From Amphiplicatus metriothermophilus (GTDB lineage: Bacteria; Pseudomonadota; Alphaproteobacteria; Caulobacterales; Parvularculaceae), in the NCBI RefSeq assembly GCF_900199215.1, contig NZ_FZQA01000009.1:1-64000 (forward strand): a DNA stretch of 64,000 bases. The letters are read 5' to 3'. This document shows, piece after piece, positions 1-64,000 of this stretch (the first letter of the stretch is position 1; the number at the start of each line of letters is the position of its first letter). The notes under the pieces were generated by a model that searched no databases, was not told the origin of the DNA, and saw only the letters and a list, made by a program, of their open reading frames with translations. The translations under genes were made by a program, and so were the position numbers.

Positions 1-130
1 TCTTCTGGGCGATATCGTTTTCCCGACATTCTCTATCTCCTTGAATGCAGCCATTTGTTTCCTTGTTCGTGGCTGCGTTCAAAGGGGTCGGGTCAGGCAA
101 CGCCGCACGCGCAGAATTCTTTAATAGGAC

Positions 131-1576
131 CTAGTCGCCAGGGGTCAGTACCGGGTTGTTCGAAACAATCGTTAGTGATCGCGCGCCGCGTGTGAGCGCC
201 ACATACAGTTCCTTCTTCGACAGGGATGCGGCGTCGAGGACGATGGCATGATCGAATTCAAGCCCCTTGACCAGAAGAGTCGTGCCGATGAGCTTGCGCC
301 GTCCAACCGGACGGCCCTTGTAACGGAACTCGCCGTGATATTTTTCAGCCGCTTCCGCGAGAGAAAATTCCGGATGGAGAGTATGCTTGCGCAGCACACC
401 CATCACCCGGCCATACAGGTCTGAACGAACAACCTCTATGCCCGGTGTCACCCTGAGCGCCATAAGTAACCGGGCCATCTCCGCGCTGCCGGCCTGGGCC
501 AGATATTCGTTCGCCCGCTGCGCCGCTTCGGGATTGCGTGTGTTTACCCGGATATTGACGTGCTCGCCCCGGATCGTTGCGGCGGGAAGATTGGCTTCAA
601 CAGCGGTCATGCAGAGCTTTGCCAGCGCGATGACTTGCTTGAGGCACGCTGCATTGGTCCGTGCCCTGCTGATCTTGGCAACGAACGAGAATAACGATTT
701 GCCTTCGATCTCCTCGATCGAGGAGAACCTGCCGGACAGATTCCGCGCAAGAACATGACACTTCGCCTTGTACTGCTGGCTCCCTTTGTGAATGGCGATG
801 ACCGTATGCTGGCGGTCGCAGTTAAAGTATCGGCACGTATTGCCCTGCGCCTGAAACAGCGCACCCTCGTTATCGGCACGCCGAAACGTAACCTCCGCCG
901 GAAGGCCGTTGGCAAGATCAATGGGCTCTCCACGTTCCAGCCGGGTGCGAACCACTGACAGCCAGTTACCGAGATTATCGGCCCCCGCGCGTATCCAGCG
1001 ATGCGGCACGTCGAGCTGCCCGAGAAGCGGGAAGGCACCTGCGATGTCCCTCTCCCAATCCACGGGGGCCTGCCCTTCAAAATCGAATATCCCCTGCAAC
1101 GGATCGCCGAGTATCCGGGTTGGCAGGTCGCGCGCCAGCTTGAGGACAATGCCGTGCTGGGCTGTCGAACAGTCCTGATACTCATCGACATAAAGCCCGG
1201 CGTAGGAAGAGCGGACGATCCTGCGGATAAACGCACAATCGAGCAGACGCGCGCATGCCTCGTACAACGCACTCCATTGCTCATTGCCATCGGGCCGTTC
1301 CGTGTTCCAGCCCGATGTAGCCGAGTAGGAAAGACACAGCCGCAGCGCCCAGCTTGCAATCGTGTCGATGTGGTAAAGCCTGTAACTGACGCCCAGCTCG
1401 CGCATCTTGCGCCGGAGAGCGTTCACGCCCGCGTATGTGTGCGTCAGAACAAGTTGCCGCCCGGCGCTATGCGACGTGGATTCCGCAATCAGATGGGTCT
1501 TGCCGTACCCGGCAGGCGCGACGACGTAGCCCGCCCCGGCATCATGGGCGGCAAGGATTGCGGAAAGCTCACACAT
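131..1576 (-). CDS. UvrD-like (GajB-like) DNA helicase
   Basis: A 481-residue superfamily 1 helicase. Visible motifs are Walker A (APAGYGKT, about residues 20-27), a DEYQD Walker B box (131-135) and a C-terminal YVALTRG motif VI (from about 458). The start used is the ATG at 1576, which overlaps the stop of the upstream ATPase gene by 8 nt, so translation is probably coupled; the longer open frame upstream is antisense-like filler without family similarity. The size is close to that of Gabija GajB (about 490 residues), and the position just after an ATPase-TOPRIM protein matches the GajA-GajB order. By family it should use ATP to act on DNA ends or single strands and could activate the nuclease partner. 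The helicase assignment is firm; the Gabija role is inferred. It is the last gene of a six-gene leftward run. Confidence 0.85.
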   Translation of the reverse strand: MCELSAILAAHDAGAGYVVAPAGYGKTHLIAESTSHSAGRQLVLTHTYAGVNALRRKMRELGVSYRLYHIDTIASWALRLCLSYSATSGWNTERPDGNEQWSALYEACARLLDCAFIRRIVRSSYAGLYVDEYQDCSTAQHGIVLKLARDLPTRILGDPLQGIFDFEGQAPVDWERDIAGAFPLLGQLDVPHRWIRAGADNLGNWLSVVRTRLERGEPIDLANGLPAEVTFRRADNEGALFQAQGNTCRYFNCDRQHTVIAIHKGSQQYKAKCHVLARNLSGRFSSIEEIEGKSLFSFVAKISRARTNAACLKQVIALAKLCMTAVEANLPAATIRGEHVNIRVNTRNPEAAQRANEYLAQAGSAEMARLLMALRVTPGIEVVRSDLYGRVMGVLRKHTLHPEFSLAEAAEKYHGEFRYKGRPVGRRKLIGTTLLVKGLEFDHAIVLDAASLSKKELYVALTRGARSLTIVSNNPVLTPGD

Positions 1577-3281
1577 TGTCGATCCAGTCCCGCAAGCTGG
1601 TGAGCTGCCGGACCAGATCGCTTGCGCGGATGGCGTCATCTGCCAGGTAGCCCGAAATTGCCGACGCCCACTCGCGGCCCCAGCTTTGCCGCTTGAACCA
1701 GTCGCTGGTCTTGGCGGCCTTTCCGAGTGCGGTACGCAGTTGCGGTGAGTCGGCCCATCCTTCGAAGTTGCGGTCGAAGGCTTGGCCGAATTGGGTCTGT
1801 ACCTGGTCAAGCAGGCGGCCATCGTCACCCCAGATCGCGCGCGCCGCGCCAAAAGACGCCATCACGGCGGCCCACGGCAGGTCCGCGAACACACGCTCTT
1901 CTATGGATAGCGCGCCATGCCATTTTGCGACCGTAACTCCGGCGCCCCGCAGTGCCTGGGCATCGGCATCAGAGAATTGGTCCGGCTCGTCGGAATCTGC
2001 GAGGGCAGCCACATCGTACCCGAGTGCTTTCAGATTCTCGGCTATCTCCCTAATCTTGCTTGCCCCGTTGGCATCAAACAGAGCGACGCCGCGATAGGCA
2101 AAGGATTGCTTGTCTTCCGCCGCAACCCAATGATCGTCCAGTCCGCGCAGAAAGCCGACTTCGGTAGCGCCTTCGCAGACGACGATCTTGGGCGCGAGAA
2201 ACGCTTCGGCGCCGGATCGGATTTTGCCCTGAATGGAATCGGAAATCGCGGGCTTGTTCGCGGCCACCACATCAATGCGTCCGCGATCGCAATGGACGAT
2301 ATGAAGATCGGCCACAGTGAGTTCGCGCAATACGACTGGCGAATGGGTGGTCAGAAAATATTGCCCGGTATCGTCTTGCTTCAAATGCTGCAAGAGGCGG
2401 GCGATGCGATGCGGTTCAAGCCCTACCTCAACTTCGTCAAACAGGGTGATATGCGGTGCGCGTAGCGCCTGCTTTTGCAGGCCGGTGGTGAGCATGCGCT
2501 TGGAGCCGAGGCCCAACTGCCGCAACGGCATGTCGCCGTCATGCAGGGCAAGACCCGCAATCCGGACGTTGATAGCCTCGGTGTCGAGGTGCGCCTTGTA
2601 GGATGCGGCAATGTTGACGCCGAGAGCGCGGGCGGTCGTTTCAGCCGTTTCCGCCACGGCGTCAAAGGCGGTCAAATCCTGCGCGCGCCGGGCTTCCAGT
2701 GCAGCCTTGGCCGCACGCGCCGCACCGGCCAATGATGAGGAGATGTTTTCAGTTTCGGTGAGCTGGCTCAGGATTGATCCGCGCGACCAGGTTAGATGCC
2801 GGTCGGAAATCGCGCCAATGAGGCTGACCGCTACCTTCGCCCGGTCGCTCGCTCTGAACGGAACGCCGTCATCCTCATCGTTCTTGATAACTGTCCAGGC
2901 CGGCTCAAGATCATCCTTGACCATGAGACGGACCCGCAGCGCATCTTCCAGAGCGTCACCGGGATCGTCCGCCCGCGCAAGCGTCTCGGTATTCCAGCCG
3001 CACAGCCAGTGACCGTATTTCTCAAGGTCGCGAAACTCATCCGGCAAATCGCCAAGGACCGCTTCTATCGTGATGGGATTGGCGGGATTGCAGAGATGGA
3101 AGTCAGCATCATCGAAAGTCAAATTCCACTGCGGATGGAAGGCGCGGCGCAGGGCTTCAAGGATTGTCGATTTGGTGGAGTCGCCGCGCCCGATCAGACA
3201 AAGAAGGTTCCGGTCGGGGACCGGCCAGTCAAGTTCACGGATACCTCGAAAATTTCGCACTGATAAATGCCGTATCCGCAT
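1569..3281 (-). CDS. ATPase-TOPRIM (OLD family, GajA-like) protein
   Basis: A 570-residue ABC-type ATPase fused to a TOPRIM nuclease-like domain. The start is the ATG at 3281, with a strong AGAAGGAGGG ribosome site a few bases upstream. The N-terminus MRIRHLSVRNFRGIREL is typical of RecF/OLD ATPases. Walker A reads GRGDSTKST (31-39), with Thr where the family usually has the Gly before Lys. The Walker B/H-loop segment is ITLFDEVEVGLEPHR followed by TTHSP. The TOPRIM part shows KIVVCEGATE and ADSDEPD, the acidic residues of the nuclease site. The length is close to GajA (about 578 residues), and the next gene is a UvrD-like helicase overlapping by 8 nt. Function is inferred as the nuclease half of a Gabija-like pair; activity is not proven. 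Confidence 0.85.
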   Translation of the reverse strand: MRIRHLSVRNFRGIRELDWPVPDRNLLCLIGRGDSTKSTILEALRRAFHPQWNLTFDDADFHLCNPANPITIEAVLGDLPDEFRDLEKYGHWLCGWNTETLARADDPGDALEDALRVRLMVKDDLEPAWTVIKNDEDDGVPFRASDRAKVAVSLIGAISDRHLTWSRGSILSQLTETENISSSLAGAARAAKAALEARRAQDLTAFDAVAETAETTARALGVNIAASYKAHLDTEAINVRIAGLALHDGDMPLRQLGLGSKRMLTTGLQKQALRAPHITLFDEVEVGLEPHRIARLLQHLKQDDTGQYFLTTHSPVVLRELTVADLHIVHCDRGRIDVVAANKPAISDSIQGKIRSGAEAFLAPKIVVCEGATEVGFLRGLDDHWVAAEDKQSFAYRGVALFDANGASKIREIAENLKALGYDVAALADSDEPDQFSDADAQALRGAGVTVAKWHGALSIEERVFADLPWAAVMASFGAARAIWGDDGRLLDQVQTQFGQAFDRNFEGWADSPQLRTALGKAAKTSDWFKRQSWGREWASAISGYLADDAIRASDLVRQLTSLRDWIDNV

Positions 3282-3298
3282 GCGCCGAAACCCTCCTT

Positions 3299-5452
3299 CT
3301 AGGACGCGGCGCGCGCTCGCCGGCCTTCGGCGGTTGTCTGGACTCCAGTCGAGAGCCCGGCAGTAAACCGCTCGGCGATCCCCTTGAAAAGCGTCTCGGC
3401 TTGCGCGAGCACCGGATCGGGAAGCTGAGTCCGCTTCTCGGCCCATTCCGATACAAGATGGATGGCAACAGAAGCCTTCCACCCGTCGGGCAAATCAATG
3501 CCCTGACGCTTGGCGGCGGCCTTGATGGCGCTGGGCAGGCTGCCTGCCTTGCGGTCCGCGTCGGTAAGCTTGATCGCCTTGCCAACCACCGCCTTCACGG
3601 CGGGCAGGATGATATCTTCGCCCAGAATGTCTTCGACTTCGACCTCCTGCCCTGCGCGCCCGAGCACGTCGTCAAGCATGAGGATTCCGCTGTCGTGCCC
3701 CGCGTACAGTTCTTTCATCAGGGCGTCGCGCCGCACGCGCCCGGCGTCATCACCGTCAAGAAGGACAAGCGGGCGGACTTCCTGGGCGAGGAACAGGGAA
3801 GCGAACTGGCCGACAAGCTTCGTGCCGCCGCAAGCGGTGATATAGATGTCCGCCGGAAGTGCGGCGCGCTTCGTCGCGCCGCACTGCTGCGAAAGCGCAT
3901 GCAGGTAGTAGTAGTCGCTCATGCCCTCGACGAGGACGTTCTTTGTGTGCCGGAATAGCCCGCGCACCATTGCGTAACCGGCGGCGGCTTGCAGCGGGAA
4001 GATCGTCTCGCGATCCTTCGGCCAGGTTTCAACGCTGATGTGGGAGTGGCCGGTGTCATCCTCGGTGACGGGCCGGACGCGATGCAGATGCTCGCCGTCG
4101 ATCAGGAACGGCGAGTGCGTCGAATAGAGAAGCTGGTTCTTTTCCGACAGATTCTCGAAAAACGTGATCAGCTCCTGCTGTGCGGTCGGATGCAGGTGCA
4201 GTCCCGGCTCGTCCAGCAGCAGAATCGCGTCCTTGTGGCCTTCCTCGGATTCGACAAGGAAGACCAGATAGAATGAGAAGAACCACTGGAAGCCCTTGCT
4301 GCGGGCCTCCAACTCGATCTCCACATCAGGCCGCCGGTCATCGGCAATCCAGATGCGGAAATAATCGCCGTCGGCGTGGTAGCGTATCTTGTGCCGCCGC
4401 TGCGACCACCACGCGGAAAACCGCTTGCTGATGTCAAGCGATGCGGAATTGAGCCGGATCGCCCGCTCTTCCTTCCGGCGCTGATCCTTGGCGATCACGT
4501 CGGCGGACGGCTGGTTGCCCTGCTTGCGGGTGTTCTGCGCTTCCTCGGCGCCGAGGTCCGCGATTTCCTTCGGGTCGAGGCCGACATGCCTGAACATGGC
4601 GCTGATCGTTCTCACCCGCGCATCGGTCTTGTCGCGGGCAAGGTCTTCGAGGAATCGCGGCAGCCATATCGCGCTGTCGAGAACGCCGTAGTCCTCGAAG
4701 TAGATGAGAACGGGCAGCTTGGCCTTGATCAGCCCGTCAATCCGGTCCGGCACGGGACCGCGCGTGGCGGCTTCAAGAACCGGCGTGATCGCGGTCTGAA
4801 GCGCCTCAACCATATCGGCGGTTTGCGGATTGCTCTTCTTCTCCGATTCGCTGCGAAGCGCGCCAAGCAGTTTCGCGCCCTCCGCGTTCCGCAAATCGCC
4901 CGCCGCCTTGAGCTTGTCCTGCCAGCCTGTCGCCCATTCGGCGAGTGCGGTGCGCAGCGCAGCGGTCGCTTCCTCCTGTTCGGGCGCGGGCGCGGCGAGT
5001 CGCCGGGCGCTACCGGCGAACGTGCCGAGCGCCTTGACGATGGAGTCCGAAGTCAGATCCTTCTCATCAATCTCCGGCTCATACTCGAAGAGCAGCGAGT
5101 TGTCGTAGTAACGGGTGACGACGGCTTCATTGGGCGCCGCCTGTCCCGGCTCAAGAAGCGCGGCGATTTCGGTCTTCAACCCATCCGGCAAGGCGAAGGC
5201 GACGGAACAGACGGGCCAGTCGCCGCCTTTTGACCCTTTCGCGATGTAGTCGCGCGTGTATCGGTCGCGTGGAAATTCTCTCTGCGGATCATACGGCTCG
5301 GGCGTCGCCGGATTGAACTTGTGGAGCGCCTTGAGAAGCGCAGTTTTGCCGGACTCGTTTCGTCCGACGAAGTTTGTGACCCGCTCCAGGGGAATCCAGC
5401 CGCTGTCGTCGATGTTGCGGTAGTTCTGAATTCTGAATCGAACAGCTTTCAT
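3299..5452 (-). CDS. OLD-family ATPase-TOPRIM endonuclease, large form
   Basis: A 717-residue protein with an N-terminal RecF/SMC-type ATPase and a C-terminal TOPRIM domain. Walker A is GRNESGKT at 30-37. The signature/Walker B part is ILLLDEPGLHLHPTAQQ followed by YSTHSPFL. The TOPRIM part shows VLVEGMSDYYYL and VLLDGDDAG, the Glu and Asp-x-Asp residues expected for metal-dependent cleavage. It begins only 1 nt after the stop of the restriction endonuclease gene and lies 17 nt upstream of a second, distinct ATPase-TOPRIM gene. OLD nucleases are phage-defence proteins that nick or degrade DNA. Two different members in one operon with a restriction-modification pair is unusual. The family is clear, but partner and target are unknown. 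Confidence 0.87.
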   Translation of the reverse strand: MKAVRFRIQNYRNIDDSGWIPLERVTNFVGRNESGKTALLKALHKFNPATPEPYDPQREFPRDRYTRDYIAKGSKGGDWPVCSVAFALPDGLKTEIAALLEPGQAAPNEAVVTRYYDNSLLFEYEPEIDEKDLTSDSIVKALGTFAGSARRLAAPAPEQEEATAALRTALAEWATGWQDKLKAAGDLRNAEGAKLLGALRSESEKKSNPQTADMVEALQTAITPVLEAATRGPVPDRIDGLIKAKLPVLIYFEDYGVLDSAIWLPRFLEDLARDKTDARVRTISAMFRHVGLDPKEIADLGAEEAQNTRKQGNQPSADVIAKDQRRKEERAIRLNSASLDISKRFSAWWSQRRHKIRYHADGDYFRIWIADDRRPDVEIELEARSKGFQWFFSFYLVFLVESEEGHKDAILLLDEPGLHLHPTAQQELITFFENLSEKNQLLYSTHSPFLIDGEHLHRVRPVTEDDTGHSHISVETWPKDRETIFPLQAAAGYAMVRGLFRHTKNVLVEGMSDYYYLHALSQQCGATKRAALPADIYITACGGTKLVGQFASLFLAQEVRPLVLLDGDDAGRVRRDALMKELYAGHDSGILMLDDVLGRAGQEVEVEDILGEDIILPAVKAVVGKAIKLTDADRKAGSLPSAIKAAAKRQGIDLPDGWKASVAIHLVSEWAEKRTQLPDPVLAQAETLFKGIAERFTAGLSTGVQTTAEGRRARAAS

Positions 5453-5453
5453 C

Positions 5454-6194
5454 TCACACCCCCCGTGCCGCCTCCGCCGCTATGTGGCCGGCCAGCTCCG
5501 TGACGAACGTCTTGAGACCGGTCATGCCGTCCAGCTCCTGATAGGCGCCGTCCGCCGACGCCGTGCGCGGCGACGCGATGACGGAGGCGACGGAATAAAG
5601 CTGCTCCTGCATGAGTCTCTGGCAGAGCAGGTTGTAGCGCTTGAGATACGACGCGCCCTGAAACTCCGGGAATACCGGGAAGTGCGGCGAGCGATCCGTC
5701 ACGGGCCGGCGTGACTCCGGTGCGTCCTCGACCATCATCATCCAGCCGACAAATGGGCGCGGCTGCTTGCCGAAGGCGCCCTCGCGATAGGCAACCCACA
5801 AATCGTGCGCAGTGCCGATCGCTTCCTCGGTCCGGTTGTTAAAGTTGTTGCCGAAGGACGGCCCGACCTGGCTCTTGAATTCAAGCGCCGCGATCAGACG
5901 GCCTTCATTGATGACAAGCAAATCCCAAAGCTTGGTCGGCCGGAAATATCCCGGCAGCGTGACGACAGCCCGCTCGCGGTGAATAGCGGCATGATCAAGG
6001 CCGTTGGCACGAACCAGATCAATGACAAGCGCGATAAAGCCGTCCATATTTTTGCCCGCCGTGACGCCGGCGCGCTCGCCCTGATCGACGTTTCCGGATT
6101 CGATTTGCTTCTGCCTCGCTTTTTCCCGGTTCCCCCAAAAGGCCTGAACCGCTTCGCGCGCCTTCACTTCATAATTCGCAAGATTAATCGTCAC
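5454..6194 (-). CDS. PaeR7I/XhoI-type restriction endonuclease
   Basis: A 246-residue protein matching the PaeR7I/XhoI type II endonuclease family in length and in its conserved N-terminal region ([19 protein letters not shown], then GKNMDGF). A PD-(D/E)xK-like core is visible: LWDLLVI (Asp91) and ALEFKSQ (Glu105, Lys107). The gene lies 21 nt after the methyltransferase stop, as expected for a type II pair. Members of this family cut at CTCGAG; that specificity is assumed from the family and is not readable from this sequence. Its stop is 1 nt from the next start, so it appears translationally linked to the downstream OLD-family nucleases. Confidence 0.9.
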
Positions 6195-6215
6195 GTAGCC
6201 CCCGCATCCCCTTGG

Positions 6216-7940
6216 TCATTCGCCGTTGCCGCCGAGCGCGGCGCGCTCATTCTTCGAAAGGCCGTAAAGCCTGAAGACGGCGCTGTTGCAGGCGCTCACG
6301 TCGCCCTTTTGCGCGGCGGCAACAAGTTCTTTTTTAATTCCATCGGCAACGTCAGCCCAGCGCGGCAGACGGATACGCCGGAGGTACTGCGCCTGAAAGC
6401 GCAGATAACCGCCGCGCATGCGCGTTGAGTATGTCGCCACGAACAGCCGCGCGATGCCTGAAAGCAGCACAGCCTGCAAGGCGCGCAAGTCCCATTCCTC
6501 CGATGTGATGAAGTAAAGATTGTGGTGCGGATACAGCTTGCCGCCCTCATAGACGATATGTGCTTCGCCCTTGATGTCCGGGATCAGCAGCTTGGGGCGC
6601 CACGTCAGTTCCGGATAAATCCGGTCGATGGTTCGGTACCAGTTGGCGGGCGCCTTCTGCGCGACATGGCGTTTTGCGATCTGGTCCTTGCGCGCCTCAA
6701 GGTAACCCCGCAGGCGCGGATACTTGCCCAAGTCGACCAGACCGCCGCCATCTGCAAACGGATTGACGATGCCAAGGCCGCGCCACTGAACCGCGCCGGA
6801 CAGAATGTCCCGCGTCATGACAAGCGGCAGCTTGCGGTCGTCCTCCACGTCCAGCTCTTTGAACGGGCCGATAAAGGCGTCATCGGCACCGGTCGCAACG
6901 CCGATGCCAACCTTGCAGCCCGCGTCTTCGATGGGCGGGAAGTCCCGCTCCAGGCGGCGAACAAGTTCAAGCTGGTCAGATGAGTCGAGAATCCACGGCT
7001 GCGCTCCTGCGGTGATCCCGGCCATCTCCTTCACTGGCCCCTTCGGATCGGGCGCCTGCGTGGCAAGCAACATAGCCGCGAGATAATCAAGCGCGGTCTT
7101 CTCGATGGCGGGACGCCGCGCAACGCGGGTGCGTCCCGGCTTCTCCCTGACAATCACGGTAATGGCTGGATAGGCGATCACGTCACTGTGGAAAGCCGGC
7201 GTGTCGTACATATCGACATAGATTTTCAGGTGAAAGCGCTCGGCCACCATCTGGCGCAGCGGACCGCCATAGCGGTTCTTCATCCACCGGTCGGCGCAGA
7301 TAAAGCCGAGGGCGCCGCCTTCTGCGAGGGCGGTCAGCGAGCGCTCGATGAACGGGATATAGATGTCCGCGCGATCGAAGACGGTGCGGTAGCGCGCGCG
7401 GTACTCGGCAATCAGCGCGTCCGGGATCAGTTCCTGCCGGACATAGGGCGGATTGCCGACGACGTAATCGAAGCTGCCGGAAAGCGGGGTCAGAAGAAAA
7501 TCGCCCTGCGTCAGCCACGCCCCTACGAGCTGCTTGGCGTCGCGGCTTGCTATTCCGCGCTTGCGCAGAAGCGCGCCGACCTTGCCGCGCGTTTCCTCAA
7601 ACGAAGCGCGGTGCAGCTCGACCGCGCGGATGCAGCCGGCGAGACTTGTCGCCGGGGCGTCCGGCGCGCGGGCTTTCCATGCCGCGATCAATCTTTCGAT
7701 CGCGGCAAGCAGGAAGTCGCCGTGCCCGACTGACGGCTCTAGCAGGCGCTTTTCGTGAAGTGGCCGGTCAGGGGTGTAGCCGACGAGATCGAGAATGAAG
7801 TCCACCACCTCGCGGCGCGTAAAGACAGCGCCGCGCTCCTCGATGCCGGCGGTCGAAAGCAATTCAAGCGCGTCCTCGATCGGACACATTCCGGGAAAGG
7901 ACGCTTGACGCAGCCGCTGGTCGATCGCCGGTTCAGCCAT
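6216..7940 (-). CDS. N6-adenine DNA methyltransferase (PaeR7I/XhoI-type)
   Basis: A 574-residue gamma-class N6-adenine methyltransferase. The order of motifs is a motif X-like segment ([17 protein letters not shown], 39-55), the SAM-binding motif [10 protein letters not shown] (68-76) and the catalytic NPPY box (163-166). A long C-terminal region is suited to target recognition. It precedes the PaeR7I-like endonuclease and should protect the host from it by methylating the adenine of the same site. The start ATG at 7940 is 2 nt after the stop of a small ribbon-helix-helix gene that may control the operon. Length is close to known members of the family. The assignment is firm for methyltransferase and inferred for site. 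Confidence 0.9.
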
Positions 7941-7942
7941 GC

Positions 7943-8161
7943 TCAGGCGCCTCCTGCCGCACGGCGGCGCGCCGGTCCGATATTGAGGGCCACGGCGCCA
8001 TCCTTGTCGCGGCGCTCCAGGAACTCGCGCATCGAGCGGCGAATCAACCAGGATGCGGTAACCTCGCCCTCCTGCGCGAGCCGGTCAAAGGCCGCGTAGT
8101 CATCGGGATCGACGGTTACCGTGATCCTCTTCATCGGCTTGTGTTTTCTGCGGTTCGGCAT
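7943..8161 (-). CDS. Small ribbon-helix-helix DNA-binding protein
   Basis: About 72 residues with the core [20 protein letters not shown] followed by [16 protein letters not shown], the beta-strand plus two-helix pattern of CopG/Arc-type ribbon-helix-helix proteins. The C-terminus is basic. Several in-frame ATGs exist (8161, 8167 and further upstream); 8161 is chosen because it gives a compact RHH protein, but no good ribosome site decides it. It is the first gene of the leftward defence operon, 2 nt before the methyltransferase, so it is likely the transcription regulator that times expression of methyltransferase and nuclease. That role is inferred from position and fold only. Confidence 0.65.
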
Positions 8162-8326
8162 GGCCATCATGGTGATGCATAGTGTCATATCCGACACCAC
8201 GATAACTAGCCCACTGGAAATGGCAAGCTACTAAATCTGGGGAAAACGAGAGAGCCCATCGACTGGACATAATCCTCGCCACAAACGCGCCACAAGCTGA
8301 AACGGGCCGAAACGGACAATGGCGGA

Positions 8327-8508
8327 TTTCTGCGGGTTCCAGAGGACCGGCCCGCTGTGGCAAAAACGGCCCCGAAGGGCCGATTTCTTTCCGTAAGTAT
8401 CTTCTAAGCTATTGATTTTATTATGGCGCGAGCGACGGGACTTGAACCCGCGACCTCAGCCGTGACAGGGCTCGCTGAAAGCCACAGTTTCTGCGGCTTA
8501 CAGAGGAC
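8327..8508. repeat. 21-bp imperfect direct repeat flanking the tRNA-Asp remnant
   Basis: The word at 8327-8347 recurs at 8488-8508 with two mismatches (TTTCTGCGG, then TT, then CAGAGGAC). The copies sit on either side of the tRNA-Asp remnant at 8424-8473, and the right copy overlaps the end of the integrase gene. Placement around the attachment core suggests recombinase arm sites or a remnant of duplicated insertion ends. The rest of the gap 8162-8497 shows no gene. Confidence 0.55.
8424..8473 (-). pseudogene. tRNA-Asp(GTC) 3' remnant, likely attachment site
   Basis: Reading leftward, this shows the 3' half of a tRNA-Asp: an anticodon loop containing GTC (CTGTCAC), the 3' anticodon strand, the variable loop AGGTC, a T arm with GGTTCAAGTCCC and a complete CCA end. 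The D arm and 5' acceptor strand are absent, and pairing fails at the base of the anticodon stem. It is therefore not a functional tRNA but a displaced 3' fragment left by tRNA-targeted integration. A tyrosine recombinase gene ends 24 bp away. No intact partner tRNA-Asp was seen in the window. Confidence 0.8.
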
Positions 8509-9712
8509 TCGCCACAGATTCGCCACAAGAATTTCGAGCGGTCAAAATTGAAAGCAGACCGACACTGCTATCGTCGCGTGTCTCCGCCGCTTCGATAAGG
8601 TGTCCATAAATGTTCAGTGTGGTTTTGATGTCTTCGTGCCCCATGAGCTTCTGTATCTTCTTCAAGTTTGTCCTCCGCTCGATCAGCATCGACGCATAGA
8701 AGTGCCGCAGGTCATACGGTTTGTATTTCGGGCGCTCAACGGTCTCTCCATCTTCTTCGACCGTCTTCATCAAGCCGGCTTCGCAGCAGACGGCGTAGAA
8801 CCCGCGCTTGCGCCAATTATCGATGCTCTGCCAACGGCCGGTCGAGGTCGGAAAGAGAAGGTCGAACTTGTTCGGAATCATCTTGTGATCGCGGTAATGT
8901 GTCACGAGTTCGCGCGTCTGCGGACTGATTTCGATAGTGCGGCGACCAGCCGCTGTCTTGGGAACGGATAGCTTGTAGCCGCCGCCTTCCAGCGCCCGAT
9001 CCACTTTCGCGCCTTCTTCCGTGATGTTGAACGGTTGAATGACAAGATACTCCTGCGGACGCATGCCGGTGTCCGCGGCGAGGTAAAGCATGGGGCGATA
9101 GCGCTCCCATGTGCGGGCCGTCTGCTTATTCTTGGAATTCGCAAGCCGGTCGGCGGCAGCGAGCAGCGCCTGTACGTCGGCTGGCGTTGGTATGACCACC
9201 GGCTCGTCGTACCGGGAGTCGGCCCGGATGCTGATCCCTGCCGCAACATTGCTTGCAATGTGGCCGCGCAGAGCCATTTCCTTCATGACGGAATGAAAAG
9301 ACGACAGCACTTTGTGGGCCTGATAGCGGCTGTGGCGGGACAAGAGCCAGGACCGAAATTCAACGATGTCCGGTGCCTGAAGCTCCTGTAGGGCCTTGCC
9401 CCATTCGTAGGCTTTCATGACTTCGGCGCGGCGACCGTAGGTTTTTTCAGTATGCCTTGTAATAGGGTCGCGTCCGTCGCGACCTTCCTTCACGCAGATG
9501 GCGAGCCACTTATCGACGGCTTGCCCAACGGTTTTGATTTCACATTGGCGAACGCTTTGGTTGGCGCGAGTGCCACCGCTCTCAACAAAATTCCGCGCCT
9601 CCTTCAACGTACTAAAGGTGGCATAGGCATAGCCTGTTTTCGATGATTTACTCGGGTATCGTACTTGGTAAGTCGTGCCTTTCCTGCCTACCCTTTTTCT
9701 TATATCTGACAT
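8498..9712 (-). CDS. int: Tyrosine recombinase / phage-type integrase
   Basis: A 404-residue site-specific recombinase. The N-terminus (KRVGRKGTTYQVRYPSK) looks like an arm-binding domain and is followed by a core-binding domain. The catalytic set is visible as Arg in ADTGMRPQEYL, His-x-x-Arg in YDLRHFYAS, the second His in LMGHEDIKTTL and the Tyr nucleophile in NIYGHL. It ends next to the tRNA-Asp 3' remnant, the usual place for the integrase of a tRNA-targeting element. It differs from the P4-type integrase at 12669 and belongs to another, probably degraded, element. The element's far end was not found. Confidence 0.92.
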   Translation of the reverse strand: MSDIRKRVGRKGTTYQVRYPSKSSKTGYAYATFSTLKEARNFVESGGTRANQSVRQCEIKTVGQAVDKWLAICVKEGRDGRDPITRHTEKTYGRRAEVMKAYEWGKALQELQAPDIVEFRSWLLSRHSRYQAHKVLSSFHSVMKEMALRGHIASNVAAGISIRADSRYDEPVVIPTPADVQALLAAADRLANSKNKQTARTWERYRPMLYLAADTGMRPQEYLVIQPFNITEEGAKVDRALEGGGYKLSVPKTAAGRRTIEISPQTRELVTHYRDHKMIPNKFDLLFPTSTGRWQSIDNWRKRGFYAVCCEAGLMKTVEEDGETVERPKYKPYDLRHFYASMLIERRTNLKKIQKLMGHEDIKTTLNIYGHLIEAAETRDDSSVGLLSILTARNSCGESVASPL

Positions 9713-9769
9713 TACTCAACATGATTAAATATTGACTCTGTAAACTCAAGAAAAAACTGATTTTTTATA

Positions 9770-10003
9770 TTACTGCTTCGCGCTGTTCTCCGCTTCGATC
9801 TGCGCTTCCCTGTAAATGCGAACCAGCGTTCCCTTCTCGATCCTGAGCCTGCCGTCAACCGGATCGACAAAGAAAGGAAGCTTCCTGCGTCCGCTCGCGT
9901 CCCTGTCTGCGGCGCGTTTCATCTGCCGCTCATTCAGTTCGACGCCCATCTCGGCGAGCAGCTGCCGCGCCTGTTCAAGATCGATGTAACATGGTGGCTT
10001 CAA
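9770..10003 (-). CDS. Small hypothetical protein, possible excisionase
   Basis: A 77-residue charged protein reading from TTG at 10003 with an AAGGAGGG site upstream. It contains LEQARQLLAEMGVELNERQ and, near the C-terminus, a short basic strand-like segment. The size, composition and position 57 nt upstream of the integrase suggest an excisionase or helper DNA-binding protein, but no diagnostic motif is seen. It lies in a recombination gene cluster with the gene at 10025-10303. Confidence 0.5.
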   Translation of the reverse strand: MKPPCYIDLEQARQLLAEMGVELNERQMKRAADRDASGRRKLPFFVDPVDGRLRIEKGTLVRIYREAQIEAENSAKQ

Positions 10004-10024
10004 TCACCTCGCCCTCCTTTCGGC

Positions 10025-10303
10025 CTATAAGTCGTAATCGAGGCAGGCGGGCCGGTAATGATGCGTGTCCATGTAATGGATGTAGCCGCCGCCGGGCCGG
10101 CGCACCTTGATGATCTCGCCATATTCGTTGGTCACGAACAGCTTGACGCGGGCCGCCTTCACGAACTGGACGTTATAAATTTCCTTGAGCGCCTTCCCGT
10201 CTTCGACCAGAGCATGAATTTGCTCTTCGATGCTGATGGTCCCCAGCTCCTTGTAGCTGATAGTCAAGACTCCCGAATCAAATGGTCCTCGTCTATTTTT
10301 CAT
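10025..10303 (-). CDS. Hypothetical protein
   Basis: A 92-residue soluble protein of unknown family starting at ATG 10303. It has a mixed alpha/beta pattern (TISIEEQIHALVEDGKALKEIYNV, then KLFVTNEYGEIIKVRR) and no signal peptide or membrane segment. It is 21 nt upstream of the small gene at 10003 on the same strand and is probably cotranscribed with it toward the integrase. The AT-rich stretch 10304-10400 upstream is the likely promoter region. Confidence 0.5.
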   Translation of the reverse strand: MKNRRGPFDSGVLTISYKELGTISIEEQIHALVEDGKALKEIYNVQFVKAARVKLFVTNEYGEIIKVRRPGGGYIHYMDTHHYRPACLDYDL

Positions 10304-10541
10304 CTAAGTAAGTCCTAAATAAATATCTTGGTAATTCCATAATACAACTGTGAATATTAAGGCAACGTTAAGCAATTATATTGCGCTAATATTAGGAAAC
10401 CCTTGCTGGAAGCCAGTTTCCGCGGACTCTGACTCGCCGTGACCCGCGCCAGTCCGCCGCTCTCCGTTTCAACCCGCTGCAACCTGCCATTGTCCGCCGT
10501 TCCGGTCGGCCCGTTGACCAGCGCGTAATCAGGAAAAGCGG

Positions 10542-10744
10542 GTGCGGCTTCGCCATCTTGACGGTATGCGAAGCGACGGCAAGACAGCGCGCAAGAAGAA
10601 GGCGGAGGGCACAGCGCCCCATCCCGGCCTTGCCGCGCTCGCCCGGCTGCTCGCCCGCGATCTCGCGCGCCAAACTTACGAAAACAATTTGAGCCCGAGT
10701 CCCGAGGATGCTTATCTTATGGATTCATCTGCCGGGGATAAGCC

Positions 10745-10748
<4 letters not shown>
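10542..10748 (+). CDS. Small basic protein upstream of serine recombinase
   Basis: A 68-residue basic protein from GTG 10542, preceded at good spacing by AGGA; an internal ATG at 10566 gives a 60-residue form. The helical segment HPGLAALARLLARDLARQ is the only clear feature. Its stop overlaps the start of the recombinase gene by 4 nt (ATGA), showing coupled expression. It may assist the recombinase, for instance as a directionality factor, but this is inferred from position alone. Confidence 0.6.
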
Positions 10749-12479
<1,731 letters not shown>

Positions 12480-12609
12480 AACGATTCGCAACAATTTTCT
12501 CACGCTGGACCATAGTGGCGGAAACTTCATAACACGCTGAATAAACGGGCTTATTTTGACTCAACAAGTTTGATAGACTATGCGGCAGATAGCGCGAATT
12601 TGCCTCCAA

Positions 12610-12628
12610 GTGGTACCTATATGGTCCC
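12610..12628. repeat. Left end palindromic motif
   Basis: This 19-bp word recurs with one mismatch at 53120-53138 near the opposite end. The right copy holds a perfect GGTACC-TATAT-GGTACC dyad; here the second arm reads GGTCCC. It lies 131 bp inside the left attachment repeat and just upstream of the integrase gene. It is a likely binding site for integrase arms, excisionase or an integrase regulator. Confidence 0.6.
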
Positions 12629-12668
12629 TGGAACCCTCCGGCATGAAGCGCAAATCAGGAGCCGCACA

Positions 12669-14015
12669 ATGCCGAAACTTACCAAACGCGTCGTCGATTC
12701 CTTGAAGCCCGAAGCCGCCGAAGTTGTCCATTGGGACGACGAGTTGCCGGGCTTCGGCGTGCGCGTGCACCCGACAGGGCGGAAGGCCTATATCGTCAAA
12801 TGCCGCTGCCGAGGCCGGCAGATCAAAATGACCATCGGCCGGCACGGCTCGATCACCGTGGAACAGGCCCGAACCAAAGCGCGCGGGATCATCGCGGACG
12901 CCAAGGAAGGCTCCGACCCCTCCGCCCAGTATTCCCGCATGCGGAAGTCGCCCACCATGAAGGAGTTGGGCCAGCGTTTTCTCGACGACTATGTTCCCAC
13001 GCACTGCCGCAAGACGACCGAGCGCGAATACCGCCGGTCGGTGGAGCTGTTCATTAATCCCAAGATGGGAACGCGCAAGGTTATAGACATCGACCGGTCC
13101 GATATCGCGAAGTTCCATCACGACCTGCGCGACAAGCGTTATCAGGCCAATCGATCCCTTGGCGTGCTCTCCAAGATGTTCAATCTCGCCGAGATTTGGG
13201 GCATTCGTCCCGACGGCTCGAACCCCTGTCGGCATGTCAAGAAATACAAGGAAGTGAAGCGAGAGCGCTTCCTGTCGGACGCTGAATACAAACAGCTCGG
13301 CGACGCGCTGCGGCAAGCCGAAGTGGAAAAGACCGAAACCCAATCGGCGATCGACGCCATATGGCTGCTCATGCTCACCGGCTGCCGCCTGGGCGAAATC
13401 ATGACCCTCAAATGGGACTACGTCGATCTCGACGCACGGGAGCTTCGGTTGCCGGATTCAAAGACCGGCCCCAAGACTGTTCACCTCGGTTCCGCCGCCG
13501 TAGAGCGGCTCAAAGGGATCAAGAAACTCGAAGACAACGAATTCGTCATTACCGGGAAAAATCCTGGAGCGCATCTGACGGACCTACAGCACCCGTGGCG
13601 GCGCATCCGAAAGTCAGCCAAGCTCGACGGCCTCCGGCTCCATGACCTGCGCCACTCCTTCGCCAGCCGCGGCCTCCTCGTCGGCGAAGGCCTGCCCATG
13701 ATCGGCAAGCTTCTCGGCCATACGCAAGTGCAAACGACGGCGCGCTACGCGCATCTTGCGAATGACCCGATCAAATCTGCGGCAGATCGGATCGCAGAGA
13801 AGATATCGGATTCCGCGAACGGCGACGGCAAGGAAATACCGGAGGTTTCTTCCGCGGACGCGCCTGACGACCATAGTACGGACGATTTCTCTGAGAAAAT
13901 CACGCCCCATCTGCAAGCCATCGTAAAGGCGTTGACCCGCCAAGCCGCACGGGAGACGTTCAAAAGCCAGCGGAATGGGCGCGGCTCAGCGCCCCACAGC
14001 GACGATGAGATTTGA
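12669..14015 (+). CDS. int: P4-type tyrosine integrase of the ICE
   Basis: A 448-residue integrase that starts at ATG 12669 behind an AGGAG site. The N-terminal DUF4102-type arm-binding domain (LTKRVVDSLKPE ... DDELPGFGVRVHPTGRKAYIV) is followed by a SAM-like core-binding domain and a catalytic domain with Arg in LTGCRLGEIM, His-x-x-Arg in LHDLRHSFAS, His in LLGHTQVQTT and the Tyr nucleophile in ARYAHL. It should recombine the 45-bp tRNA-fMet repeats to insert or excise the element. It lies next to the displaced tRNA fragment, transcribed into the element. The C-terminal 80 residues after the catalytic domain are an acidic/charged extension of unknown role. Confidence 0.95.
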   Translation: MPKLTKRVVDSLKPEAAEVVHWDDELPGFGVRVHPTGRKAYIVKCRCRGRQIKMTIGRHGSITVEQARTKARGIIADAKEGSDPSAQYSRMRKSPTMKELGQRFLDDYVPTHCRKTTEREYRRSVELFINPKMGTRKVIDIDRSDIAKFHHDLRDKRYQANRSLGVLSKMFNLAEIWGIRPDGSNPCRHVKKYKEVKRERFLSDAEYKQLGDALRQAEVEKTETQSAIDAIWLLMLTGCRLGEIMTLKWDYVDLDARELRLPDSKTGPKTVHLGSAAVERLKGIKKLEDNEFVITGKNPGAHLTDLQHPWRRIRKSAKLDGLRLHDLRHSFASRGLLVGEGLPMIGKLLGHTQVQTTARYAHLANDPIKSAADRIAEKISDSANGDGKEIPEVSSADAPDDHSTDDFSEKITPHLQAIVKALTRQAARETFKSQRNGRGSAPHSDDEI

Positions 14016-14138
14016 TGAAGGGGCCTTCGCGGATTTGACAGAGGCTCCCGTCCGCTCGCACGCCATGAGAGAAAAAGGCGTCTTGGCCCGTCCGAGCCGA
14101 ATAACTTTCCCATGAATACCGGGGCGGGCTAAAGATCG

Positions 14139-14882
14139 ATGACTTTGTCGAAATCGGCGAAAGCCATGTATGAAATATGGCTTTCTCCGACTCAAGCAAA
14201 CGACGAGCTGCTGATTCGCTCCGGACGCCCGAACGAAAGAACCATGTTAATGCCGCCTGCCAAACCCGCCGAAGGCCTTGAAAGCTTCAACGAAATCGCG
14301 ACCATTCGCGTCGAGCTCGAAGATATCGAACCGCCCATCTGGCGCGAAATGGAAGCGCCAACGTCCATGACGCTCAAGGCGCTGCACGAGACCATCCAAC
14401 AGCTCATGGGCTGGTGCGACTATCACTTATGGGAATTTTCCGACGAGAATTACCGCTATATCCCGCCCGTGGACGACATGGATTGGGGGGATAAGCCCTG
14501 CCGCAAGGCCGGCTCGGTGCGCCTGCGCGACATCTGCAAAGACGACAAAACCGTTCTTACCTATGTCTACGACTTCGGCGACGACTGGCGCATGAACGTC
14601 TCTGTCACCGATATCCGGCAAGGCGATCCGGACACAAGCTATCCGCGTTATCTCGGCGGCGAACGCGCGGCGCCGCCGGAAGACTGCGGCGGCGTTCCCG
14701 GCTTTTACGAACTGCTCGATGCCTATGGCGATCCCGAACATCCGGACCATGAGGAGGTGCGCGAATGGCTGGACGAGCGCGACCCGCATTTCTTCGACGA
14801 ACTGCCGATCAAATATGCGCTTTTACGCATCGCCAATCGGCGCAATGCCGCCCGTAAGAGATTACGCCCGAAGGCGACATGA
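14139..14882 (+). CDS. pRiA4b ORF-3-like protein
   Basis: A 247-residue protein of the plasmid pRiA4b ORF-3 family. The family core is plain: IATIRVELEDIEPPIWREMEAP, a segment with LHETIQQLMGWCDYHLWEF, then YDFGDDWRMNVSV and PPEDCGGVPGFYELL. The biochemical role of this family is unknown; members are common on plasmids and integrative elements and sometimes occur near integrases. The start at 14139 is uncertain because an ATG at about 14244 also fits the domain boundary and no strong ribosome site decides. It lies alone between the integrase and the convergent AbiE pair. Confidence 0.85.
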   Translation: MTLSKSAKAMYEIWLSPTQANDELLIRSGRPNERTMLMPPAKPAEGLESFNEIATIRVELEDIEPPIWREMEAPTSMTLKALHETIQQLMGWCDYHLWEFSDENYRYIPPVDDMDWGDKPCRKAGSVRLRDICKDDKTVLTYVYDFGDDWRMNVSVTDIRQGDPDTSYPRYLGGERAAPPEDCGGVPGFYELLDAYGDPEHPDHEEVREWLDERDPHFFDELPIKYALLRIANRRNAARKRLRPKAT

Positions 14883-14910
14883 CGTGATTGTGGGGCCTGG
14901 CGGCAAGGCT

Positions 14911-15849
14911 TCATCGCGGTGCAGGCGATATCGCCTTCCATGGCCCGCCATCGGCCCATCTGAGATTGAATTCGCCGCCGGTTACTACTGCTTTGATCGC
15001 CGGCATCGCGAAATCCGCGATCTCGTTGATTGTTTCGCCGAGAGTCGGCGCGGCGATCAGCAACGGCTCGCGCCTGACGAACGCCGTCCATTGGCGTTGT
15101 TTGACCTGGTTCCCCGCGAATTCCTGAGACAGACCATCGGGCGGCGTCGCCGGAATAATCGTCCCACGGCGATCAAATGTCGCCCGGATAGCCGAAGCAA
15201 GGACCCCGCCTTCGAAGGCAAACAGTCGCGACAGCACGAGCAGATCGTAAAAATCCTTCATCCGGCTGTTGGCGCGGCCGAGCGCGACAATCGCCTGAAG
15301 CTTTTCGGCGACGACGGTTTCCTTGGGATAGGCTTTCAGGTGCGGCCCCTTGGAGGAAAGCAGCGGCGGGAATTCCAATTCCTGCGCCGCGGGCGTGATC
15401 GCGTCGCCGAAGCCGATATCGATCTGCACAGGGATTCTGGTCTTGCCGAGAAAGGCCATCGTTTTCACGCGAACGCCGCCATATTCCTGATCCTCGCGGA
15501 TCGGTTCCGCATTCAGCCCTTCGGCGTCGAACGCCAATCCGTCTTCGTCCTCCGCCACGATCCGGCAGATCGCACGGAATGTCTCTTCGATCGGCGCTAT
15601 GTCAGGATCGCCGTATCCAAGAAGGTCAAGGTCCTGCGTCGGCCGAAATGGATCCTCAAGCCAAACTGTAAAGAGCATGGCCCCTTTCAAAACGAACCGC
15701 TCTCGATAGGGAGAAACACTGAGCCGATGGAGCAGCCGTTCGATGGCGTAGCGGCGCAATATAAGTTGGTAGTCCGTGCCCTTCTCCCGCGCCACATTAC
15801 GAAGTCTGGCGAGGACAGATGCCGGAATATTGGCGGGCTTATCCTTCAT
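14911..15849 (-). CDS. abiEii: AbiEii-type nucleotidyltransferase toxin
   Basis: A 312-residue toxin of the type IV toxin-antitoxin system AbiE. The nucleotidyltransferase motif is clear: FVLKGAMLFTVW followed by RPTQDLDLLG, with the catalytic Asp-x-Asp. Further family blocks are PVQIDIGFGDAITP and KETVVAEKLQAIVALGRANSRMKDFYDL, the last with the conserved Lys and Asp. The start ATG at 15849 overlaps the antitoxin stop by 11 nt, giving coupled translation. Family members transfer nucleotides to tRNA ends and stop growth, so the pair can give phage abortive infection and element maintenance. The C-terminus ends just before the convergent pRiA4b-like gene. Confidence 0.92.
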   Translation of the reverse strand: MKDKPANIPASVLARLRNVAREKGTDYQLILRRYAIERLLHRLSVSPYRERFVLKGAMLFTVWLEDPFRPTQDLDLLGYGDPDIAPIEETFRAICRIVAEDEDGLAFDAEGLNAEPIREDQEYGGVRVKTMAFLGKTRIPVQIDIGFGDAITPAAQELEFPPLLSSKGPHLKAYPKETVVAEKLQAIVALGRANSRMKDFYDLLVLSRLFAFEGGVLASAIRATFDRRGTIIPATPPDGLSQEFAGNQVKQRQWTAFVRREPLLIAAPTLGETINEIADFAMPAIKAVVTGGEFNLRWADGGPWKAISPAPR

Positions 15850-16465
15850 CGGCGACGACGCTTTCGAGATAGGGCCGCACCACGCTCCAGATGCGTAGCG
15901 CCTGAGCGTACCGGACAATGTCGTCGGGCTTTGCCTTGCGAGAGCGCCAGCCCATGCGCAGCGCCTCAAGCGCCACGTCGAGGCCGACGGTATTCCGGAA
16001 ACGGAAGCAATCGACGATGGTTTTCGCAGGATCGAAGATGCGCACCGGTACGGAATCGATGGTGTGAGTTTCAACGCCGAGCCTCAGCGCCTTCTCGCCG
16101 AAGCGGACGACGCGGAGTGGCGGATAGTCGAGCGCCGGCTTGCGGTCTTTGGAGCCAATGGCGATCCAGACGCTGCGGGGAAGCTGAAGCGTGATCTCGT
16201 GAAACTGGAGCGCCGAAATCAGGCAGATCACCCCTTTCGGGACGCGCTTGGCGACTTCGGCAAGATTGTGCGCCGCTTCGATATCGGCGCCGAAGAGCTC
16301 GTAAAGCCCGCGCGACGGCTTTTGCAGGACGCCCTCTTCGACCAGGCGCGCCAGCGTCGCCGGATTCACCCCGTGGTCCTTCAGGTCAGATAGGCGCATA
16401 ATGCCGTGCCGTTCGATGAGGCTGACGGCGAGATCGCGCTGCGTGGATTGACGGGGCTCTTCCAT
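15839..16465 (-). CDS. abiEi: AbiEi-type antitoxin and autorepressor
   Basis: A 208-residue antitoxin. The N-terminal winged-helix domain reads LIERHGIMRLSDLKDHGVNPATLARLVEEGVLQKPSRGLYEL, and the C-terminal AbiEi domain contains VPVRIFDPAKTIVDCFRFRNTVGLDVALEALR. It neutralises AbiEii and binds its own promoter. The repeats TGTAAC/GTTACA immediately upstream are likely operators. The gene order antitoxin-toxin and the short overlap are standard for this system. Confidence 0.92.
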   Translation of the reverse strand: MEEPRQSTQRDLAVSLIERHGIMRLSDLKDHGVNPATLARLVEEGVLQKPSRGLYELFGADIEAAHNLAEVAKRVPKGVICLISALQFHEITLQLPRSVWIAIGSKDRKPALDYPPLRVVRFGEKALRLGVETHTIDSVPVRIFDPAKTIVDCFRFRNTVGLDVALEALRMGWRSRKAKPDDIVRYAQALRIWSVVRPYLESVVADEG

Positions 16466-16512
16466 GTAACGAATCGTCGGTTGTTGCGTGTAACTTCCGA
16501 CATATTGTTACA
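16465..16512 (-). promoter_or_regulatory. Likely AbiEi operator repeats
   Basis: Three copies of the hexamer TGTAAC lie directly upstream of abiEi: at 16465-16470 (touching the start codon), 16489-16494, and inverted as GTTACA at 16507-16512. The last two form an inverted repeat with a 12-bp spacer. AbiEi antitoxins repress their own promoter through such repeats, so this is the probable autoregulation site. Confidence 0.55.
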
Positions 16513-16542
16513 TCAGAAACAGGACGTCCCGCAAGCAAAATC

Positions 16543-16851
16543 CTACCCCTCCCGCCGATTCCAGACCAGGAACGCCGCGCCATCCTCTTCGAACAGAGCC
16601 GCGCGGATGGGCTCGGGGAAGCTCGGGTCGTCGAGTTGGACGCTGAGATAGTCGCGCGGCGCCTCGCCGTTGGTCCTGGCTTTCCAGGCGGCGCCGAGCT
16701 CGGCTCGGCCGGCGTAGACGCGGAAGTCCGGAGCGCCTTCGCTTTTCTTCGCATCATTGGCGACGATCTTCGCCTTGACGTTAACCGTCAGAGTCCGGAT
16801 CGTTCCGACATAGCCGTCCTTGCCGGCGGTGAAGCTGCCTATCGTAGCCAT
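16543..16851 (-). CDS. DUF736 family protein
   Basis: A 102-residue protein with the DUF736 pattern: [27 protein letters not shown], then [19 protein letters not shown] and [15 protein letters not shown]. It is the last gene of the long leftward trb operon. The family is found almost only on conjugative elements and its function is unknown. A second, diverged member lies at 37564-37893. Confidence 0.88.
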
Positions 16852-16854
16852 GGT

Positions 16855-17112
16855 TCAAATCTCCGTTGCTTTGGTTGATTGGGAAGATGAGCGTGCGTTT
16901 TCGAGCTCTTTGCGCGCCCGCTTGAAGCCGGGGTCGGCGTTCATGAACGCCTCCAGCATGAAGGGAATGAGATCGGCGACGCCCTCCTTGTGGCCGTAGG
17001 TGCGCCGGTAGATTTCGGCGTAATCATTGAGGGCGGCTTTGAGCTCGGGGCTCGCGGTGAAGGCGATCTTCGCTGGCTCGCGGTCGGGGAGTTTGTCGAG
17101 CTTGAGGGTCAT
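16855..17112 (-). CDS. DUF2274 family protein
   Basis: An 85-residue protein that starts at ATG 17112 with GGAGA upstream. The sequence KLDKLPDREPAKIAFTASPELKAALNDYAEIY ... YGHKEGVADLIPFMLEAFMNADPGFKRARKEL matches DUF2274, a small family that follows trbI in trb clusters. It may be a ribbon-helix-helix-like DNA-binding protein (short strand KIAFTAS followed by helices). It is 10 nt after trbI and 3 nt before the DUF736 gene. Confidence 0.85.
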   Translation of the reverse strand: MTLKLDKLPDREPAKIAFTASPELKAALNDYAEIYRRTYGHKEGVADLIPFMLEAFMNADPGFKRARKELENARSSSQSTKATEI

Positions 17113-17122
17113 CGGCGTCTCC

Positions 17123-18418
17123 TCATCCGCGGTAAGGCCTGAGCACCAGGTCCGAATGCACGATGATGCGAAGCGGCCAGCCGGGCCGGATGGTGATGGT
17201 GGGCTGGATGCCCAAGTTGCGTTCGGTGATGCGCTGGCCGACACGGTTGGCGCTGTCCTGGGTCGACTCGCGGATCGCCTTGACGAGATCGCCCTCGTCG
17301 TCGCCGAAGGAGAGCTCCGTCCCGACGCCGAGAAGCGTCGAAAGCACGATTCCCTTCAGGAGCCGCCAGGTATGGAAATCGACCTCGTCTTCGAGGCCGG
17401 CATAACCCGCAACGTCCGTAGCCGGCAGATTGTCGATCACGACCGAGGACCCGTCGGGCATGATGATCCGTTGCCAGACGACCAGCGCGCGACTCTGCCC
17501 GAAGGCGATGACGCTGTCATAGGTCCCGATGATGCGCGCGCCCTGCGGGATCAAGAGATAGCGACCCGAAACCGTGTCAAAGACATTCTCAGTCACCTGC
17601 GCGATGACGCGGCCTGGCAGGTCAGAGTTGACGCCGGTCACAAGGCTCGCCGGGATGATGGTCCCCGCCATCACCTGGTAGGGCGAGGCCGGGTCCTGAA
17701 GCGCGTGGGGGTTATAGATGTTCGTCTCGACCCCCTGCTTCAGGAAGTCGAGCTTGCGGCCCTGGAGGTTCTGGTCGTTTTGGAGATCGAGCCCGAGTCC
17801 TTGATCGCCCTCCGCCGCGCTGAGGCCATTGAAGGGATTGCGGTCCGCCGGGCTTAGCGCAGGAGTCGCGCTGCCAACTGTGGCCGGCGTATTCGCCGCG
17901 CCAGCCGTCCGCGTCGAGAGCTGGAAGAAGACGCCGGATTCGCGGCCTTGGCTCGCAAGCCGCGCCTGGCGGATGCGCTCGGCGCGGGCTGCGTCATCCT
18001 CCGGGTTCGGACGGAACGGCAAATCGGGCGACGGCCCGACGCCAAGCTCGCGTTCCTTATCCAGTATGGCGCCGCCGAGATCGCCCGGCAGGGGCGGTCC
18101 GAGTTCGACCGGTTTCGGCAGATCACCGTAATTGCGCGGTAGGCCTTCCAGCCCTTCGGGCGTCGGCGTGTTTTCGGTTCGGATGAGCTCACGGCCGGCT
18201 TCGTCGCGGTCGAACAAGCGCGGCGGATCGAGGGCGAAGATGGTCGCGCCGAAGATCAGAAGAAGCCCCGTGCCGGAGAGCAAAATCAGCACACGGCGGT
18301 TGATCCGTGTCACCGGGCGCGGCTTGGCGCGCAGAGCGAGCGCTTCCGCATCGACCTTGGCGGCGCTGGCATCCGGCGGAATGGCATGCCTCAGTTCGTC
18401 GTCGCAGGATGGCGCCAT
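17123..18418 (-). CDS. trbI: TrbI, VirB10-like core channel protein
   Basis: A 431-residue inner-membrane protein of the mating channel. It has a short cytoplasmic N-terminus, one membrane segment (VLILLSGTGLLLIFGATIFAL, about 43-63), a proline-rich periplasmic linker and a C-terminal VirB10/TrbI beta-barrel domain. That domain includes VMAGTIIPASLVTGVNSDLPG, YLLIPQGARIIGTYDS and the end WPLRIIVHSDLVLRPY. It spans the envelope and opens in response to ATPases TrbE and TraG. Its start overlaps the trbG stop by 1 nt. Confidence 0.95.
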   Translation of the reverse strand: MAPSCDDELRHAIPPDASAAKVDAEALALRAKPRPVTRINRRVLILLSGTGLLLIFGATIFALDPPRLFDRDEAGRELIRTENTPTPEGLEGLPRNYGDLPKPVELGPPLPGDLGGAILDKERELGVGPSPDLPFRPNPEDDAARAERIRQARLASQGRESGVFFQLSTRTAGAANTPATVGSATPALSPADRNPFNGLSAAEGDQGLGLDLQNDQNLQGRKLDFLKQGVETNIYNPHALQDPASPYQVMAGTIIPASLVTGVNSDLPGRVIAQVTENVFDTVSGRYLLIPQGARIIGTYDSVIAFGQSRALVVWQRIIMPDGSSVVIDNLPATDVAGYAGLEDEVDFHTWRLLKGIVLSTLLGVGTELSFGDDEGDLVKAIRESTQDSANRVGQRITERNLGIQPTITIRPGWPLRIIVHSDLVLRPYRG

Positions 18419-19452
18419 CAGCGGTCTCCGGCGTCGAACGCGCCGACGGTGTCGGACCGATCACGGCTGGTGACGTGGGGACGGCCATCGGTGCGGGTGA
18501 TGCGCACGACCTGTTGCGGGTCTTCGCCGAGCCGGAGTTCGGCGGCGGCGAAGAGGCGATCGACAATGTAATAGCGCCCGCGCACCCGGTAGTTGACGAG
18601 CAGGTTGTCCCCGTCCGGCCCGACGACGAAGAGCGGCGGCGCCTCGCCCTGGTCAAGCCGCGCCGGGAATTGGATATAGACCTTGTGCGTATCGTCGAAG
18701 ACGCGAACCGGCCGCCAGGGCGGACTGTCACCGCTCACGGCATAGCGGAAGCGCAGCTTGTCGATATCGAGGCCCGTATCGACGACTTGGGTAACGGCCT
18801 TTTCCGCCGTTCTGTTGTCCCGGCGAAGCGCCAGAAGCGCGTCATGGGGATACGTCCAGGACGCCGAGGCCATATAGGTCTCGGGCGTGCTCGTAAGCTC
18901 CAGATGATAGGCGCGTCGGTCGGTGATGATGACGAGATTGGTCTTGAGGTCTTCCTTGATGGGTTTGACCAGCACGTGGGCGCGGGCGTTTTCTCCACCG
19001 CCGCTCACCGTGTCGCCGATGACCCAGCGCACCGTATCGCCGGCGGAGACGGAGACGATCTTCTCGCCCTTCTGAAGAGCGATGTCGCTTACCTGGCTCG
19101 GCGCCGTATAGACCTGATAGAGCGCACCCTCCGTATAGGGATAGACCTGAATGGCGTTGATATAGCCATCCGCGCTCGGCTCCATGGCGGCCGCAGCATT
19201 GGCGTCCTCGACCCGCTCTTCCGCCGAACGTGTGTCCGGCGCCGGCGGCTCGCCGCCCTTCGGCGCAGGCTTCAATTGCCCGGGCAATGGCAGCGGCTCG
19301 GGCAGCGTGACGATGCGGACGGGACGTGGCGGCTCGGCGGCGAGCGTCGCCGCATCGAAATCGGCGCTGTCGTAGCTGATCTCGGGCGGAAGCTCCTTGT
19401 GGGCGCAGGCCGCGAGCAAGCCGGAAATGGTGAGGATAGCGATTTTCTTCAT
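18418..19452 (-). CDS. trbG: TrbG, VirB9-like outer-membrane complex protein
   Basis: A 344-residue lipoprotein starting at ATG 19452. The signal peptide has a lipobox (LLAAC at about 12-16). The VirB9/TrbG domain shows YPYTEGALYQVYTAP, GEKIVSVSAGDTVRW, a segment with THVLVKP-like strands and a C-terminal lobe with PVRVFDDTHKVYIQFP. It forms the outer-membrane ring with TrbI. The start overlaps the trbF stop by 4 nt. A longer in-frame extension upstream lacks similarity and is rejected. Confidence 0.95.
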   Translation of the reverse strand: MKKIAILTISGLLAACAHKELPPEISYDSADFDAATLAAEPPRPVRIVTLPEPLPLPGQLKPAPKGGEPPAPDTRSAEERVEDANAAAAMEPSADGYINAIQVYPYTEGALYQVYTAPSQVSDIALQKGEKIVSVSAGDTVRWVIGDTVSGGGENARAHVLVKPIKEDLKTNLVIITDRRAYHLELTSTPETYMASASWTYPHDALLALRRDNRTAEKAVTQVVDTGLDIDKLRFRYAVSGDSPPWRPVRVFDDTHKVYIQFPARLDQGEAPPLFVVGPDGDNLLVNYRVRGRYYIVDRLFAAAELRLGEDPQQVVRITRTDGRPHVTSRDRSDTVGAFDAGDR

Positions 19453-20147
19453 TGGTTGTCTCCGGGGATGTGGTCGCGGCTCCAATTGAGCGCGCGGACG
19501 TAGATGCCGAGCGGGTTCTTCCTCAGCGTCTCTTCGGTGCGCGGGCGCTGGAGGAGAATGGAGAGAACGGCGGTGTAGCGGGTCGTGCCTGCGAGCGATC
19601 CGTTCTCGAATGTTTGTTCGCGCCAACGCACGTCGAAGCTGCCCGCGGACGAGCGCACGACACTCGTCACTTCAACGGTGACGGTGCGCTGGCCGACTTT
19701 TGAGAAGGGATCGTTCTCGCGGGCATATTCGTTGAGGGTGTTCGCGGCCTCGATTGTGGTGAAGTCATAGGCCCTGAGCCAATTCTGGCGCACGACGATC
19801 GGATCGATCGACAGTGAGCGGACATTCTCGATGAAGCGCGCCAGGGTGTAGGCGATCTGGGCGTCGGTCGGCTCATAAGCGGAGATGGCCGGCCCGATGG
19901 CGCGCACCTCGCCGAGTTTATCGACCTCGACCACATAGGGCGTGATCGTGCTGCGGCCCGCCTGCCAGACAACGCCGCCGGAAAGACCGACCGCAAGCGC
20001 CAGACAACCGAAGGCCATGAGCCGCCAGTTCCTAGCCTGAACGCGGGCGGAGCCGATCCGCTCATCCCAGACTTGCGCCGCCTTCTGGTAAGGCGTCACC
20101 GGTTCGGGCGTATTGCCATAGGTGGTGGTCGATCTCTTGAACATCAT
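19449..20147 (-). CDS. trbF: TrbF, VirB8-like assembly factor
   Basis: A 232-residue inner-membrane protein with a cytoplasmic N-terminus (PVTPYQKAAQVWDERIGSARVQARNWR), one transmembrane segment (LMAFGCLALAVGLSGGVVW, about 43-61) and a periplasmic VirB8-like NTF2 fold (TPYVVEVDKLGEVRAIGP, then NEYARENDPFSKVG and the C-terminal NPLGIYVRALNWSRD). It nucleates channel assembly between TrbL and TrbG/TrbI. It overlaps both neighbours by 4 nt. Confidence 0.95.
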   Translation of the reverse strand: MMFKRSTTTYGNTPEPVTPYQKAAQVWDERIGSARVQARNWRLMAFGCLALAVGLSGGVVWQAGRSTITPYVVEVDKLGEVRAIGPAISAYEPTDAQIAYTLARFIENVRSLSIDPIVVRQNWLRAYDFTTIEAANTLNEYARENDPFSKVGQRTVTVEVTSVVRSSAGSFDVRWREQTFENGSLAGTTRYTAVLSILLQRPRTEETLRKNPLGIYVRALNWSRDHIPGDNQ

Positions 20148-21475
20148 TCGTCATCCCTGAGCCGTGGGTTCTCGCCGGATACGGGCCGGTCGCCGTCTCG
20201 GACGGTGTGCGCGGCAACGCTTACGCCCTCGCGCATCCGCTGCTCGCGCCGCAGCCTTTGCGCCCAATCCGGCGCGCCGCTCGCTGCCGCGGTCGCGGCC
20301 GGGATATCGGTTCCGCCGGGAAGTGCGCCGCCGGTGGCGGTGAAGGCGCCGCGCGCGCCATCGGAAAAGGACCGGCGAACGCCGGCGGTCGCCCGGTCAG
20401 CGACGTTGCGGATACCCTGTCCGACCGCGCCGACGCCAGCGCGGGCCATGCCGGCGACGCCGGCCGCGACACCCGCTGGACCTGAGCTACCCGAGGCGCC
20501 GCGCCCGAGGCCATAGGCGGTGCTTGCTCCGCCGGCGACGGAGGCGGCCGCTCTCGTCGCACCGCTCACCCCAACTCCGAGTGCACGGGCTCCACCCATG
20601 GCGAGACCGCCGGCCGCCGCGCCGCCAAGCGCAAGACCTGCGGCGGACCCGACGACGGCGCCGGCGCCGAGTTGCGGCGCGCCGGAGACGAGGCCTGCCG
20701 CGATGCCGGGGCCGAAGATCCCGAGCATGAAGATCGCGAGTGCACCAAGCACGGTCGAAAGCGCCTGCTCGATGGTGATGTCGCCGCCCGAGAACGACGC
20801 CGCAAAAGCGCCGAACAGGGTCGAGCCGATCCCGACGATGACGGCGAGCACCATCAGCTTGATGCCGGCGGCGATCACGTTGCCGAGCACCCGCTCGGCG
20901 AGGAACGCGGTCTTGTTCCACAGCGCGAAGGGCACGAGCACGAAGCCTGCGAGTGTCGTCAGCTTGAATTCGAGAATGGTGATGAAGAGCTGGATCGCGA
21001 GAATGAAAAAAGCCAGGAGCACGATGAGCCAGGCGACCATCAGCACGGCGATCTGCACGAAGTTTTCGAAGAAGGCTATTGGGCCAATGAGGTCGCTGAC
21101 TTCCGCCAGCAAAGGCTGCGCCGCGTCAAAGCCGGTCGCCGCAACGAAGCCGGGGCGCATCAGGTCGGCGGCGCTGATCGGCGCACCGGTGGCGCGCAAG
21201 CCAAGGCCTGCGAACGAGTCGAAGATGACGTTCGCGAGGAATGCGAAATTGTTCAGGATGAAAGCGAAGGCGCCGACATAAAGCACCTTGCGTACTAGCG
21301 CCGGGATAACCGCCTTGTCGTCGGCCAAGGCCCAGAAGAGGCCGGCAAGCGTGATGTCGATCCCGATCAGGATGGTCGTGAGGAAGGCGACGTCCGGCGT
21401 CAGCAAGCCGAAGCCGGAATCGATATAGCTGACGAATGTATCCGTGAACTGATCGATGACGTTGAGGTCGCCCAT
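20144..21475 (-). CDS. trbL: TrbL, VirB6-like polytopic channel protein
   Basis: A 443-residue protein whose first two thirds contain several hydrophobic helices (VAFLTTILIGIDITLAGLFWAL, VAWLIVLLAFFILAIQLFI, LMVLAVIVGIGSTLFGAF, FMLGIFGPGIAAGLV). A Gly/Ala-rich C-terminal tail follows (AAGLALGGAAAGGLAMGGARALG). This layout is typical of P-type TrbL. It forms the inner-membrane pore. There are only 16 nt between trbJ and trbL, so the entry-exclusion gene trbK found at this place in many trb operons is absent. Confidence 0.93.
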   Translation of the reverse strand: MGDLNVIDQFTDTFVSYIDSGFGLLTPDVAFLTTILIGIDITLAGLFWALADDKAVIPALVRKVLYVGAFAFILNNFAFLANVIFDSFAGLGLRATGAPISAADLMRPGFVAATGFDAAQPLLAEVSDLIGPIAFFENFVQIAVLMVAWLIVLLAFFILAIQLFITILEFKLTTLAGFVLVPFALWNKTAFLAERVLGNVIAAGIKLMVLAVIVGIGSTLFGAFAASFSGGDITIEQALSTVLGALAIFMLGIFGPGIAAGLVSGAPQLGAGAVVGSAAGLALGGAAAGGLAMGGARALGVGVSGATRAAASVAGGASTAYGLGRGASGSSGPAGVAAGVAGMARAGVGAVGQGIRNVADRATAGVRRSFSDGARGAFTATGGALPGGTDIPAATAAASGAPDWAQRLRREQRMREGVSVAAHTVRDGDRPVSGENPRLRDDE

Positions 21476-21491
21476 CGCCTGTGCCCCTTAG

Positions 21492-22217
21492 TTAGCGCCG
21501 CGTATAAGCGTCGCCGTCGCCCATGAAACGCACGAAGCGGGCGCGCGCCTGTTCGTGGGCGGCGAGGCTCCGCGCGCGCTCCAGCGCGTCGGCCCGGGCC
21601 GAAGCGGCAAGAAGCGTCTGAAGCTGCATGGTCTGCTTGGCGGCAAGCGCCGTGAGCTGATTGCCCGCTTGTGCTGCCTGAAGATTGCCGACGGCGCCTT
21701 GGCTTTCGGCTACAAGCAAGTCGAGCGTCACCGTGTCGGCGCGGACCTGCCCGACCACTTCGGCCTGAACCTCCAGACTGTGCTTGAAGCCTTCGCGCGC
21801 CAGGGTCCACGCCTCCTGCGCATCGGCGACGATCTGCGAGGTCGAGACGGCCGCCGCATATTGTTCGGGGAAGAGCCGGCGATATTCGCTGTCGATGACC
21901 GAGACCTGATAGGCGATCCCGCGGGCGGTCGTGATGAGACCGTCTACGCGCGCGAGGGAGGTCCGAAGATCGGCCGCTACAGAGGTCGGTAGGGTGGTGA
22001 GATTCTGCGCCTGGTTGAGCAGCATCTGCGCTTCGTTGGCGAGCTGTTGGACCTGATTGTTGATCTGGATAAGCGTGCGCGCCGCAGTCAGGATGTTCTC
22101 GGCGTGGTTGGCCGGGTCGTAGACGACATCGCCAATGCCGAAGATGGCGTGGGCATTCTGGACCGGTCCCAAGGACAAGGCGATGGCGGCGACGGCCGCC
22201 AGGAGCTTACGTTTCAT
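21492..22217 (-). CDS. trbJ: TrbJ, VirB5-like pilus-associated protein
   Basis: A 241-residue secreted protein starting at ATG 22217 behind GGAGG. It has a signal peptide (LLAAVAAIALSLGPVQNAHA) and a helical mature part with the family blocks FGIGDVVYDPANHAENILTA and INNQVQQLANEAQMLLNQAQNL. TrbJ proteins contact the recipient at the pilus tip. The start lies within the last codons of trbE (11-nt overlap). Confidence 0.93.
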   Translation of the reverse strand: MKRKLLAAVAAIALSLGPVQNAHAIFGIGDVVYDPANHAENILTAARTLIQINNQVQQLANEAQMLLNQAQNLTTLPTSVAADLRTSLARVDGLITTARGIAYQVSVIDSEYRRLFPEQYAAAVSTSQIVADAQEAWTLAREGFKHSLEVQAEVVGQVRADTVTLDLLVAESQGAVGNLQAAQAGNQLTALAAKQTMQLQTLLAASARADALERARSLAAHEQARARFVRFMGDGDAYTRR

Positions 22218-24672
22218 GGGTTTCCTCCGTTTCGGGATGGTTCGGGGTTTGGCGGTCGGCCGCGATAAGATCGGCCGCCCAGTCGAGGCCCTTGGCGCGC
22301 AGCCAGGAGTCCGCGAATTCGTCCTCGCCATGGGCGGCGATGAGTTCGTCCATCAGGGCATGATCCTGTTTGGTCGAGGTGGCGGTGAATGCGAGCGCGA
22401 CGGTGCCGAGGCCGAGTTCGAACAGCCGGTTGCCGAGGCGGGACTGGAAGTAGTAGTCGCGCTTCGGCACGGCGCGGGCGACGATGTCGATCTGCCGGTC
22501 ATTGAGGCCGAACGCCTCGTAGACCGCTTTCGCCTGGGGCTCGATCGCCCGGTCGTTGGGCAGGAAGATGCGGCTCGGGCAGCTCTCGATGATTGCCGGC
22601 GCGATGGAACTGCCGGCGATGTCCGACAGGCCTTGCGTCGCGAACACGACCGAGACGTTCTGCTTGCGGAGCGTCTTCAGCCATTCGCGGATACGCGCGG
22701 CGAAGGCCGGGTTGTCGAGGAAAAGCCAGGCCTCGTCGAGAATAAGCAGCGATGGCCGTCCATCGAACTGCGTTTCGAGGCGGTGAAAGAGATAGGTGAG
22801 CACGGGCAGCACCGCGCCCGCCTCGTGCATCAGCTCCTCCATCTCGAAGCATTGGACGGCGCCTAGGATCAGGCGATCATCGTCGGCGTCCAGAAGCCGA
22901 CCATATGGTCCTTCGAGCGTATAGGGCTGGAGCGCCTGTCGAAGCTCGGTACGCTGCAACAGCGTCACCAGCCCCGTCAGCGTGCGTTCCGGTTGGGGCG
23001 CCGCGGCAAGATTGGACAGCGCCGACCACACCGCATCCTTGACCTCCGGTGTCACCGCAACGCCTTCGTGCGCAAGAAGCCCGAGCACCCATTCCTGCGC
23101 GAAGGAACGCTCGCCGGTCAGATCAATTTTGGCCAGTGGCTGGAAGGCGAGCGCGTGCTTGACGCCGTCCTTGGCCGCGCCGAGGTCGAACCAAGCGCCA
23201 CCCATGCCGAGCACGGCGGTGCGCGCCGACCCGCCCTTGTCGAAGATGGTGATCTGTGCGTCCTCGTAACGGCCGAACTGCAGCGCAATCAGCGCCAGCA
23301 GCACCGACTTGCCGGCGCCCGTCGGACCGACGACAAGCGTGTGGCCGACATCGCCGAAATGCGTGACCAGCCGGAACGGCGTCGTGCCGCCCGTCCGGAC
23401 CGTTATGAGCGGCGGGCCGCCCAAATGTTCGTTGCGCGCCGGTCCTGCCCAGGTTGCCGATAGCGGCATCATATGCGCCAAATTCAGTGTGTTGATCAGC
23501 GCGGCCCGCACATTGGCGTAGACATGGCCGGGCAAGGATGAGAGCCAGGCCTCAACCGCGTTGGCGCTCTCCTCGATGGTGGCGAAGCCGCGCCCGTCGA
23601 TCACGCGCTGCGCGGCGCGGACCTTCTCGCGGACCGCATTTGCGTCCTCGTCCCACACGACGAAAGTCGTCGTGACGTAGCCGTATGAGACGAGATCAGC
23701 GCCAAGCTCCTGAAGCGCCGCGTCAGCGTCGGCCGCCTTATTGTCGGCGTCCGTATCGACCAGCGCCGACTGCTCGTTGGTCATCACTTCCTTGATGATG
23801 GCGGAGATCGACTTGCGCTTGGCGAACCACTGCCGGCGATAGCGCTTGATCGCCTTCTCGGCCGCCGCCTTGTCGAGGGGGATGAACCGGGTCATCCAGC
23901 GGTACTCGAAGCCGAGCCCGTTCAAGGCATCGAGCAGCCCCGGCGTTGTCGAACCCGGAAAGCCGAGCACGGTCAGCACGCGAAGATGTGCCTCGCCAAG
24001 CATCGGCGCGAGGCCGCCGGTGAGCGATGTGTCGACGAGAACCGCATCGAGATAGGCCGGCGTCTCGGGAACGGCCACGGAAAGGCGCCGGTTCGAAATG
24101 CAGTTGTGCAGATAGGTCAGTGTCTCTTCGTCATTGAGCTGCGCCACCTCGGGCATGAGCTCACCGAGCAGATCGAGCGCCCGGTTGGTTTTCTGGACGA
24201 ATGCATTGAGATGGTCGCGATAATCGAGGCCACGGCGCTCGCCTTCGCTTTCGATCAAGAGCTGCTCAGCGCGGCCGATATTTTCGGCGGGCGGTAGATA
24301 GGTGAAGGTGAGAACATAGCCGCTCTCGAACAGCGCTCCGGACTCTTCGAATGCCGCGCGACGCTCCTCGTCCACAAGCCGAGACACGGGGTCCGGAAAC
24401 TCTGAATGCGGATAATCTCGGGCGGGATGACGCTCGGCTTCAAAGAACAGCGCCCAGCCGGAGCCGAAGCGGCGCAACACATTGTTGATCCGCGCGCAGA
24501 CGGCGACCAGTTCGGCTTCCGTGGCGCTTTCGAGGTCGGGACCGCGAAAGCGCGCCGAACGCTGAAACCCGCCGTCCTTGTTGAGGATGACGCCGGGCGC
24601 CACAAGGCAGGCCCAGGGAAGATAGTCGGCCAGCAGCGCCGGGCGTTTTCGGTATTCCGCCAGATTCAGCAT
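22207..24672 (-). CDS. trbE: TrbE, VirB4-like transport ATPase
   Basis: An 821-residue ATPase powering pilus assembly and substrate transport. An N-terminal CagE/TrbE domain (LNLAEYRKRPALLADYLPWACLV, conserved start) is followed by a P-loop domain with Walker A VVGPTGAGKSVLL and Walker B LLILDEAWLFLDNP, then FATQGLSDI. The start ATG at 24672 was chosen for the conserved N-terminus; it overlaps trbD by 7 nt. The length is normal for TrbE. Confidence 0.96.
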   Translation of the reverse strand: MLNLAEYRKRPALLADYLPWACLVAPGVILNKDGGFQRSARFRGPDLESATEAELVAVCARINNVLRRFGSGWALFFEAERHPARDYPHSEFPDPVSRLVDEERRAAFEESGALFESGYVLTFTYLPPAENIGRAEQLLIESEGERRGLDYRDHLNAFVQKTNRALDLLGELMPEVAQLNDEETLTYLHNCISNRRLSVAVPETPAYLDAVLVDTSLTGGLAPMLGEAHLRVLTVLGFPGSTTPGLLDALNGLGFEYRWMTRFIPLDKAAAEKAIKRYRRQWFAKRKSISAIIKEVMTNEQSALVDTDADNKAADADAALQELGADLVSYGYVTTTFVVWDEDANAVREKVRAAQRVIDGRGFATIEESANAVEAWLSSLPGHVYANVRAALINTLNLAHMMPLSATWAGPARNEHLGGPPLITVRTGGTTPFRLVTHFGDVGHTLVVGPTGAGKSVLLALIALQFGRYEDAQITIFDKGGSARTAVLGMGGAWFDLGAAKDGVKHALAFQPLAKIDLTGERSFAQEWVLGLLAHEGVAVTPEVKDAVWSALSNLAAAPQPERTLTGLVTLLQRTELRQALQPYTLEGPYGRLLDADDDRLILGAVQCFEMEELMHEAGAVLPVLTYLFHRLETQFDGRPSLLILDEAWLFLDNPAFAARIREWLKTLRKQNVSVVFATQGLSDIAGSSIAPAIIESCPSRIFLPNDRAIEPQAKAVYEAFGLNDRQIDIVARAVPKRDYYFQSRLGNRLFELGLGTVALAFTATSTKQDHALMDELIAAHGEDEFADSWLRAKGLDWAADLIAADRQTPNHPETEETHET

Positions 24673-24923
24673 GAGAGATGCCCCTTGTGGCGGGTATGGC
24701 GGACCAGGACCTGCATGAAGGCTGGGTCCTTGCGCGCGGCGTAGACGGCGACCGCATGGCCGACGATCCAAACGGCAAGTCCCGCGAGCCAAAGCTGAAG
24801 ACCGAGCCCCAAGGCCGCGGCGAGCGTGCCGTTGACGATCGCCACCGTGCGCGGCGCGCCGCCCATCAGGATCGGCTCGGTGAGCGCACGGTGAAGCGGA
24901 ATCTCGAAGCCCTCGACGCTCAT
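24666..24923 (-). CDS. trbD: TrbD, VirB3-like membrane protein
   Basis: An 85-residue protein starting at ATG 24923. The conserved TrbD sequence FEIPLHRALTEPILMGGAPRTVAIVNG is followed by one or two membrane segments (AALGLGLQLWLAGLAVWIVGHAVAV). It assists the TrbE ATPase at the inner membrane. It overlaps trbC by 4 nt and trbE by 7 nt. Confidence 0.92.
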   Translation of the reverse strand: MSVEGFEIPLHRALTEPILMGGAPRTVAIVNGTLAAALGLGLQLWLAGLAVWIVGHAVAVYAARKDPAFMQVLVRHTRHKGHLSC

Positions 24924-25270
24924 GAAATCAGCGCCCCGCCGCCGAAGGAGAAGAAGGAGAGAAAGAAGCTCGTCGCCGCGAAGGCGATGGAAAGGCCGAA
25001 GACAATCTGGATCAGCCGGCGGAAGCCGCCACTCGATTCGCCGAAAGCGAGCGACAGACCGGTGATGACGATGACGATGACGGCAATGATGCGCGCGACC
25101 GGCCCTTCGATGGACTGAAGGATCTGGGTGAGCGGCGCTTCCCACGGCATGCCCGAGCCGGCGGCGTGGGCGGCGTCCGACCAGACGAGCGCGAGCCCGA
25201 CGAGGAGACTGGTGAAGAGAGCCTGCCGGTATGGGAACCTGGAAGAGATATCGGGCGTGAATAAGTTCAT
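24920..25270 (-). CDS. trbC: TrbC, VirB2-like pilin precursor
   Basis: A 116-residue pilin precursor starting at ATG 25270, with GGAG upstream. A long signal region ending near SDAAHAAG is followed by two hydrophobic helices (IIAVIVIVITGLSLAF and QIVFGLSIAFAATSFFLSFF), the standard pilin hairpin. Pilins of this group are trimmed and cyclised by a TraF-type peptidase, and such an enzyme is encoded at 35161-35676. Confidence 0.92.
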   Translation of the reverse strand: MNLFTPDISSRFPYRQALFTSLLVGLALVWSDAAHAAGSGMPWEAPLTQILQSIEGPVARIIAVIVIVITGLSLAFGESSGGFRRLIQIVFGLSIAFAATSFFLSFFSFGGGALIS

Positions 25271-25286
25271 ATGAAGCTCTCCTGGA

Positions 25287-26267
25287 TTAGGCGGTTGGAA
25301 CGAGGTGAACGGGCGTGAGCGGCGACAGACGGTAGTCGCCATTGGCATCGAGGCCTTCGAGCGCAGCGACGGTCTCGACGCGGCGGCCCGACCCGCGCCC
25401 CGTCAGGAAAACGACGATGTCGATCGCCTCGGCGATCAGCCGGCGCGGCACGGTGACGACCGCTTCCTGAATGAGTTGTTCGAGGCGGTAGAGACCGGCA
25501 TGGGCGGAGTTGGCGTGAAGCGTCGTGATCCCACCGGGATGGCCGGTGTTCCACGCTTTCAGCATGTCGAGGGCTTCCGCCCCGCGCACTTCGCCGACGA
25601 TGATCCGGTCGGGGCGCAGGCGCAGTGTCGAGCGCACGAGATCGGCGAGCGAGGCGACGCCTGGTTTCGTCCGTAGACTGACGCTGTCTTCCGCCGCACA
25701 ATGGAGCTCGCGCGTGTCCTCGATGAGGATCACCCTGTCGCCGCTGTCGGCGACCTCAGCAAGGAGCGCGTTGACGAGCGTCGTCTTGCCCGAGCTCGTC
25801 CCGCCGACCACGACGATGTTCTTGCGCGTCTCGACCGCCTCTCGCAGCGCCTTCGCCTGCAGCGGCGTCATGATCCGGGCTTCGACATAATCGGTGAGGC
25901 GATAGAGCACGCGGGCAGGCTTGCGGATGGCGAAGCACGGCGCCGGCGAGACAGGCGGCAGCAGGCCTTCGAAGCGCTCGCCGCTTTCGGGCAGCTCGGC
26001 CGAGACGACAGGACGCTCGCGGTGGCATTCTTGGCCGATATGGCTCGCGACCAGGCGGATGATCCGCTCGGCCTCGGCAGCGCCGATCCGCTTGCCGGCA
26101 TCGATCCGGCCGTCGCCATGACGGTCGATCCAGAGTCGGCCGTCCGGATTGACCATCACTTCGATGACGGCGGGATCGGCCAGCGCTGCCGCGATCGCCG
26201 GTCCCATGGCGGTGCGCAGCATGGTGCGCTGACGATCAAGCGTGCTCGGATGGAAGCGGTCAGTCAT
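25287..26267 (-). CDS. trbB: TrbB, VirB11-like ATPase
   Basis: A 326-residue hexameric ATPase. An N-terminal domain ([21 protein letters not shown]) precedes the P-loop [18 protein letters not shown]. An Asp box follows ([11 protein letters not shown]), then [29 protein letters not shown], the Arg/His-rich VirB11 signature. It switches the channel between pilus building and DNA transfer. The start at ATG 26267 overlaps the upstream stop by 8 nt; a GTG at 26276 is also possible. Confidence 0.95.
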
Positions 26268-26769
26268 AAGCCGCACCCCCGTTGGGCTTCTTTGTGTCGG
26301 CGGCGCCTGCTTCTCGCACGGCGCGCAACGCTTCGACTTCGGCCTCGGTGAAGAAGTCGCTCTCCTTGGCGCTCACTTCTTCGAGCACGTCGCGGATCAT
26401 GTTCTTGCCACCGGCGAGGCGTCGTGCGAGCTGGCCGATGAAATAGTCGAACCGCTCCTTGCCGAGCGCGCGGGCGGCGTCCTGGTCGGCGTTCGGCAAT
26501 GGCGGCGTGACGGTGAGAAAGAAGCGAATAAAGAGCGCCAGCGTTTCGGTCGTGACCGAGAGATTGCGCTCCAGCCGGTCATATTGCCTTGTCATCCGGT
26601 CGAGCCGCCGGATGAGCGCACCGTCGCGCTGATCGTCGAACTCTTTCGAGAAGAAGCCGAGAAGCGCCGCCTCGACCACGGCCGCCTTGGTGACGCCAGG
26701 CCGCTTGGCGGCGATTTCCACTTTGTCGAAAAGCTCGTCTGAGACATGAACGTTGAGGCGGGGTTTCAT
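26260..26769 (-). CDS. Ribbon-helix-helix protein of the tra region
   Basis: A 169-residue protein. Its N-terminus MKPRLNVHVSDELFDKVEIAAKRPGVTKAAVVEAALLGFF is a CopG-like ribbon-helix-helix domain, followed by a helical domain with a hydrophobic stretch (ALFIRFFLTVTPPLP). Such genes lie between traG and trbB in Tn4371-like and rhizobial elements and are annotated as CopG-family or conjugal transfer regulators. It may repress the trb operon or bind near the transfer origin; this is inferred from position. Confidence 0.82.
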   Translation of the reverse strand: MKPRLNVHVSDELFDKVEIAAKRPGVTKAAVVEAALLGFFSKEFDDQRDGALIRRLDRMTRQYDRLERNLSVTTETLALFIRFFLTVTPPLPNADQDAARALGKERFDYFIGQLARRLAGGKNMIRDVLEEVSAKESDFFTEAEVEALRAVREAGAADTKKPNGGAAYD

Positions 26770-26782
26770 GGACGAGCTCCCT

Positions 26783-28810
26783 CTAAAAGCTCGGAATCAG
26801 GTCGTCGTCGGCCTGGTCTATGGCGTGGGCGCGTTGGACCACGGCAGCGTTGCGTGCGAGCTGTTCCATCCGCCTGGCGTCGTTGGGGTCGAATTCGTCG
26901 TCGAGAAGCCCGGCGTCGGGCGCTTTCTCAGGTTCCGCCTTGGCGGGCGCTTCATCCGGCAAGGCGGGATGGCGCTTAAGGCCGCCATCATCTTCATCGC
27001 CGTTCGAAACGAGCTCCGACCACGGCTTGACGAGATCGGCGTGGGAGCCGCGCACTTGGTCCCTCCAGTCGTCGGCGCGGGATGGCGGACAGTCCGCAAA
27101 GGGACCGTCCGCCACGAGCGCGGGCGGGGGGCACACCCGGCCCGTGAAGTTGGCGTCCTCGAAATAGCGGAGCTTCTTCGCGCGGATCGGCGGCTGACCG
27201 GAGACCATGACGATCTCTTCGTCAGGCGAAAGCTGCATCACTTCGCCGGGCGTCATCAGCGGCCGCGCCGTCTCCTGGCGGCTCACCATCACATGGGCGA
27301 GCCAAGGCGCGAGCCGGTGGCCGGCATAGTTGCGCTGCGCGCGCAATTCCGTCGCCGTGCCGAGCGAGTCCGAGATTCGCTTCGCCGTGCGCTCATCGTT
27401 GGACGCAAAGGCCACCCGCACATGGCAATTGTCGAGGATCGAATTGTTCTCGCCATAGGCCTTGGAAATCTGGTTGAGGCTTTGCGCGATCAGGAAGCTG
27501 CGAATGCCGTAGCCGGCCTTGTAGGCAAGCGCGCTTTCGAAGAAGTCGAGCCGCCCGAGCGCCGGGAACTCATCGAGCATCATCAGGAGCTGGTGGCGCC
27601 GCCGCTTGCCGGCCTGCCCTTCCAGCCGCTCGGTCAGCCGCCGGCCGATCTGATTGAGGACCAGTCGCACCAGCGGCTTCGTCCGCGAAATATCCGAAGG
27701 CGGAATGACGAGATAGAGCGAGACCGGCCGCTCGGCGTCTACCAGATCGGCGATGCGCCATTCGCAGGCGCTCGTTGTCTCCGCCACGGTCGGATCGCGA
27801 TAGAGCCCGAGAAACGACATGGCGGTCGAGAGGACGCCCGAGCGCTCGTTCTCCGACTTGTTTAAAAGCTCGCGCGCGGCCTGCGCGACGACAGGATGGA
27901 CCTGCGGCGCCTCGTCCGTTCCCAGATGATTGGTGCTCATCATCACGCGGAGCGTCCGCTCGAAGGAGCGCGCCGGGTCGGAAAGGAAGGCGGCGACGCG
28001 GGCGAGCGTCTTCTCCTTCTCGGCATAGAGAACGTGCAGGATCACGCCGACAAGGAGCGCGTGGCTGGTCTTCTCCCAATGATTCCGCCGTTCGAGCGCG
28101 CCCTCGGGATCGACCAGAATGTCGGCGATGTTTTGAACGTCACGGACCTCGAACCGGCCTTTGCGCACTTCGAGGAGCGGGTTGTATTTGGCGCTCGCGG
28201 GATCGGTCGGATTGAACAGGAGGCAGTGCGAGAATCGCGAGCGCCAGCCAGAGGTGAGCTGCCAGTTCTCGCCCTTGATGTCGTGAATGACGGCGGAGTG
28301 CGGCCAGGAAAGTAGCGTCGGGATAACAAGGCCGACGCCCTTGCCCGAACGGGTCGGGGCGAAGCACATGACATGCTCCGGCCCGTCATGGCGCAGATAG
28401 CGGTCCTTCAGCCTGCCGAGGAACACGCCGCGCGGCTCGAACAGGCCGGATTTGCTAATCTCGCAATTGGCGGCCCAGCGCGCCGAGCCGTAGGTCGTGA
28501 CCAGCCGGGCCTGCCGCGCGCGCCACAGCGATCCGATGATGGCGACGACAACGCCGAGCATACCGCCGCCCGCCGCCATCGCGCCGGCGCGGTTGAAGAC
28601 CCCCGGCGCATAGGCCTCGTAAGCGTACCACCACTCGAACAGCCGCCACGGAACGTAAACGGGATAACCGACGACATGGAACCAGGCCGGACCGAGCCGC
28701 GCTTGATAGCCGAACTCGGCCGCCGTCCACTGTGTCGCGCCCCACACCGCGCCAATGACGATCGCGAAGACGAGGAAGATTTGGCCTATGAGGAGTCTGG
28801 TTGGTGTCAT
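26783..28810 (-). CDS. traG: TraG, VirD4-like coupling protein
   Basis: A 675-residue ATPase that links the relaxosome to the channel. The start is ATG 28810. Two N-terminal membrane segments (LLIGQIFLVFAIVIGAVWGATQW and AAGGGMLGVVVAIIGSLW) anchor it. Walker A is FAPTRSGKGVGLVIPTLL and Walker B MMLDEFPALGRLD, followed by FLIAQSLNQI. The C-terminal 100 residues are acidic and variable. First gene of the 13-gene leftward transfer operon ending at the DUF736 gene. Confidence 0.95.
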   Translation of the reverse strand: MTPTRLLIGQIFLVFAIVIGAVWGATQWTAAEFGYQARLGPAWFHVVGYPVYVPWRLFEWWYAYEAYAPGVFNRAGAMAAGGGMLGVVVAIIGSLWRARQARLVTTYGSARWAANCEISKSGLFEPRGVFLGRLKDRYLRHDGPEHVMCFAPTRSGKGVGLVIPTLLSWPHSAVIHDIKGENWQLTSGWRSRFSHCLLFNPTDPASAKYNPLLEVRKGRFEVRDVQNIADILVDPEGALERRNHWEKTSHALLVGVILHVLYAEKEKTLARVAAFLSDPARSFERTLRVMMSTNHLGTDEAPQVHPVVAQAARELLNKSENERSGVLSTAMSFLGLYRDPTVAETTSACEWRIADLVDAERPVSLYLVIPPSDISRTKPLVRLVLNQIGRRLTERLEGQAGKRRRHQLLMMLDEFPALGRLDFFESALAYKAGYGIRSFLIAQSLNQISKAYGENNSILDNCHVRVAFASNDERTAKRISDSLGTATELRAQRNYAGHRLAPWLAHVMVSRQETARPLMTPGEVMQLSPDEEIVMVSGQPPIRAKKLRYFEDANFTGRVCPPPALVADGPFADCPPSRADDWRDQVRGSHADLVKPWSELVSNGDEDDGGLKRHPALPDEAPAKAEPEKAPDAGLLDDEFDPNDARRMEQLARNAAVVQRAHAIDQADDDLIPSF

Positions 28811-29098
28811 CGATCCTGCGCCGTTGTCGGAGCCGAAGGCTCGGGTAAATTCCGGCAAAGGATCGTGACGAAATCACATGTGAATCAAGGCAATCACTTC
28901 CAGTGTCATCCAAGAACGGAGAATAGAGGAAACTATAGCCAAAAGCGGAGAAGACTAGCCAAGAACATCAGACCTTATTTTTGCAACCGGAAGCCGCTAT
29001 GATTCTGGATAATGTTGGACGGATTCGCTTGCGCACCGTGGTTAATGCGCAAAAGTTGTCATTCGCTAGGGTTTAGGGGGCTGAGAAGGAGATGTTCG

Positions 29099-30112
29099 AT
29101 GCGGTTCCATCGCCAATCACGCCGAGCTTGTCGTATTGCCCTCGGTGCAGCCTCTATTCTCGCCACAGGGTTCTTCGGTCCGGCCTTGGCCGCCGACTAT
29201 GAGGTTCGGAATTTCGAGGGTGGGCCTGGCTGGTTTGTCTATGACGAGCCGGTCGATGTGGCGCTCCGCGTCCTCCGCCCGGCCGAGCCCAAATGCCACG
29301 AAGTCACGGAGATGATCCTGCTTTTCGAAACGGCCGATCAATTGCGCGACGATGCGCTGATCGAAGAAGCCGCGCTCACAGGCATGAACCACTATGCCGC
29401 GCTTTGCCGCTCCTTTGGCGTCAATCCGGCCAATCAACTCAAGGTCTCAGGGATAATCCTTGGCGCCAGCGAGGCCAACGCCCAGGGCTTCGTTATGGGC
29501 GACGCCCGCGTACTTGACGCCATGGTCGGTTCGTCCACTGGCAAGTACCAGCTTCGTGTTAGCCGAAACGCCGTCGCCGGTGGCACAGCGGCGGCTACCC
29601 CTAATACGGCGCATAAGACAGCCAACAATCAATCTGCTCAGATTGCTGAAATTCCCACGACCTATGATGCGGCGTTGAAAAAGAGCGAGGCAAACGCCGG
29701 CCGTCCGGGATTGGTCGGCCGTTTGATGGGCGGCGACCGGGCCGCGCTCACCGGCGTTTGGTCCGGCAGTCAGGCGGAGTGCACCAGTGAACGGCTCATC
29801 CTGTTCGAGAATAGCGGAACCGGAACGGTCGAATGGTGGCGGGGGTCGGACAAGGCCGTCGGCCTCCTGCCTTGGCGCACCGGCCGGTGGGAACTGCGCG
29901 ACGGCACTGTCATCATGAGTTTCGACCATCGCGTCGAGTATGATGACTTCCTTGGCCGGCTCCGCAACAGCGCGATCGACGAGACCGTGCAGTTCGAACT
30001 CAAGCGCGCCAACGGATCGGAGCTGCGGCTCGCAGCGACCGGCGGGGGAGTTTCGTCCGAAGCGTTGTTCCTCGGTGGCGTGGAGAAGCTGTTTGTGCGG
30101 TGTGGCGTGTAA
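29099..30112 (+). CDS. Secreted protein of unknown function
   Basis: A 337-residue protein with a Sec signal peptide (IALGAASILATGFFGPALA, cut before ADYEV); the start ATG 29099 follows AGAAGGAG. The mature part begins YEVRNFEGGPGWFVYDEPVD and contains CHEVTEMILLFETAD. A flexible linker precedes a C-terminal beta-rich domain (GVWSGSQAECTSERLILFENSGTGTVEWW ... GRWELRDGTVIMSFDHRVEY) that resembles small lipocalin-like or stress-protein folds. No catalytic motif is recognised. It is a lone rightward gene between the traG promoter region and the mer operon, which suggests cargo or a surface/exclusion function. Confidence applies to the gene, not to any role. Confidence 0.75.
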   Translation: MRFHRQSRRACRIALGAASILATGFFGPALAADYEVRNFEGGPGWFVYDEPVDVALRVLRPAEPKCHEVTEMILLFETADQLRDDALIEEAALTGMNHYAALCRSFGVNPANQLKVSGIILGASEANAQGFVMGDARVLDAMVGSSTGKYQLRVSRNAVAGGTAAATPNTAHKTANNQSAQIAEIPTTYDAALKKSEANAGRPGLVGRLMGGDRAALTGVWSGSQAECTSERLILFENSGTGTVEWWRGSDKAVGLLPWRTGRWELRDGTVIMSFDHRVEYDDFLGRLRNSAIDETVQFELKRANGSELRLAATGGGVSSEALFLGGVEKLFVRCGV

Positions 30113-30165
30113 TACTTACAGTTTTCCAATCTTACTGCCGCCCGTAAAGCACGTCGCAAGGTATC

Positions 30166-31596
30166 TCACCCTGCGCAGCAGGAAAGCTTCGCTACATCCT
30201 TCTCGAAGGTCTGCGCGGCAAGCTTCAGGCCCTCGACGGTCGTGAGGTAGGGGAAAATCGTTTCGCCGAGCGCTTTGGCTGTCATGCCGTGCTTCAATGC
30301 AAGCGCCAGGGTTTGAATGCTATCGGCCCCTTCGGGCGCCAGGATATGGCCGCCGAGAAGGCGGTCGGTCTTCGCGTCGGCAACTAGCTTAATGAGGCCG
30401 CGCGTGTCCCGTGCCGCCAGGGCGCGGGGCACCTGATCGAGGGGCACAATGGAGATTTTCACATCGAAGCCCTGCGCCTTCGCCTGGGCCTCGGTGGGGC
30501 CGACGCCCGCGACCTGCGGATCGGTGAACACGACGGCAGGCATGACGCTGTTGTCATAGACGAGGCTGTCGCCGTTCAAGGCATTGAGGGCCGCGATCTT
30601 GGCGCCGTAGGCCGCCATATAGACGAACTGGTCGCGGCCGGTGACATCGCCCGCAGCATAGATTCCAGGCTTTGTCGTCCGCATGCGGTCGTCGACCGCA
30701 ATTCCCCCGCCTGCTGTCTGCTCGATCCCCGCTGCCTCAAGACCGAGCCCCTCCACATTGGGCGCGCGCCCCGTTGTCACCAACACGCGCTCGGCCTTGA
30801 GTTCGGTCAATACGCCGCCCTCCTTCACGCATAGCGTGACGCCCTCTTCGTCCTGACGGCAGAACTCGTAGGCGACGCCGCAATTGAGAGCGATGCCTTC
30901 TTCGCGGAAAACTTTCATCAGCGCATCGCTGATTTCCGGCTCTGCCTGCGGCAGGAGGCGGGAGCGGCAGACGATCGTAACTTCAACCCCTGCGCGCGCC
31001 AGCATCTGACCGAGCTCGCAGCCGATGAAGCCGCCACCCACGATGATGAGGCTCCTCGGTAGCTCCTCAAGATCGAGCGCCGACGTGCTCGTCAGATAAT
31101 CGACCTTGTCGATGCCCGGAATGGGCGGAAGAGAGGGCCGTGCGCCGGTGGCGATGATAATTTTGCCCGCGCGAATGGCGTCGCCATTGACGGTGACGCC
31201 ACCGTCCTCCAGCCGGGCCGCGCCTTCCAAATAGGCGACGCCATTATAGCTCGGCAGGAGGTCGATGTATTTCTTCTGCCTGAGCGCTCCGACGAGATCG
31301 TCCTTGCCTTGGACAAATGCGCGCCAATCCGTGATGCGGGCCTCGCCGGCAAGGCCGGGAAATCGGCCGGCCACTTTCGCCCCATGCAGGGCTTCGGTCG
31401 CGCGGATTATGGTCTTCGATGGCACGCAGCCAATGTTCACGCAGGTGCCGCCAATCGTGCCGTGGCCGATGAGCGCCACGCGCGCGCCTTGCTCGGCTGC
31501 TGTGATTATGGCGGAGAAACCCGCCGATCCTGCGCCGATGACGGCGAGGTCGTAGCTTCCACTATTCTTTCCGCCAAGCGTGCAGCAATCGGACAT
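30166..31596 (-). CDS. merA: Mercuric reductase MerA
   Basis: A 476-residue flavoprotein that reduces Hg(II) to volatile Hg(0) with NADPH in the cytoplasm. The FAD site GAGSAGFSA is near the N-terminus. The redox pair is Cys-x4-Cys in GGTCVNIGCVPSK, and the NADPH site is IIVGGGFIGCELGQ. The C-terminal vicinal Cys pair (LSCCAG), which accepts mercury, is present. The N-terminal heavy-metal domain found in many MerA proteins is missing, giving the short form; a MSDCC start remains. Last gene of merTPA. Confidence 0.96.
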   Translation of the reverse strand: MSDCCTLGGKNSGSYDLAVIGAGSAGFSAIITAAEQGARVALIGHGTIGGTCVNIGCVPSKTIIRATEALHGAKVAGRFPGLAGEARITDWRAFVQGKDDLVGALRQKKYIDLLPSYNGVAYLEGAARLEDGGVTVNGDAIRAGKIIIATGARPSLPPIPGIDKVDYLTSTSALDLEELPRSLIIVGGGFIGCELGQMLARAGVEVTIVCRSRLLPQAEPEISDALMKVFREEGIALNCGVAYEFCRQDEEGVTLCVKEGGVLTELKAERVLVTTGRAPNVEGLGLEAAGIEQTAGGGIAVDDRMRTTKPGIYAAGDVTGRDQFVYMAAYGAKIAALNALNGDSLVYDNSVMPAVVFTDPQVAGVGPTEAQAKAQGFDVKISIVPLDQVPRALAARDTRGLIKLVADAKTDRLLGGHILAPEGADSIQTLALALKHGMTAKALGETIFPYLTTVEGLKLAAQTFEKDVAKLSCCAG

Positions 31597-31615
31597 GTCT
31601 CTTATCTCAATCGGT

Positions 31616-31945
31616 TTAGCTCTGCGCCGCCGGGTAACCGGCGTTTGTCGAGGCCGCCGCGATCGCGTCGGCGTTCGTCACCGACGGATCGAACACAACA
31701 GTCGCTGTCTTGGCATCAAAGTCGACAGTGACGGACTTCACCCCGGCGACGCCTTCCATGGCCTTTTTCACGGTCACGGGACACAAGGCGCACGTCATGT
31801 TCTCGATACTGAATGTTGCTGTCTGAATCGCGGCGACTTGAGCCGGAGCGGCCTGCGCGGCAAACGGCGAAGTCGCCGGCGCCGACAGAAGGCCGGCGGC
31901 GCCCAAGGCAAGCGCGCCTGCCGCGGTAAGCACGAATCGTTTCAT
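31616..31945 (-). CDS. merP: Periplasmic mercury-binding protein MerP
   Basis: A 109-residue protein with a signal peptide (VLTAAGALALGAAGLLSAPA) and a heavy-metal-associated domain, ATFSIENMTCALCPVTVKKAMEGVAGV. The two Cys of MTCALC bind Hg(II) in the periplasm and pass it to MerT. The region around the signal cleavage is longer than in Tn501 MerP (Pro/Ala-rich to about residue 37). It is 28 nt downstream of merT and 19 nt upstream of merA. Confidence 0.94.
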   Translation of the reverse strand: MKRFVLTAAGALALGAAGLLSAPATSPFAAQAAPAQVAAIQTATFSIENMTCALCPVTVKKAMEGVAGVKSVTVDFDAKTATVVFDPSVTNADAIAAASTNAGYPAAQS

Positions 31946-31973
31946 CTCATGTTTCTCCTTTGCGGTTACGTGA

Positions 31974-32372
31974 TCAGTAGAACAGCGGCGCCCACCAATT
32001 AATTGTCAGAGCGAGGACGACCAAGATCGTGGCTAGCCACAGCGCCGATTTTGTGATGAGCGACGATTGCGGCTTCGCGCAGTAGGAATCCTCTGCGCAG
32101 GCCGGTTTGGGTTTGAAATAAACCTGCCAAAAGCCAGCGCCAATGAAGATGAGCGCCACGGCGGCGAAATAGGGCTTGTAAGGTTCAAGCACCGTAAGGT
32201 TGCCAATCCAGGCGCCGGAAACGCCGAGAGTCAGCAACACCAGCGGCGCAATGCAGCAGGTCGAGGCGAGGATCGCCCCGATCACACCGCCCGCCGCGAA
32301 CCATCCTTGCTGACGGCCCGCGGCCTTTTTTGGTTCCTCAAGCGCCTGTGTTTTAAGTTCACTGCTGCTCAC
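31974..32372 (-). CDS. merT: Mercuric ion transporter MerT
   Basis: About 132 residues with three membrane segments. The first carries the vicinal Cys pair that takes Hg(II) from MerP (GAILASTCCIAPLVLLTLGV). The cytoplasmic loop has a second pair of Cys (KPACAEDSYCAK). The GTG at 32372 with GAGGG upstream is preferred; a TTG at 32393 in a small duplicated TTGAGTCG segment gives 139 residues. First gene of the operon driven from 32416-32446. Confidence 0.93.
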   Translation of the reverse strand: MSSSELKTQALEEPKKAAGRQQGWFAAGGVIGAILASTCCIAPLVLLTLGVSGAWIGNLTVLEPYKPYFAAVALIFIGAGFWQVYFKPKPACAEDSYCAKPQSSLITKSALWLATILVVLALTINWWAPLFY

Positions 32373-32415
32373 GCGACTCAACCCTCGACTCAACCCTCGA
32401 TTCTTAGACGACAGT

Positions 32416-32446
32416 AAGATAAGGTCTGTACTAACTACAGACTCAA
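32416..32446 (-). promoter_or_regulatory. MerR-controlled merTPA promoter
   Basis: Reading leftward, a -35 box TTGAGT (32441-32446) and -10 box TATCTT (32416-32421) are separated by 19 bp, the over-long spacer of MerR-regulated promoters. The spacer contains a perfect dyad GTCTGTA-N5-TACAGAC (32424-32442). The divergent merR gene starts 20 bp beyond, so MerR should also repress itself here. Confidence 0.9.
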
Positions 32447-32461
32447 GAGGTTTCTGAATCG

Positions 32462-32875
32462 ATGCGCGATCACATTTCCGGGAAAGGATTGCAGCGGGCG
32501 GAATTGGCGCGCCTGACCGGCTGCAATCTCGAAACCATCCGCTATTACGAGAAGATCGGCATGATGCCGGATCCCAGGCGCACAGGAACGGGCTACCGTA
32601 TTTACGACGACGCTCACGTCTCGCGTTTGCGTTTCATCCTCCGCGCCCGCGAACTCGGCTTTTCGCTCGATGAGGTGCGCGGCTTGCTCGCCCTCGTCGA
32701 GGGTGGCACGCAAACCTGCGCCGAAGTCAAGGAACGCACCGAGCGGCATTTGGCCGACGTGCGTGCCAAGATCGCCGATCTCAAACGCATCGAAAAAGTG
32801 CTGGCAAAGACCGCGGCGCAGTGCTCCGGCGACGATGTTCCGGAATGCCCGGTTCTGGATGCGCTGGCATCATGA
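32462..32875 (+). CDS. merR: Mercury-responsive regulator MerR
   Basis: A 137-residue MerR protein. The N-terminal winged helix LARLTGCNLETIRYYEKIGMMPDPRR is followed by a dimerisation helix. Cys86 (TCAEV), Cys121 (QCSGDD) and Cys129 (ECPV) match the three Hg-binding Cys of Tn501 MerR (82, 117, 126), with the 35-residue spacing kept and the last gap shorter by one. It activates merTPA from the divergent promoter at 32416-32446 when Hg(II) binds. Confidence 0.94.
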   Translation: MRDHISGKGLQRAELARLTGCNLETIRYYEKIGMMPDPRRTGTGYRIYDDAHVSRLRFILRARELGFSLDEVRGLLALVEGGTQTCAEVKERTERHLADVRAKIADLKRIEKVLAKTAAQCSGDDVPECPVLDALAS

Positions 32876-32926
32876 TCATTACCTCGGTGATCAAATCGCG
32901 GCCCCCAAAAAAAAGAAATCTATTGG

Positions 32927-34921
32927 CTAAGACACGGACGGCCCACTGCGCTGGCGACCAATGGTCCAGGAAATGCTGTCGCCACGAATCACGCCGCCGA
33001 CCATTTTACCGCGCTGGCGTTCGAGCACCGGCCGCCAGGGGACGAGCGTGAACTCCTTCGATTTCTCAATGACGGCGAACTTGCCACTGGCGAGACGGAT
33101 CGGTCGTTTGTAGACGCCGTCGATTCGATCTCCATCCTGTGTCTCGGCAAAGTCGAGGCCTGTCTCCTTGGCGAGCTTCTCGCCGGCGGCTGCCAGTTCT
33201 CGCCGACGCAGTAGTCGAAGCAGGTTTCGCTGGTAGCGGACGTGTTGGCCTTCGCGTTCCGCCAGACCTCGTTCGATCAGATACTCCTGCCGCCGGCGCA
33301 GGGCTTGGGCGGCTTCGGCCCCGAAGCGCTCGCCGCGCAGCGCCAGCGGCTCCTTGGTGAGCAGTTGCCGGTCGAGCCAGGTTGCGCCGTCAGCGCCAAC
33401 TTGAGCTTCCAGCGAGAAGAACGACAAAGTCGTGATGCGCCCCGGATATCGCGCCTGCTTTTTGGCGAGCGCTTCGACCCGGTCTTCAAAGTCCTCGGGG
33501 ATTTCCCATGACCCGTCCTGAAAGCGCCGAACAACATTGGCGCGGCGCAGCGCTTCGAGCCTGCGGACGTGCGCCCGAACGAACTCGTCCGACGCGCGCG
33601 GATCGAAGGCGTGGTGGGCGTCCACCGTGTAGAGACCATCGTTTCGCCTGGCGATCTCGGCGATGGTTCGGTCGGATGGTTTCACACCGCTCGCCGCCGG
33701 CGCAACTTCGACAACGGCGCCGAGCGGCAGGTCCTCCATCTCCTGTCGCGGATCGAGCGCGACGTAATGAACCCGCCCGTCGGCGGCGTCGATCATGACG
33801 TAGTGCCCGTCGTTCAACTCGTCATGGAGTCCGCGGTCGATGATCCGGCCGGTCACGGTCGGCGCGCGCGGGTCGGCAGGGTCGTAGATCGAGAACTCCG
33901 AAGCGCCGGCATCGAGTCCGGCCTGCCGCAGTCCTCGGTGCATGGTCTTGATAATGTCGGCACGCTCGCCCGCGCGCCGGAGGGTCCCTTCCAGTCTCGG
34001 CGAGAGCCGCCAGCGGCCCGACTCTGTCTCCTCGGCGAGACCGCGCCGCGACAGCACACGCAGCCGACCGACCTTCATGGCATGGTGGAAGCGCGAGTCG
34101 GGGCGCTGCGGCTCGGCGCGCGCATCGACAATCCCGTCCATGGCGTCACGGACCAGCGCCCGGTCGAGATCGGTGAAGCGGTCCTGCTCGACCTGGTGTT
34201 CCAGTTTTTGACGAAGTTCCTGCTCGGTCTGCGGCCCGAGTTCCAGCGTCAGCAGTTCGCTCGCCCGCCGCCGCATGCCGTGGGCGATGTAGTCGCGGGC
34301 GATGACGAGGTCCTTGCCGAGTTCGTCCTTGCCCCGCAGCACGATATGGGTATGCGGATGCTCTGTGTTGAAGTGATCGACCGCCACCCAGTCGAGCCGC
34401 GTGCCGAGGTCTTTCTCCATTGTGCTCATCAGATCGCGGATGAATGGCTTGAGATCCGCAAGCACGGTCGCATCTTCCGGCGAGACGATAAAACGGAACT
34501 GATTCCGGTCGCCGTCGCTGCGGTCGAGGAACGCCTTGCCGTCCGCCTCGTCATGCGCCGCGTCGTAAAGCCGGCCCGGCTCGTGATCCTTGGAGACGCC
34601 GTCGCGCTGGATATAACGCAGATGGGCACGCGCCGCATCTAACCCGCCGCCTCTGAGTTTGACGATCCGCGTCTTGATGACGACGCGCCTATAGGTCGGT
34701 CCGAAGCGGTGTCCGGCGCGACCACGCCGAAGTACGTCATTGCCGCGCCCGATCCGGTAGCCGGAATAGCGCCGTGACGCGGCTCCGGTTCCGAAACCGG
34801 ACTTGCCTGCCTTCGAGACCTGTCGGAGCACGCGATGAAGATAGCTCTTGGTGCGCGCGCCACCCAGGCTGCGAATGCGTCCGAGCTTCGGCTTGAAAAT
34901 GTCGTCGGAATCATCGGCCAT
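32927..34921 (-). CDS. Relaxase with DUF3363 domain (RlxS-like)
   Basis: A 664-residue relaxase that should nick the transfer origin and pilot the strand. A basic N-terminus is followed by the relaxase core with RFGPTYRRVVIKTRIVKL, LRYIQRDGVSKDHEPG and the metal-binding motif HFNTEHPHTHIVLRGK. The C-terminal half is DUF3363, ending WRPVLERQRGKMVGGVIRG. This protein type is the relaxase of Tn4371-like ICEs. The catalytic Tyr is not assigned with certainty. It lies at the downstream end of the HTH-DUF2840-traF cluster after a 239-bp gap that may hold regulatory DNA. Confidence 0.92.
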   Translation of the reverse strand: MADDSDDIFKPKLGRIRSLGGARTKSYLHRVLRQVSKAGKSGFGTGAASRRYSGYRIGRGNDVLRRGRAGHRFGPTYRRVVIKTRIVKLRGGGLDAARAHLRYIQRDGVSKDHEPGRLYDAAHDEADGKAFLDRSDGDRNQFRFIVSPEDATVLADLKPFIRDLMSTMEKDLGTRLDWVAVDHFNTEHPHTHIVLRGKDELGKDLVIARDYIAHGMRRRASELLTLELGPQTEQELRQKLEHQVEQDRFTDLDRALVRDAMDGIVDARAEPQRPDSRFHHAMKVGRLRVLSRRGLAEETESGRWRLSPRLEGTLRRAGERADIIKTMHRGLRQAGLDAGASEFSIYDPADPRAPTVTGRIIDRGLHDELNDGHYVMIDAADGRVHYVALDPRQEMEDLPLGAVVEVAPAASGVKPSDRTIAEIARRNDGLYTVDAHHAFDPRASDEFVRAHVRRLEALRRANVVRRFQDGSWEIPEDFEDRVEALAKKQARYPGRITTLSFFSLEAQVGADGATWLDRQLLTKEPLALRGERFGAEAAQALRRRQEYLIERGLAEREGQHVRYQRNLLRLLRRRELAAAGEKLAKETGLDFAETQDGDRIDGVYKRPIRLASGKFAVIEKSKEFTLVPWRPVLERQRGKMVGGVIRGDSISWTIGRQRSGPSVS

Positions 34922-35160
34922 GGTCGGTCATAAACATGGGGCGCGAACGTGGGCGCCAAACAACCTATTCATCCTTGCACCACCTATTCGCCAGCCATCT
35001 CGGGGCCTTAGCAAAATCATCTGCACACGGGCGAAATCGCCGCGTGCAACCAAACCGGATGTGCAGACAATGGGTTATGCGGGCTTTGCCCCATCACCTT
35101 TTATCTTGCCCTCCGCTGCCTCAGACGCCCCCCACGCTCCAATTCCTTCATGACGCTGGA

Positions 35161-35676
35161 TCAGCTTTTCTCGTGCTTCCGCCAAGGGAGCCGCAACATC
35201 GTCGCCCGTCCGATGACGAGACGCCGATCCACCGGCCCGAAATATCGACCATCGAAGGACTGCGGATGGTCTTGCAACAGGAAGACCGTCTGCTCGGTGA
35301 GGATGTGGCAGCCCTGCCAATCGGGCAGCGGCCTGCCCAAACCGTCCGCCTTTTCAGCCCTGGAAACCGGATTTCCGTTGATCGAAACCGTCTCTCCCCG
35401 ACGACAAATTACGTCTCCATCGACCCCGACAACGCGCTTGATGAAGGGCACATCGGCGGGCAGATAGCCGCGCTCTTCGACAAGTTTTCGGACGCGCTCC
35501 GGCACGCGAACAAGGACATAATCGCTGCGGCTGATTGGCCGCCGGTCGAGCCAATAGAAGCCGATCGGCGCGCTCGCCGAGGCGTTATAGATCAGCTTCT
35601 TCGGTAGGCTGATGGTCGATACGATGGCCAAAGCAAGCACCGGGATCGTCGTACAAACGAGCGGTCCCCACTTCAC
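35161..35676 (-). CDS. traF: TraF, S26-type conjugal pilin peptidase
   Basis: A 171-residue membrane-anchored signal-peptidase-like protein. One N-terminal membrane segment (TTIPVLALAIVSTISL) is followed by the serine box YNASASAPIGFYWL (Ser35 is the likely nucleophile). The lysine box VPFIKRVVGVDGD has Lys80, and the C-terminal box reads DGRYFGPVDRRLVIGRA. It probably trims and cyclises the TrbC pilin. Overlaps the DUF2840 gene by 4 nt. Confidence 0.92.
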   Translation of the reverse strand: MKWGPLVCTTIPVLALAIVSTISLPKKLIYNASASAPIGFYWLDRRPISRSDYVLVRVPERVRKLVEERGYLPADVPFIKRVVGVDGDVICRRGETVSINGNPVSRAEKADGLGRPLPDWQGCHILTEQTVFLLQDHPQSFDGRYFGPVDRRLVIGRATMLRLPWRKHEKS

Positions 35677-36140
35677 GCCGACACCTTTTTCGCCGCTAAA
35701 TATGCCGCATGCTGTTCTCGCGAATAGGCACGGACCGGCTGCCCCGCTGTGATGCGATTGTGGACATGGCGATAATAGGCGGGCGACACGTCGACCGGAT
35801 CGAAGCCGTCCGCTTCCAGCACGTCGATCTGCAACAGCGCGCGCTTGACCTTCGTGTTTCCGGTGACAAGCAAGAGCACTTCACCGCCCGGACAGACGCC
35901 CGGAATGCGGCTCAGAAGCAGTGACGGCTCCGCTGCGCGAACGATGGTGAAGCGCCACTCCTGCGTGCCGAACTCGTTGGCCCGCCAGCGAACATAGCCG
36001 AAGACCTGGCCCGGTCTGAAAAGCGCAAGCGACCGCCTGCGGTCCAAGTCCTGCTGTGCATCAGGCGCGCCGAACCGCAGCCAGTGGTTCAAATGCTCCG
36101 GATAAAAGACGATCTCGACGCGTGTGAAATGTTCAGACAT
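35673..36140 (-). CDS. DUF2840 family protein
   Basis: A 155-residue protein of DUF2840, with the family blocks HFTRVEIVFYPEHLNHWLRFG, FGYVRWRANEFGTQEWRFTI and DVSPAYYRHVHNRI. The family is restricted to conjugative elements, where it sits between an excisionase-like gene and traF; the function is unknown. Overlaps both neighbours (8 nt upstream, 4 nt downstream), so it is made together with TraF. Confidence 0.88.
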   Translation of the reverse strand: MSEHFTRVEIVFYPEHLNHWLRFGAPDAQQDLDRRRSLALFRPGQVFGYVRWRANEFGTQEWRFTIVRAAEPSLLLSRIPGVCPGGEVLLLVTGNTKVKRALLQIDVLEADGFDPVDVSPAYYRHVHNRITAGQPVRAYSREQHAAYLAAKKVSA

Positions 36141-36351
36141 CGGAAGTCGAATCCTTCTTCCGCATGTCCGACCAGGCGGTCAGTTCGTCAATGTGATAGC
36201 GAACGTGGCGGCCGTGTTTGCGGTATTGCGGGCCGCCGCCATAGACGCGCATTTTCTCCAGCGTGTTGGGTTTGAGTTTGAGAAAACGCGCGGCTTCGCT
36301 CGTTGTCAGGAACGGTCCTTCAGCGACCGTTTGTGCGTCGTGCTCGGTCAT
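36133..36351 (-). CDS. Helix-turn-helix (excisionase/AlpA-like) protein
   Basis: A 72-residue DNA-binding protein. FLTTSEAARFLKLKPNTLEKMRVYGGGPQYRKHGRHVRYHIDELTAW is the MerR-like winged helix of the excisionase/AlpA group. In this ICE type the gene heads the DUF2840-traF cluster and may serve as excision factor or transcription regulator. The start ATG 36351 fits the domain boundary. Confidence 0.87.
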   Translation of the reverse strand: MTEHDAQTVAEGPFLTTSEAARFLKLKPNTLEKMRVYGGGPQYRKHGRHVRYHIDELTAWSDMRKKDSTSDV

Positions 36352-36463
36352 GCGTCCTCCGGCGTCAGCGAAAGTGCTCTATGCCGGTCAAGGATGAGCG
36401 AGCGTGAAATCGGGCGGCAGTATCGTTAGCGGCGAAGCGCACGAACGATACCCCTCACGCGGG

Positions 36464-36979
36464 TCAGGCGAGTAGCTTTCGATAGCCGCCGTTCATCATC
36501 CGCTGGCCGCGTTTGACGCTGCGGATGACGCGGTTCTTCATGGTCTGGTCGGGGTTGGTCCAGTCGCGCCGCACCGCCTTTTCGCCATAGAGAAAGATCG
36601 CGATCTGGCGGTAGGAACGCCCCTCCATTCGTAAATCGAGAGCAACAAGGGCGTCGCGGTGGCGCATCGCCTCAACGGTCCATCCGCCGCTCCTCCCACT
36701 GAGCCGCCGCCCCCGATAGAGATCAGCGAGTCGTCTGATGAGATGCTGGCGACTGTCCACGTTTGGGAAATCGTCGATCACTATTTCAAGAACGAAAGGA
36801 TCGATTCGGATGTCATCACCCACACACCGCACCTGTGCCACCCGGTCGTTGTCGCGCAGGAGCAGATGCTGCTCACCATCCACCGTCTTCAAAAGAGTCT
36901 TTCGACATGGGACGTCATTCAGAGAGACCGTGACCCCCAAGCCGTTATCATCGCTCTTGCGAGTATGGGCCGACACCAC
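36464..36979 (-). CDS. DUF2285 domain protein, probably 3' half of a split gene
   Basis: A 171-residue open frame from GTG 36979. The C-terminal DUF2285 part (ALDLRMEGRSYRQIAIFLYGEKAVRRDWTNPDQTMKNRVIRSVKRGQRMM) is a clear DNA-binding-like domain. The frame stays open and protein-like upstream of the GTG, reading FADPRENALKAEVFWRTEDYRR until a TAA near 37095. Intact relatives fuse an N-terminal WEYLRRNP domain to DUF2285; here that part lies in another frame at 36993-37304. A frameshift is likely, so the start is doubtful. Confidence 0.7.
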   Translation of the reverse strand: MVSAHTRKSDDNGLGVTVSLNDVPCRKTLLKTVDGEQHLLLRDNDRVAQVRCVGDDIRIDPFVLEIVIDDFPNVDSRQHLIRRLADLYRGRRLSGRSGGWTVEAMRHRDALVALDLRMEGRSYRQIAIFLYGEKAVRRDWTNPDQTMKNRVIRSVKRGQRMMNGGYRKLLA

Positions 36980-36992
36980 GCGCCGATAGTCC

Positions 36993-37304
36993 TCAGTTCG
37001 CCAGAAGACCTCGGCCTTGAGGGCATTTTCGCGCGGATCGGCGAAAGGTATAAAGGCCCCAGGCTTCGGCGCGTAGAAAGCGCCGCCGCACCCTGATTAG
37101 TGTAACATCGTTCCGTAGACGGATGGGAATCGGACGGCCCGGCGGGGAACAGCGCCAGTCGCGGCCAAAGTCCGGATTGCGCCGAAGATATTCCCAGGCA
37201 ACTCGCGACCGGGTCAGTGGCCGTACATAGTCGTAGTCACCGAGGTGCAGATCGCCGGACATCGAGGAGTTGTGATATTCCACCATCGTGCTTTCCATTC
37301 CCAC
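36993..37304 (-). pseudogene. Transcriptional-regulator domain (DUF6499-like), frameshifted 5' half
   Basis: A 103-residue frame. Its first half, YDYVRPLTRSRVAWEYLRRNPDFGRDWR, is the short domain typically at the N-terminus of DUF2285 proteins in conjugative elements. After about RNDVTLIR the reading becomes unlike the family (FRRSARKCPQGRGLLAN), while a different frame of the same DNA gives the expected continuation into the DUF2285 gene downstream. This suggests a one-gene unit broken between about 37040 and 37110. A genuine separate short protein remains possible. Confidence 0.55.
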
Positions 37305-37526
37305 GGCACGATGGCGGCCGACGCACCCAGCGTCGCAAACTCAATCAAGCTCCTCTTTCATTGCGCTTACGTCCGTCACCAAGCGCCCAAGACGCTGCAC
37401 CATCGACCCGCAATACAGACTCGTGTCATCGCTCAACTATGGCGCGCGAAAATCAACGAACGGTTAAGAATTCTGAACATTTTGCAAGAAAATACATGCA
37501 ATGTACATATTCCGGTGAAAGCAAAT

Positions 37527-37552
37527 AGCCCCCGCACCGAAGCGCGGGGGCT
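37527..37552 (-). terminator. Terminator after DUF736 gene
   Basis: A 9-bp GC stem (AGCCCCCGC / GCGGGGGCT) with a short loop lies 12 bp beyond the DUF736 stop on its strand and is followed by ATTTGCTTT. The rest of the gap 37305-37526 shows no gene. Confidence 0.65.
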
Positions 37553-37563
37553 GAAGCCGTGCG

Positions 37564-37893
37564 TTAGCTGCGCGGGTTCCAGAGGATCGCCATAATGCGG
37601 TCGTCTTCCTGCCCGGCGGCCCGGCCGAGATTGGCGTAGATTTTGTTCGGGCCGAATTCGGGAGCGGAGAAAGTCAGCGACACGTAAGGGTTGCCGCTGG
37701 CCTTGCCGACCCGGTTCCATCCGCCGCCAATCTCCACGCGGTCCTCGGTGTAGACCCGGAAGTCCGGCTGGGCGTCCGTTTCCTTCCGCGCGTTTGGCAG
37801 GATGTGGATGCGCTTCTTGAGGCTCATCGTCGCGAGCGTGCCTTCGTATCCGCCGGTCTCGTTCTTCGTCACATATCCAAGTGCCTGTGCCAT
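37564..37893 (-). CDS. DUF736 family protein, second copy
   Basis: A 109-residue protein starting at ATG 37893. It shows LGYVTKNETGGYEGTLATMSLKKRIHILPN, PDFRVYTEDRVEIGGGWNRVG and PYVSLTFSAPEFG, the DUF736 order. It is diverged from the copy at 16543-16851, notably with IHILPN in the third strand. Function unknown; the family is linked to conjugative elements. It stands alone between a terminator and a large dyad region. Confidence 0.85.
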   Translation of the reverse strand: MAQALGYVTKNETGGYEGTLATMSLKKRIHILPNARKETDAQPDFRVYTEDRVEIGGGWNRVGKASGNPYVSLTFSAPEFGPNKIYANLGRAAGQEDDRIMAILWNPRS

Positions 37894-37954
37894 CTTTCTG
37901 TCTCCTGTTGGCTTTCGCGGGGCGCCCATCGCCCTGCTGACGCGGGACCGGCCA

Positions 37955-38097
37955 TGGCGGGCGGGGGCCGCATGAACCGTAGGCCGAAGCGCAGCGGAGG
38001 ACCGGCGGGGCGCACTTTTTTGTCTCGCGAGGAAGGCCGAAGGCCGGGGAAAAAAGTGCGGAACGCCGGTTTCATGCGGCCGCCGTTCGCCATAGGT
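37955..38097. repeat. Large nested inverted repeat in a 714-bp non-coding gap
   Basis: The gap 37894-38607 has no convincing gene. Within it, outer arms GGCCGCATGAACCG (left, 37966 onward) and CGGTTTCATGCGGCC (right, to about 38081) are inverted with one bulged base. Partial pairing extends outward to ATGGCG/CGCCAT. Inner arms CGCACTTTTTT (38011-38021) and AAAAAAGTGCG (38050-38060) match perfectly over 11 bp. The structure could be a replication or transfer origin or a strong extruded hairpin. Nothing is seen in 38100-38490. Confidence 0.6.
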
Positions 38098-38495
38098 CCA
38101 TCAAGCAGAAGCAGGCGAATGGGTGTCACGCCAGCCATCGACAGGAGACGTGATGGTCCAGGCAACGCGGGTCATCGTGACGAAAGATGACTAGCAGATG
38201 GCACCACCAAGTGCGCGTTCGACGGTGCTGCAGTATGAGCGCAGTCTCGTTTCTGTCCGACCGCCATGGGAGAAGAAGGAGGCGTACTGACGAGACGTGC
38301 GGTCTTCAGCGAGGACCACGTGGAGATTGAGAGGTCGGAACCGTCGGCGAGCGCCAGCGCGTTGCTTCAGGCTCGATGACCTTCTCCGCTCCCGAAGTTG
38401 GCTGCACGAACGTTATAGCCGAATCTGAGGCGCTGGCGGATTCAGATCATCCGGCTTGGTGATCCGCTGATCCGCGCACCTCTATAAGCGACAAC

Positions 38496-38521
38496 GCCCC
38501 CGCGCCATTCGGCGCGGGGGC
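38496..38521 (-). terminator. Terminator after parB-like gene
   Basis: A perfect 11-bp stem GCCCCCGCGCC / GGCGCGGGGGC with an ATTC loop lies 87 bp beyond the stop of the parB-like gene. There is no long T run, so efficiency is uncertain. The stem core resembles the terminator at 37527-37552. Confidence 0.55.
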
Positions 38522-38607
38522 ATTTCGCTGGCGTGCGGGAACAGTGGATGGCGCTCGCGGCCCTCCCGTTGGGGTGAGAGGGCCGCTCCCGCCGTCCGCC
38601 GCCGGTT

Positions 38608-40317
38608 TCAGGAAGCGAGCGATTTGATGCGGCCCGTGTTTTCCGTGAGCCGCCCGCCGCCTGCTTTCGTATAGGCTTTGAAGGGGAACTCCATATAGCG
38701 CGGTAACCATCCTTCGGCTTTCGTCCGCCCGTCCCCGGTGATGAAGTCGCGGACGATCTTCTTTTGAACCTTGGTCGTGGCGCTGACATTGGCGTCGGCG
38801 ACCGCCTTGCCGCCGATATGGCGAAGCATGGCGTTGACGGCGGCCTTATTGCGGAGAAGGTCGAAGAAGGCGTCGTCCGCCTGCCAATAGTCGCGCATGT
38901 CCACCTTGAGATGGGTTCCGAGCGCCTCGACGACGGCGGTTCCGGACTCCAAGGTTTCGGCCATGACGATGGCGAGCACCCGCATCACCTCGTCGTCGGA
39001 GAGTTTCAAGAGCGCGGCGAATAGCTCGACCACCCGATAGTCGTCGCCGTTCGAGCGCACGACGGAATGGCCGTGGGCGGGCAATCCGAGAACCTTGAGA
39101 ACGGCCTTGCGTTCTTCGGCCAGCGCCGTCTCGGCCTTCGATTTCGCGACGCTCTCGGCGGTTTCCTCCTTGCGCGTCGCCTGCGGGTCGGGCTTGGTCT
39201 GCCACAGCGCCGAGCCGCCGATGGCATGAGCGACCAAGAGCCGGAGGGCGATGCCCGGAGACCCGAGAAGCGCATGGCGCGCGGCGGCGTGGCGGTGAAG
39301 CTCGATATAGTTCTGCGCCGGATTGGTGAGCTCGGGGCGGTCGGCGGCGGCGGTGTTCTTCTCGTCTCCGCTCGTTGCTTTTCGCTGGCGGCGCTGATGT
39401 TCTTTCGCGGTGACGAAGCCTTCATGGACGGTGACTTCGCCGTTCTCGCGAACCTCGATATAGACCCGCCCGCCTTCGCCCTTGGGCGTCGCCACATGAT
39501 CCCATTTGAGGAACCGTTCGCCCACATCGAGCACGACAACCTCGGGCCATCCCTTGGCGAGAAGCGCGTCGCGCTTGGCGGCGACGGCCTCGTTCTGCAA
39601 TTTCCAGAATTGGTCCAAATCGTCGAAATAGCCGGTTTCGTCGAACAAGTCCGTCACGATCCGGCCCTTATAGGCATCGAGGGGAAAGAGCGCCGCCCCG
39701 GTCGAAACCTCGCCGCCGAACAGCCATTGCTTCAACTGCCAGCCGCGCGGCGCATGTTGCTCCGGGTCCTGAAACAGCTTCAGCCATTCGGCTTGGCGGC
39801 CCTCGCTCGCCAAGGTCAGTTGGCGGACGGTCTGGGCGTCAATGTCCTCGTTACGATAGGCTTCGCGGATGTCGGGCAGAAGCTCGCCGAGGGCCAGCGC
39901 GCGCCTCACCATGATCTCGGTGACGCCAAAGGTGACGGCGATGTCCTCGACCGTCCGGCCCTCGTTTACGAGCCGGGCGAAGGTCTCCCAACGCGCCACT
40001 TCATCGGGGTCGAGCCGGGCCGTGTTCTCGATGAGTGAGGCTTCGAGCGCCGCCGCGTCGTCGCCTTCGGCCATGACGGCGCAAGGAACGGGATCGATCT
40101 CGCCGCCTTCCTTCGCGATGGCCTTGAGCGAAAAGAAACGCCGCCGCCCGGCGACGATCTCGTAGCCCTTGCCGTTCTTACGAACGAGCAAGGGCTGCTG
40201 CACGCCGCGCGCCCGGATAGAGGGCAGGATGTCCGACACGTCCGGCGCTTTGCGCGCATGGCGCATGTTGAGCGCGGAGACTTTCAGTTGGTCGAGGGGG
40301 ATATGTTGAAGGTCCAT
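38608..40317 (-). CDS. ParB/RepB/Spo0J-like protein
   Basis: A 569-residue protein starting at ATG 40317 with AGGAGA upstream. The ParB/sulfiredoxin-like domain shows IPLDQLKVSALNMRHARKAPDVSDILPSI, then VRKNGKGYEIVAGRRRFFSLKAI and the nucleotide-box region SLIENTARLDPDEVARWETF. The DNA-binding part has VEDIAVTFGVTEIMVRRALALGELLP. A long C-terminal region replaces the usual dimerisation tail. There is no parA beside it, so true partitioning is doubtful; such ParB-like proteins are a fixture of this ICE family. It heads or follows the PAPS-reductase/ArdC cluster on the same strand. Confidence 0.88.
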   Translation of the reverse strand: MDLQHIPLDQLKVSALNMRHARKAPDVSDILPSIRARGVQQPLLVRKNGKGYEIVAGRRRFFSLKAIAKEGGEIDPVPCAVMAEGDDAAALEASLIENTARLDPDEVARWETFARLVNEGRTVEDIAVTFGVTEIMVRRALALGELLPDIREAYRNEDIDAQTVRQLTLASEGRQAEWLKLFQDPEQHAPRGWQLKQWLFGGEVSTGAALFPLDAYKGRIVTDLFDETGYFDDLDQFWKLQNEAVAAKRDALLAKGWPEVVVLDVGERFLKWDHVATPKGEGGRVYIEVRENGEVTVHEGFVTAKEHQRRQRKATSGDEKNTAAADRPELTNPAQNYIELHRHAAARHALLGSPGIALRLLVAHAIGGSALWQTKPDPQATRKEETAESVAKSKAETALAEERKAVLKVLGLPAHGHSVVRSNGDDYRVVELFAALLKLSDDEVMRVLAIVMAETLESGTAVVEALGTHLKVDMRDYWQADDAFFDLLRNKAAVNAMLRHIGGKAVADANVSATTKVQKKIVRDFITGDGRTKAEGWLPRYMEFPFKAYTKAGGGRLTENTGRIKSLAS

Positions 40318-40384
40318 TTGGTCTTCTCCTTGGGTTATGCTCCGGCCTGCCGGAGCGGGTGAAGCGCCCGATGGGGCGCAAAAC

Positions 40385-41257
40385 TCAGTCCGTGCAGACA
40401 CAATCCTCGCGCTCCCAATCGATCTCAGGCGCAGCGGGGTCGGCGAAATCGAGCACGCCTTGCCGCTGCACCTGATCGAACAGACGCGCATAGGGTTCGC
40501 GGTCGATGCGGAAGACGCGCATGTCCGGGCAATGGCCTTTAGCGCTCGATTTGCCGGGCTTGGCCTCCTGCGCGATCCACCAATTCGCGAGGTCGGGCCG
40601 GTCGCGCATGATCGCCTCGATCTTCCAGCGGGCTTTCAGGAAGCACAGGTCGCAATTGCCTTCATGGGAGCGAAGCGCGAGGTCGAAGGGCTGGTCCGCC
40701 CACCAATCGAGCACGTCCGCTTCCGTCACGCGCGCGTCCGCCAAGGGCAACTGAACCGTCGCGCCAGTGCGCTTGCGCGCGCCGCAGGCGCGCTGGCGAT
40801 AGACGCGCTTCGGCTCGTCCGCGCGCAAGCCAAGCACGCTCGACCAGCTTGCCCAGCCGAGCCAATGCCGGGCGTAGGCGTCGATGCGGTCGCGTTTCAG
40901 GAAGGACGTGCAGAACCGCATGCGCGGGTTCGGCACGAAGCCCTTCCGGTCAATCAGCGCCTCGAACGGCTCGCCGTTTCGGGACGCGCTGTTATGAGAG
41001 ACAATCCGCGTGCGGTGCGGCTCGTCCCAATCATACTCGACCCACGTGATGTGAACGCCCCAGCGCGCGCCGCATTCGGCTACGAAGTCGAGCGTCTCGG
41101 GACGCTCCTTGCCGGTGTTGGCGAAAACGACGTGCACGTCGTCCGGCAGAGCGCTGCCATGGGCGTCGAGAATGTGCTTCAGCATATAGCCGGACGTGCG
41201 CCCGCCCGAGAACGAGATCACGGCGGGGCCGGCAATGCGGTAGGGATAGCGGGTCAT
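40385..41257 (-). CDS. PAPS-reductase-like (adenine nucleotide alpha hydrolase) protein
   Basis: A 290-residue protein starting at ATG 41257. The PP-loop motif SGGRTSGYML sits near the N-terminus (about 17-26), then VVFANTGKERPETLDFV. Cys pairs or clusters follow (RFCTSF, ACGARKR, GNCDLCFLK, EDCVCTD), suggesting a bound metal or iron-sulfur cluster. The family is related to PAPS reductases and to DndC-type sulfur-transfer enzymes, and frequently occurs on phages and elements. A role in DNA or tRNA modification is possible but unproven. It overlaps the small gene upstream by 4 nt and is linked to ArdC. Confidence 0.83.
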   Translation of the reverse strand: MTRYPYRIAGPAVISFSGGRTSGYMLKHILDAHGSALPDDVHVVFANTGKERPETLDFVAECGARWGVHITWVEYDWDEPHRTRIVSHNSASRNGEPFEALIDRKGFVPNPRMRFCTSFLKRDRIDAYARHWLGWASWSSVLGLRADEPKRVYRQRACGARKRTGATVQLPLADARVTEADVLDWWADQPFDLALRSHEGNCDLCFLKARWKIEAIMRDRPDLANWWIAQEAKPGKSSAKGHCPDMRVFRIDREPYARLFDQVQRQGVLDFADPAAPEIDWEREDCVCTD

Positions 41258-41487
41258 GGCTTGCACTTCCGCGCTTCGTCGATCCAGTCGATCTGGCGGC
41301 GACCTTCCAAGTCGAACAGGCCGAGGTCGCAGGGCTTCTGCTCGGCGTTCGGGTTGCGCTTCGGGGTCATCGGCTGGCGAGCGCGCCATTCCAGCCGGTC
41401 ACGAAGCGTGATCGGCTTGACGCCCGGCGCGACAATCTGCTCGCCTTCGGGCGTCGTCTCGGTGGGGAATTCGGGGGCGTCGATCAT
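41254..41487 (-). CDS. Small hypothetical protein
   Basis: A 77-residue hydrophilic protein without recognised domain (ITLRDRLEWRARQPMTPKRNPNAEQKPCDLGLFDLEGRRQIDW). It overlaps the ArdC gene and the PAPS-reductase-like gene by 4 nt each, so all three are cotranslated and probably act together. The conserved-looking C-terminal CDLGLFDLEGR segment could be a binding peptide; nothing else can be said. Confidence 0.65.
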   Translation of the reverse strand: MIDAPEFPTETTPEGEQIVAPGVKPITLRDRLEWRARQPMTPKRNPNAEQKPCDLGLFDLEGRRQIDWIDEARKCKP

Positions 41488-42461
41488 GCCGCCGCCTCCA
41501 CTGCCTCGGCCTTCTCGGCGTCGCGAAAAGCGAGGATGAAATCGGCGGCTTTGGAGGCTTGGCTCGCCGCGCGGAAGATCGCGCGATTGTCTTCTCTCAG
41601 GACTTCAAGCCATGAGCCGATATAGTCCGTGTGCCGAACGGTGGGTGCGATGCTGAGCGAAGCGCAGACAAAGGCGCTCGCCATCTCCGCGACCAGTTCC
41701 TCGCGGGCGTAGGGTTTCGAGCCGAAGGAATGGGACAGGTCGCGGGCGAGTCTCGTCTCGTGGCCGGTCCAGTGGCCAAGCTCGTGAAAACAGGTGCGAT
41801 AGTAGTTCACCTGCTCGAAGAATGCGGGCTGCGGCGGTACGTGGATGAAGTCTTGGCTCGGCACATAGAAAGCCTTCGTTCCGCCGATGCGGAAATCCGC
41901 GCCCGTCGCTTCGATGAGACGCTCGGCCTGCGGAATGATTTCGGCTTCGGGCAGTGGGGCCGCGCCCGCGTAGGCTTCATCGGGCAGGCCTTCGCACTGC
42001 TCCACGTTGAACAGGGTGAAGCGTTTGAGGAACGGCACGCGGCCCGGCTCGTCGCCGTCCTGCTCGGCCCGCTCGCGCTCGGCCTTGGGAATGAAGGTAT
42101 CGGCGTGGCACGCGGTGATGCCGCGCTCGCCCTTCATGACATGGCCGCCCATCTCTTGGGCTTGGCGATAGGTCAGCCATGTTTGCGTCGCGAAGCCCGC
42201 GCGCACGACGTGATGCCACAGGATCAGGATATTGACGCCGGAATAGGTTCGCCCGGTAAGCGCGTTCTTGGGTAAGCCAAGCCCAGCCTTCGCGCCCGGC
42301 GCGCCCCAAGGCTGCACCCAAGGTGCGCGGCCCGCCTCAAGCTCGGCGATGATGCGGGCCGTCACCTCGTCATAGAGATTCGGCTTCTCCGCGCCTGTGG
42401 CGCGGCTCTTTCTGCGCCCATGCTTTCCGCTTGCGCTGGCGTTTGCGGTTCTTGGCTCCAT
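41484..42461 (-). CDS. ardC: ArdC-type antirestriction protein
   Basis: A 325-residue protein. The N-terminal single-strand-DNA-binding domain (LYDEVTARIIAELEAGRAPWVQPW, then GRTYSGVNILILW) is followed by a zincin-like metallopeptidase domain with HELGHWTGH (226-234) and a downstream Glu in EELVAEMASAF. ArdC proteins protect incoming single-stranded element DNA from host restriction, fitting a conjugative element. The first 25 residues are basic and low-complexity, so an internal start is possible. Confidence 0.9.
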   Translation of the reverse strand: MEPRTANASASGKHGRRKSRATGAEKPNLYDEVTARIIAELEAGRAPWVQPWGAPGAKAGLGLPKNALTGRTYSGVNILILWHHVVRAGFATQTWLTYRQAQEMGGHVMKGERGITACHADTFIPKAERERAEQDGDEPGRVPFLKRFTLFNVEQCEGLPDEAYAGAAPLPEAEIIPQAERLIEATGADFRIGGTKAFYVPSQDFIHVPPQPAFFEQVNYYRTCFHELGHWTGHETRLARDLSHSFGSKPYAREELVAEMASAFVCASLSIAPTVRHTDYIGSWLEVLREDNRAIFRAASQASKAADFILAFRDAEKAEAVEAAA

Positions 42462-42964
42462 GATTGCGGCTCCCTCTGGTCCTCTGCGCGCGCCTTTTCC
42501 CGGAAGGGGGGCGGGCGGTAAGCGACCGGGAGCCCCGCCGGGTCAGGCGGGACGCAACTGTCTTGGTAGGACGAGAAAACCGACGTGGACGGACATAAAG
42601 CCAAGGCGGTTGCGGGCCGTCCCGGCGGGGCTACAAGGGAGTGTCCGGCCGCCCCCCGCACCGGGAAAAGGCTATAAAAAAGTCGCCGCCCGAAAGGGCG
42701 GCGTCCGTATGCCGGACCAAAGGTCCGGCCTCGCGCGAGGGATCGTTACCCGAATGGGCGGAGACCGCGCGAAGCGCGGGCTCCGTGGAGCTAAGGCCGC
42801 GCCAGCGGCCTTAGCGGAATAGAGCCCGGTCCGGCCTCCGGCCGGACGCGCGCCAGCGCCGACGCTACGGCCGCGTCCGGTACCCAAAAGGGCCGCTGCT
42901 CAGGGCGGCGAACAGCCGGGCGTAAGTTCGCTCGCGCAAGGGCTCGCTCATTCCACCTTCCTCA
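42462..42964. repeat. Non-coding gap with a cluster of four perfect hairpins
   Basis: No convincing gene is seen. Four perfect palindromes lie in 164 bp: 42684-42703 (8-bp stem, GAAA loop), 42711-42729 (8 bp, AAA loop), 42791-42814 (10 bp, GCCA loop) and 42829-42847 (8 bp, TCC loop). Stems are different in sequence, so this is not a CRISPR or a simple tandem repeat. Such clustering upstream of ardC fits a transfer origin, single-strand promoter or single-strand replication origin. Confidence 0.6.
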
Positions 42965-43306
42965 TCAAACCGAGCGCGGACCAAAAAGAATGACTACGGC
43001 GCCGAAAAGACAAATCGCTGCGCCGGTCAGATCCCATCGGTCGGGGCGCTGAGCTTCCGCCAGCCAAAGCCACGCCAGCGAGGATGCGATGTAAATTCCC
43101 CCGTAGGCTGCATACGCCCGACCCGCGAAATCGCTGTCGATCCGGGTCAAAAGAAAGGCGAATGCTGCAAGGCTGACCATGCCCGGCAGCAGCCAGACCG
43201 CAGATTTATGCAAGCGAAGCCAAGCCCAGAAGGCAAAGCAGCCCGCAATCTCGGCCACAGCAGCGGCAATATAGACGGCCAAGGGAGCGAAGGCTTTCGC
43301 GATCAT
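42965..43306 (-). CDS. YnfA family membrane protein
   Basis: A 113-residue protein with four membrane helices typical of YnfA/UPF0060 ([22 protein letters not shown] ... [23 protein letters not shown] ... [19 protein letters not shown]). The family is a relative of small multidrug resistance transporters. It overlaps the upstream MerR-type regulator by 4 nt, so its expression follows metal sensing. Substrate is unknown. Confidence 0.9.
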
Positions 43307-43740
43307 GGGCTGGCCTCTGCCATCTGGTGATCATCCTTCAAGCATTGTCCATGGTCGCTAAGCACCTCGATGACGCGGCAGTCGGAGATTTTGCCACCGC
43401 GGCATTGTTTGATCATCCGCTCCAATTCGCGTTTCAGCGCGTTCAAACGCTCAATCCGGCGGTTTACTTGGTCGAGTTGCCGACAGGCGATCGCGTCCGC
43501 CGCGTCGCAGGGTTGGTCCGGATTGTCGGATAGGCTCAAAAGATCGCGGATTGAATCCAGGGGAAAACCGAGCTCGCGGGCGTGCCGGATGAACGCCAGA
43601 CGGTCGATGTCGGCTTGCGCGTAGAGTCGCCGGTTGCCCTCGGAGCGTGGGGCCTGTGGCAAAATGCCGATCTGTTCGTAATAGCGGATCGTCTGAACCT
43701 TACAGTCCGTCGCGCGCGCCACATGGCCGATCGTGTACAT
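43303..43740 (-). CDS. MerR-family metal regulator (CadR/PbrR/ZntR-like)
   Basis: A 145-residue regulator. The N-terminal HTH is [28 protein letters not shown]. Cys78, Cys113 and Cys121 correspond to the metal-binding Cys of CadR/PbrR/ZntR, and a further Cys/His-rich tail ([10 protein letters not shown]) is typical of CadR-like forms. It should respond to Cd, Pb or Zn and activate the divergent promoter at 43772-43802 that leads into the efflux operon. The start ATG is 31 bp from that promoter's -35 box. Confidence 0.9.
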
Positions 43741-43771
43741 AGTCTTCTTCGGTCCCTATCGAAATTTTGAC

Positions 43772-43802
43772 TTGCTTCTACAGCTACTGTAGATGTTATA
43801 TG
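43772..43802 (+). promoter_or_regulatory. MerR-type promoter of the metal-efflux operon
   Basis: A -35 box TTGCTT (43772-43777) and -10 box TATATG (43797-43802) are separated by 19 bp. The spacer begins with a perfect dyad CTACAG-CTA-CTGTAG (43778-43792). This is the layout of promoters untwisted by MerR-family activators; the CadR-like gene diverges immediately to the left. Confidence 0.85.
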
Positions 43803-43904
43803 TCATGCATGCGAGGCGCAATGACGGTTTCCCATTCGGGACCGATGGTCGCTCAGGGATGGATTTTGAGGATTGTTAACCACATACGGTTAGTATCGCG
43901 CAGG

Positions 43905-44213
43905 ATGAAGAAGGTCTTGCTACTGCTTGGGATGGTTGTATTTGTCGCGATTCAATTCGCCGACATCGCGATCCTTGACGCTGCGCCGGTTGACGGGCTC
44001 GAATTCCATACTCAGTCGGATCACGATCAGGACAAGCAAGCCTTTGACGGCTGCGAAATCCATTGCGGGTGTCATGCCCTGCACCACATGGCGGCCATCG
44101 GTAACACCAGCGTCTTTGCCTACGCAGTTTCGGCCAGCCGAGTATATCCGCGCGACAATGCCGGGAAGAATTCCGCTGGCCAAGGTCCGCCGGTCCCCCC
44201 TCCCAACGCCTGA
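43905..44213 (+). CDS. Small secreted His/Cys-rich protein (CzcI-like)
   Basis: About 102 residues from ATG 43905; a hydrophobic export segment (VLLLLGMVVFVAIQF) is followed by a metal-ligand-rich part (HTQSDHDQDKQAFDGCEIHCGCHALHHM) and a proline-rich end. Size, His/Cys content and position as first gene of a Czc-type operon resemble periplasmic CzcI-like proteins. The start is uncertain, but any start must lie beyond the promoter at 43772-43802. Function as metal buffer or regulator is inferred. Confidence 0.65.
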   Translation: MKKVLLLLGMVVFVAIQFADIAILDAAPVDGLEFHTQSDHDQDKQAFDGCEIHCGCHALHHMAAIGNTSVFAYAVSASRVYPRDNAGKNSAGQGPPVPPPNA

Positions 44214-44296
44214 ACTCTCTACGCCCTGAGTCTGTGCGCGAGTACGGCATCGTGGTGGCGCGTGCACCCCGGTAACTGAGACAGAGAGTTCAATGA

Positions 44297-45559
44297 ATGA
44301 AATGCCAAAAACTGGCGCTTTTCGGCGCCGTCATCGCGAGCCTTTGGCTTGCTGAGCCCGGCTTGGCGCAGGAGAGCGCTGCACCGGACATAGCGCTCAG
44401 GGAATTTGTTTTCAGTGTCCTGAGCGATCATCCGGCCCTGCGTCAAGCCCAGGCCGAACTGGATGCCGCGCGCGCCCAGGCACGCGGCCAAGCGCAACCG
44501 CTCTACAATCCCGAGATCGAGCTTGAATACGAGGAAGCGCTCGACAATTCAAAGTCGGTCGGCCTATCGCAGACGCTCGATCTCAGCGGCAAACGGCGGG
44601 CGCGCGCCAACGTCGCCACGGCCGAGGTGGTCGCCGCGGAAGCGCGGTTCGCCATCACGCGCAAGACTTTGCTTGCCAATCTCCTTATTGCGTTGTCGGA
44701 CTATCAGGCGCGCCGAGACGCGGTTCGCATAGCCGAGCAACGTGTCAGGCTAGATGAAGAGTTCCTTGCGCTCGCTGAACGGCGCAATCGCGCCGGCGAC
44801 CTGCCGCAATCGGACCTGCTGACGGCCCGATTGACTCTGGCTGAAGCGCGAGCTGCGGCGAGCACGGCGAGCATCGAGTTCTCGCAAGCGGAGGAACGCC
44901 TGATAGCTGTCGTCGGCGGCGTGATGCCGCCACCGCCGCCGCTTACCGGTTCACCTCCGCAAAAGCGTCCCTCAATCGAGGTAGTGAATGTCGATGCGCT
45001 CCCGGAACTTCAATCGGCGCAGGCCGATACAGAAGCGGCGCGCGCTTTCGTCAGCGTGGCGAAGCGGAATCGCATACCTGACCCGACTTTAGGCGTCAAA
45101 GTTGGTGAAGCGCGAAGCGCACTCGATCCCTTAGGGCAAAGAGAGTCCTCGACACTGTTCGGGATACGGCTGTCCATTCCCCTGCCCATTCGCAACACTT
45201 ACAGTGCCGAAGTCGACGCCGCCAGGGCCGGTTCGATCGCGAGGGAGCAAAGCTACCGTGACTTGAGACGCAGGGTCGAAGCACGGCTTGCCGCGAGCCT
45301 TCGGCGCTACGAGACGGCGCTCAGCGCTTGGCAAGCCTGGACCGCCCAAGGGGCCGCGCCGCTCGACGAGCAACGCGCGCTCCTGCAGAGGCTGTGGGAA
45401 GCCGGCGAAATCGACGCCGTCGATTACATCATTCAACTCAATCAAACCTTCGCAACGGAGAGCGCCGGTGTTGAGCTCAAGGGCCGTCTCTGGACCACAT
45501 GGTTCGACTGGCTGGAAGCTTCCGCCGCGATCAGCGAATGGGTGGAGAATATCCAATGA
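44297..45559 (+). CDS. czcC: CzcC-like outer-membrane efflux protein
   Basis: A 420-residue TolC-family protein with a signal peptide (LFGAVIASLWLAEPGLA). Two outer membrane efflux repeats are visible: HPALRQAQAELDAARAQARGQ with NPEIELEYE, and LPELQSAQADTEAARAFVSVAKRNRIPDPTLGVKVG. It forms the outer-membrane duct of a tripartite RND exporter with the next two genes. Its stop overlaps the czcB start by 4 nt. Confidence 0.92.
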   Translation: MKCQKLALFGAVIASLWLAEPGLAQESAAPDIALREFVFSVLSDHPALRQAQAELDAARAQARGQAQPLYNPEIELEYEEALDNSKSVGLSQTLDLSGKRRARANVATAEVVAAEARFAITRKTLLANLLIALSDYQARRDAVRIAEQRVRLDEEFLALAERRNRAGDLPQSDLLTARLTLAEARAAASTASIEFSQAEERLIAVVGGVMPPPPPLTGSPPQKRPSIEVVNVDALPELQSAQADTEAARAFVSVAKRNRIPDPTLGVKVGEARSALDPLGQRESSTLFGIRLSIPLPIRNTYSAEVDAARAGSIAREQSYRDLRRRVEARLAASLRRYETALSAWQAWTAQGAAPLDEQRALLQRLWEAGEIDAVDYIIQLNQTFATESAGVELKGRLWTTWFDWLEASAAISEWVENIQ

Positions 45560-46731
45560 CCAGGAAAATGAAATCGTCCTTAGGCGTCGCAGCCATCGCG
45601 ATCGTCATCGCCGGCGCCGCTTTCGCGCTGATCAATCAGCCGCCGAACGCAAAGAATGAAGTCGCTGCTCCAGCGTCGCAAGAGACGGAACACGGCGAGG
45701 AGCATGAAGAAGGCGGTGTCGTCGAAATGACCGCCGCCGATCGCAAGGCAAAGGGCGTCACCACGGCGCCTGTGGACATGAGGGTCCTCACCGACGAAGC
45801 CGTTGTACCGGGCGAGGTGACGCTCGATCTATACCGATCAGCGCAGATCGCCCCGAGAATTTCCGCTCAAATCGTCGCCCGGCAAGCAAGGCTTGGGGAC
45901 CATGTGAAGACCGGACAAGCGCTTGTTACTTTGTCCAGCGTCGAGATGGCGGATGCGCAAGGAAACCTGATCGTTGCCACGCGCGAATGGAGCCGCGTGC
46001 GCGAGCTGGGGCGTGAGATCGTTTCCGAGCGGCGTTATGTGGAAGCGCAGGTAGCCGCTGAGCAGGCACGCGCCAAGCTCTTAGCCTTCGGCATGACACC
46101 GGAGCAGATAGAGGCGCTGGTCAAAAACGGTGACGCTTCGAAAGCCACTGGAACATTCGACCTTTTGGCTCCGCAGGACGGTACGGTCGTCAAGGACGAT
46201 TTCGTTGTCGGCGAAGTCGTGGATGCGGGGCGCGTGCTGTTTCAGATCACGGATGAAAGCCGGGTGTGGGTGCAAGCCCAGCTTACGCCCGATCAGGCTG
46301 CTCATGCCGAGGTCGGCTCTTCCGTCCGTATTCTGATCGACAAGGACCACGCGGTCGGCGGCCGGATCGTTCAGGTCCACCACACGCTTGACGAGACGAC
46401 GCGCACCTTGCCGATCCGTGTCGAGGTCGACAATGCGGGCGACGAGTTACATCCCGGCCAATATGTCAGCGTTGCGGTTGGAGTCGGTGATGGCAAACAA
46501 GCACTCGCCGTACCGGAGGCGGCCGTCACGCTCATGGACGGCAATCCGACCGTCTTCAAAGTCGAAGGCGACGAACTTCACCCGACGGCAATTAAGACCG
46601 GCGTGACGCGCGGCGGCTGGGTTGAGGTCACGGCCGGTCTGAGCGCGGGCGATAAAATCGCGACGACTGAGGTCTTTCTCCTCAAGTCGCTCATCCAGAA
46701 ATCCCAGATGGGCGAAGGCCACGGGCACTAA
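45556..46731 (+). CDS. czcB: CzcB-like membrane fusion protein
   Basis: A 391-residue periplasmic adaptor starting at ATG 45556. An N-terminal membrane anchor (SLGVAAIAIVIAGAAFALI) is followed by an acidic/His stretch (EHGEEHEEGG). Barrel-sandwich halves (VVARQARLGDHVKTGQALVTLS and FDLLAPQDGTVVKDDFVVGEVV) flank a helical hairpin, and a C-terminal domain ends GEGHGH. It joins the RND pump to the outer-membrane duct; the His-rich ends could bind metal. Confidence 0.93.
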   Translation: MTRKMKSSLGVAAIAIVIAGAAFALINQPPNAKNEVAAPASQETEHGEEHEEGGVVEMTAADRKAKGVTTAPVDMRVLTDEAVVPGEVTLDLYRSAQIAPRISAQIVARQARLGDHVKTGQALVTLSSVEMADAQGNLIVATREWSRVRELGREIVSERRYVEAQVAAEQARAKLLAFGMTPEQIEALVKNGDASKATGTFDLLAPQDGTVVKDDFVVGEVVDAGRVLFQITDESRVWVQAQLTPDQAAHAEVGSSVRILIDKDHAVGGRIVQVHHTLDETTRTLPIRVEVDNAGDELHPGQYVSVAVGVGDGKQALAVPEAAVTLMDGNPTVFKVEGDELHPTAIKTGVTRGGWVEVTAGLSAGDKIATTEVFLLKSLIQKSQMGEGHGH

Positions 46732-46742
46732 GGAGATAGATC

Positions 46743-49700
46743 ATGTTGAACAAGCTCGTTGAACTTTCGCTTCAATACAAATTTCTTGTGATCATCGCCT
46801 TTCTGGTGATCGCCTTTCTCGGCTGGCGGGCGGTGACGACGGTTCCCATCGACGCCTTTCCGGATGTGACCCCGGTCCAGGTGAATATCTACACGGAGTC
46901 GCCTGGCCTCGCCGCAGAAGATGTCGAGCAACTTCTCACATTCCCCGTGGAATCGGCCATGGCCGGCCTGCCCGATGTCGACCAGATCCGCTCGGTCAGC
47001 CTGTTCGGTCTCTCTTACGTCTCGGTCTATTTCGAAGACGACGTGGACATCTATTTCGCACGCCGGCTCGTCATGGAGCGGCTTGCGGAAGTCCGCGACC
47101 GCATTCCCGAGGGCTACGGCACGCCGGAAATGGGACCGAACTCCTCCGGCCTCGGACAGGTCTTCTGGTACACCCTGGAGCGCGCCGACGAACAACTCGC
47201 GGGCGATATCACCGACATGGACCTGCGCACACTGCAGGACTGGTCGATCCGTCTCATCCTGCGGACCGCGTCGGGGGTCGATGACGTGATGTCCTGGGGT
47301 GGCCAGGAACGCCAGTATCAGGTGCAGATCGATCCCCTGAAGCTCATTAAATACAAGCTCGGCTACCGCGATGTGATGGAGGCGATCGAGGCCAACAACC
47401 GTCAGGTCGGCGGGCAATATATCGATCAGGGACCGGAGCAGTTTTTGGTCCGGGGCCTCGGTCTCGTCGATGGTGAGCGCGATATCGGCAACATTGTCCT
47501 CAAGGTTGAGGACGGCACGCCGGTCTATTTGCGGGACGTGGCGACGGTCGTACAGGCGCCGTCGCTGCGCTTCGGCGCGGTGACGCGCGACGGCAAGGAG
47601 GTCGTCCTCGGCATGGCCTTGTCACGCATCGGCGAGAACGCCAAGAACGTGGTCGATGCTGTCAAGGAGAAGCTTTCCGTGGCCGAACAGGCCTTGCCTG
47701 ACGGCGTCACGCTGAAGCCGATCTATGATCGCACAGAACTGGTGGAAAAGGCCGTTTCAACGGCGGAACGAGCTCTTATCGAAGGCTCGATCCTGGTCGC
47801 CATTGTCCTGTTTCTGTTCCTCGGCGAATTGCGCTCGGCCTTCGTCGTCATTGCCGCACTGCCGCTCGCCATGCTGATCGCCTTCATCTTCATGGAGCAG
47901 GCAGGCCTGTCGTCCAATTTGATGTCGCTGGCGGGGCTCGCCATCGGTATCGGTATGATGGTCGATGGCGCCGTGGTCATGGTCGAGAATTCCTTCCGCA
48001 TCATGGCGGAGCGTCGCTCGCACGGCGAGGAGGTCAACCGAACGGCAGCCGTGCTGGCGGCGGCGCGCGAAGTCGTCAATCCGATCGCCTTCGCAATCCT
48101 CATCATCATCGTCGTGTTCCTGCCGCTTTTCAGCCTTGAAGGCCTCGAAGGCAAGATGTTCAAACCGATGGCCTTCAACATCAGCTTCGCCATGGCGGGC
48201 TCGCTGCTCCTGACGCTGACGATCATACCGGTCCTGGCGGCGCTCATCCTTAAGCCCAAGGAAGAGCGCGACACCATGCTCGTGCGCTGGATCAAGCGCG
48301 GCTATCTGCCCCTGCTCGCCTGGTCGCTCGCAAACAAGCGAAAGGTCGTGATGGCCGCCGGCGCCTTGCTCCTGTTCAGTCTCGCGCTTTTTCCCTTTCT
48401 CGGGAAAGAGTTCATGCCGCAATTGCAGGAAGGCTCCATCATGTGGCGGGTGACGTCGATTCCGTCCACCTCGCTCGACCAGTCGATCAAGGTCTCGAAT
48501 GACATTTCGGCGGCATTGTCGGACTTCCCGGAAGTCGAGACCACACTCGCCATGATCGGCCGGGCCGAGAAGGGCGAGACTGCCGACGTCAACTACATGG
48601 AGATCTACACCGCCTTGAAACCTGAGGGGGAATGGAAGTCGGGCCGTTCGATTGAGGAACTGGCGGACGCCATGCGCGAGAAATTGGAAGAGGTCGTTCC
48701 CACCGCCGTCATCGCTTTCACCCAGCCGATCCAGATGCGGGTGGAAGAACTGATCTCGGGGGTACGCGCCACCTTGGCGGCGAAGCTCTACGGCGAGGAT
48801 TTGGGCGAGCTCGATCGCCTGAGCCAGGAGATTAAGAACGCGATCGCCTCTGTCCCCGGTGTGGCCGATCTATCGCTCGAAGCCAATCTCGGCAAGCCGC
48901 AGGTGCGGATCGAAGTAGACCGGGAGCAACTCGCCCGTTATGGCCTTAACGCTGACGATGTTCTGACTATCGTCCGCACCGGAATCGGCAACGAGCCGGT
49001 CTCGACACTTATCGACGGCGTCAAGCGATTCGACATCACGGCCCGGCTTCAGGACTCCTCGAAAACTTCCATCGAGGCGATCAAGGCGATCCCACTGCGT
49101 ACGGCCGATGGGGCGATCATTCCGTTAAGCCGTGTCGCGGATGTCTCGGTCGCGGAAGGCTATTCCTTCGTTCGGCGTGAGCAATTGCAGCGTTATGCGG
49201 TGATCCAGATGGACGTCCGCGGACGCGACATTGACGGCTTTGTTCAGGATGCAAACCGGGCAATCAAGCAAAATGTGGAATTGCCGCCCGGCTATTGGAT
49301 TGAATGGGGCGGTGCTTTCGAGAACCAGCAGCGCGCGCTCACGCGCCTTTCGATCATCGTACCGCTGACGATCTTTTTCATCTTCGTCCTTCTGTACACC
49401 GCGTTCAACTCGATCCGACACGCAACGCTGATCATCGCCAATGTGCCGTTCGCCACCATCGGCGGGCTGATTTCGCTCGCCATCACCGGGCAATATCTGT
49501 CGGTGCCGTCGGCGATCGGCTTCATCGCGGTCTTCGGTGTCGCCATGCTCAACGGCATTGTCCTCGTCGAATTCATCAATGGATTGCGCGAAAAGGGACT
49601 GGGCGTTGGGGAAGCCGTACGACGCGGAACGGAACTCAGGCTCCGCCCAGTGCTGATGACGGCGAGCGTCGCAATCCTCGGCCTGATCCCCATGCTGCTG

Positions 49701-49874
49701 TCGTCGGGTGTCGGCGCCGAAACCCAGCGGCCGCTTGCTACCGTCGTGGTCGGCGGGCTGATCACGTCGACGCTGCTGACGCTCGTCCTTCTCCCCGTCA
49801 TCTATGAGTGGATGGAGACGCGCGTAGCGCGACCCGTGGAAACCGCCCGACAGCTCGAACCGCAGGAGGTCTGA
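46743..49874 (+). CDS. czcA: CzcA-like heavy-metal RND efflux pump
   Basis: A 1043-residue inner-membrane proton/metal antiporter with twelve expected helices and two large periplasmic loops, starting behind AAGGAG. N-terminal LVIAFLGWRAVTTVPIDAFPDVTPVQV is typical. The fourth helix reads LAGLAIGIGMMVDGAVVMVENSF: the Asp and Glu of the proton relay (DG, EN) are kept, but the additional Asp six residues earlier in classic CzcA is Gly. The substrate may therefore differ from Co/Zn/Cd. It forms a tripartite exporter with the CzcC- and CzcB-like proteins. Confidence 0.93.
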   Translation: MLNKLVELSLQYKFLVIIAFLVIAFLGWRAVTTVPIDAFPDVTPVQVNIYTESPGLAAEDVEQLLTFPVESAMAGLPDVDQIRSVSLFGLSYVSVYFEDDVDIYFARRLVMERLAEVRDRIPEGYGTPEMGPNSSGLGQVFWYTLERADEQLAGDITDMDLRTLQDWSIRLILRTASGVDDVMSWGGQERQYQVQIDPLKLIKYKLGYRDVMEAIEANNRQVGGQYIDQGPEQFLVRGLGLVDGERDIGNIVLKVEDGTPVYLRDVATVVQAPSLRFGAVTRDGKEVVLGMALSRIGENAKNVVDAVKEKLSVAEQALPDGVTLKPIYDRTELVEKAVSTAERALIEGSILVAIVLFLFLGELRSAFVVIAALPLAMLIAFIFMEQAGLSSNLMSLAGLAIGIGMMVDGAVVMVENSFRIMAERRSHGEEVNRTAAVLAAAREVVNPIAFAILIIIVVFLPLFSLEGLEGKMFKPMAFNISFAMAGSLLLTLTIIPVLAALILKPKEERDTMLVRWIKRGYLPLLAWSLANKRKVVMAAGALLLFSLALFPFLGKEFMPQLQEGSIMWRVTSIPSTSLDQSIKVSNDISAALSDFPEVETTLAMIGRAEKGETADVNYMEIYTALKPEGEWKSGRSIEELADAMREKLEEVVPTAVIAFTQPIQMRVEELISGVRATLAAKLYGEDLGELDRLSQEIKNAIASVPGVADLSLEANLGKPQVRIEVDREQLARYGLNADDVLTIVRTGIGNEPVSTLIDGVKRFDITARLQDSSKTSIEAIKAIPLRTADGAIIPLSRVADVSVAEGYSFVRREQLQRYAVIQMDVRGRDIDGFVQDANRAIKQNVELPPGYWIEWGGAFENQQRALTRLSIIVPLTIFFIFVLLYTAFNSIRHATLIIANVPFATIGGLISLAITGQYLSVPSAIGFIAVFGVAMLNGIVLVEFINGLREKGLGVGEAVRRGTELRLRPVLMTASVAILGLIPMLLSSGVGAETQRPLATVVVGGLITSTLLTLVLLPVIYEWMETRVARPVETARQLEPQEV

Positions 49875-49875
49875 C

Positions 49876-50202
49876 ATGAAGGAAGTCAAAGCGTTCATTC
49901 ACCGTAACCGGATCGCCGACGTTGTTCATGCGCTCAAGACGGCGGGGTTCCGGAACATTTCCGTGATCGACATCAAGGGCATGTTGAAAGCCCTCGATTC
50001 CCGGGAACAGCAATATTCCATTGAGATCGGCGAAAAAGTCATCACGGAGGTGAAGCTGGAGCTTGTCTGCGAGGCGGACAAGGTCGACCAGGCCTTGGCG
50101 TTGATTCGCGAAAATGGCCGCACCGGCCAGAAGAGCGCCGGCTGGGTTTATGTCAGCGAGATCGAAAGCGCCTATCCGATCGACGACGGAAATGCGTCCT
50201 GA
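49876..50202 (+). CDS. P-II-like signalling protein of the efflux operon
   Basis: A 108-residue protein with a P-II/GlnB-like ferredoxin fold: MKEVKAFIHRNRIADVVHALKTAGFRNISVIDIKGM at the start and KVDQALALIRENGRTGQKSAGWVYVSEIESAY at the end. The T-loop region is short and lacks the uridylylated Tyr context of GlnB. It lies 1 nt after czcA and overlaps the ATPase start by 1 nt. P-II-like proteins without nitrogen-sensor features are known next to CusA/CzcA pumps; it may sense metal or nucleotides and tune the pump. Role inferred. Confidence 0.85.
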   Translation: MKEVKAFIHRNRIADVVHALKTAGFRNISVIDIKGMLKALDSREQQYSIEIGEKVITEVKLELVCEADKVDQALALIRENGRTGQKSAGWVYVSEIESAYPIDDGNAS

Positions 50203-52406
50203 TGGCGCCCGCACCTGATGCGTCCCGCCTGACCTTCAAGGTGCGCGGGCTCGATTGCGCCGAGGAAGTGGCGGTACTCCGCCGCGAAGTCGGCCCGCTT
50301 GTCGGCGGAGAGGACAATCTCGCATTCGACGTTTTGAACGGCCGCATGACAGTGCTCGCCGAAGCTCCGCCGGTCTCCGCCGATCAGATCCGGCGAGCCG
50401 TCCGTCGGACGGGCATGACGGCGATCGAATGGCGCGCCGGCGAGAAAAGTGGGCGTGATGAGAGCGATCGCCGCCGAAGCCAACTCGTCTCGTTCACAAG
50501 TCTCAGCGGCCTGTTTGTCGTTGCCGGTTTTCTTACCCACGTTTGGCTCGCGGGCGGCTTCACTGAGGCTATTCGGCTTCTCGCCGGTCACGACGGAAAA
50601 GTCGTGCCTTTGCCCGAGATCGCGGCTTATGCGCTCGCCATCGGCTTCGGCATTCGCTTCGTCATCGTTAAGGCCTGGTACGCAGTGCGCGGTGTGCGGC
50701 CAGACATGAACCTCTTGATGACGGTCGCCGTCGCCGGCGCCATCATCATCGGCGAATGGTTCGAGGCGGCGACGGTTGCGTTCCTCTTCGCGCTGTCGTT
50801 GACGCTGGAAAGCTGGAGCGTCGGTCGAGCGCGCCGTGCCATTGCTGCTCTTCTCGACCTTGCGCCGCCCACCGTGCGGCTCCTTCGCGCGGATGGATCG
50901 GAGGTGGCGGTGCCGGTGGCCGATGTCAGCCCTGGTGACCGCTTCATTGTTCCCGCGGGCGACCGCATCGGCCTGGACGGACGGGTCGTTGCAGGGACCA
51001 GCGCTGTCAATCAAGCGCCCATCACCGGCGAAAGCGTGCCGGTCGAAAAGACGCCCGGCACCGAGGTCTTCGCCGGCACGGTCAACGGTGACGGAACGCT
51101 CACGGTGGAGGCCGCCAAGGCGGCCGGGGACACCATGCTCGCGCGCATCATCCGCATGGTCGAGGAAGCTCACGCCCGCCGCGCGCCCTCGGAGCAATGG
51201 GTGGAGCGATTTGCGCGTGTCTACACGCCGGCGGTCATGGCTCTCGCACTTTTTGTCTTCCTGGTGCCGCCACTGGCCCTCGGCGGAGCGTGGGACGAGT
51301 GGTTCTATCGGGCCCTGGTCCTGCTCGTGATCGCTTGTCCGTGCGCGTTGGTCATTTCGACACCGGTTTCCATCGTCGCCGCGCTGGCATCGTCGGCGCG
51401 CGCCGGCGTGCTGGTCAAAGGCGGCGCCTATGTGGAGCTTCCCGCGCATCTCAAGGCAATCGCCATGGACAAGACCGGAACGATCACGCGGGCCGAGCCC
51501 ACGGTGGCGCAGGTCATCCCGCTCGGAAACCATACCGAGGCTGAGTTGGTGGCCCGTGCCGCAGCCCTTGAGGCACGCTCCACGCATCCACTTGCGAGCG
51601 CTATTCTGCGCTACGCCGATCAGCGGGGGATCGCGCTTGCGCCAGCGAGCGACGTGCGGGTTCTAAGGGGAAAGGGACTGACCGGCACCTTCGATGGCGA
51701 ACCGTTCTGGCTCGGCTCCCACCGCTACGTCGTCGAACGCGGTCAGGATACGCCCGAGACCGCGAAACGGGCGGAAACGTTGGAAGCAGACGGCAAAACA
51801 GTCATTGCCGTCGGCAACCCGCGGCACGTCTGCGGCCTCATCGCAGTCGCGGATACGGTCCGGCCGGAGGCGCGGGAAATCGTGCAACAACTGCATGCCG
51901 CCGGCATTGGGCATGTGGTTATGCTGACCGGCGACAACCGGGTCACGGCCAATGCCATCGCCCGCAACCTCGGCATCGACGAGGTGCACGCCGAACTGCT
52001 GCCGGACGACAAGGTCAAGAAGATCGAAGAGCTTGTCGCGCGCTACGGCACGGTGGCGATGGTCGGCGACGGTGTCAATGACGCACCGGCCCTGGCGCGC
52101 GCCAACCTTGGCATCGCCATGGGCGCGATCGGCTCCGATGCGGCGATCGAGACCGCCGATGTCGCGCTCATGACAGATGACATCTCGAAACTGCCTTGGC
52201 TGGTGCATCACGCCAAACGAACGCTCGTTATCATTCAGCAGAACATCGTTTTTTCACTTGGCGTCAAAGCGGTCTTCGTCGTGCTCACCTTCGCCGGCTA
52301 CGCAACGCTCTGGGGCGCTATCGCTGCGGATACGGGCGCTTCCTTGCTGGTGGTTGCCAACGCGCTGCGGTTATTGCGTCTGCGTAAAAGTCCGGAGAAT
52401 TCGTGA
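50202..52406 (+). CDS. P1B-type Zn/Cd/Pb-exporting ATPase (ZntA/CadA-like)
   Basis: A 734-residue P-type ATPase. A short N-terminal metal domain (FKVRGLDCAEEVAVL) has one Cys of the usual pair. Membrane metal site CPC (VIACPCALVIS), phosphorylation site DKTGT, TGES actuator, the SThP-type HP motif (ARSTHPLASAI), the hinge GDGVNDAPALA and, in the last helix, ADTGASLLVV (the Asp of the Zn/Cd/Pb group) are all present. It should export divalent soft metals to the periplasm, where CzcCBA can remove them. Fully intact. Confidence 0.94.
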   Translation: MAPAPDASRLTFKVRGLDCAEEVAVLRREVGPLVGGEDNLAFDVLNGRMTVLAEAPPVSADQIRRAVRRTGMTAIEWRAGEKSGRDESDRRRSQLVSFTSLSGLFVVAGFLTHVWLAGGFTEAIRLLAGHDGKVVPLPEIAAYALAIGFGIRFVIVKAWYAVRGVRPDMNLLMTVAVAGAIIIGEWFEAATVAFLFALSLTLESWSVGRARRAIAALLDLAPPTVRLLRADGSEVAVPVADVSPGDRFIVPAGDRIGLDGRVVAGTSAVNQAPITGESVPVEKTPGTEVFAGTVNGDGTLTVEAAKAAGDTMLARIIRMVEEAHARRAPSEQWVERFARVYTPAVMALALFVFLVPPLALGGAWDEWFYRALVLLVIACPCALVISTPVSIVAALASSARAGVLVKGGAYVELPAHLKAIAMDKTGTITRAEPTVAQVIPLGNHTEAELVARAAALEARSTHPLASAILRYADQRGIALAPASDVRVLRGKGLTGTFDGEPFWLGSHRYVVERGQDTPETAKRAETLEADGKTVIAVGNPRHVCGLIAVADTVRPEAREIVQQLHAAGIGHVVMLTGDNRVTANAIARNLGIDEVHAELLPDDKVKKIEELVARYGTVAMVGDGVNDAPALARANLGIAMGAIGSDAAIETADVALMTDDISKLPWLVHHAKRTLVIIQQNIVFSLGVKAVFVVLTFAGYATLWGAIAADTGASLLVVANALRLLRLRKSPENS

Positions 52407-52407
52407 A

Positions 52408-52962
52408 ATGAACCGGTCAACGGAGTCGTCCAGTTCGAAGTCATTCGGTTTACTCTTGAACCCGGAACATTGCGTCGTTGTTCTTATAGACTACCTTGCC
52501 GATTTTTCGGCTGGCCTGCCGCCTGAAGAAGCGCAGCGTTTCACCGAAGTAGTTGGTCTGCTTCTGAAAACAGCGGAAGGGCTCAAAATCCCGACAATCG
52601 TCACCGCGCGATCGAATCGTGCACGGAATGCTAAACTGATAAACACAGACAGCCATGGCTCGTGGAAAAATGCGATTTGGCGCGAAACAATAAATCCGTG
52701 GGCGAATGACTCTTTTCGGGACCATATACGATCTTGTCAACGCAACCGGTTAATTCTCTGCGGAATGTGGTCCGATGATTCAATTACCTTTGCCGCGCTC
52801 AGCGCCTTGGAGGAGGGTTTCGACGTATACCTTGTGGTGGACGCGACGAGAGGGACTTCATCGGATATCCACAACACCGCGATGGCGCGGATGACGCAGA
52901 TGGGCACTGTTCCGATCAGCACGCGTCAATTGATTTTGGAGTGGAAGGGAAGTGTCGAATAG
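52408..52962 (+). CDS. YcaC-like isochorismatase-fold protein, catalytic Cys replaced
   Basis: A 184-residue cysteine-hydrolase-fold protein 1 nt after the ATPase stop. The first catalytic Asp is present (CVVVLIDYLADF, Asp28), and INPWANDSFRDHI matches the YcaC lysine/loop region. The segment LILCGMWSDDSITFAALSALEEGFDV aligns with the nucleophile motif TEVCV of YcaC but has Ser125 where Cys is expected. It may be inactive, a serine variant, or have a regulatory role. It closes the metal operon and is the last ICE gene; a metal-related role is not evident. Confidence 0.82.
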   Translation: MNRSTESSSSKSFGLLLNPEHCVVVLIDYLADFSAGLPPEEAQRFTEVVGLLLKTAEGLKIPTIVTARSNRARNAKLINTDSHGSWKNAIWRETINPWANDSFRDHIRSCQRNRLILCGMWSDDSITFAALSALEEGFDVYLVVDATRGTSSDIHNTAMARMTQMGTVPISTRQLILEWKGSVE

Positions 52963-53119
52963 TAATTGCAAATACACTGGTGGCGAATCTGGAACAACAA
53001 ACGTACGTGATGGATGGAAGAGACGGAATTGCAGACACCATCCTGCCGACTCGACGATCCATTATCCACATCTCGGGAACCAAGATCGCGTTGGCAAGCT
53101 GGCCTGAGCTTGATTTCGG

Positions 53120-53138
53120 GTGGTACCTATATGGTACC
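53120..53138. repeat. Right end palindromic motif
   Basis: A GGTACC-TATAT-GGTACC perfect dyad preceded by GT, matching 12610-12628 with one mismatch. It lies 69 bp inside the right attachment repeat. After excision the two motifs would flank the circular attachment site, consistent with integrase or excisionase arm sites. The stretch 52963-53150 has no convincing gene. Confidence 0.6.
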
Positions 53139-53150
53139 GGGACGCAAAAG

Positions 53151-53178
53151 CGCCCGCCTGGGTTCGGCGGGCGTTTTT
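53151..53178 (+). terminator. Rho-independent terminator at ICE right end
   Basis: An 8-bp stem CGCCCGCC / GGCGGGCG with a 7-nt loop is followed by five T (53174-53178). It should end rightward transcription of the metal operon before the tRNA gene. On the other strand the stem is followed by CTTTTG and could also stop tRNA transcripts. Confidence 0.85.
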
Positions 53179-53206
53179 GGTAAGTTATTGATATATAATG
53201 ATAATT

Positions 53207-53284
<78 letters not shown>

Positions 53285-53665
53285 GCAATGTCGCCCGGAA
53301 AATCGCCTGAGGCGCGCGCACGGCCTCCGGCGTTCCGGGAGAAGGGGATATAACGAAGCCGCGCCCGCGCTTCAAGTGCTCAGCGGCGCTTTCCCGTAAA
53401 GTTTCAGCGGCTTGGGGCCGCAACAGGGCGCGAAGCGGCGACAGTCGGCCGCGGCGTGCAAGCGCGGGAAGAGAAACCGCCCGGCGCGCTGACGTCGGTC
53501 CCGCAAAGGCCGCCGAGGATCGGACAAGCCCCTGCCCCCGCCCGGCCCGTCCGTGGAGCGGACGGGCCGACGCAAGCCGCAACCCGACGATCCCAGCCGC
53601 AAAAGGGGGCGCCGCCTCGACGCTCCGACGCCGGTCCGGCGCGCAACCGGCTCGCACGGGCCAGG
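53285..53665. other. Intergenic region between tRNA-fMet and pdhA
   Basis: A 381-bp GC-rich gap. Open frames here have no family resemblance and overlap on both strands. It should contain the promoter of the leftward tRNA-fMet and the pdhA 3' untranslated region; no clear terminator stem was recognised. Confidence 0.5.
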
Positions 53666-54673
53666 TCAGGTCAGAACGTCCGTATACAGTTCTTCTGGCG
53701 CGGGCTCCGGGCTCTCCAGAGCGAAATCGGCCGCCTCCTTGACGATCTCGCGTATCTCGCGATCAATGTCTTTCAGAGCCGCTTCGTCGGCGTAGCCGGC
53801 GTCGAAAATTCGCTGCTCGCAGCGTTTGATCGGATCGTTGTGCTCGCGGACATTGTCGACCTCCTCGCGGGTGCGATACTTGGCCGGGTCCGACATCGAA
53901 TGGCCGCGATAGCGGTAGGTTTTCATTTCAAGAATATAAGGCCCCTTCCCTTCGCGCGCATGGGCGATCGCTTCGCGCGCCGTCTCGCGCACGGCGAGAA
54001 CATCCATGCCGTCGACCTCCATTCCAGGGATGCCGAACGCCGCCCCGCGCCGATAGAGGTGGGTGTCGGAGTGCGACCGCTTGACGCTCGTGCCCATCGC
54101 ATACTGATTGTTTTCGATGATGAAGACGACAGGCAGCTTCCATAGCTGCGCCATGTTCATCGCCTCGAAAACCTGCCCCTGGTTGGCCGCGCCGTCGCCG
54201 AAATAGGTGAGGCTCACGCGGCCGTCTTCGCGATAATGATTGGCGAAGGCCAACCCCGCCCCCAGCGGGACTTGCGCGCCGACGATGCCGTGCCCGCCGT
54301 AGAACTCCTTTTCCTTGGAGAACATGTGCATGGAGCCGCCCTTGCCTTTGGAGTATCCCCCTTCGCGGCCGGTCAGCTCCGCCATCACGCCTTTGGGATC
54401 CATGCCGCAGGCGAGCATGTGGCCGTGATCGCGATAACCGGTGATCGTCTGGTCGCCCGGCTGCTTGACCGCCTCGACGCCGACCACCACCGCCTCCTGG
54501 CCGATATACAGGTGACAGAAGCCGCCGATATGGCCCATGCCGTACAGCTGGCCGGCGCGCTCCTCGAAGCGCCGGATCAGGAGCATGTCGCGGTAATATT
54601 TGAGAAGCTCGTCTTTCGTCGCTGAAAGGTTCGACTTCTGCGCGGCTTTTTTGCTGCTGGCGTCGTCTGGCAT
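53666..54673 (-). CDS. pdhA: Pyruvate dehydrogenase E1 component, alpha subunit
   Basis: A 335-residue thiamine-diphosphate enzyme subunit starting at ATG 54673. Family blocks are MLLIRRFEERAGQLYGMGHIGGFCHLYIGQEA, YRDHGHMLACGM and the ThDP motif GDGAANQGQVFEAMNMAQLWKLPVVFIIENN; the phosphorylation-loop-like YRYRGHSMSDPAKYR is also present. It decarboxylates pyruvate to feed the TCA cycle. Unusually, no pdhB follows: downstream is the tRNA-fMet and the ICE. The eno-ftsB-pdhA order is typical of alphaproteobacteria. Confidence 0.96.
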   Translation of the reverse strand: MPDDASSKKAAQKSNLSATKDELLKYYRDMLLIRRFEERAGQLYGMGHIGGFCHLYIGQEAVVVGVEAVKQPGDQTITGYRDHGHMLACGMDPKGVMAELTGREGGYSKGKGGSMHMFSKEKEFYGGHGIVGAQVPLGAGLAFANHYREDGRVSLTYFGDGAANQGQVFEAMNMAQLWKLPVVFIIENNQYAMGTSVKRSHSDTHLYRRGAAFGIPGMEVDGMDVLAVRETAREAIAHAREGKGPYILEMKTYRYRGHSMSDPAKYRTREEVDNVREHNDPIKRCEQRIFDAGYADEAALKDIDREIREIVKEAADFALESPEPAPEELYTDVLT

Positions 54674-54762
54674 GGCGCGCGTTCTCCCGATCTCCGCCGC
54701 CTGTCTAAGGGGCGGCGGCGGGGCAGACAAGAGGGGGCCGGCTGGCATGAACGGCTAAGCGG

Positions 54763-55107
54763 CTATTTCCCTTCGGTTTTCTCTGCGCGCAGCATCCGGT
54801 CCAGCTCGTCTCGGGGCACGACCACGTCGCCCGGACGCGCATAGCCGAGCACCGCCCGCACGCGCTCGTCGACCAAGTCCGGATCAAGTGATCGCGGATT
54901 GAGGAGGTCGGCCCTTTTTTCGAGCGCTTCGCGGCGGGCGCGCAGCGCCGCGAGGGCCGCCCGCTCCCGCGCCGCCTCCGCCTCAAGCTCTCCGAGGGCC
55001 CGATAGCCGGCCGCGCCCGCAACCGCGCCGTAAGCCAGATAGACGACCCAGCAGGCGAGCAGAACGGGCGCGGCTATGTCTTTGATGAATCTGAAAATTA
55101 CACGCAT
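54763..55107 (-). CDS. ftsB: FtsB/DivIC-like septum protein
   Basis: A 114-residue bitopic protein with one membrane helix (APVLLACWVVYLAYGAVAGAAGY), a coiled coil rich in Glu/Ala/Arg (LEAEAARERAALAALRARREALEKRADLLN) and a C-terminal tail LDPDLVDERVRAVLGYARPGDVV, as in alphaproteobacterial FtsB-like proteins. It likely links cell division proteins FtsL and FtsQ. Its place between eno and pdhA is conserved. Confidence 0.88.
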   Translation of the reverse strand: MRVIFRFIKDIAAPVLLACWVVYLAYGAVAGAAGYRALGELEAEAARERAALAALRARREALEKRADLLNPRSLDPDLVDERVRAVLGYARPGDVVVPRDELDRMLRAEKTEGK

Positions 55108-55170
55108 TCCGCTTGTCGCCCGCTATCGGCGACTCAGCAGAATCAACTTTGGTTAAGAATCGATTAACGC

Positions 55171-57343
<2,173 letters not shown>

Positions 57344-57489
57344 GGCTCCCTCGCTTTCGAGGGCCGTCAGACGATGATCGCCGACGCCCGCGACGCCGGG
57401 CCTGCCGCGACAAGCGCGGTCTCGCCCGGACGCCTCATGACGCCCCAAGCCGTGCCCTGATTTAATCCCAGCTCGTCCCCGAACGCAAA

Positions 57490-57513
57490 CCGCCCCGACC
57501 GGGGTCGGGGCGG
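57490..57513 (-). terminator. Terminator downstream of rpmF
   Basis: A 10-bp stem CCGCCCCGAC / GTCGGGGCGG with a 4-nt loop lies 37 bp beyond the rpmF stop; reading leftward it is followed by TTTGCGTTC. Confidence 0.65.
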
Positions 57514-57550
57514 CGTATCAAAAGCTTCAGGCCGTATCGAAGCCGAGGGT

Positions 57551-57733
57551 TCAGTCCTCTTTCGGCTCAAGCACCTGGCGGCCCCGATAGCGGCCGGTCT
57601 TCAGGTCGATATGATGGGGACGGCGAAGCTCGCCCGAATCCTTGTCTTCGATATATGTCTCGCCCTTGAGCCGATCATGGGCGCGGCGCATGCCGCGCTT
57701 GGCGGGCGTAGTTTTTCGCTTTGGAACGGCCAT
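57551..57733 (-). CDS. rpmF: 50S ribosomal protein L32
   Basis: A 60-residue ribosomal protein. The N-terminus [20 protein letters not shown] and the alphaproteobacterial core [27 protein letters not shown] are diagnostic. No zinc-binding Cys pair is present, the normal state in this class. It is a single-gene unit followed by a terminator at 57490-57513. Confidence 0.97.
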
Positions 57734-57969
57734 GGCGGGCCCTCTTGCTGTTGGCTTTCGTCAATCCGGGAGCCTGCGGCGCGCGGCGGCCGCGGCGGAG
57801 GCCGTCGTCTAGCCGATGGCGGGCGGCAAGGCAAGCCGCCGCTTTGCATCCTTTGGCGGCGCGAAACCGACGCTTTTCGCTATTTCCAGCGAATTTGAGA
57901 GATGGCTTTCAGGCGAGATAAAGCATGCGCGGCTAGGTTGCGCGCCAGCGGCCATGCGGAGAAGCGAAG

Positions 57970-58422
57970 TTGCGTCATTCCCTGGTTTTCGGCGTCGCGT
58001 TCGGGATCGTCGCCGTTCTTTCCTGCCCTGCTCCCGCCTCGGCCCAGTCATGGTCGACGAATCTGCGTTGGGAGGCGCTGTCGGAGAGCGAACGCGCCTT
58101 GGCGGACCGTCTTGCGGCTGATTTCTTTGAGTCCTCATTGCGCCCCGCTCAGGCGGAGGCGATCGAGACGCGCACCAGCGAGCTTTATCGCAGCGCCCCG
58201 CCTGCAGCGCGCGCCCGTTTCCGGGCCGAGCGCCGGGCGGCCTGGCGGGAGATGAGCGAAAGCCAGCGTAACGCCCTGCGGGGCGCGAAACGACCCGCCT
58301 ATCGCAACCTCGCCGAAGCGCAGAAAGCCCCATTCCGGCGTCACGCTCTCGACCTTCTCAGCGCCGGAAACACGTTGGCCGACCGTGGTCGGCGCGCCGC
58401 GGTCCGCAGCGCAGATCTTTGA
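57970..58422 (+). CDS. Small secreted hypothetical protein
   Basis: A 150-residue protein with a Sec signal peptide (LVFGVAFGIVAVLSCPAPASA, cut before QSWST), starting from TTG 57970 with GGAG upstream. The mature part is helical and Arg/Ala-rich with RARFRAERRAAWREMSESQRNALRGAKRPAYRNLAEAQ, a pattern of short repeats (R..L.E.Q) seen in DUF3106-like periplasmic proteins. Function unknown. Lone rightward gene between two leftward ones. Confidence 0.65.
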   Translation: MRHSLVFGVAFGIVAVLSCPAPASAQSWSTNLRWEALSESERALADRLAADFFESSLRPAQAEAIETRTSELYRSAPPAARARFRAERRAAWREMSESQRNALRGAKRPAYRNLAEAQKAPFRRHALDLLSAGNTLADRGRRAAVRSADL

Positions 58423-58457
58423 CGTTCCTCATGGGGCCGGCTTTGCGCGGCGGCGGG

Positions 58458-59180
58458 CTAACGGGCCTTCTTCGCCTGATACATCGCCCGGTCGGCGAGC
58501 TGGAGCGCCTGCTCGGGTTCGAGCCGGGGGTCCAGCGCGACGACGCCGAACGACATTTCGATGCGGAACGGCGCGCCATGCCAACCGACCGGCTCTTCGC
58601 TGACGCGCGCGGCGAGCTTATCGGCCTTGACGCGCGCGCCCGCTTCATCCGTCTGCGCCAGCACGACGGCGAATTCATCGCCGCCGATACGGCCGAGCGC
58701 ATCGGTCTGACGGATATTGGCCGCGATGATTCGCGCAGCATGGGCGAGCGCGGCGTCGCCGGCCGCATGCCCCATTGTGTCGTTGATCTGCTTGAGATCA
58801 TTGAGATCGGCGAAAACCAGCGCCGAAGGCGCGCCGTGCCGTTCGGCCATCGCCAGCGCGCGCCCCAGTTCGCGCAGAAATCCGCGCCGGTTCAGAACGC
58901 CCAGAAGCGGATCGGAATCCGCAAGCTGTTCGAGCTCCTCGATGCGGGCTTTGGCGTTTTCCAGATCGCGTTTCAGCGCCTGTATTTCGTTCATCAGCGT
59001 CGTCAGCGCTTCGCGCACTCTGGGAGTCAGTTCTTCGTGCGGAATGCCGGCGATCGAAATCTTGTCCACGATGGGAGACGGGCCGCTCCCGCTCTGCGCA
59101 GCCCCGGACGCGCCGACTGGACTCGCGCCGCGCGTTACGGTCTTTCCGGAGACCGTACGCGTAGGACCGGATATCTTCAT
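58458..59180 (-). CDS. GGDEF diguanylate cyclase
   Basis: A 240-residue protein. A disordered Ser/Gly-rich N-terminus and a coiled coil (TLMNEIQALKRDLENAKARIEELEQLADSD) lead into a GGDEF domain with DPLLGVLNRRGFL, FADLNDLKQINDTMGHAAGD and the active site GRIGGDEFAVVL. An inhibitory I-site RxxD (RQTD) lies at the proper distance before GGDEF. No membrane segment or sensor domain is visible. It should make cyclic di-GMP and be product-inhibited. Confidence 0.92.
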   Translation of the reverse strand: MKISGPTRTVSGKTVTRGASPVGASGAAQSGSGPSPIVDKISIAGIPHEELTPRVREALTTLMNEIQALKRDLENAKARIEELEQLADSDPLLGVLNRRGFLRELGRALAMAERHGAPSALVFADLNDLKQINDTMGHAAGDAALAHAARIIAANIRQTDALGRIGGDEFAVVLAQTDEAGARVKADKLAARVSEEPVGWHGAPFRIEMSFGVVALDPRLEPEQALQLADRAMYQAKKAR

Positions 59181-59509
59181 ACGTCTCGCTCTATTCGCCG
59201 CGTCTCATGCCCCGCGTGGAGCGATTGTGGGCTGCGCCCCGATTCGACGCAAGAAGTCGTCGTTTCATCGCTTCGACCTTGAGCGAGACCCGCAGAACGC
59301 GCGACTTTTGTGGCGCGGAACTGGCTCGCGCCTATCCCCTTCTCAAGCGCAGCCGAACCCCGCGTCCGAAAGAGGAGACGCCGGTTTACGCGCCCCCGTC
59401 CAGTCGGCCGGCGTCTCCTCGCTTCGCCTTCCGCGCCATCATTTGATCGCAGCCGGCTCCGGCTGATATAAGCCGCGCTTTCCAGAAGGCGGCGGGAGGC
59501 CGAATCATC
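59181..59509. repeat. Intergenic region with a 13-bp perfect inverted repeat
   Basis: A 329-bp divergent gap between the diguanylate cyclase and purE. It contains a perfect 13-bp inverted repeat GAGGAGACGCCGG / CCGGCGTCTCCTC at 59372-59384 and 59408-59420 with a 23-nt loop. There is no T run, so it is not a standard terminator. No convincing gene is seen. Confidence 0.55.
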
Positions 59510-60016
59510 GTGAGCAGCAAAAGCCCGAAGGCCGAGCCCCTTGTCGGCGTGATCATGGGATCGCAGTCGGACTGGCAGATTATGAGAAAGGCCGCCGAAG
59601 CCCTCGAAGAACTCGGCGTTGCCTATGAAACGCGCATCGTGTCGGCCCATCGCACGCCAGGCCGCCTTTACGAGTACGCCAACAACGCCCAGGCGCGGGG
59701 CCTCAAGATCATCATCGCCGGCGCCGGCGGCGCGGCGCATCTGCCGGGAATGACGGCCTCGATGACCAACCTGCCGGTGATCGGCGTGCCGATCCAGTCG
59801 AAGACTCTCAAGGGCCTCGACAGCCTCCTGTCCATTGTTCAGATGCCCGCCGGCGTACCGGTCGCCACGGTCGCCATCGGCGAGGCGGGCGCGGCGAATG
59901 CCGGGCTGCTCGCCGCCTCGATCCTGGCACTATCCGATGCGGACGTCGCCAAGCGGCTCGCCGACTGGCGGGCCCGCCAGACCGCCGCGGTGGGCGAGAC
60001 TCCGAAATCGGATTGA
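59510..60016 (+). CDS. purE: N5-carboxyaminoimidazole ribonucleotide mutase
   Basis: A 168-residue class I PurE beginning at GTG 59510 with GGGAGG upstream. Motifs are [14 protein letters not shown] at the N-terminus, [13 protein letters not shown] (catalytic His) and [15 protein letters not shown]. It moves the carboxyl group to make CAIR in purine synthesis. It is followed after 4 nt by purK, its partner that makes the substrate. Confidence 0.96.
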
Positions 60017-60020
60017 CGCG

Positions 60021-61202
60021 ATGACCGAACGTGATGGAGCCGCGACCGAGCAAGCGCGATCGGCGCTGAAACCCTTGCGCGCCTGCGTACCTCCCGGCGG
60101 CGCGATCGGCGTCCTCGGCGGCGGCCAGCTCGGCCGGATGCTGTCGATCGCCGCCGCGCGGCTTGGACTTAAGACCCACGTCTTCGCGCCGGAGGAGAAC
60201 AGTCCCGCCTTCGACGTCTGCGCGGCGCGGACGATCGCCGCCTATGACGAGCCGGCGGCGCTGGAGCGCTTCGCCGCCGCGGTCGACGCCGTCACATATG
60301 AATTCGAAAACATTCCCGCCGAGACCGTCGAGCGACTCGTCGATCTCGGCGCTTGGGTCGCGCCGGGCGCAAAAGCCCTGGCCGTGGCGCAGGACCGCCT
60401 TCGCGAGAAAGAGTTCGTGAACGCCATCGGCGCGCGCACCGCGCCCTATCATGCGGTTGACGATCTCGCGTCGCTCGAAGTCGGCCTAAAGAAGATCGGA
60501 CGGCCTGCGATTTTGAAAACCCGCAGGTTCGGCTATGACGGCAAGGGCCAGACCGTGATTCCGGCCGATAATGGCGACCTCCGCCTCGCCTGGGAGGAAG
60601 CAAAACGGAAAGCGTGGGAGGAAATCGGCGCGCGCCCCTCCATTCTCGAGGGCTTCATCGATTTCGCCTGCGAGATCTCCGTGATCGGCGCGCGCGGCGC
60701 GGAGGGCGACATCGCGCTCTACGATCCGCCGGAGAACCGGCATCAGGGCGGCATCCTGCGCACCTCGATCGCACCGGCGTCCATATCAGAAGAGACCGCC
60801 GATGAAGCGCGCCGCATTACGGCGAAGATGCTCTCGGAACTCGACTATGTCGGAGTCATCGGGGTCGAGTTCTTCGTGCTCAAAGACGGCGCGGTTCTGG
60901 TGAACGAGTTCGCCCCGCGCGTACACAATTCCGGACACTGGACGCTTGACGCGTGCGCCGTATCCCAGTTCGAGCAGCATATCCGCGCGGTCGCCGGCTG
61001 GCCGCTGGGGGATCCCGCTCGCCATTCGGACGCCGTAATGGAGAATTTGATCGGCGCGGAAGTCGACTCCTGGCGCGAATGCGCCCGCACGCGCCAGCTG
61101 TGTCTGCACATATACGGCAAGGACGACCCCCATCCCGGCCGCAAGATGGGCCACGTCACCCAGTTGAAGCCGCGCGGCTCGCCGCGTTCGCCGCAGGCCT
61201 GA
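60021..61202 (+). CDS. purK: N5-carboxyaminoimidazole ribonucleotide synthase
   Basis: A 393-residue ATP-grasp enzyme starting at ATG 60021. It shows IGVLGGGQLGRMLSIAAARLG, the ATP-grasp segment ILKTRRFGYDGKGQTV, the loop EGFIDFACEISVIGARG and the C-terminal metal site VEFFVLKDGAVLVNEFAPRVHNSGHWT. It uses ATP and bicarbonate on AIR. An N-terminal extension of about 25 residues precedes the fold. Confidence 0.96.
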   Translation: MTERDGAATEQARSALKPLRACVPPGGAIGVLGGGQLGRMLSIAAARLGLKTHVFAPEENSPAFDVCAARTIAAYDEPAALERFAAAVDAVTYEFENIPAETVERLVDLGAWVAPGAKALAVAQDRLREKEFVNAIGARTAPYHAVDDLASLEVGLKKIGRPAILKTRRFGYDGKGQTVIPADNGDLRLAWEEAKRKAWEEIGARPSILEGFIDFACEISVIGARGAEGDIALYDPPENRHQGGILRTSIAPASISEETADEARRITAKMLSELDYVGVIGVEFFVLKDGAVLVNEFAPRVHNSGHWTLDACAVSQFEQHIRAVAGWPLGDPARHSDAVMENLIGAEVDSWRECARTRQLCLHIYGKDDPHPGRKMGHVTQLKPRGSPRSPQA

Positions 61203-61224
61203 GGCCGTGCGGATCGTTCGCGCC

Positions 61225-61449
61225 TCAGGCAGGTTGCGCCGCGCGCCACCGGCTCGGGCGACGCTGTTTCAAGAAGACGCCGATCAGGGCGGAAACGGCC
61301 AGCGCCAGCGGAGCGACGATGGCGATCGCGATCATGGCCGCGACTGAAGCCAGCAAAAGCGCGACAAACATCAGGGCGTCAGCGGCCAAGCCAAGCTTCC
61401 TAACGCCCTCTTTACGACCCGCCGTCGCGGCTCTTCCGAAGCCTGTCAC
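61225..61449 (-). CDS. Small hydrophobic membrane protein
   Basis: A 74-residue protein with a long hydrophobic region (ADALMFVALLLASVAAMIAIAIVAPLALAVSALIGVF), likely two membrane helices, and a basic C-terminus. No family is recognised. It is convergent with purK, 22 nt from its stop. Coding status is plausible but unproven. Confidence 0.5.
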   Translation of the reverse strand: MTGFGRAATAGRKEGVRKLGLAADALMFVALLLASVAAMIAIAIVAPLALAVSALIGVFLKQRRPSRWRAAQPA

Positions 61450-61536
61450 GACGCTACGCTCTCGCTTCGACTGAACAGGTCCACTGTAAGGGGCTGACGC
61501 GACCTTCGTCCAGATCGAATCTTCGATGCGCGCCCG

Positions 61537-62238
61537 TCAGCCGGCGCGGGCCTCCATTTTCGCCTGCGCAAGCGCTATTCGATAGGCTTCATTGATCGCC
61601 GCCGTCCGCGCTTCGCCGATCCGCGCCAGCGCCGGCGGGACGCCGCGGGCGATGAGCGCGTCGGGATGGTGCTCTCGCACCAACGCGCGATAGGCGGCCT
61701 TGATCGCTTGGGGGCTCGCGTCTGGATCGACGCCCAGGATCGCATAGGGATCATCCGCATCGAGCCCCATATGGACGGCGCGCAGCCGCCGAAAGGCCGC
61801 CCCGGACACCCCGAACGTCCGCGCAGCCATCTCCAGTAGCTCTCGCTCGCGGGGATGTTCGACCCCGTCCGCGCCGGCCACGTAGAACAGACAATCGAGC
61901 ACGTCCTCCAGCACCTGCGGCGCGTCCACGAACAGCCGGGCCACGCGCGACAGATAGGCGTCGAAGCCCGCCACGTCCTGCTGCGCGAGATTATAGATCA
62001 GGCGCACCTTGCCGGCTTCGCTTTCGGGGTAGCTGAAGAAATGTCGAAACGCGGTGATCTCCTCGTCAGTCACCACCCCGTCCGCTTTCGCCATCTTCGC
62101 CGATAGCGCGATGAGGGCGATTGAAAAGGCCGCCTCGTCCCGGCGCGCCTTGCGCGCCGCGAGCGCGTCGAGCGCCGCGCCGAGAGTGCGGCGACGGGCC
62201 TGTTCGATGACCGACTGAAGTCTTTCCCAAAAGCTCAT
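61537..62238 (-). CDS. TerB-like and J-domain protein (DjlA-like)
   Basis: A 233-residue protein with an N-terminal TerB-like helical domain (SIALIALSAKMAKADGVVTDEEITAFRHFF ... LFYVAGADGVEHPRERELLEMAARTFGV) and a C-terminal J domain, YAILGVDPDASPQAIKAAYRALVREHHPDAL, containing the HPD motif that stimulates DnaK. It is like DjlA but without an N-terminal membrane helix, so a cytoplasmic co-chaperone is expected. Confidence 0.9.
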   Translation of the reverse strand: MSFWERLQSVIEQARRRTLGAALDALAARKARRDEAAFSIALIALSAKMAKADGVVTDEEITAFRHFFSYPESEAGKVRLIYNLAQQDVAGFDAYLSRVARLFVDAPQVLEDVLDCLFYVAGADGVEHPRERELLEMAARTFGVSGAAFRRLRAVHMGLDADDPYAILGVDPDASPQAIKAAYRALVREHHPDALIARGVPPALARIGEARTAAINEAYRIALAQAKMEARAG

Positions 62239-62438
62239 GGCGAGGCCGCTTACTCTCCCCTCGCGGACGACGCCATAGCAAGACGGGCGCTTCCGGCGTG
62301 TGGAAAAAAAATTTCCTTGTTTGCGTCCAGCAGCTTAGCGCGCCTTTTGCGCATTTCTTGCGCTTGCGAAGGCCCGCGGCGTTTTGCACAATTCCGACAG
62401 AATTGAGAAGCTTCCTTGTCGTCGAAGGGGGCGCAACG

Positions 62439-62537
62439 ATGGGCGCTGTCATACAGCAGTTGCGTGTCGTCGCGGGCGGCCTTTTGTGCGGGGCGGCTTT
62501 CATGGTGATCGTGCTGGCGGTGGCCGGAGCGATTTAG
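62439..62537 (+). CDS. Possible 32-residue membrane peptide
   Basis: A short frame from ATG 62439 with a GAAGGGGG site upstream encodes MGAVIQQLRVVAGGLL and a hydrophobic end (GAAFMVIVLAVAGAI), one membrane helix. Only size, hydrophobicity and ribosome site support it. Confidence 0.35.
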   Translation: MGAVIQQLRVVAGGLLCGAAFMVIVLAVAGAI

Positions 62538-62544
62538 GTCCGCG

Positions 62545-64000
<1,456 letters not shown>

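Follow-up and report, generated by a model that had tools for sequence, protein, structure and literature searches.

Introduction

Class 1 OLD proteins are reported to be encoded by single genes that lie away from other candidate defence genes, and, as of 2023, only P2 Old among them was reported to have shown anti-phage action (PMC10568477). OLD proteins have also been argued to be back-up effectors in BREX-type operons (PMC12839542). For Gabija, a 2025 preprint (PMC12407980) reports action on linear DNA and a block of circularisation, with RecBCD action protecting DNA, and ascribes the choice between self and non-self to DNA ends that lack RecBCD; injected ends alone are reported not to trigger Gabija, phage end-binding proteins or RecBCD loss being needed.

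Here we analyse a locus of Amphiplicatus metriothermophilus in which an OLD-family gene and a Gabija pair stand behind a type II restriction-modification (R-M) pair. The window, i.e., the whole stretch of 64,000 nucleotides that we analysed, begins at the start of its contig. Going by titles and the beginnings of abstracts, we found no published work on this gene combination, and nothing in the literature that pairs Gabija with PaeR7I.

Results

A preliminary description of this DNA had placed six leftward genes at 131-8161, and a check of coordinates and gaps against the sequence agrees with it, all six lying on the minus strand. From the gene for an RHH protein to gajB, the intergenic gaps read from the sequence are +2, +21, +1, and +17 nt, followed by an 8-nt overlap. 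Judged by this layout, the six genes probably form a tight multi-gene defence operon, presumably with one promoter. The reading of one tight operon that holds an R-M pair together with an OLD protein and a GajAB-like pair stands, and near full-length PADLOC models identify the last pair as Gabija.

A promoter-site scan gave a weak candidate for the operon promoter at 8199-8226 on the minus strand, with 9 of 12 consensus bases, in a scan that returned 3 promoter-like sites where 2.3 are expected by chance. Positions 1-8500 hold no more terminator-like sites than chance would give: 10 over the two strands, versus 8.9 ± 3.6 in shuffled sequence, with six of the 10 on the minus strand within the operon. 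The site richest in G-C, a hairpin of 6 G-C pairs with a T-rich tail on the minus strand, lies outside the operon at 8367-8382, between it and an integrase gene.

The operon's first gene (7943-8161, minus strand) encodes a CopG-type RHH protein of 72 aa (PF01402 RHH_1, 2e-9), which by its position is probably an autoregulator of the operon. A tblastn search at E 0.01 returned none but the RHH protein itself in the loci examined, and we dropped the idea that this gene is a conserved controller of XhoI systems. The next gene (6216-7940, minus strand) encodes a PaeR7I/XhoI-type DNA methyltransferase of 574 aa with an NPPY motif, which matches PADLOC MTase_II (PDLC03313, 4e-261), an Eco57I-type methylase profile (6e-23), and TaqI_C (3e-6). 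It is followed by a GTG-start gene (5454-6194, minus strand) for a XhoI/PaeR7I-family endonuclease of 246 aa, which covers positions 1-190 of the 191 in the XhoI profile (PF04555, 5e-103), matches PADLOC REase_II at 1e-117, and shares 76% identity with type II endonucleases encoded on plasmids, among them one that carries the annotation paeR7IR. A relative of the methyltransferase is also present in 18 of 22 XhoI-family loci.

From its XhoI/PaeR7I family, we take CTCGAG to be the recognition sequence expected for this endonuclease. The window holds 1 such site where 28.8 are expected, and positions 1-53200 hold none where 9.8 are expected at the chromosome's ratio. We considered this scarcity as a sign of an active XhoI system and dropped it, because plasmid relatives from other hosts show it too. 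In all four plasmid relatives fetched, the 12.35-kb trb segment has 0 sites, and over their larger stretches observed and expected counts are 7/16.2, 0/15.9, 1/17.1, and 0/14.8. Observed-to-expected ratios in four congeners are 0.16-0.70. The scarcity looks like a property of the conjugative backbone and the lineage, and hence uninformative on this enzyme.

The last two genes encode GajA (570 aa; 1569-3281, minus strand) and the helicase GajB (481 aa; 131-1576, minus strand), the latter starting with an ATG at 1576 that creates the overlap with gajA. GajA matches PADLOC PDLC04168 over residues 1-568 (6e-198), together with Pfam AAA_15 (2e-13) and OLD-like_TOPRIM (5e-7); its residues K37, D282, E283, H313, E370, and E374 are invariant in 5 aligned rows. 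GajB matches PADLOC PDLC04173 over residues 12-479 (7e-155) and UvrD-helicase at 1e-9. By these near end-to-end model matches, the pair is Gabija. No relatives of GajA were confirmed in viral contigs.

Between the endonuclease gene and gajA lies a gene (3299-5452, minus strand) for an OLD-family ABC ATPase-TOPRIM protein of 717 aa. Its domains above the Pfam cut-offs are PF13175 (AAA_15, 1e-23) and PF20469 (OLD-like_TOPRIM, 6e-5), and residues K36, D414, E415, H446, and D513 are invariant across 29 aligned rows. PADLOC scores lie too near one another to tell the models apart (AriA 1e-24, Old 7e-22, AriAB 9e-16). In PARIS, the AriA ATPase comes with a separate or fused AriB TOPRIM (DUF4435); for the 717-aa protein, Pfam lists the OLD-like TOPRIM and, at E 0.1, no DUF4435. 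The nearest solved sequence is 6p74, T. scotoductus OLD. A predicted structure (mean pLDDT 85.5, pTM 0.62) returned 6p74 first in Foldseek with low whole-chain TM-scores (0.26/0.35), and in VIA-align placed retron PtuA and Septu PtuA at the top (Z about 18) and 6p74 at rank 23 (Z 16.7, rmsd 14.9). The predicted model is evidence for an ABC-ATPase relationship only.

Relatives of this OLD protein recur next to R-M and Hma systems, often inside defence operons. At least 6 of the 22 relatives with enough upstream sequence (50-77% identity) lie directly 3' of hsdS, with a 4-nt overlap (L006, L008, and L027), or of HmaB-HmaC, 63-65 nt away (L003, L004, and L018); for the other 16 we saw neither R-M nor Hma genes immediately upstream. 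The count is a lower bound, as longest-ORF gene calling went wrong at some GC-rich loci: in L003 an opposite-strand ORF masked the Hma genes, which only tblastn recovered, and in L024 only an opposite-strand ORF was called over the OLD gene. By tblastn, R-M or Hma genes turned up in 10 of the 17 OLD loci that span at least 13 kb (9 of 17 with queries from other loci only) versus 0 of 58 background chromosome chunks, all of them drawn from the source genome or its family, with the short pieces L168 and L173 left out. We did not take an OLD tree as evidence of repeated acquisition: its best topology requires two changes to explain the hsdS-linked rows, yet a single origin appears in 19% of bootstrap trees. 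The tree labels mark L004 and L018 alone as Hma, although L003 is likewise Hma.

Among the loci fetched, the modules rarely occur together. The window's OLD, GajA, and GajB proteins were absent from 22 of 22 other XhoI-family loci, and its R-M pair from 71 of 71 OLD loci. Three plasmid-borne XhoI R-M pairs are followed by other genes or by none: behind the pair of L107 is an AAA_13 ATPase, that of L109 is followed by two small genes and, after these, an "abortive infection family protein", and L106 has nothing annotated in the same direction within 6 kb. Neither the R-M pair nor the OLD gene was found at 8 of 8 other Gabija loci, examined with at least 5.9 kb on each side of the pair except for L199, which has 0.2 kb on one side; at one of the Gabija loci, L095, the pair without the other modules is 78/73% identical to that of the window. 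No second locus with all six genes was present among the loci fetched, of which L041-L072, for the most part partial or at about 30% identity, went through one screen with all six proteins and were left out of the later screen.

The preliminary description had proposed one coupled system, to be doubted if the modules were found independently. Independent occurrence is largely what we see, and the proposal is not supported, given this and the lack of a second six-gene locus among those fetched. The exception is L002, a 3-kb contig of a second genome that keeps the OLD-GajA junction at 91/93% identity with the same 17-nt gap. A search of that genome's assembly for the methyltransferase, for GajB, and for the endonuclease detected none of the three, a result of little weight given that assembly completeness is not stated. 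Since each module occurs alone elsewhere, we read the locus as most likely a layered assembly and not a new system. That the methyltransferase marks self DNA for all downstream nucleases, as had also been suggested, is unlikely for Gabija given the 8 other Gabija loci without it, and is further disfavoured by the reported tie between Gabija self/non-self choice and DNA ends lacking RecBCD (PMC12407980).

The surroundings are those of mobile DNA, with a tRNA fragment, integrases, a serine recombinase, trb/tra conjugation genes, and a contig-end repeat. The fragment (8423-8469, minus strand), possibly an attachment-site remnant, is 89% identical over 47 bp to the 3' end of tRNA-Asp(GTC), of which a full copy lies at C16:1303-1379 in the genome, and over 46 bp to a tRNA-Asp fragment on C14. 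A tyrosine integrase gene lies beside it (8498-9712, minus strand; PF00589 Phage_integrase, 2e-13). The two tRNA-Asp fragments and the full copy suggest an integrated element; the operon may belong to either side of the fragment at 8423-8469. At the contig boundary, 35 bp past the GajB stop, is the edge of a repeated element (1-95, minus strand), IS3-like by eye only, which recurs at 100% identity 6 times elsewhere in the genome, including at the start of 4 contigs. GajA and GajB are the final genes seen of a longer operon, which may run on beyond the contig boundary.

Discussion

We favour, with a probability of roughly 0.65, a reading in which the modules were assembled into a multi-layer defence operon next to mobile-element genes and the layers would be largely independent, because of the tight co-directional spacing, the chance-level terminator-like sites, the strong family matches, the separate occurrence of the modules elsewhere, and the recurrence of OLD relatives behind hsdS or Hma genes. 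The R-M pair would modify and cut CTCGAG, as its family predicts; the OLD gene and Gabija pair, behind the endonuclease gene, would probably be read from the same promoter; and the RHH protein probably tunes operon expression. The restriction layer would act on unmodified CTCGAG sites of an invader, and the Gabija layer on linear ends not handled by a host RecBCD/AddAB-type complex. The OLD protein may be a back-up effector once recombination or restriction functions are antagonised. Counting against independent layers, the conserved OLD-GajA junction in L002 could mean that the two nucleases cooperate. Mechanistic coupling of the modules is possible, if unsupported.

The mobile context, from tRNA fragment to contig-end repeat, and an arrangement seen once only among the loci fetched would also fit passive accumulation of three modules side by side in a defence hotspot, with no functional tie or selected co-expression. 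Such an origin sits uneasily with gaps as small as 1-21 nt and one overlap, and OLD relatives have the overlapping hsdS junction; we regard this account as unlikely. Shared gene orientation could also come from chance insertion without selection.

Two further accounts join the modules functionally. If restriction fed the nucleases, XhoI cuts would give linear ends, and OLD and GajAB would degrade these or keep them linear, the R-M pair being the targeting arm and OLD and Gabija the destruction arm. The 1-nt gap between the endonuclease and OLD genes is consistent with this, as are the reported linear-DNA action and circularisation block of Gabija (PMC12407980) and the report that several OLD proteins are exonucleases (PMC10568477); yet Gabija and OLD both occur without this R-M pair, and injected ends alone are reported not to trigger Gabija, with RecBCD action protecting DNA (PMC12407980); we consider the account possible but very unlikely. 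We think it just as improbable that OLD, perhaps along with Gabija, acts as a guard of the R-M pair and responds to phage anti-restriction or anti-recombination proteins. The analogy is with PARIS and Ocr, a reported precedent (PMC12839542), and the OLD clade, found with type I R-M, Hma, and this type II system, could sense something common to them; against this, 16 of the 22 OLD relatives had no R-M or Hma gene seen directly upstream, with the association a lower bound, and a type II enzyme is no obvious target for DNA-mimic inhibitors of type I enzymes. A broader version, which we consider quite unlikely, would make the OLD clade a dedicated accessory of type I R-M, Hma, and type II R-M that senses a shared event (for instance anti-restriction or end-binding phage proteins) and that here would form one end-processing machine with GajAB, licensed by restriction.

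The locus matters in two ways. An OLD clade that recurs directly behind hsdS and Hma genes, and in this operon behind that of a type II endonuclease, is a concrete, testable setting for a class 1-type OLD, and the operon offers a natural construct, ready for use, with which to ask if restriction and Gabija aid each other.

Among close parallels are embedded defences, namely RptR-DarTG2 in a type I R-M locus and OLD in BREX, where extra effectors are likewise reported within or behind a modification-based operon and, in one case, a small repressor gene comes first (PMC12255303, PMC12839542). Here, in contrast, the host system is type II and is followed by two ATPase-TOPRIM proteins. As in PaeR7I/XhoI type II R-M systems, the methyltransferase gene precedes the endonuclease gene, but an RHH gene stands in front and OLD and Gabija behind. 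As in Gabija, an ATPase-TOPRIM protein is followed by an overlapping UvrD-like helicase, whereas here the pair is the last known part of a longer operon and the GajA Walker A reads G-R-G-D-S-T-K-S-T. With class 1 OLD (T. scotoductus OLD and P2 Old) the 717-aa protein shares an ABC ATPase and a C-terminal OLD-like TOPRIM; its gene differs in lying 1 nt past the endonuclease gene and 17 nt before gajA, in a clade often found within defence operons. Unlike class 2 OLD (GajA), it has no adjoining UvrD-like helicase of its own, its neighbours being the endonuclease gene and gajA.

Operon layout and gene identities

We read the sequence across the operon (131-8161) and confirmed that its six genes lie on the minus strand in the span given in the preliminary description. 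They are RHH (7943-8161), methyltransferase (6216-7940), endonuclease (5454-6194), OLD (3299-5452), GajA (1569-3281) and GajB (131-1576). In that order the gaps are +2, +21, +1 and +17 nt, and the last junction is an 8-nt overlap. The first-gene protein matched RHH_1 (2e-9), the methyltransferase MTase_II (4e-261) and the endonuclease the XhoI family (5e-103). The pair previously called GajAB-like is Gabija, as GajA (6e-198) and GajB (7e-155) both matched near end to end, and the 717-aa protein is an OLD-type ATPase-TOPRIM protein, as had been proposed. The Walker A motif of GajA is G-R-G-D-S-T-K-S-T and lacks the glycine normally found ahead of the lysine; this position is variable among five aligned Gabija relatives.

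The closest solved sequence to OLD is the T. scotoductus class 1 OLD, which was also the top Foldseek match for an OLD model of low pTM (0.62); a second structure aligner placed retron PtuA and Septu PtuA above it. Across 29 aligned rows, the ATPase residues K36, D414, E415 and H446 and the TOPRIM residue D513 are invariant, and E509 is nearly so.

The whole operon is likely carried on one transcript. Terminator-like sites are not enriched in 1-8500 (10 vs 8.9 ± 3.6 in shuffles), the promoter-like site upstream of the RHH gene is weak (3 in the region vs 2.3 expected), and a G-C hairpin (8367-8382) lies between the operon and a tyrosine integrase gene (8498-9712, minus strand). At the other end, the contig begins at base 1 of the window. 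Because identical copies of bases 1-95 occur six more times, four of these at the start of a contig, we conclude that a repeated element, the edge of a multi-copy unit, starts 35 bp past the GajB stop; it is probably an IS, and looks IS3-like by eye. The two remaining loci contain nothing past the match.

Surrounding mobile elements

Several integration modules stand side by side near the operon. A tRNA-Asp 3' fragment (8423-8469) lies beside the integrase gene, and a serine recombinase and second tyrosine integrase (10745-14015) adjoin the latter; elsewhere in the source genome are a second tRNA-Asp fragment (G000:C14:20393-20438) and a full tRNA-Asp gene (contig C16:1303-1379). Conjugation genes occupy 17000-36000, with a trb/traG region and a relaxase with DUF3363, a region that we take to be Tn4371-like. 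CTCGAG is absent from its trb part and from the whole of 1-53.2 kb (0 sites vs 9.8 expected from the ratio seen on the chromosome; Poisson P about 6e-5). We rejected this absence as a footprint of the operon's enzyme, because four related plasmids from other hosts likewise have 0 sites in their trb segment. On a Hydrogenophaga plasmid (L199), a Gabija-like pair (212-3350; 36/34% identity) and a trb region resembling that of the window lie 9 kb apart.

Occurrence of the modules in other genomes

We screened 71 OLD-protein loci, fetched from genome contigs, with all six operon proteins. At E 1e-3 the endonuclease, methyltransferase, GajB and RHH were found in 0/71, and GajA lay downstream of OLD in one (L002), a 3.1-kb contig of a metagenome-assembled genome, Proteobacteria isolate SZAS-34. 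Its OLD and GajA are 91% and 93% identical to the operon copies and keep the same 17-nt gap; a search of that genome, whose completeness is not stated, found no methyltransferase, GajB or endonuclease. A second screen (E 1e-10) covered 22 XhoI-family loci, 8 other Gabija loci and 47 OLD loci (39 of the 71 plus 8 from other collections). The operon's OLD, GajA and GajB were absent from all 22 XhoI-family loci, its endonuclease, methyltransferase and OLD from all 8 Gabija loci, and its endonuclease and methyltransferase from all 47 OLD loci. Absences in both screens apply within the available flanks, whose length varies between next to nothing and tens of kb. In the 19.9-kb stretch around the most similar Gabija pair (L095; 78/73% identity) there is no XhoI restriction-modification (R-M) pair or OLD, and our literature search found no paper naming both Gabija and PaeR7I. 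Among 61 other genomes of the source family, the OLD alignment gave one match at E <= 1e-100, 34% identical; with the own genome counted, the XhoI family occurs in 6/385 genomes of the class and GajA (E <= 1e-30) in 4/385.

Genes behind the methyltransferase-endonuclease pair differ among four plasmids: an AAA_13 ATPase gene (L107), a hypothetical gene (L108), two hypothetical genes plus an 'abortive infection family protein' (L109), and no co-directional annotated gene within 6 kb (L106). This small sample suggests that the XhoI cassette takes up varied cargo at its rear end.

OLD relatives beside modification systems

The OLD clade is a more telling part of the locus than the other modules. 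We compared 24 relatives at 50-77% identity (L003-L024, L026, L027), 22 of which have at least 0.9 kb upstream (L010 and L019 were left out). A modification-system gene lies directly upstream of OLD in 6/22. In L006, L008 and L027 that gene is hsdS (Methylase_S), which overlaps OLD by 4 nt; in L003, L004 and L018 it is HmaC, of the HmaB-HmaC modification-type defence (Hma), separated from OLD by 63-65 nt. The Hma assignment rests on HmaB by PADLOC (L004), DUF499 by Pfam (L004, L018) and BLAST relatives of both HmaB and the DUF499 protein (L003, L018). L020 has a C5 methylase gene whose end is about 255-276 nt ahead of OLD. Anywhere in the stretch, R-M or Hma genes occur in 10/17 OLD loci of at least 13 kb (9/17 without queries matching their own locus) and in 0/58 chromosome chunks, 20 kb each, from the source genome and family.

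The Latescibacterota locus L006 (8442-19797) has hsdS, OLD and DarT in a row, with DarT 3' of OLD; 4.5 kb beyond comes a type I endonuclease gene. Among IMG/VR 'viral' contigs, the OLD of L122 is identical to that of Hma-linked L003, and that of L123 nearly so.

Discussion

The preliminary description had read the locus as one layered defence, which our results support in part. Its defence modules probably do form one operon; a single coupled system does not follow, as the modules are found apart in the screened loci. We favour assembled, co-expressed defence layers, largely independent in action (probability about 0.65). The R-M pair would restrict unmodified CTCGAG, Gabija would act against end-protected linear DNA, and OLD would serve as a back-up layer.

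Methylation had also been proposed to mark self DNA for all the nucleases, which is unsupported because no copy of this methyltransferase turned up at the screened loci that carry relatives of Gabija or OLD. Restriction cuts may feed the OLD and Gabija nucleases; PMC12407980 reports the Gabija target to be linear DNA that RecBCD does not handle, injected ends alone being insufficient. OLD may also guard against inhibitors of restriction or recombination. Counting against a dedicated OLD role, no R-M or Hma gene was seen directly upstream in 16/22 relatives; so do the upstream PhyH gene in L005, which is second only to L002 in similarity, and the TonB-receptor, TPP-enzyme and DNA polymerase A genes in L011, L014 and L021.

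Extra effectors in modification-based operons have precedents. Operons of the BREX and BREX-related types have been described in which OLD proteins act as back-up effectors (PMC12839542), and a type I R-M locus has been reported to house a toxin-antitoxin pair, with a small repressor gene at the front (PMC12255303). The arrangement is a variant of a type already known, in which defence modules are added to an R-M operon, and its interest lies chiefly in the OLD clade: according to one review (PMC10568477), class 1 OLD proteins are lone genes away from defence genes, and the clade of the operon's OLD departs from that description.
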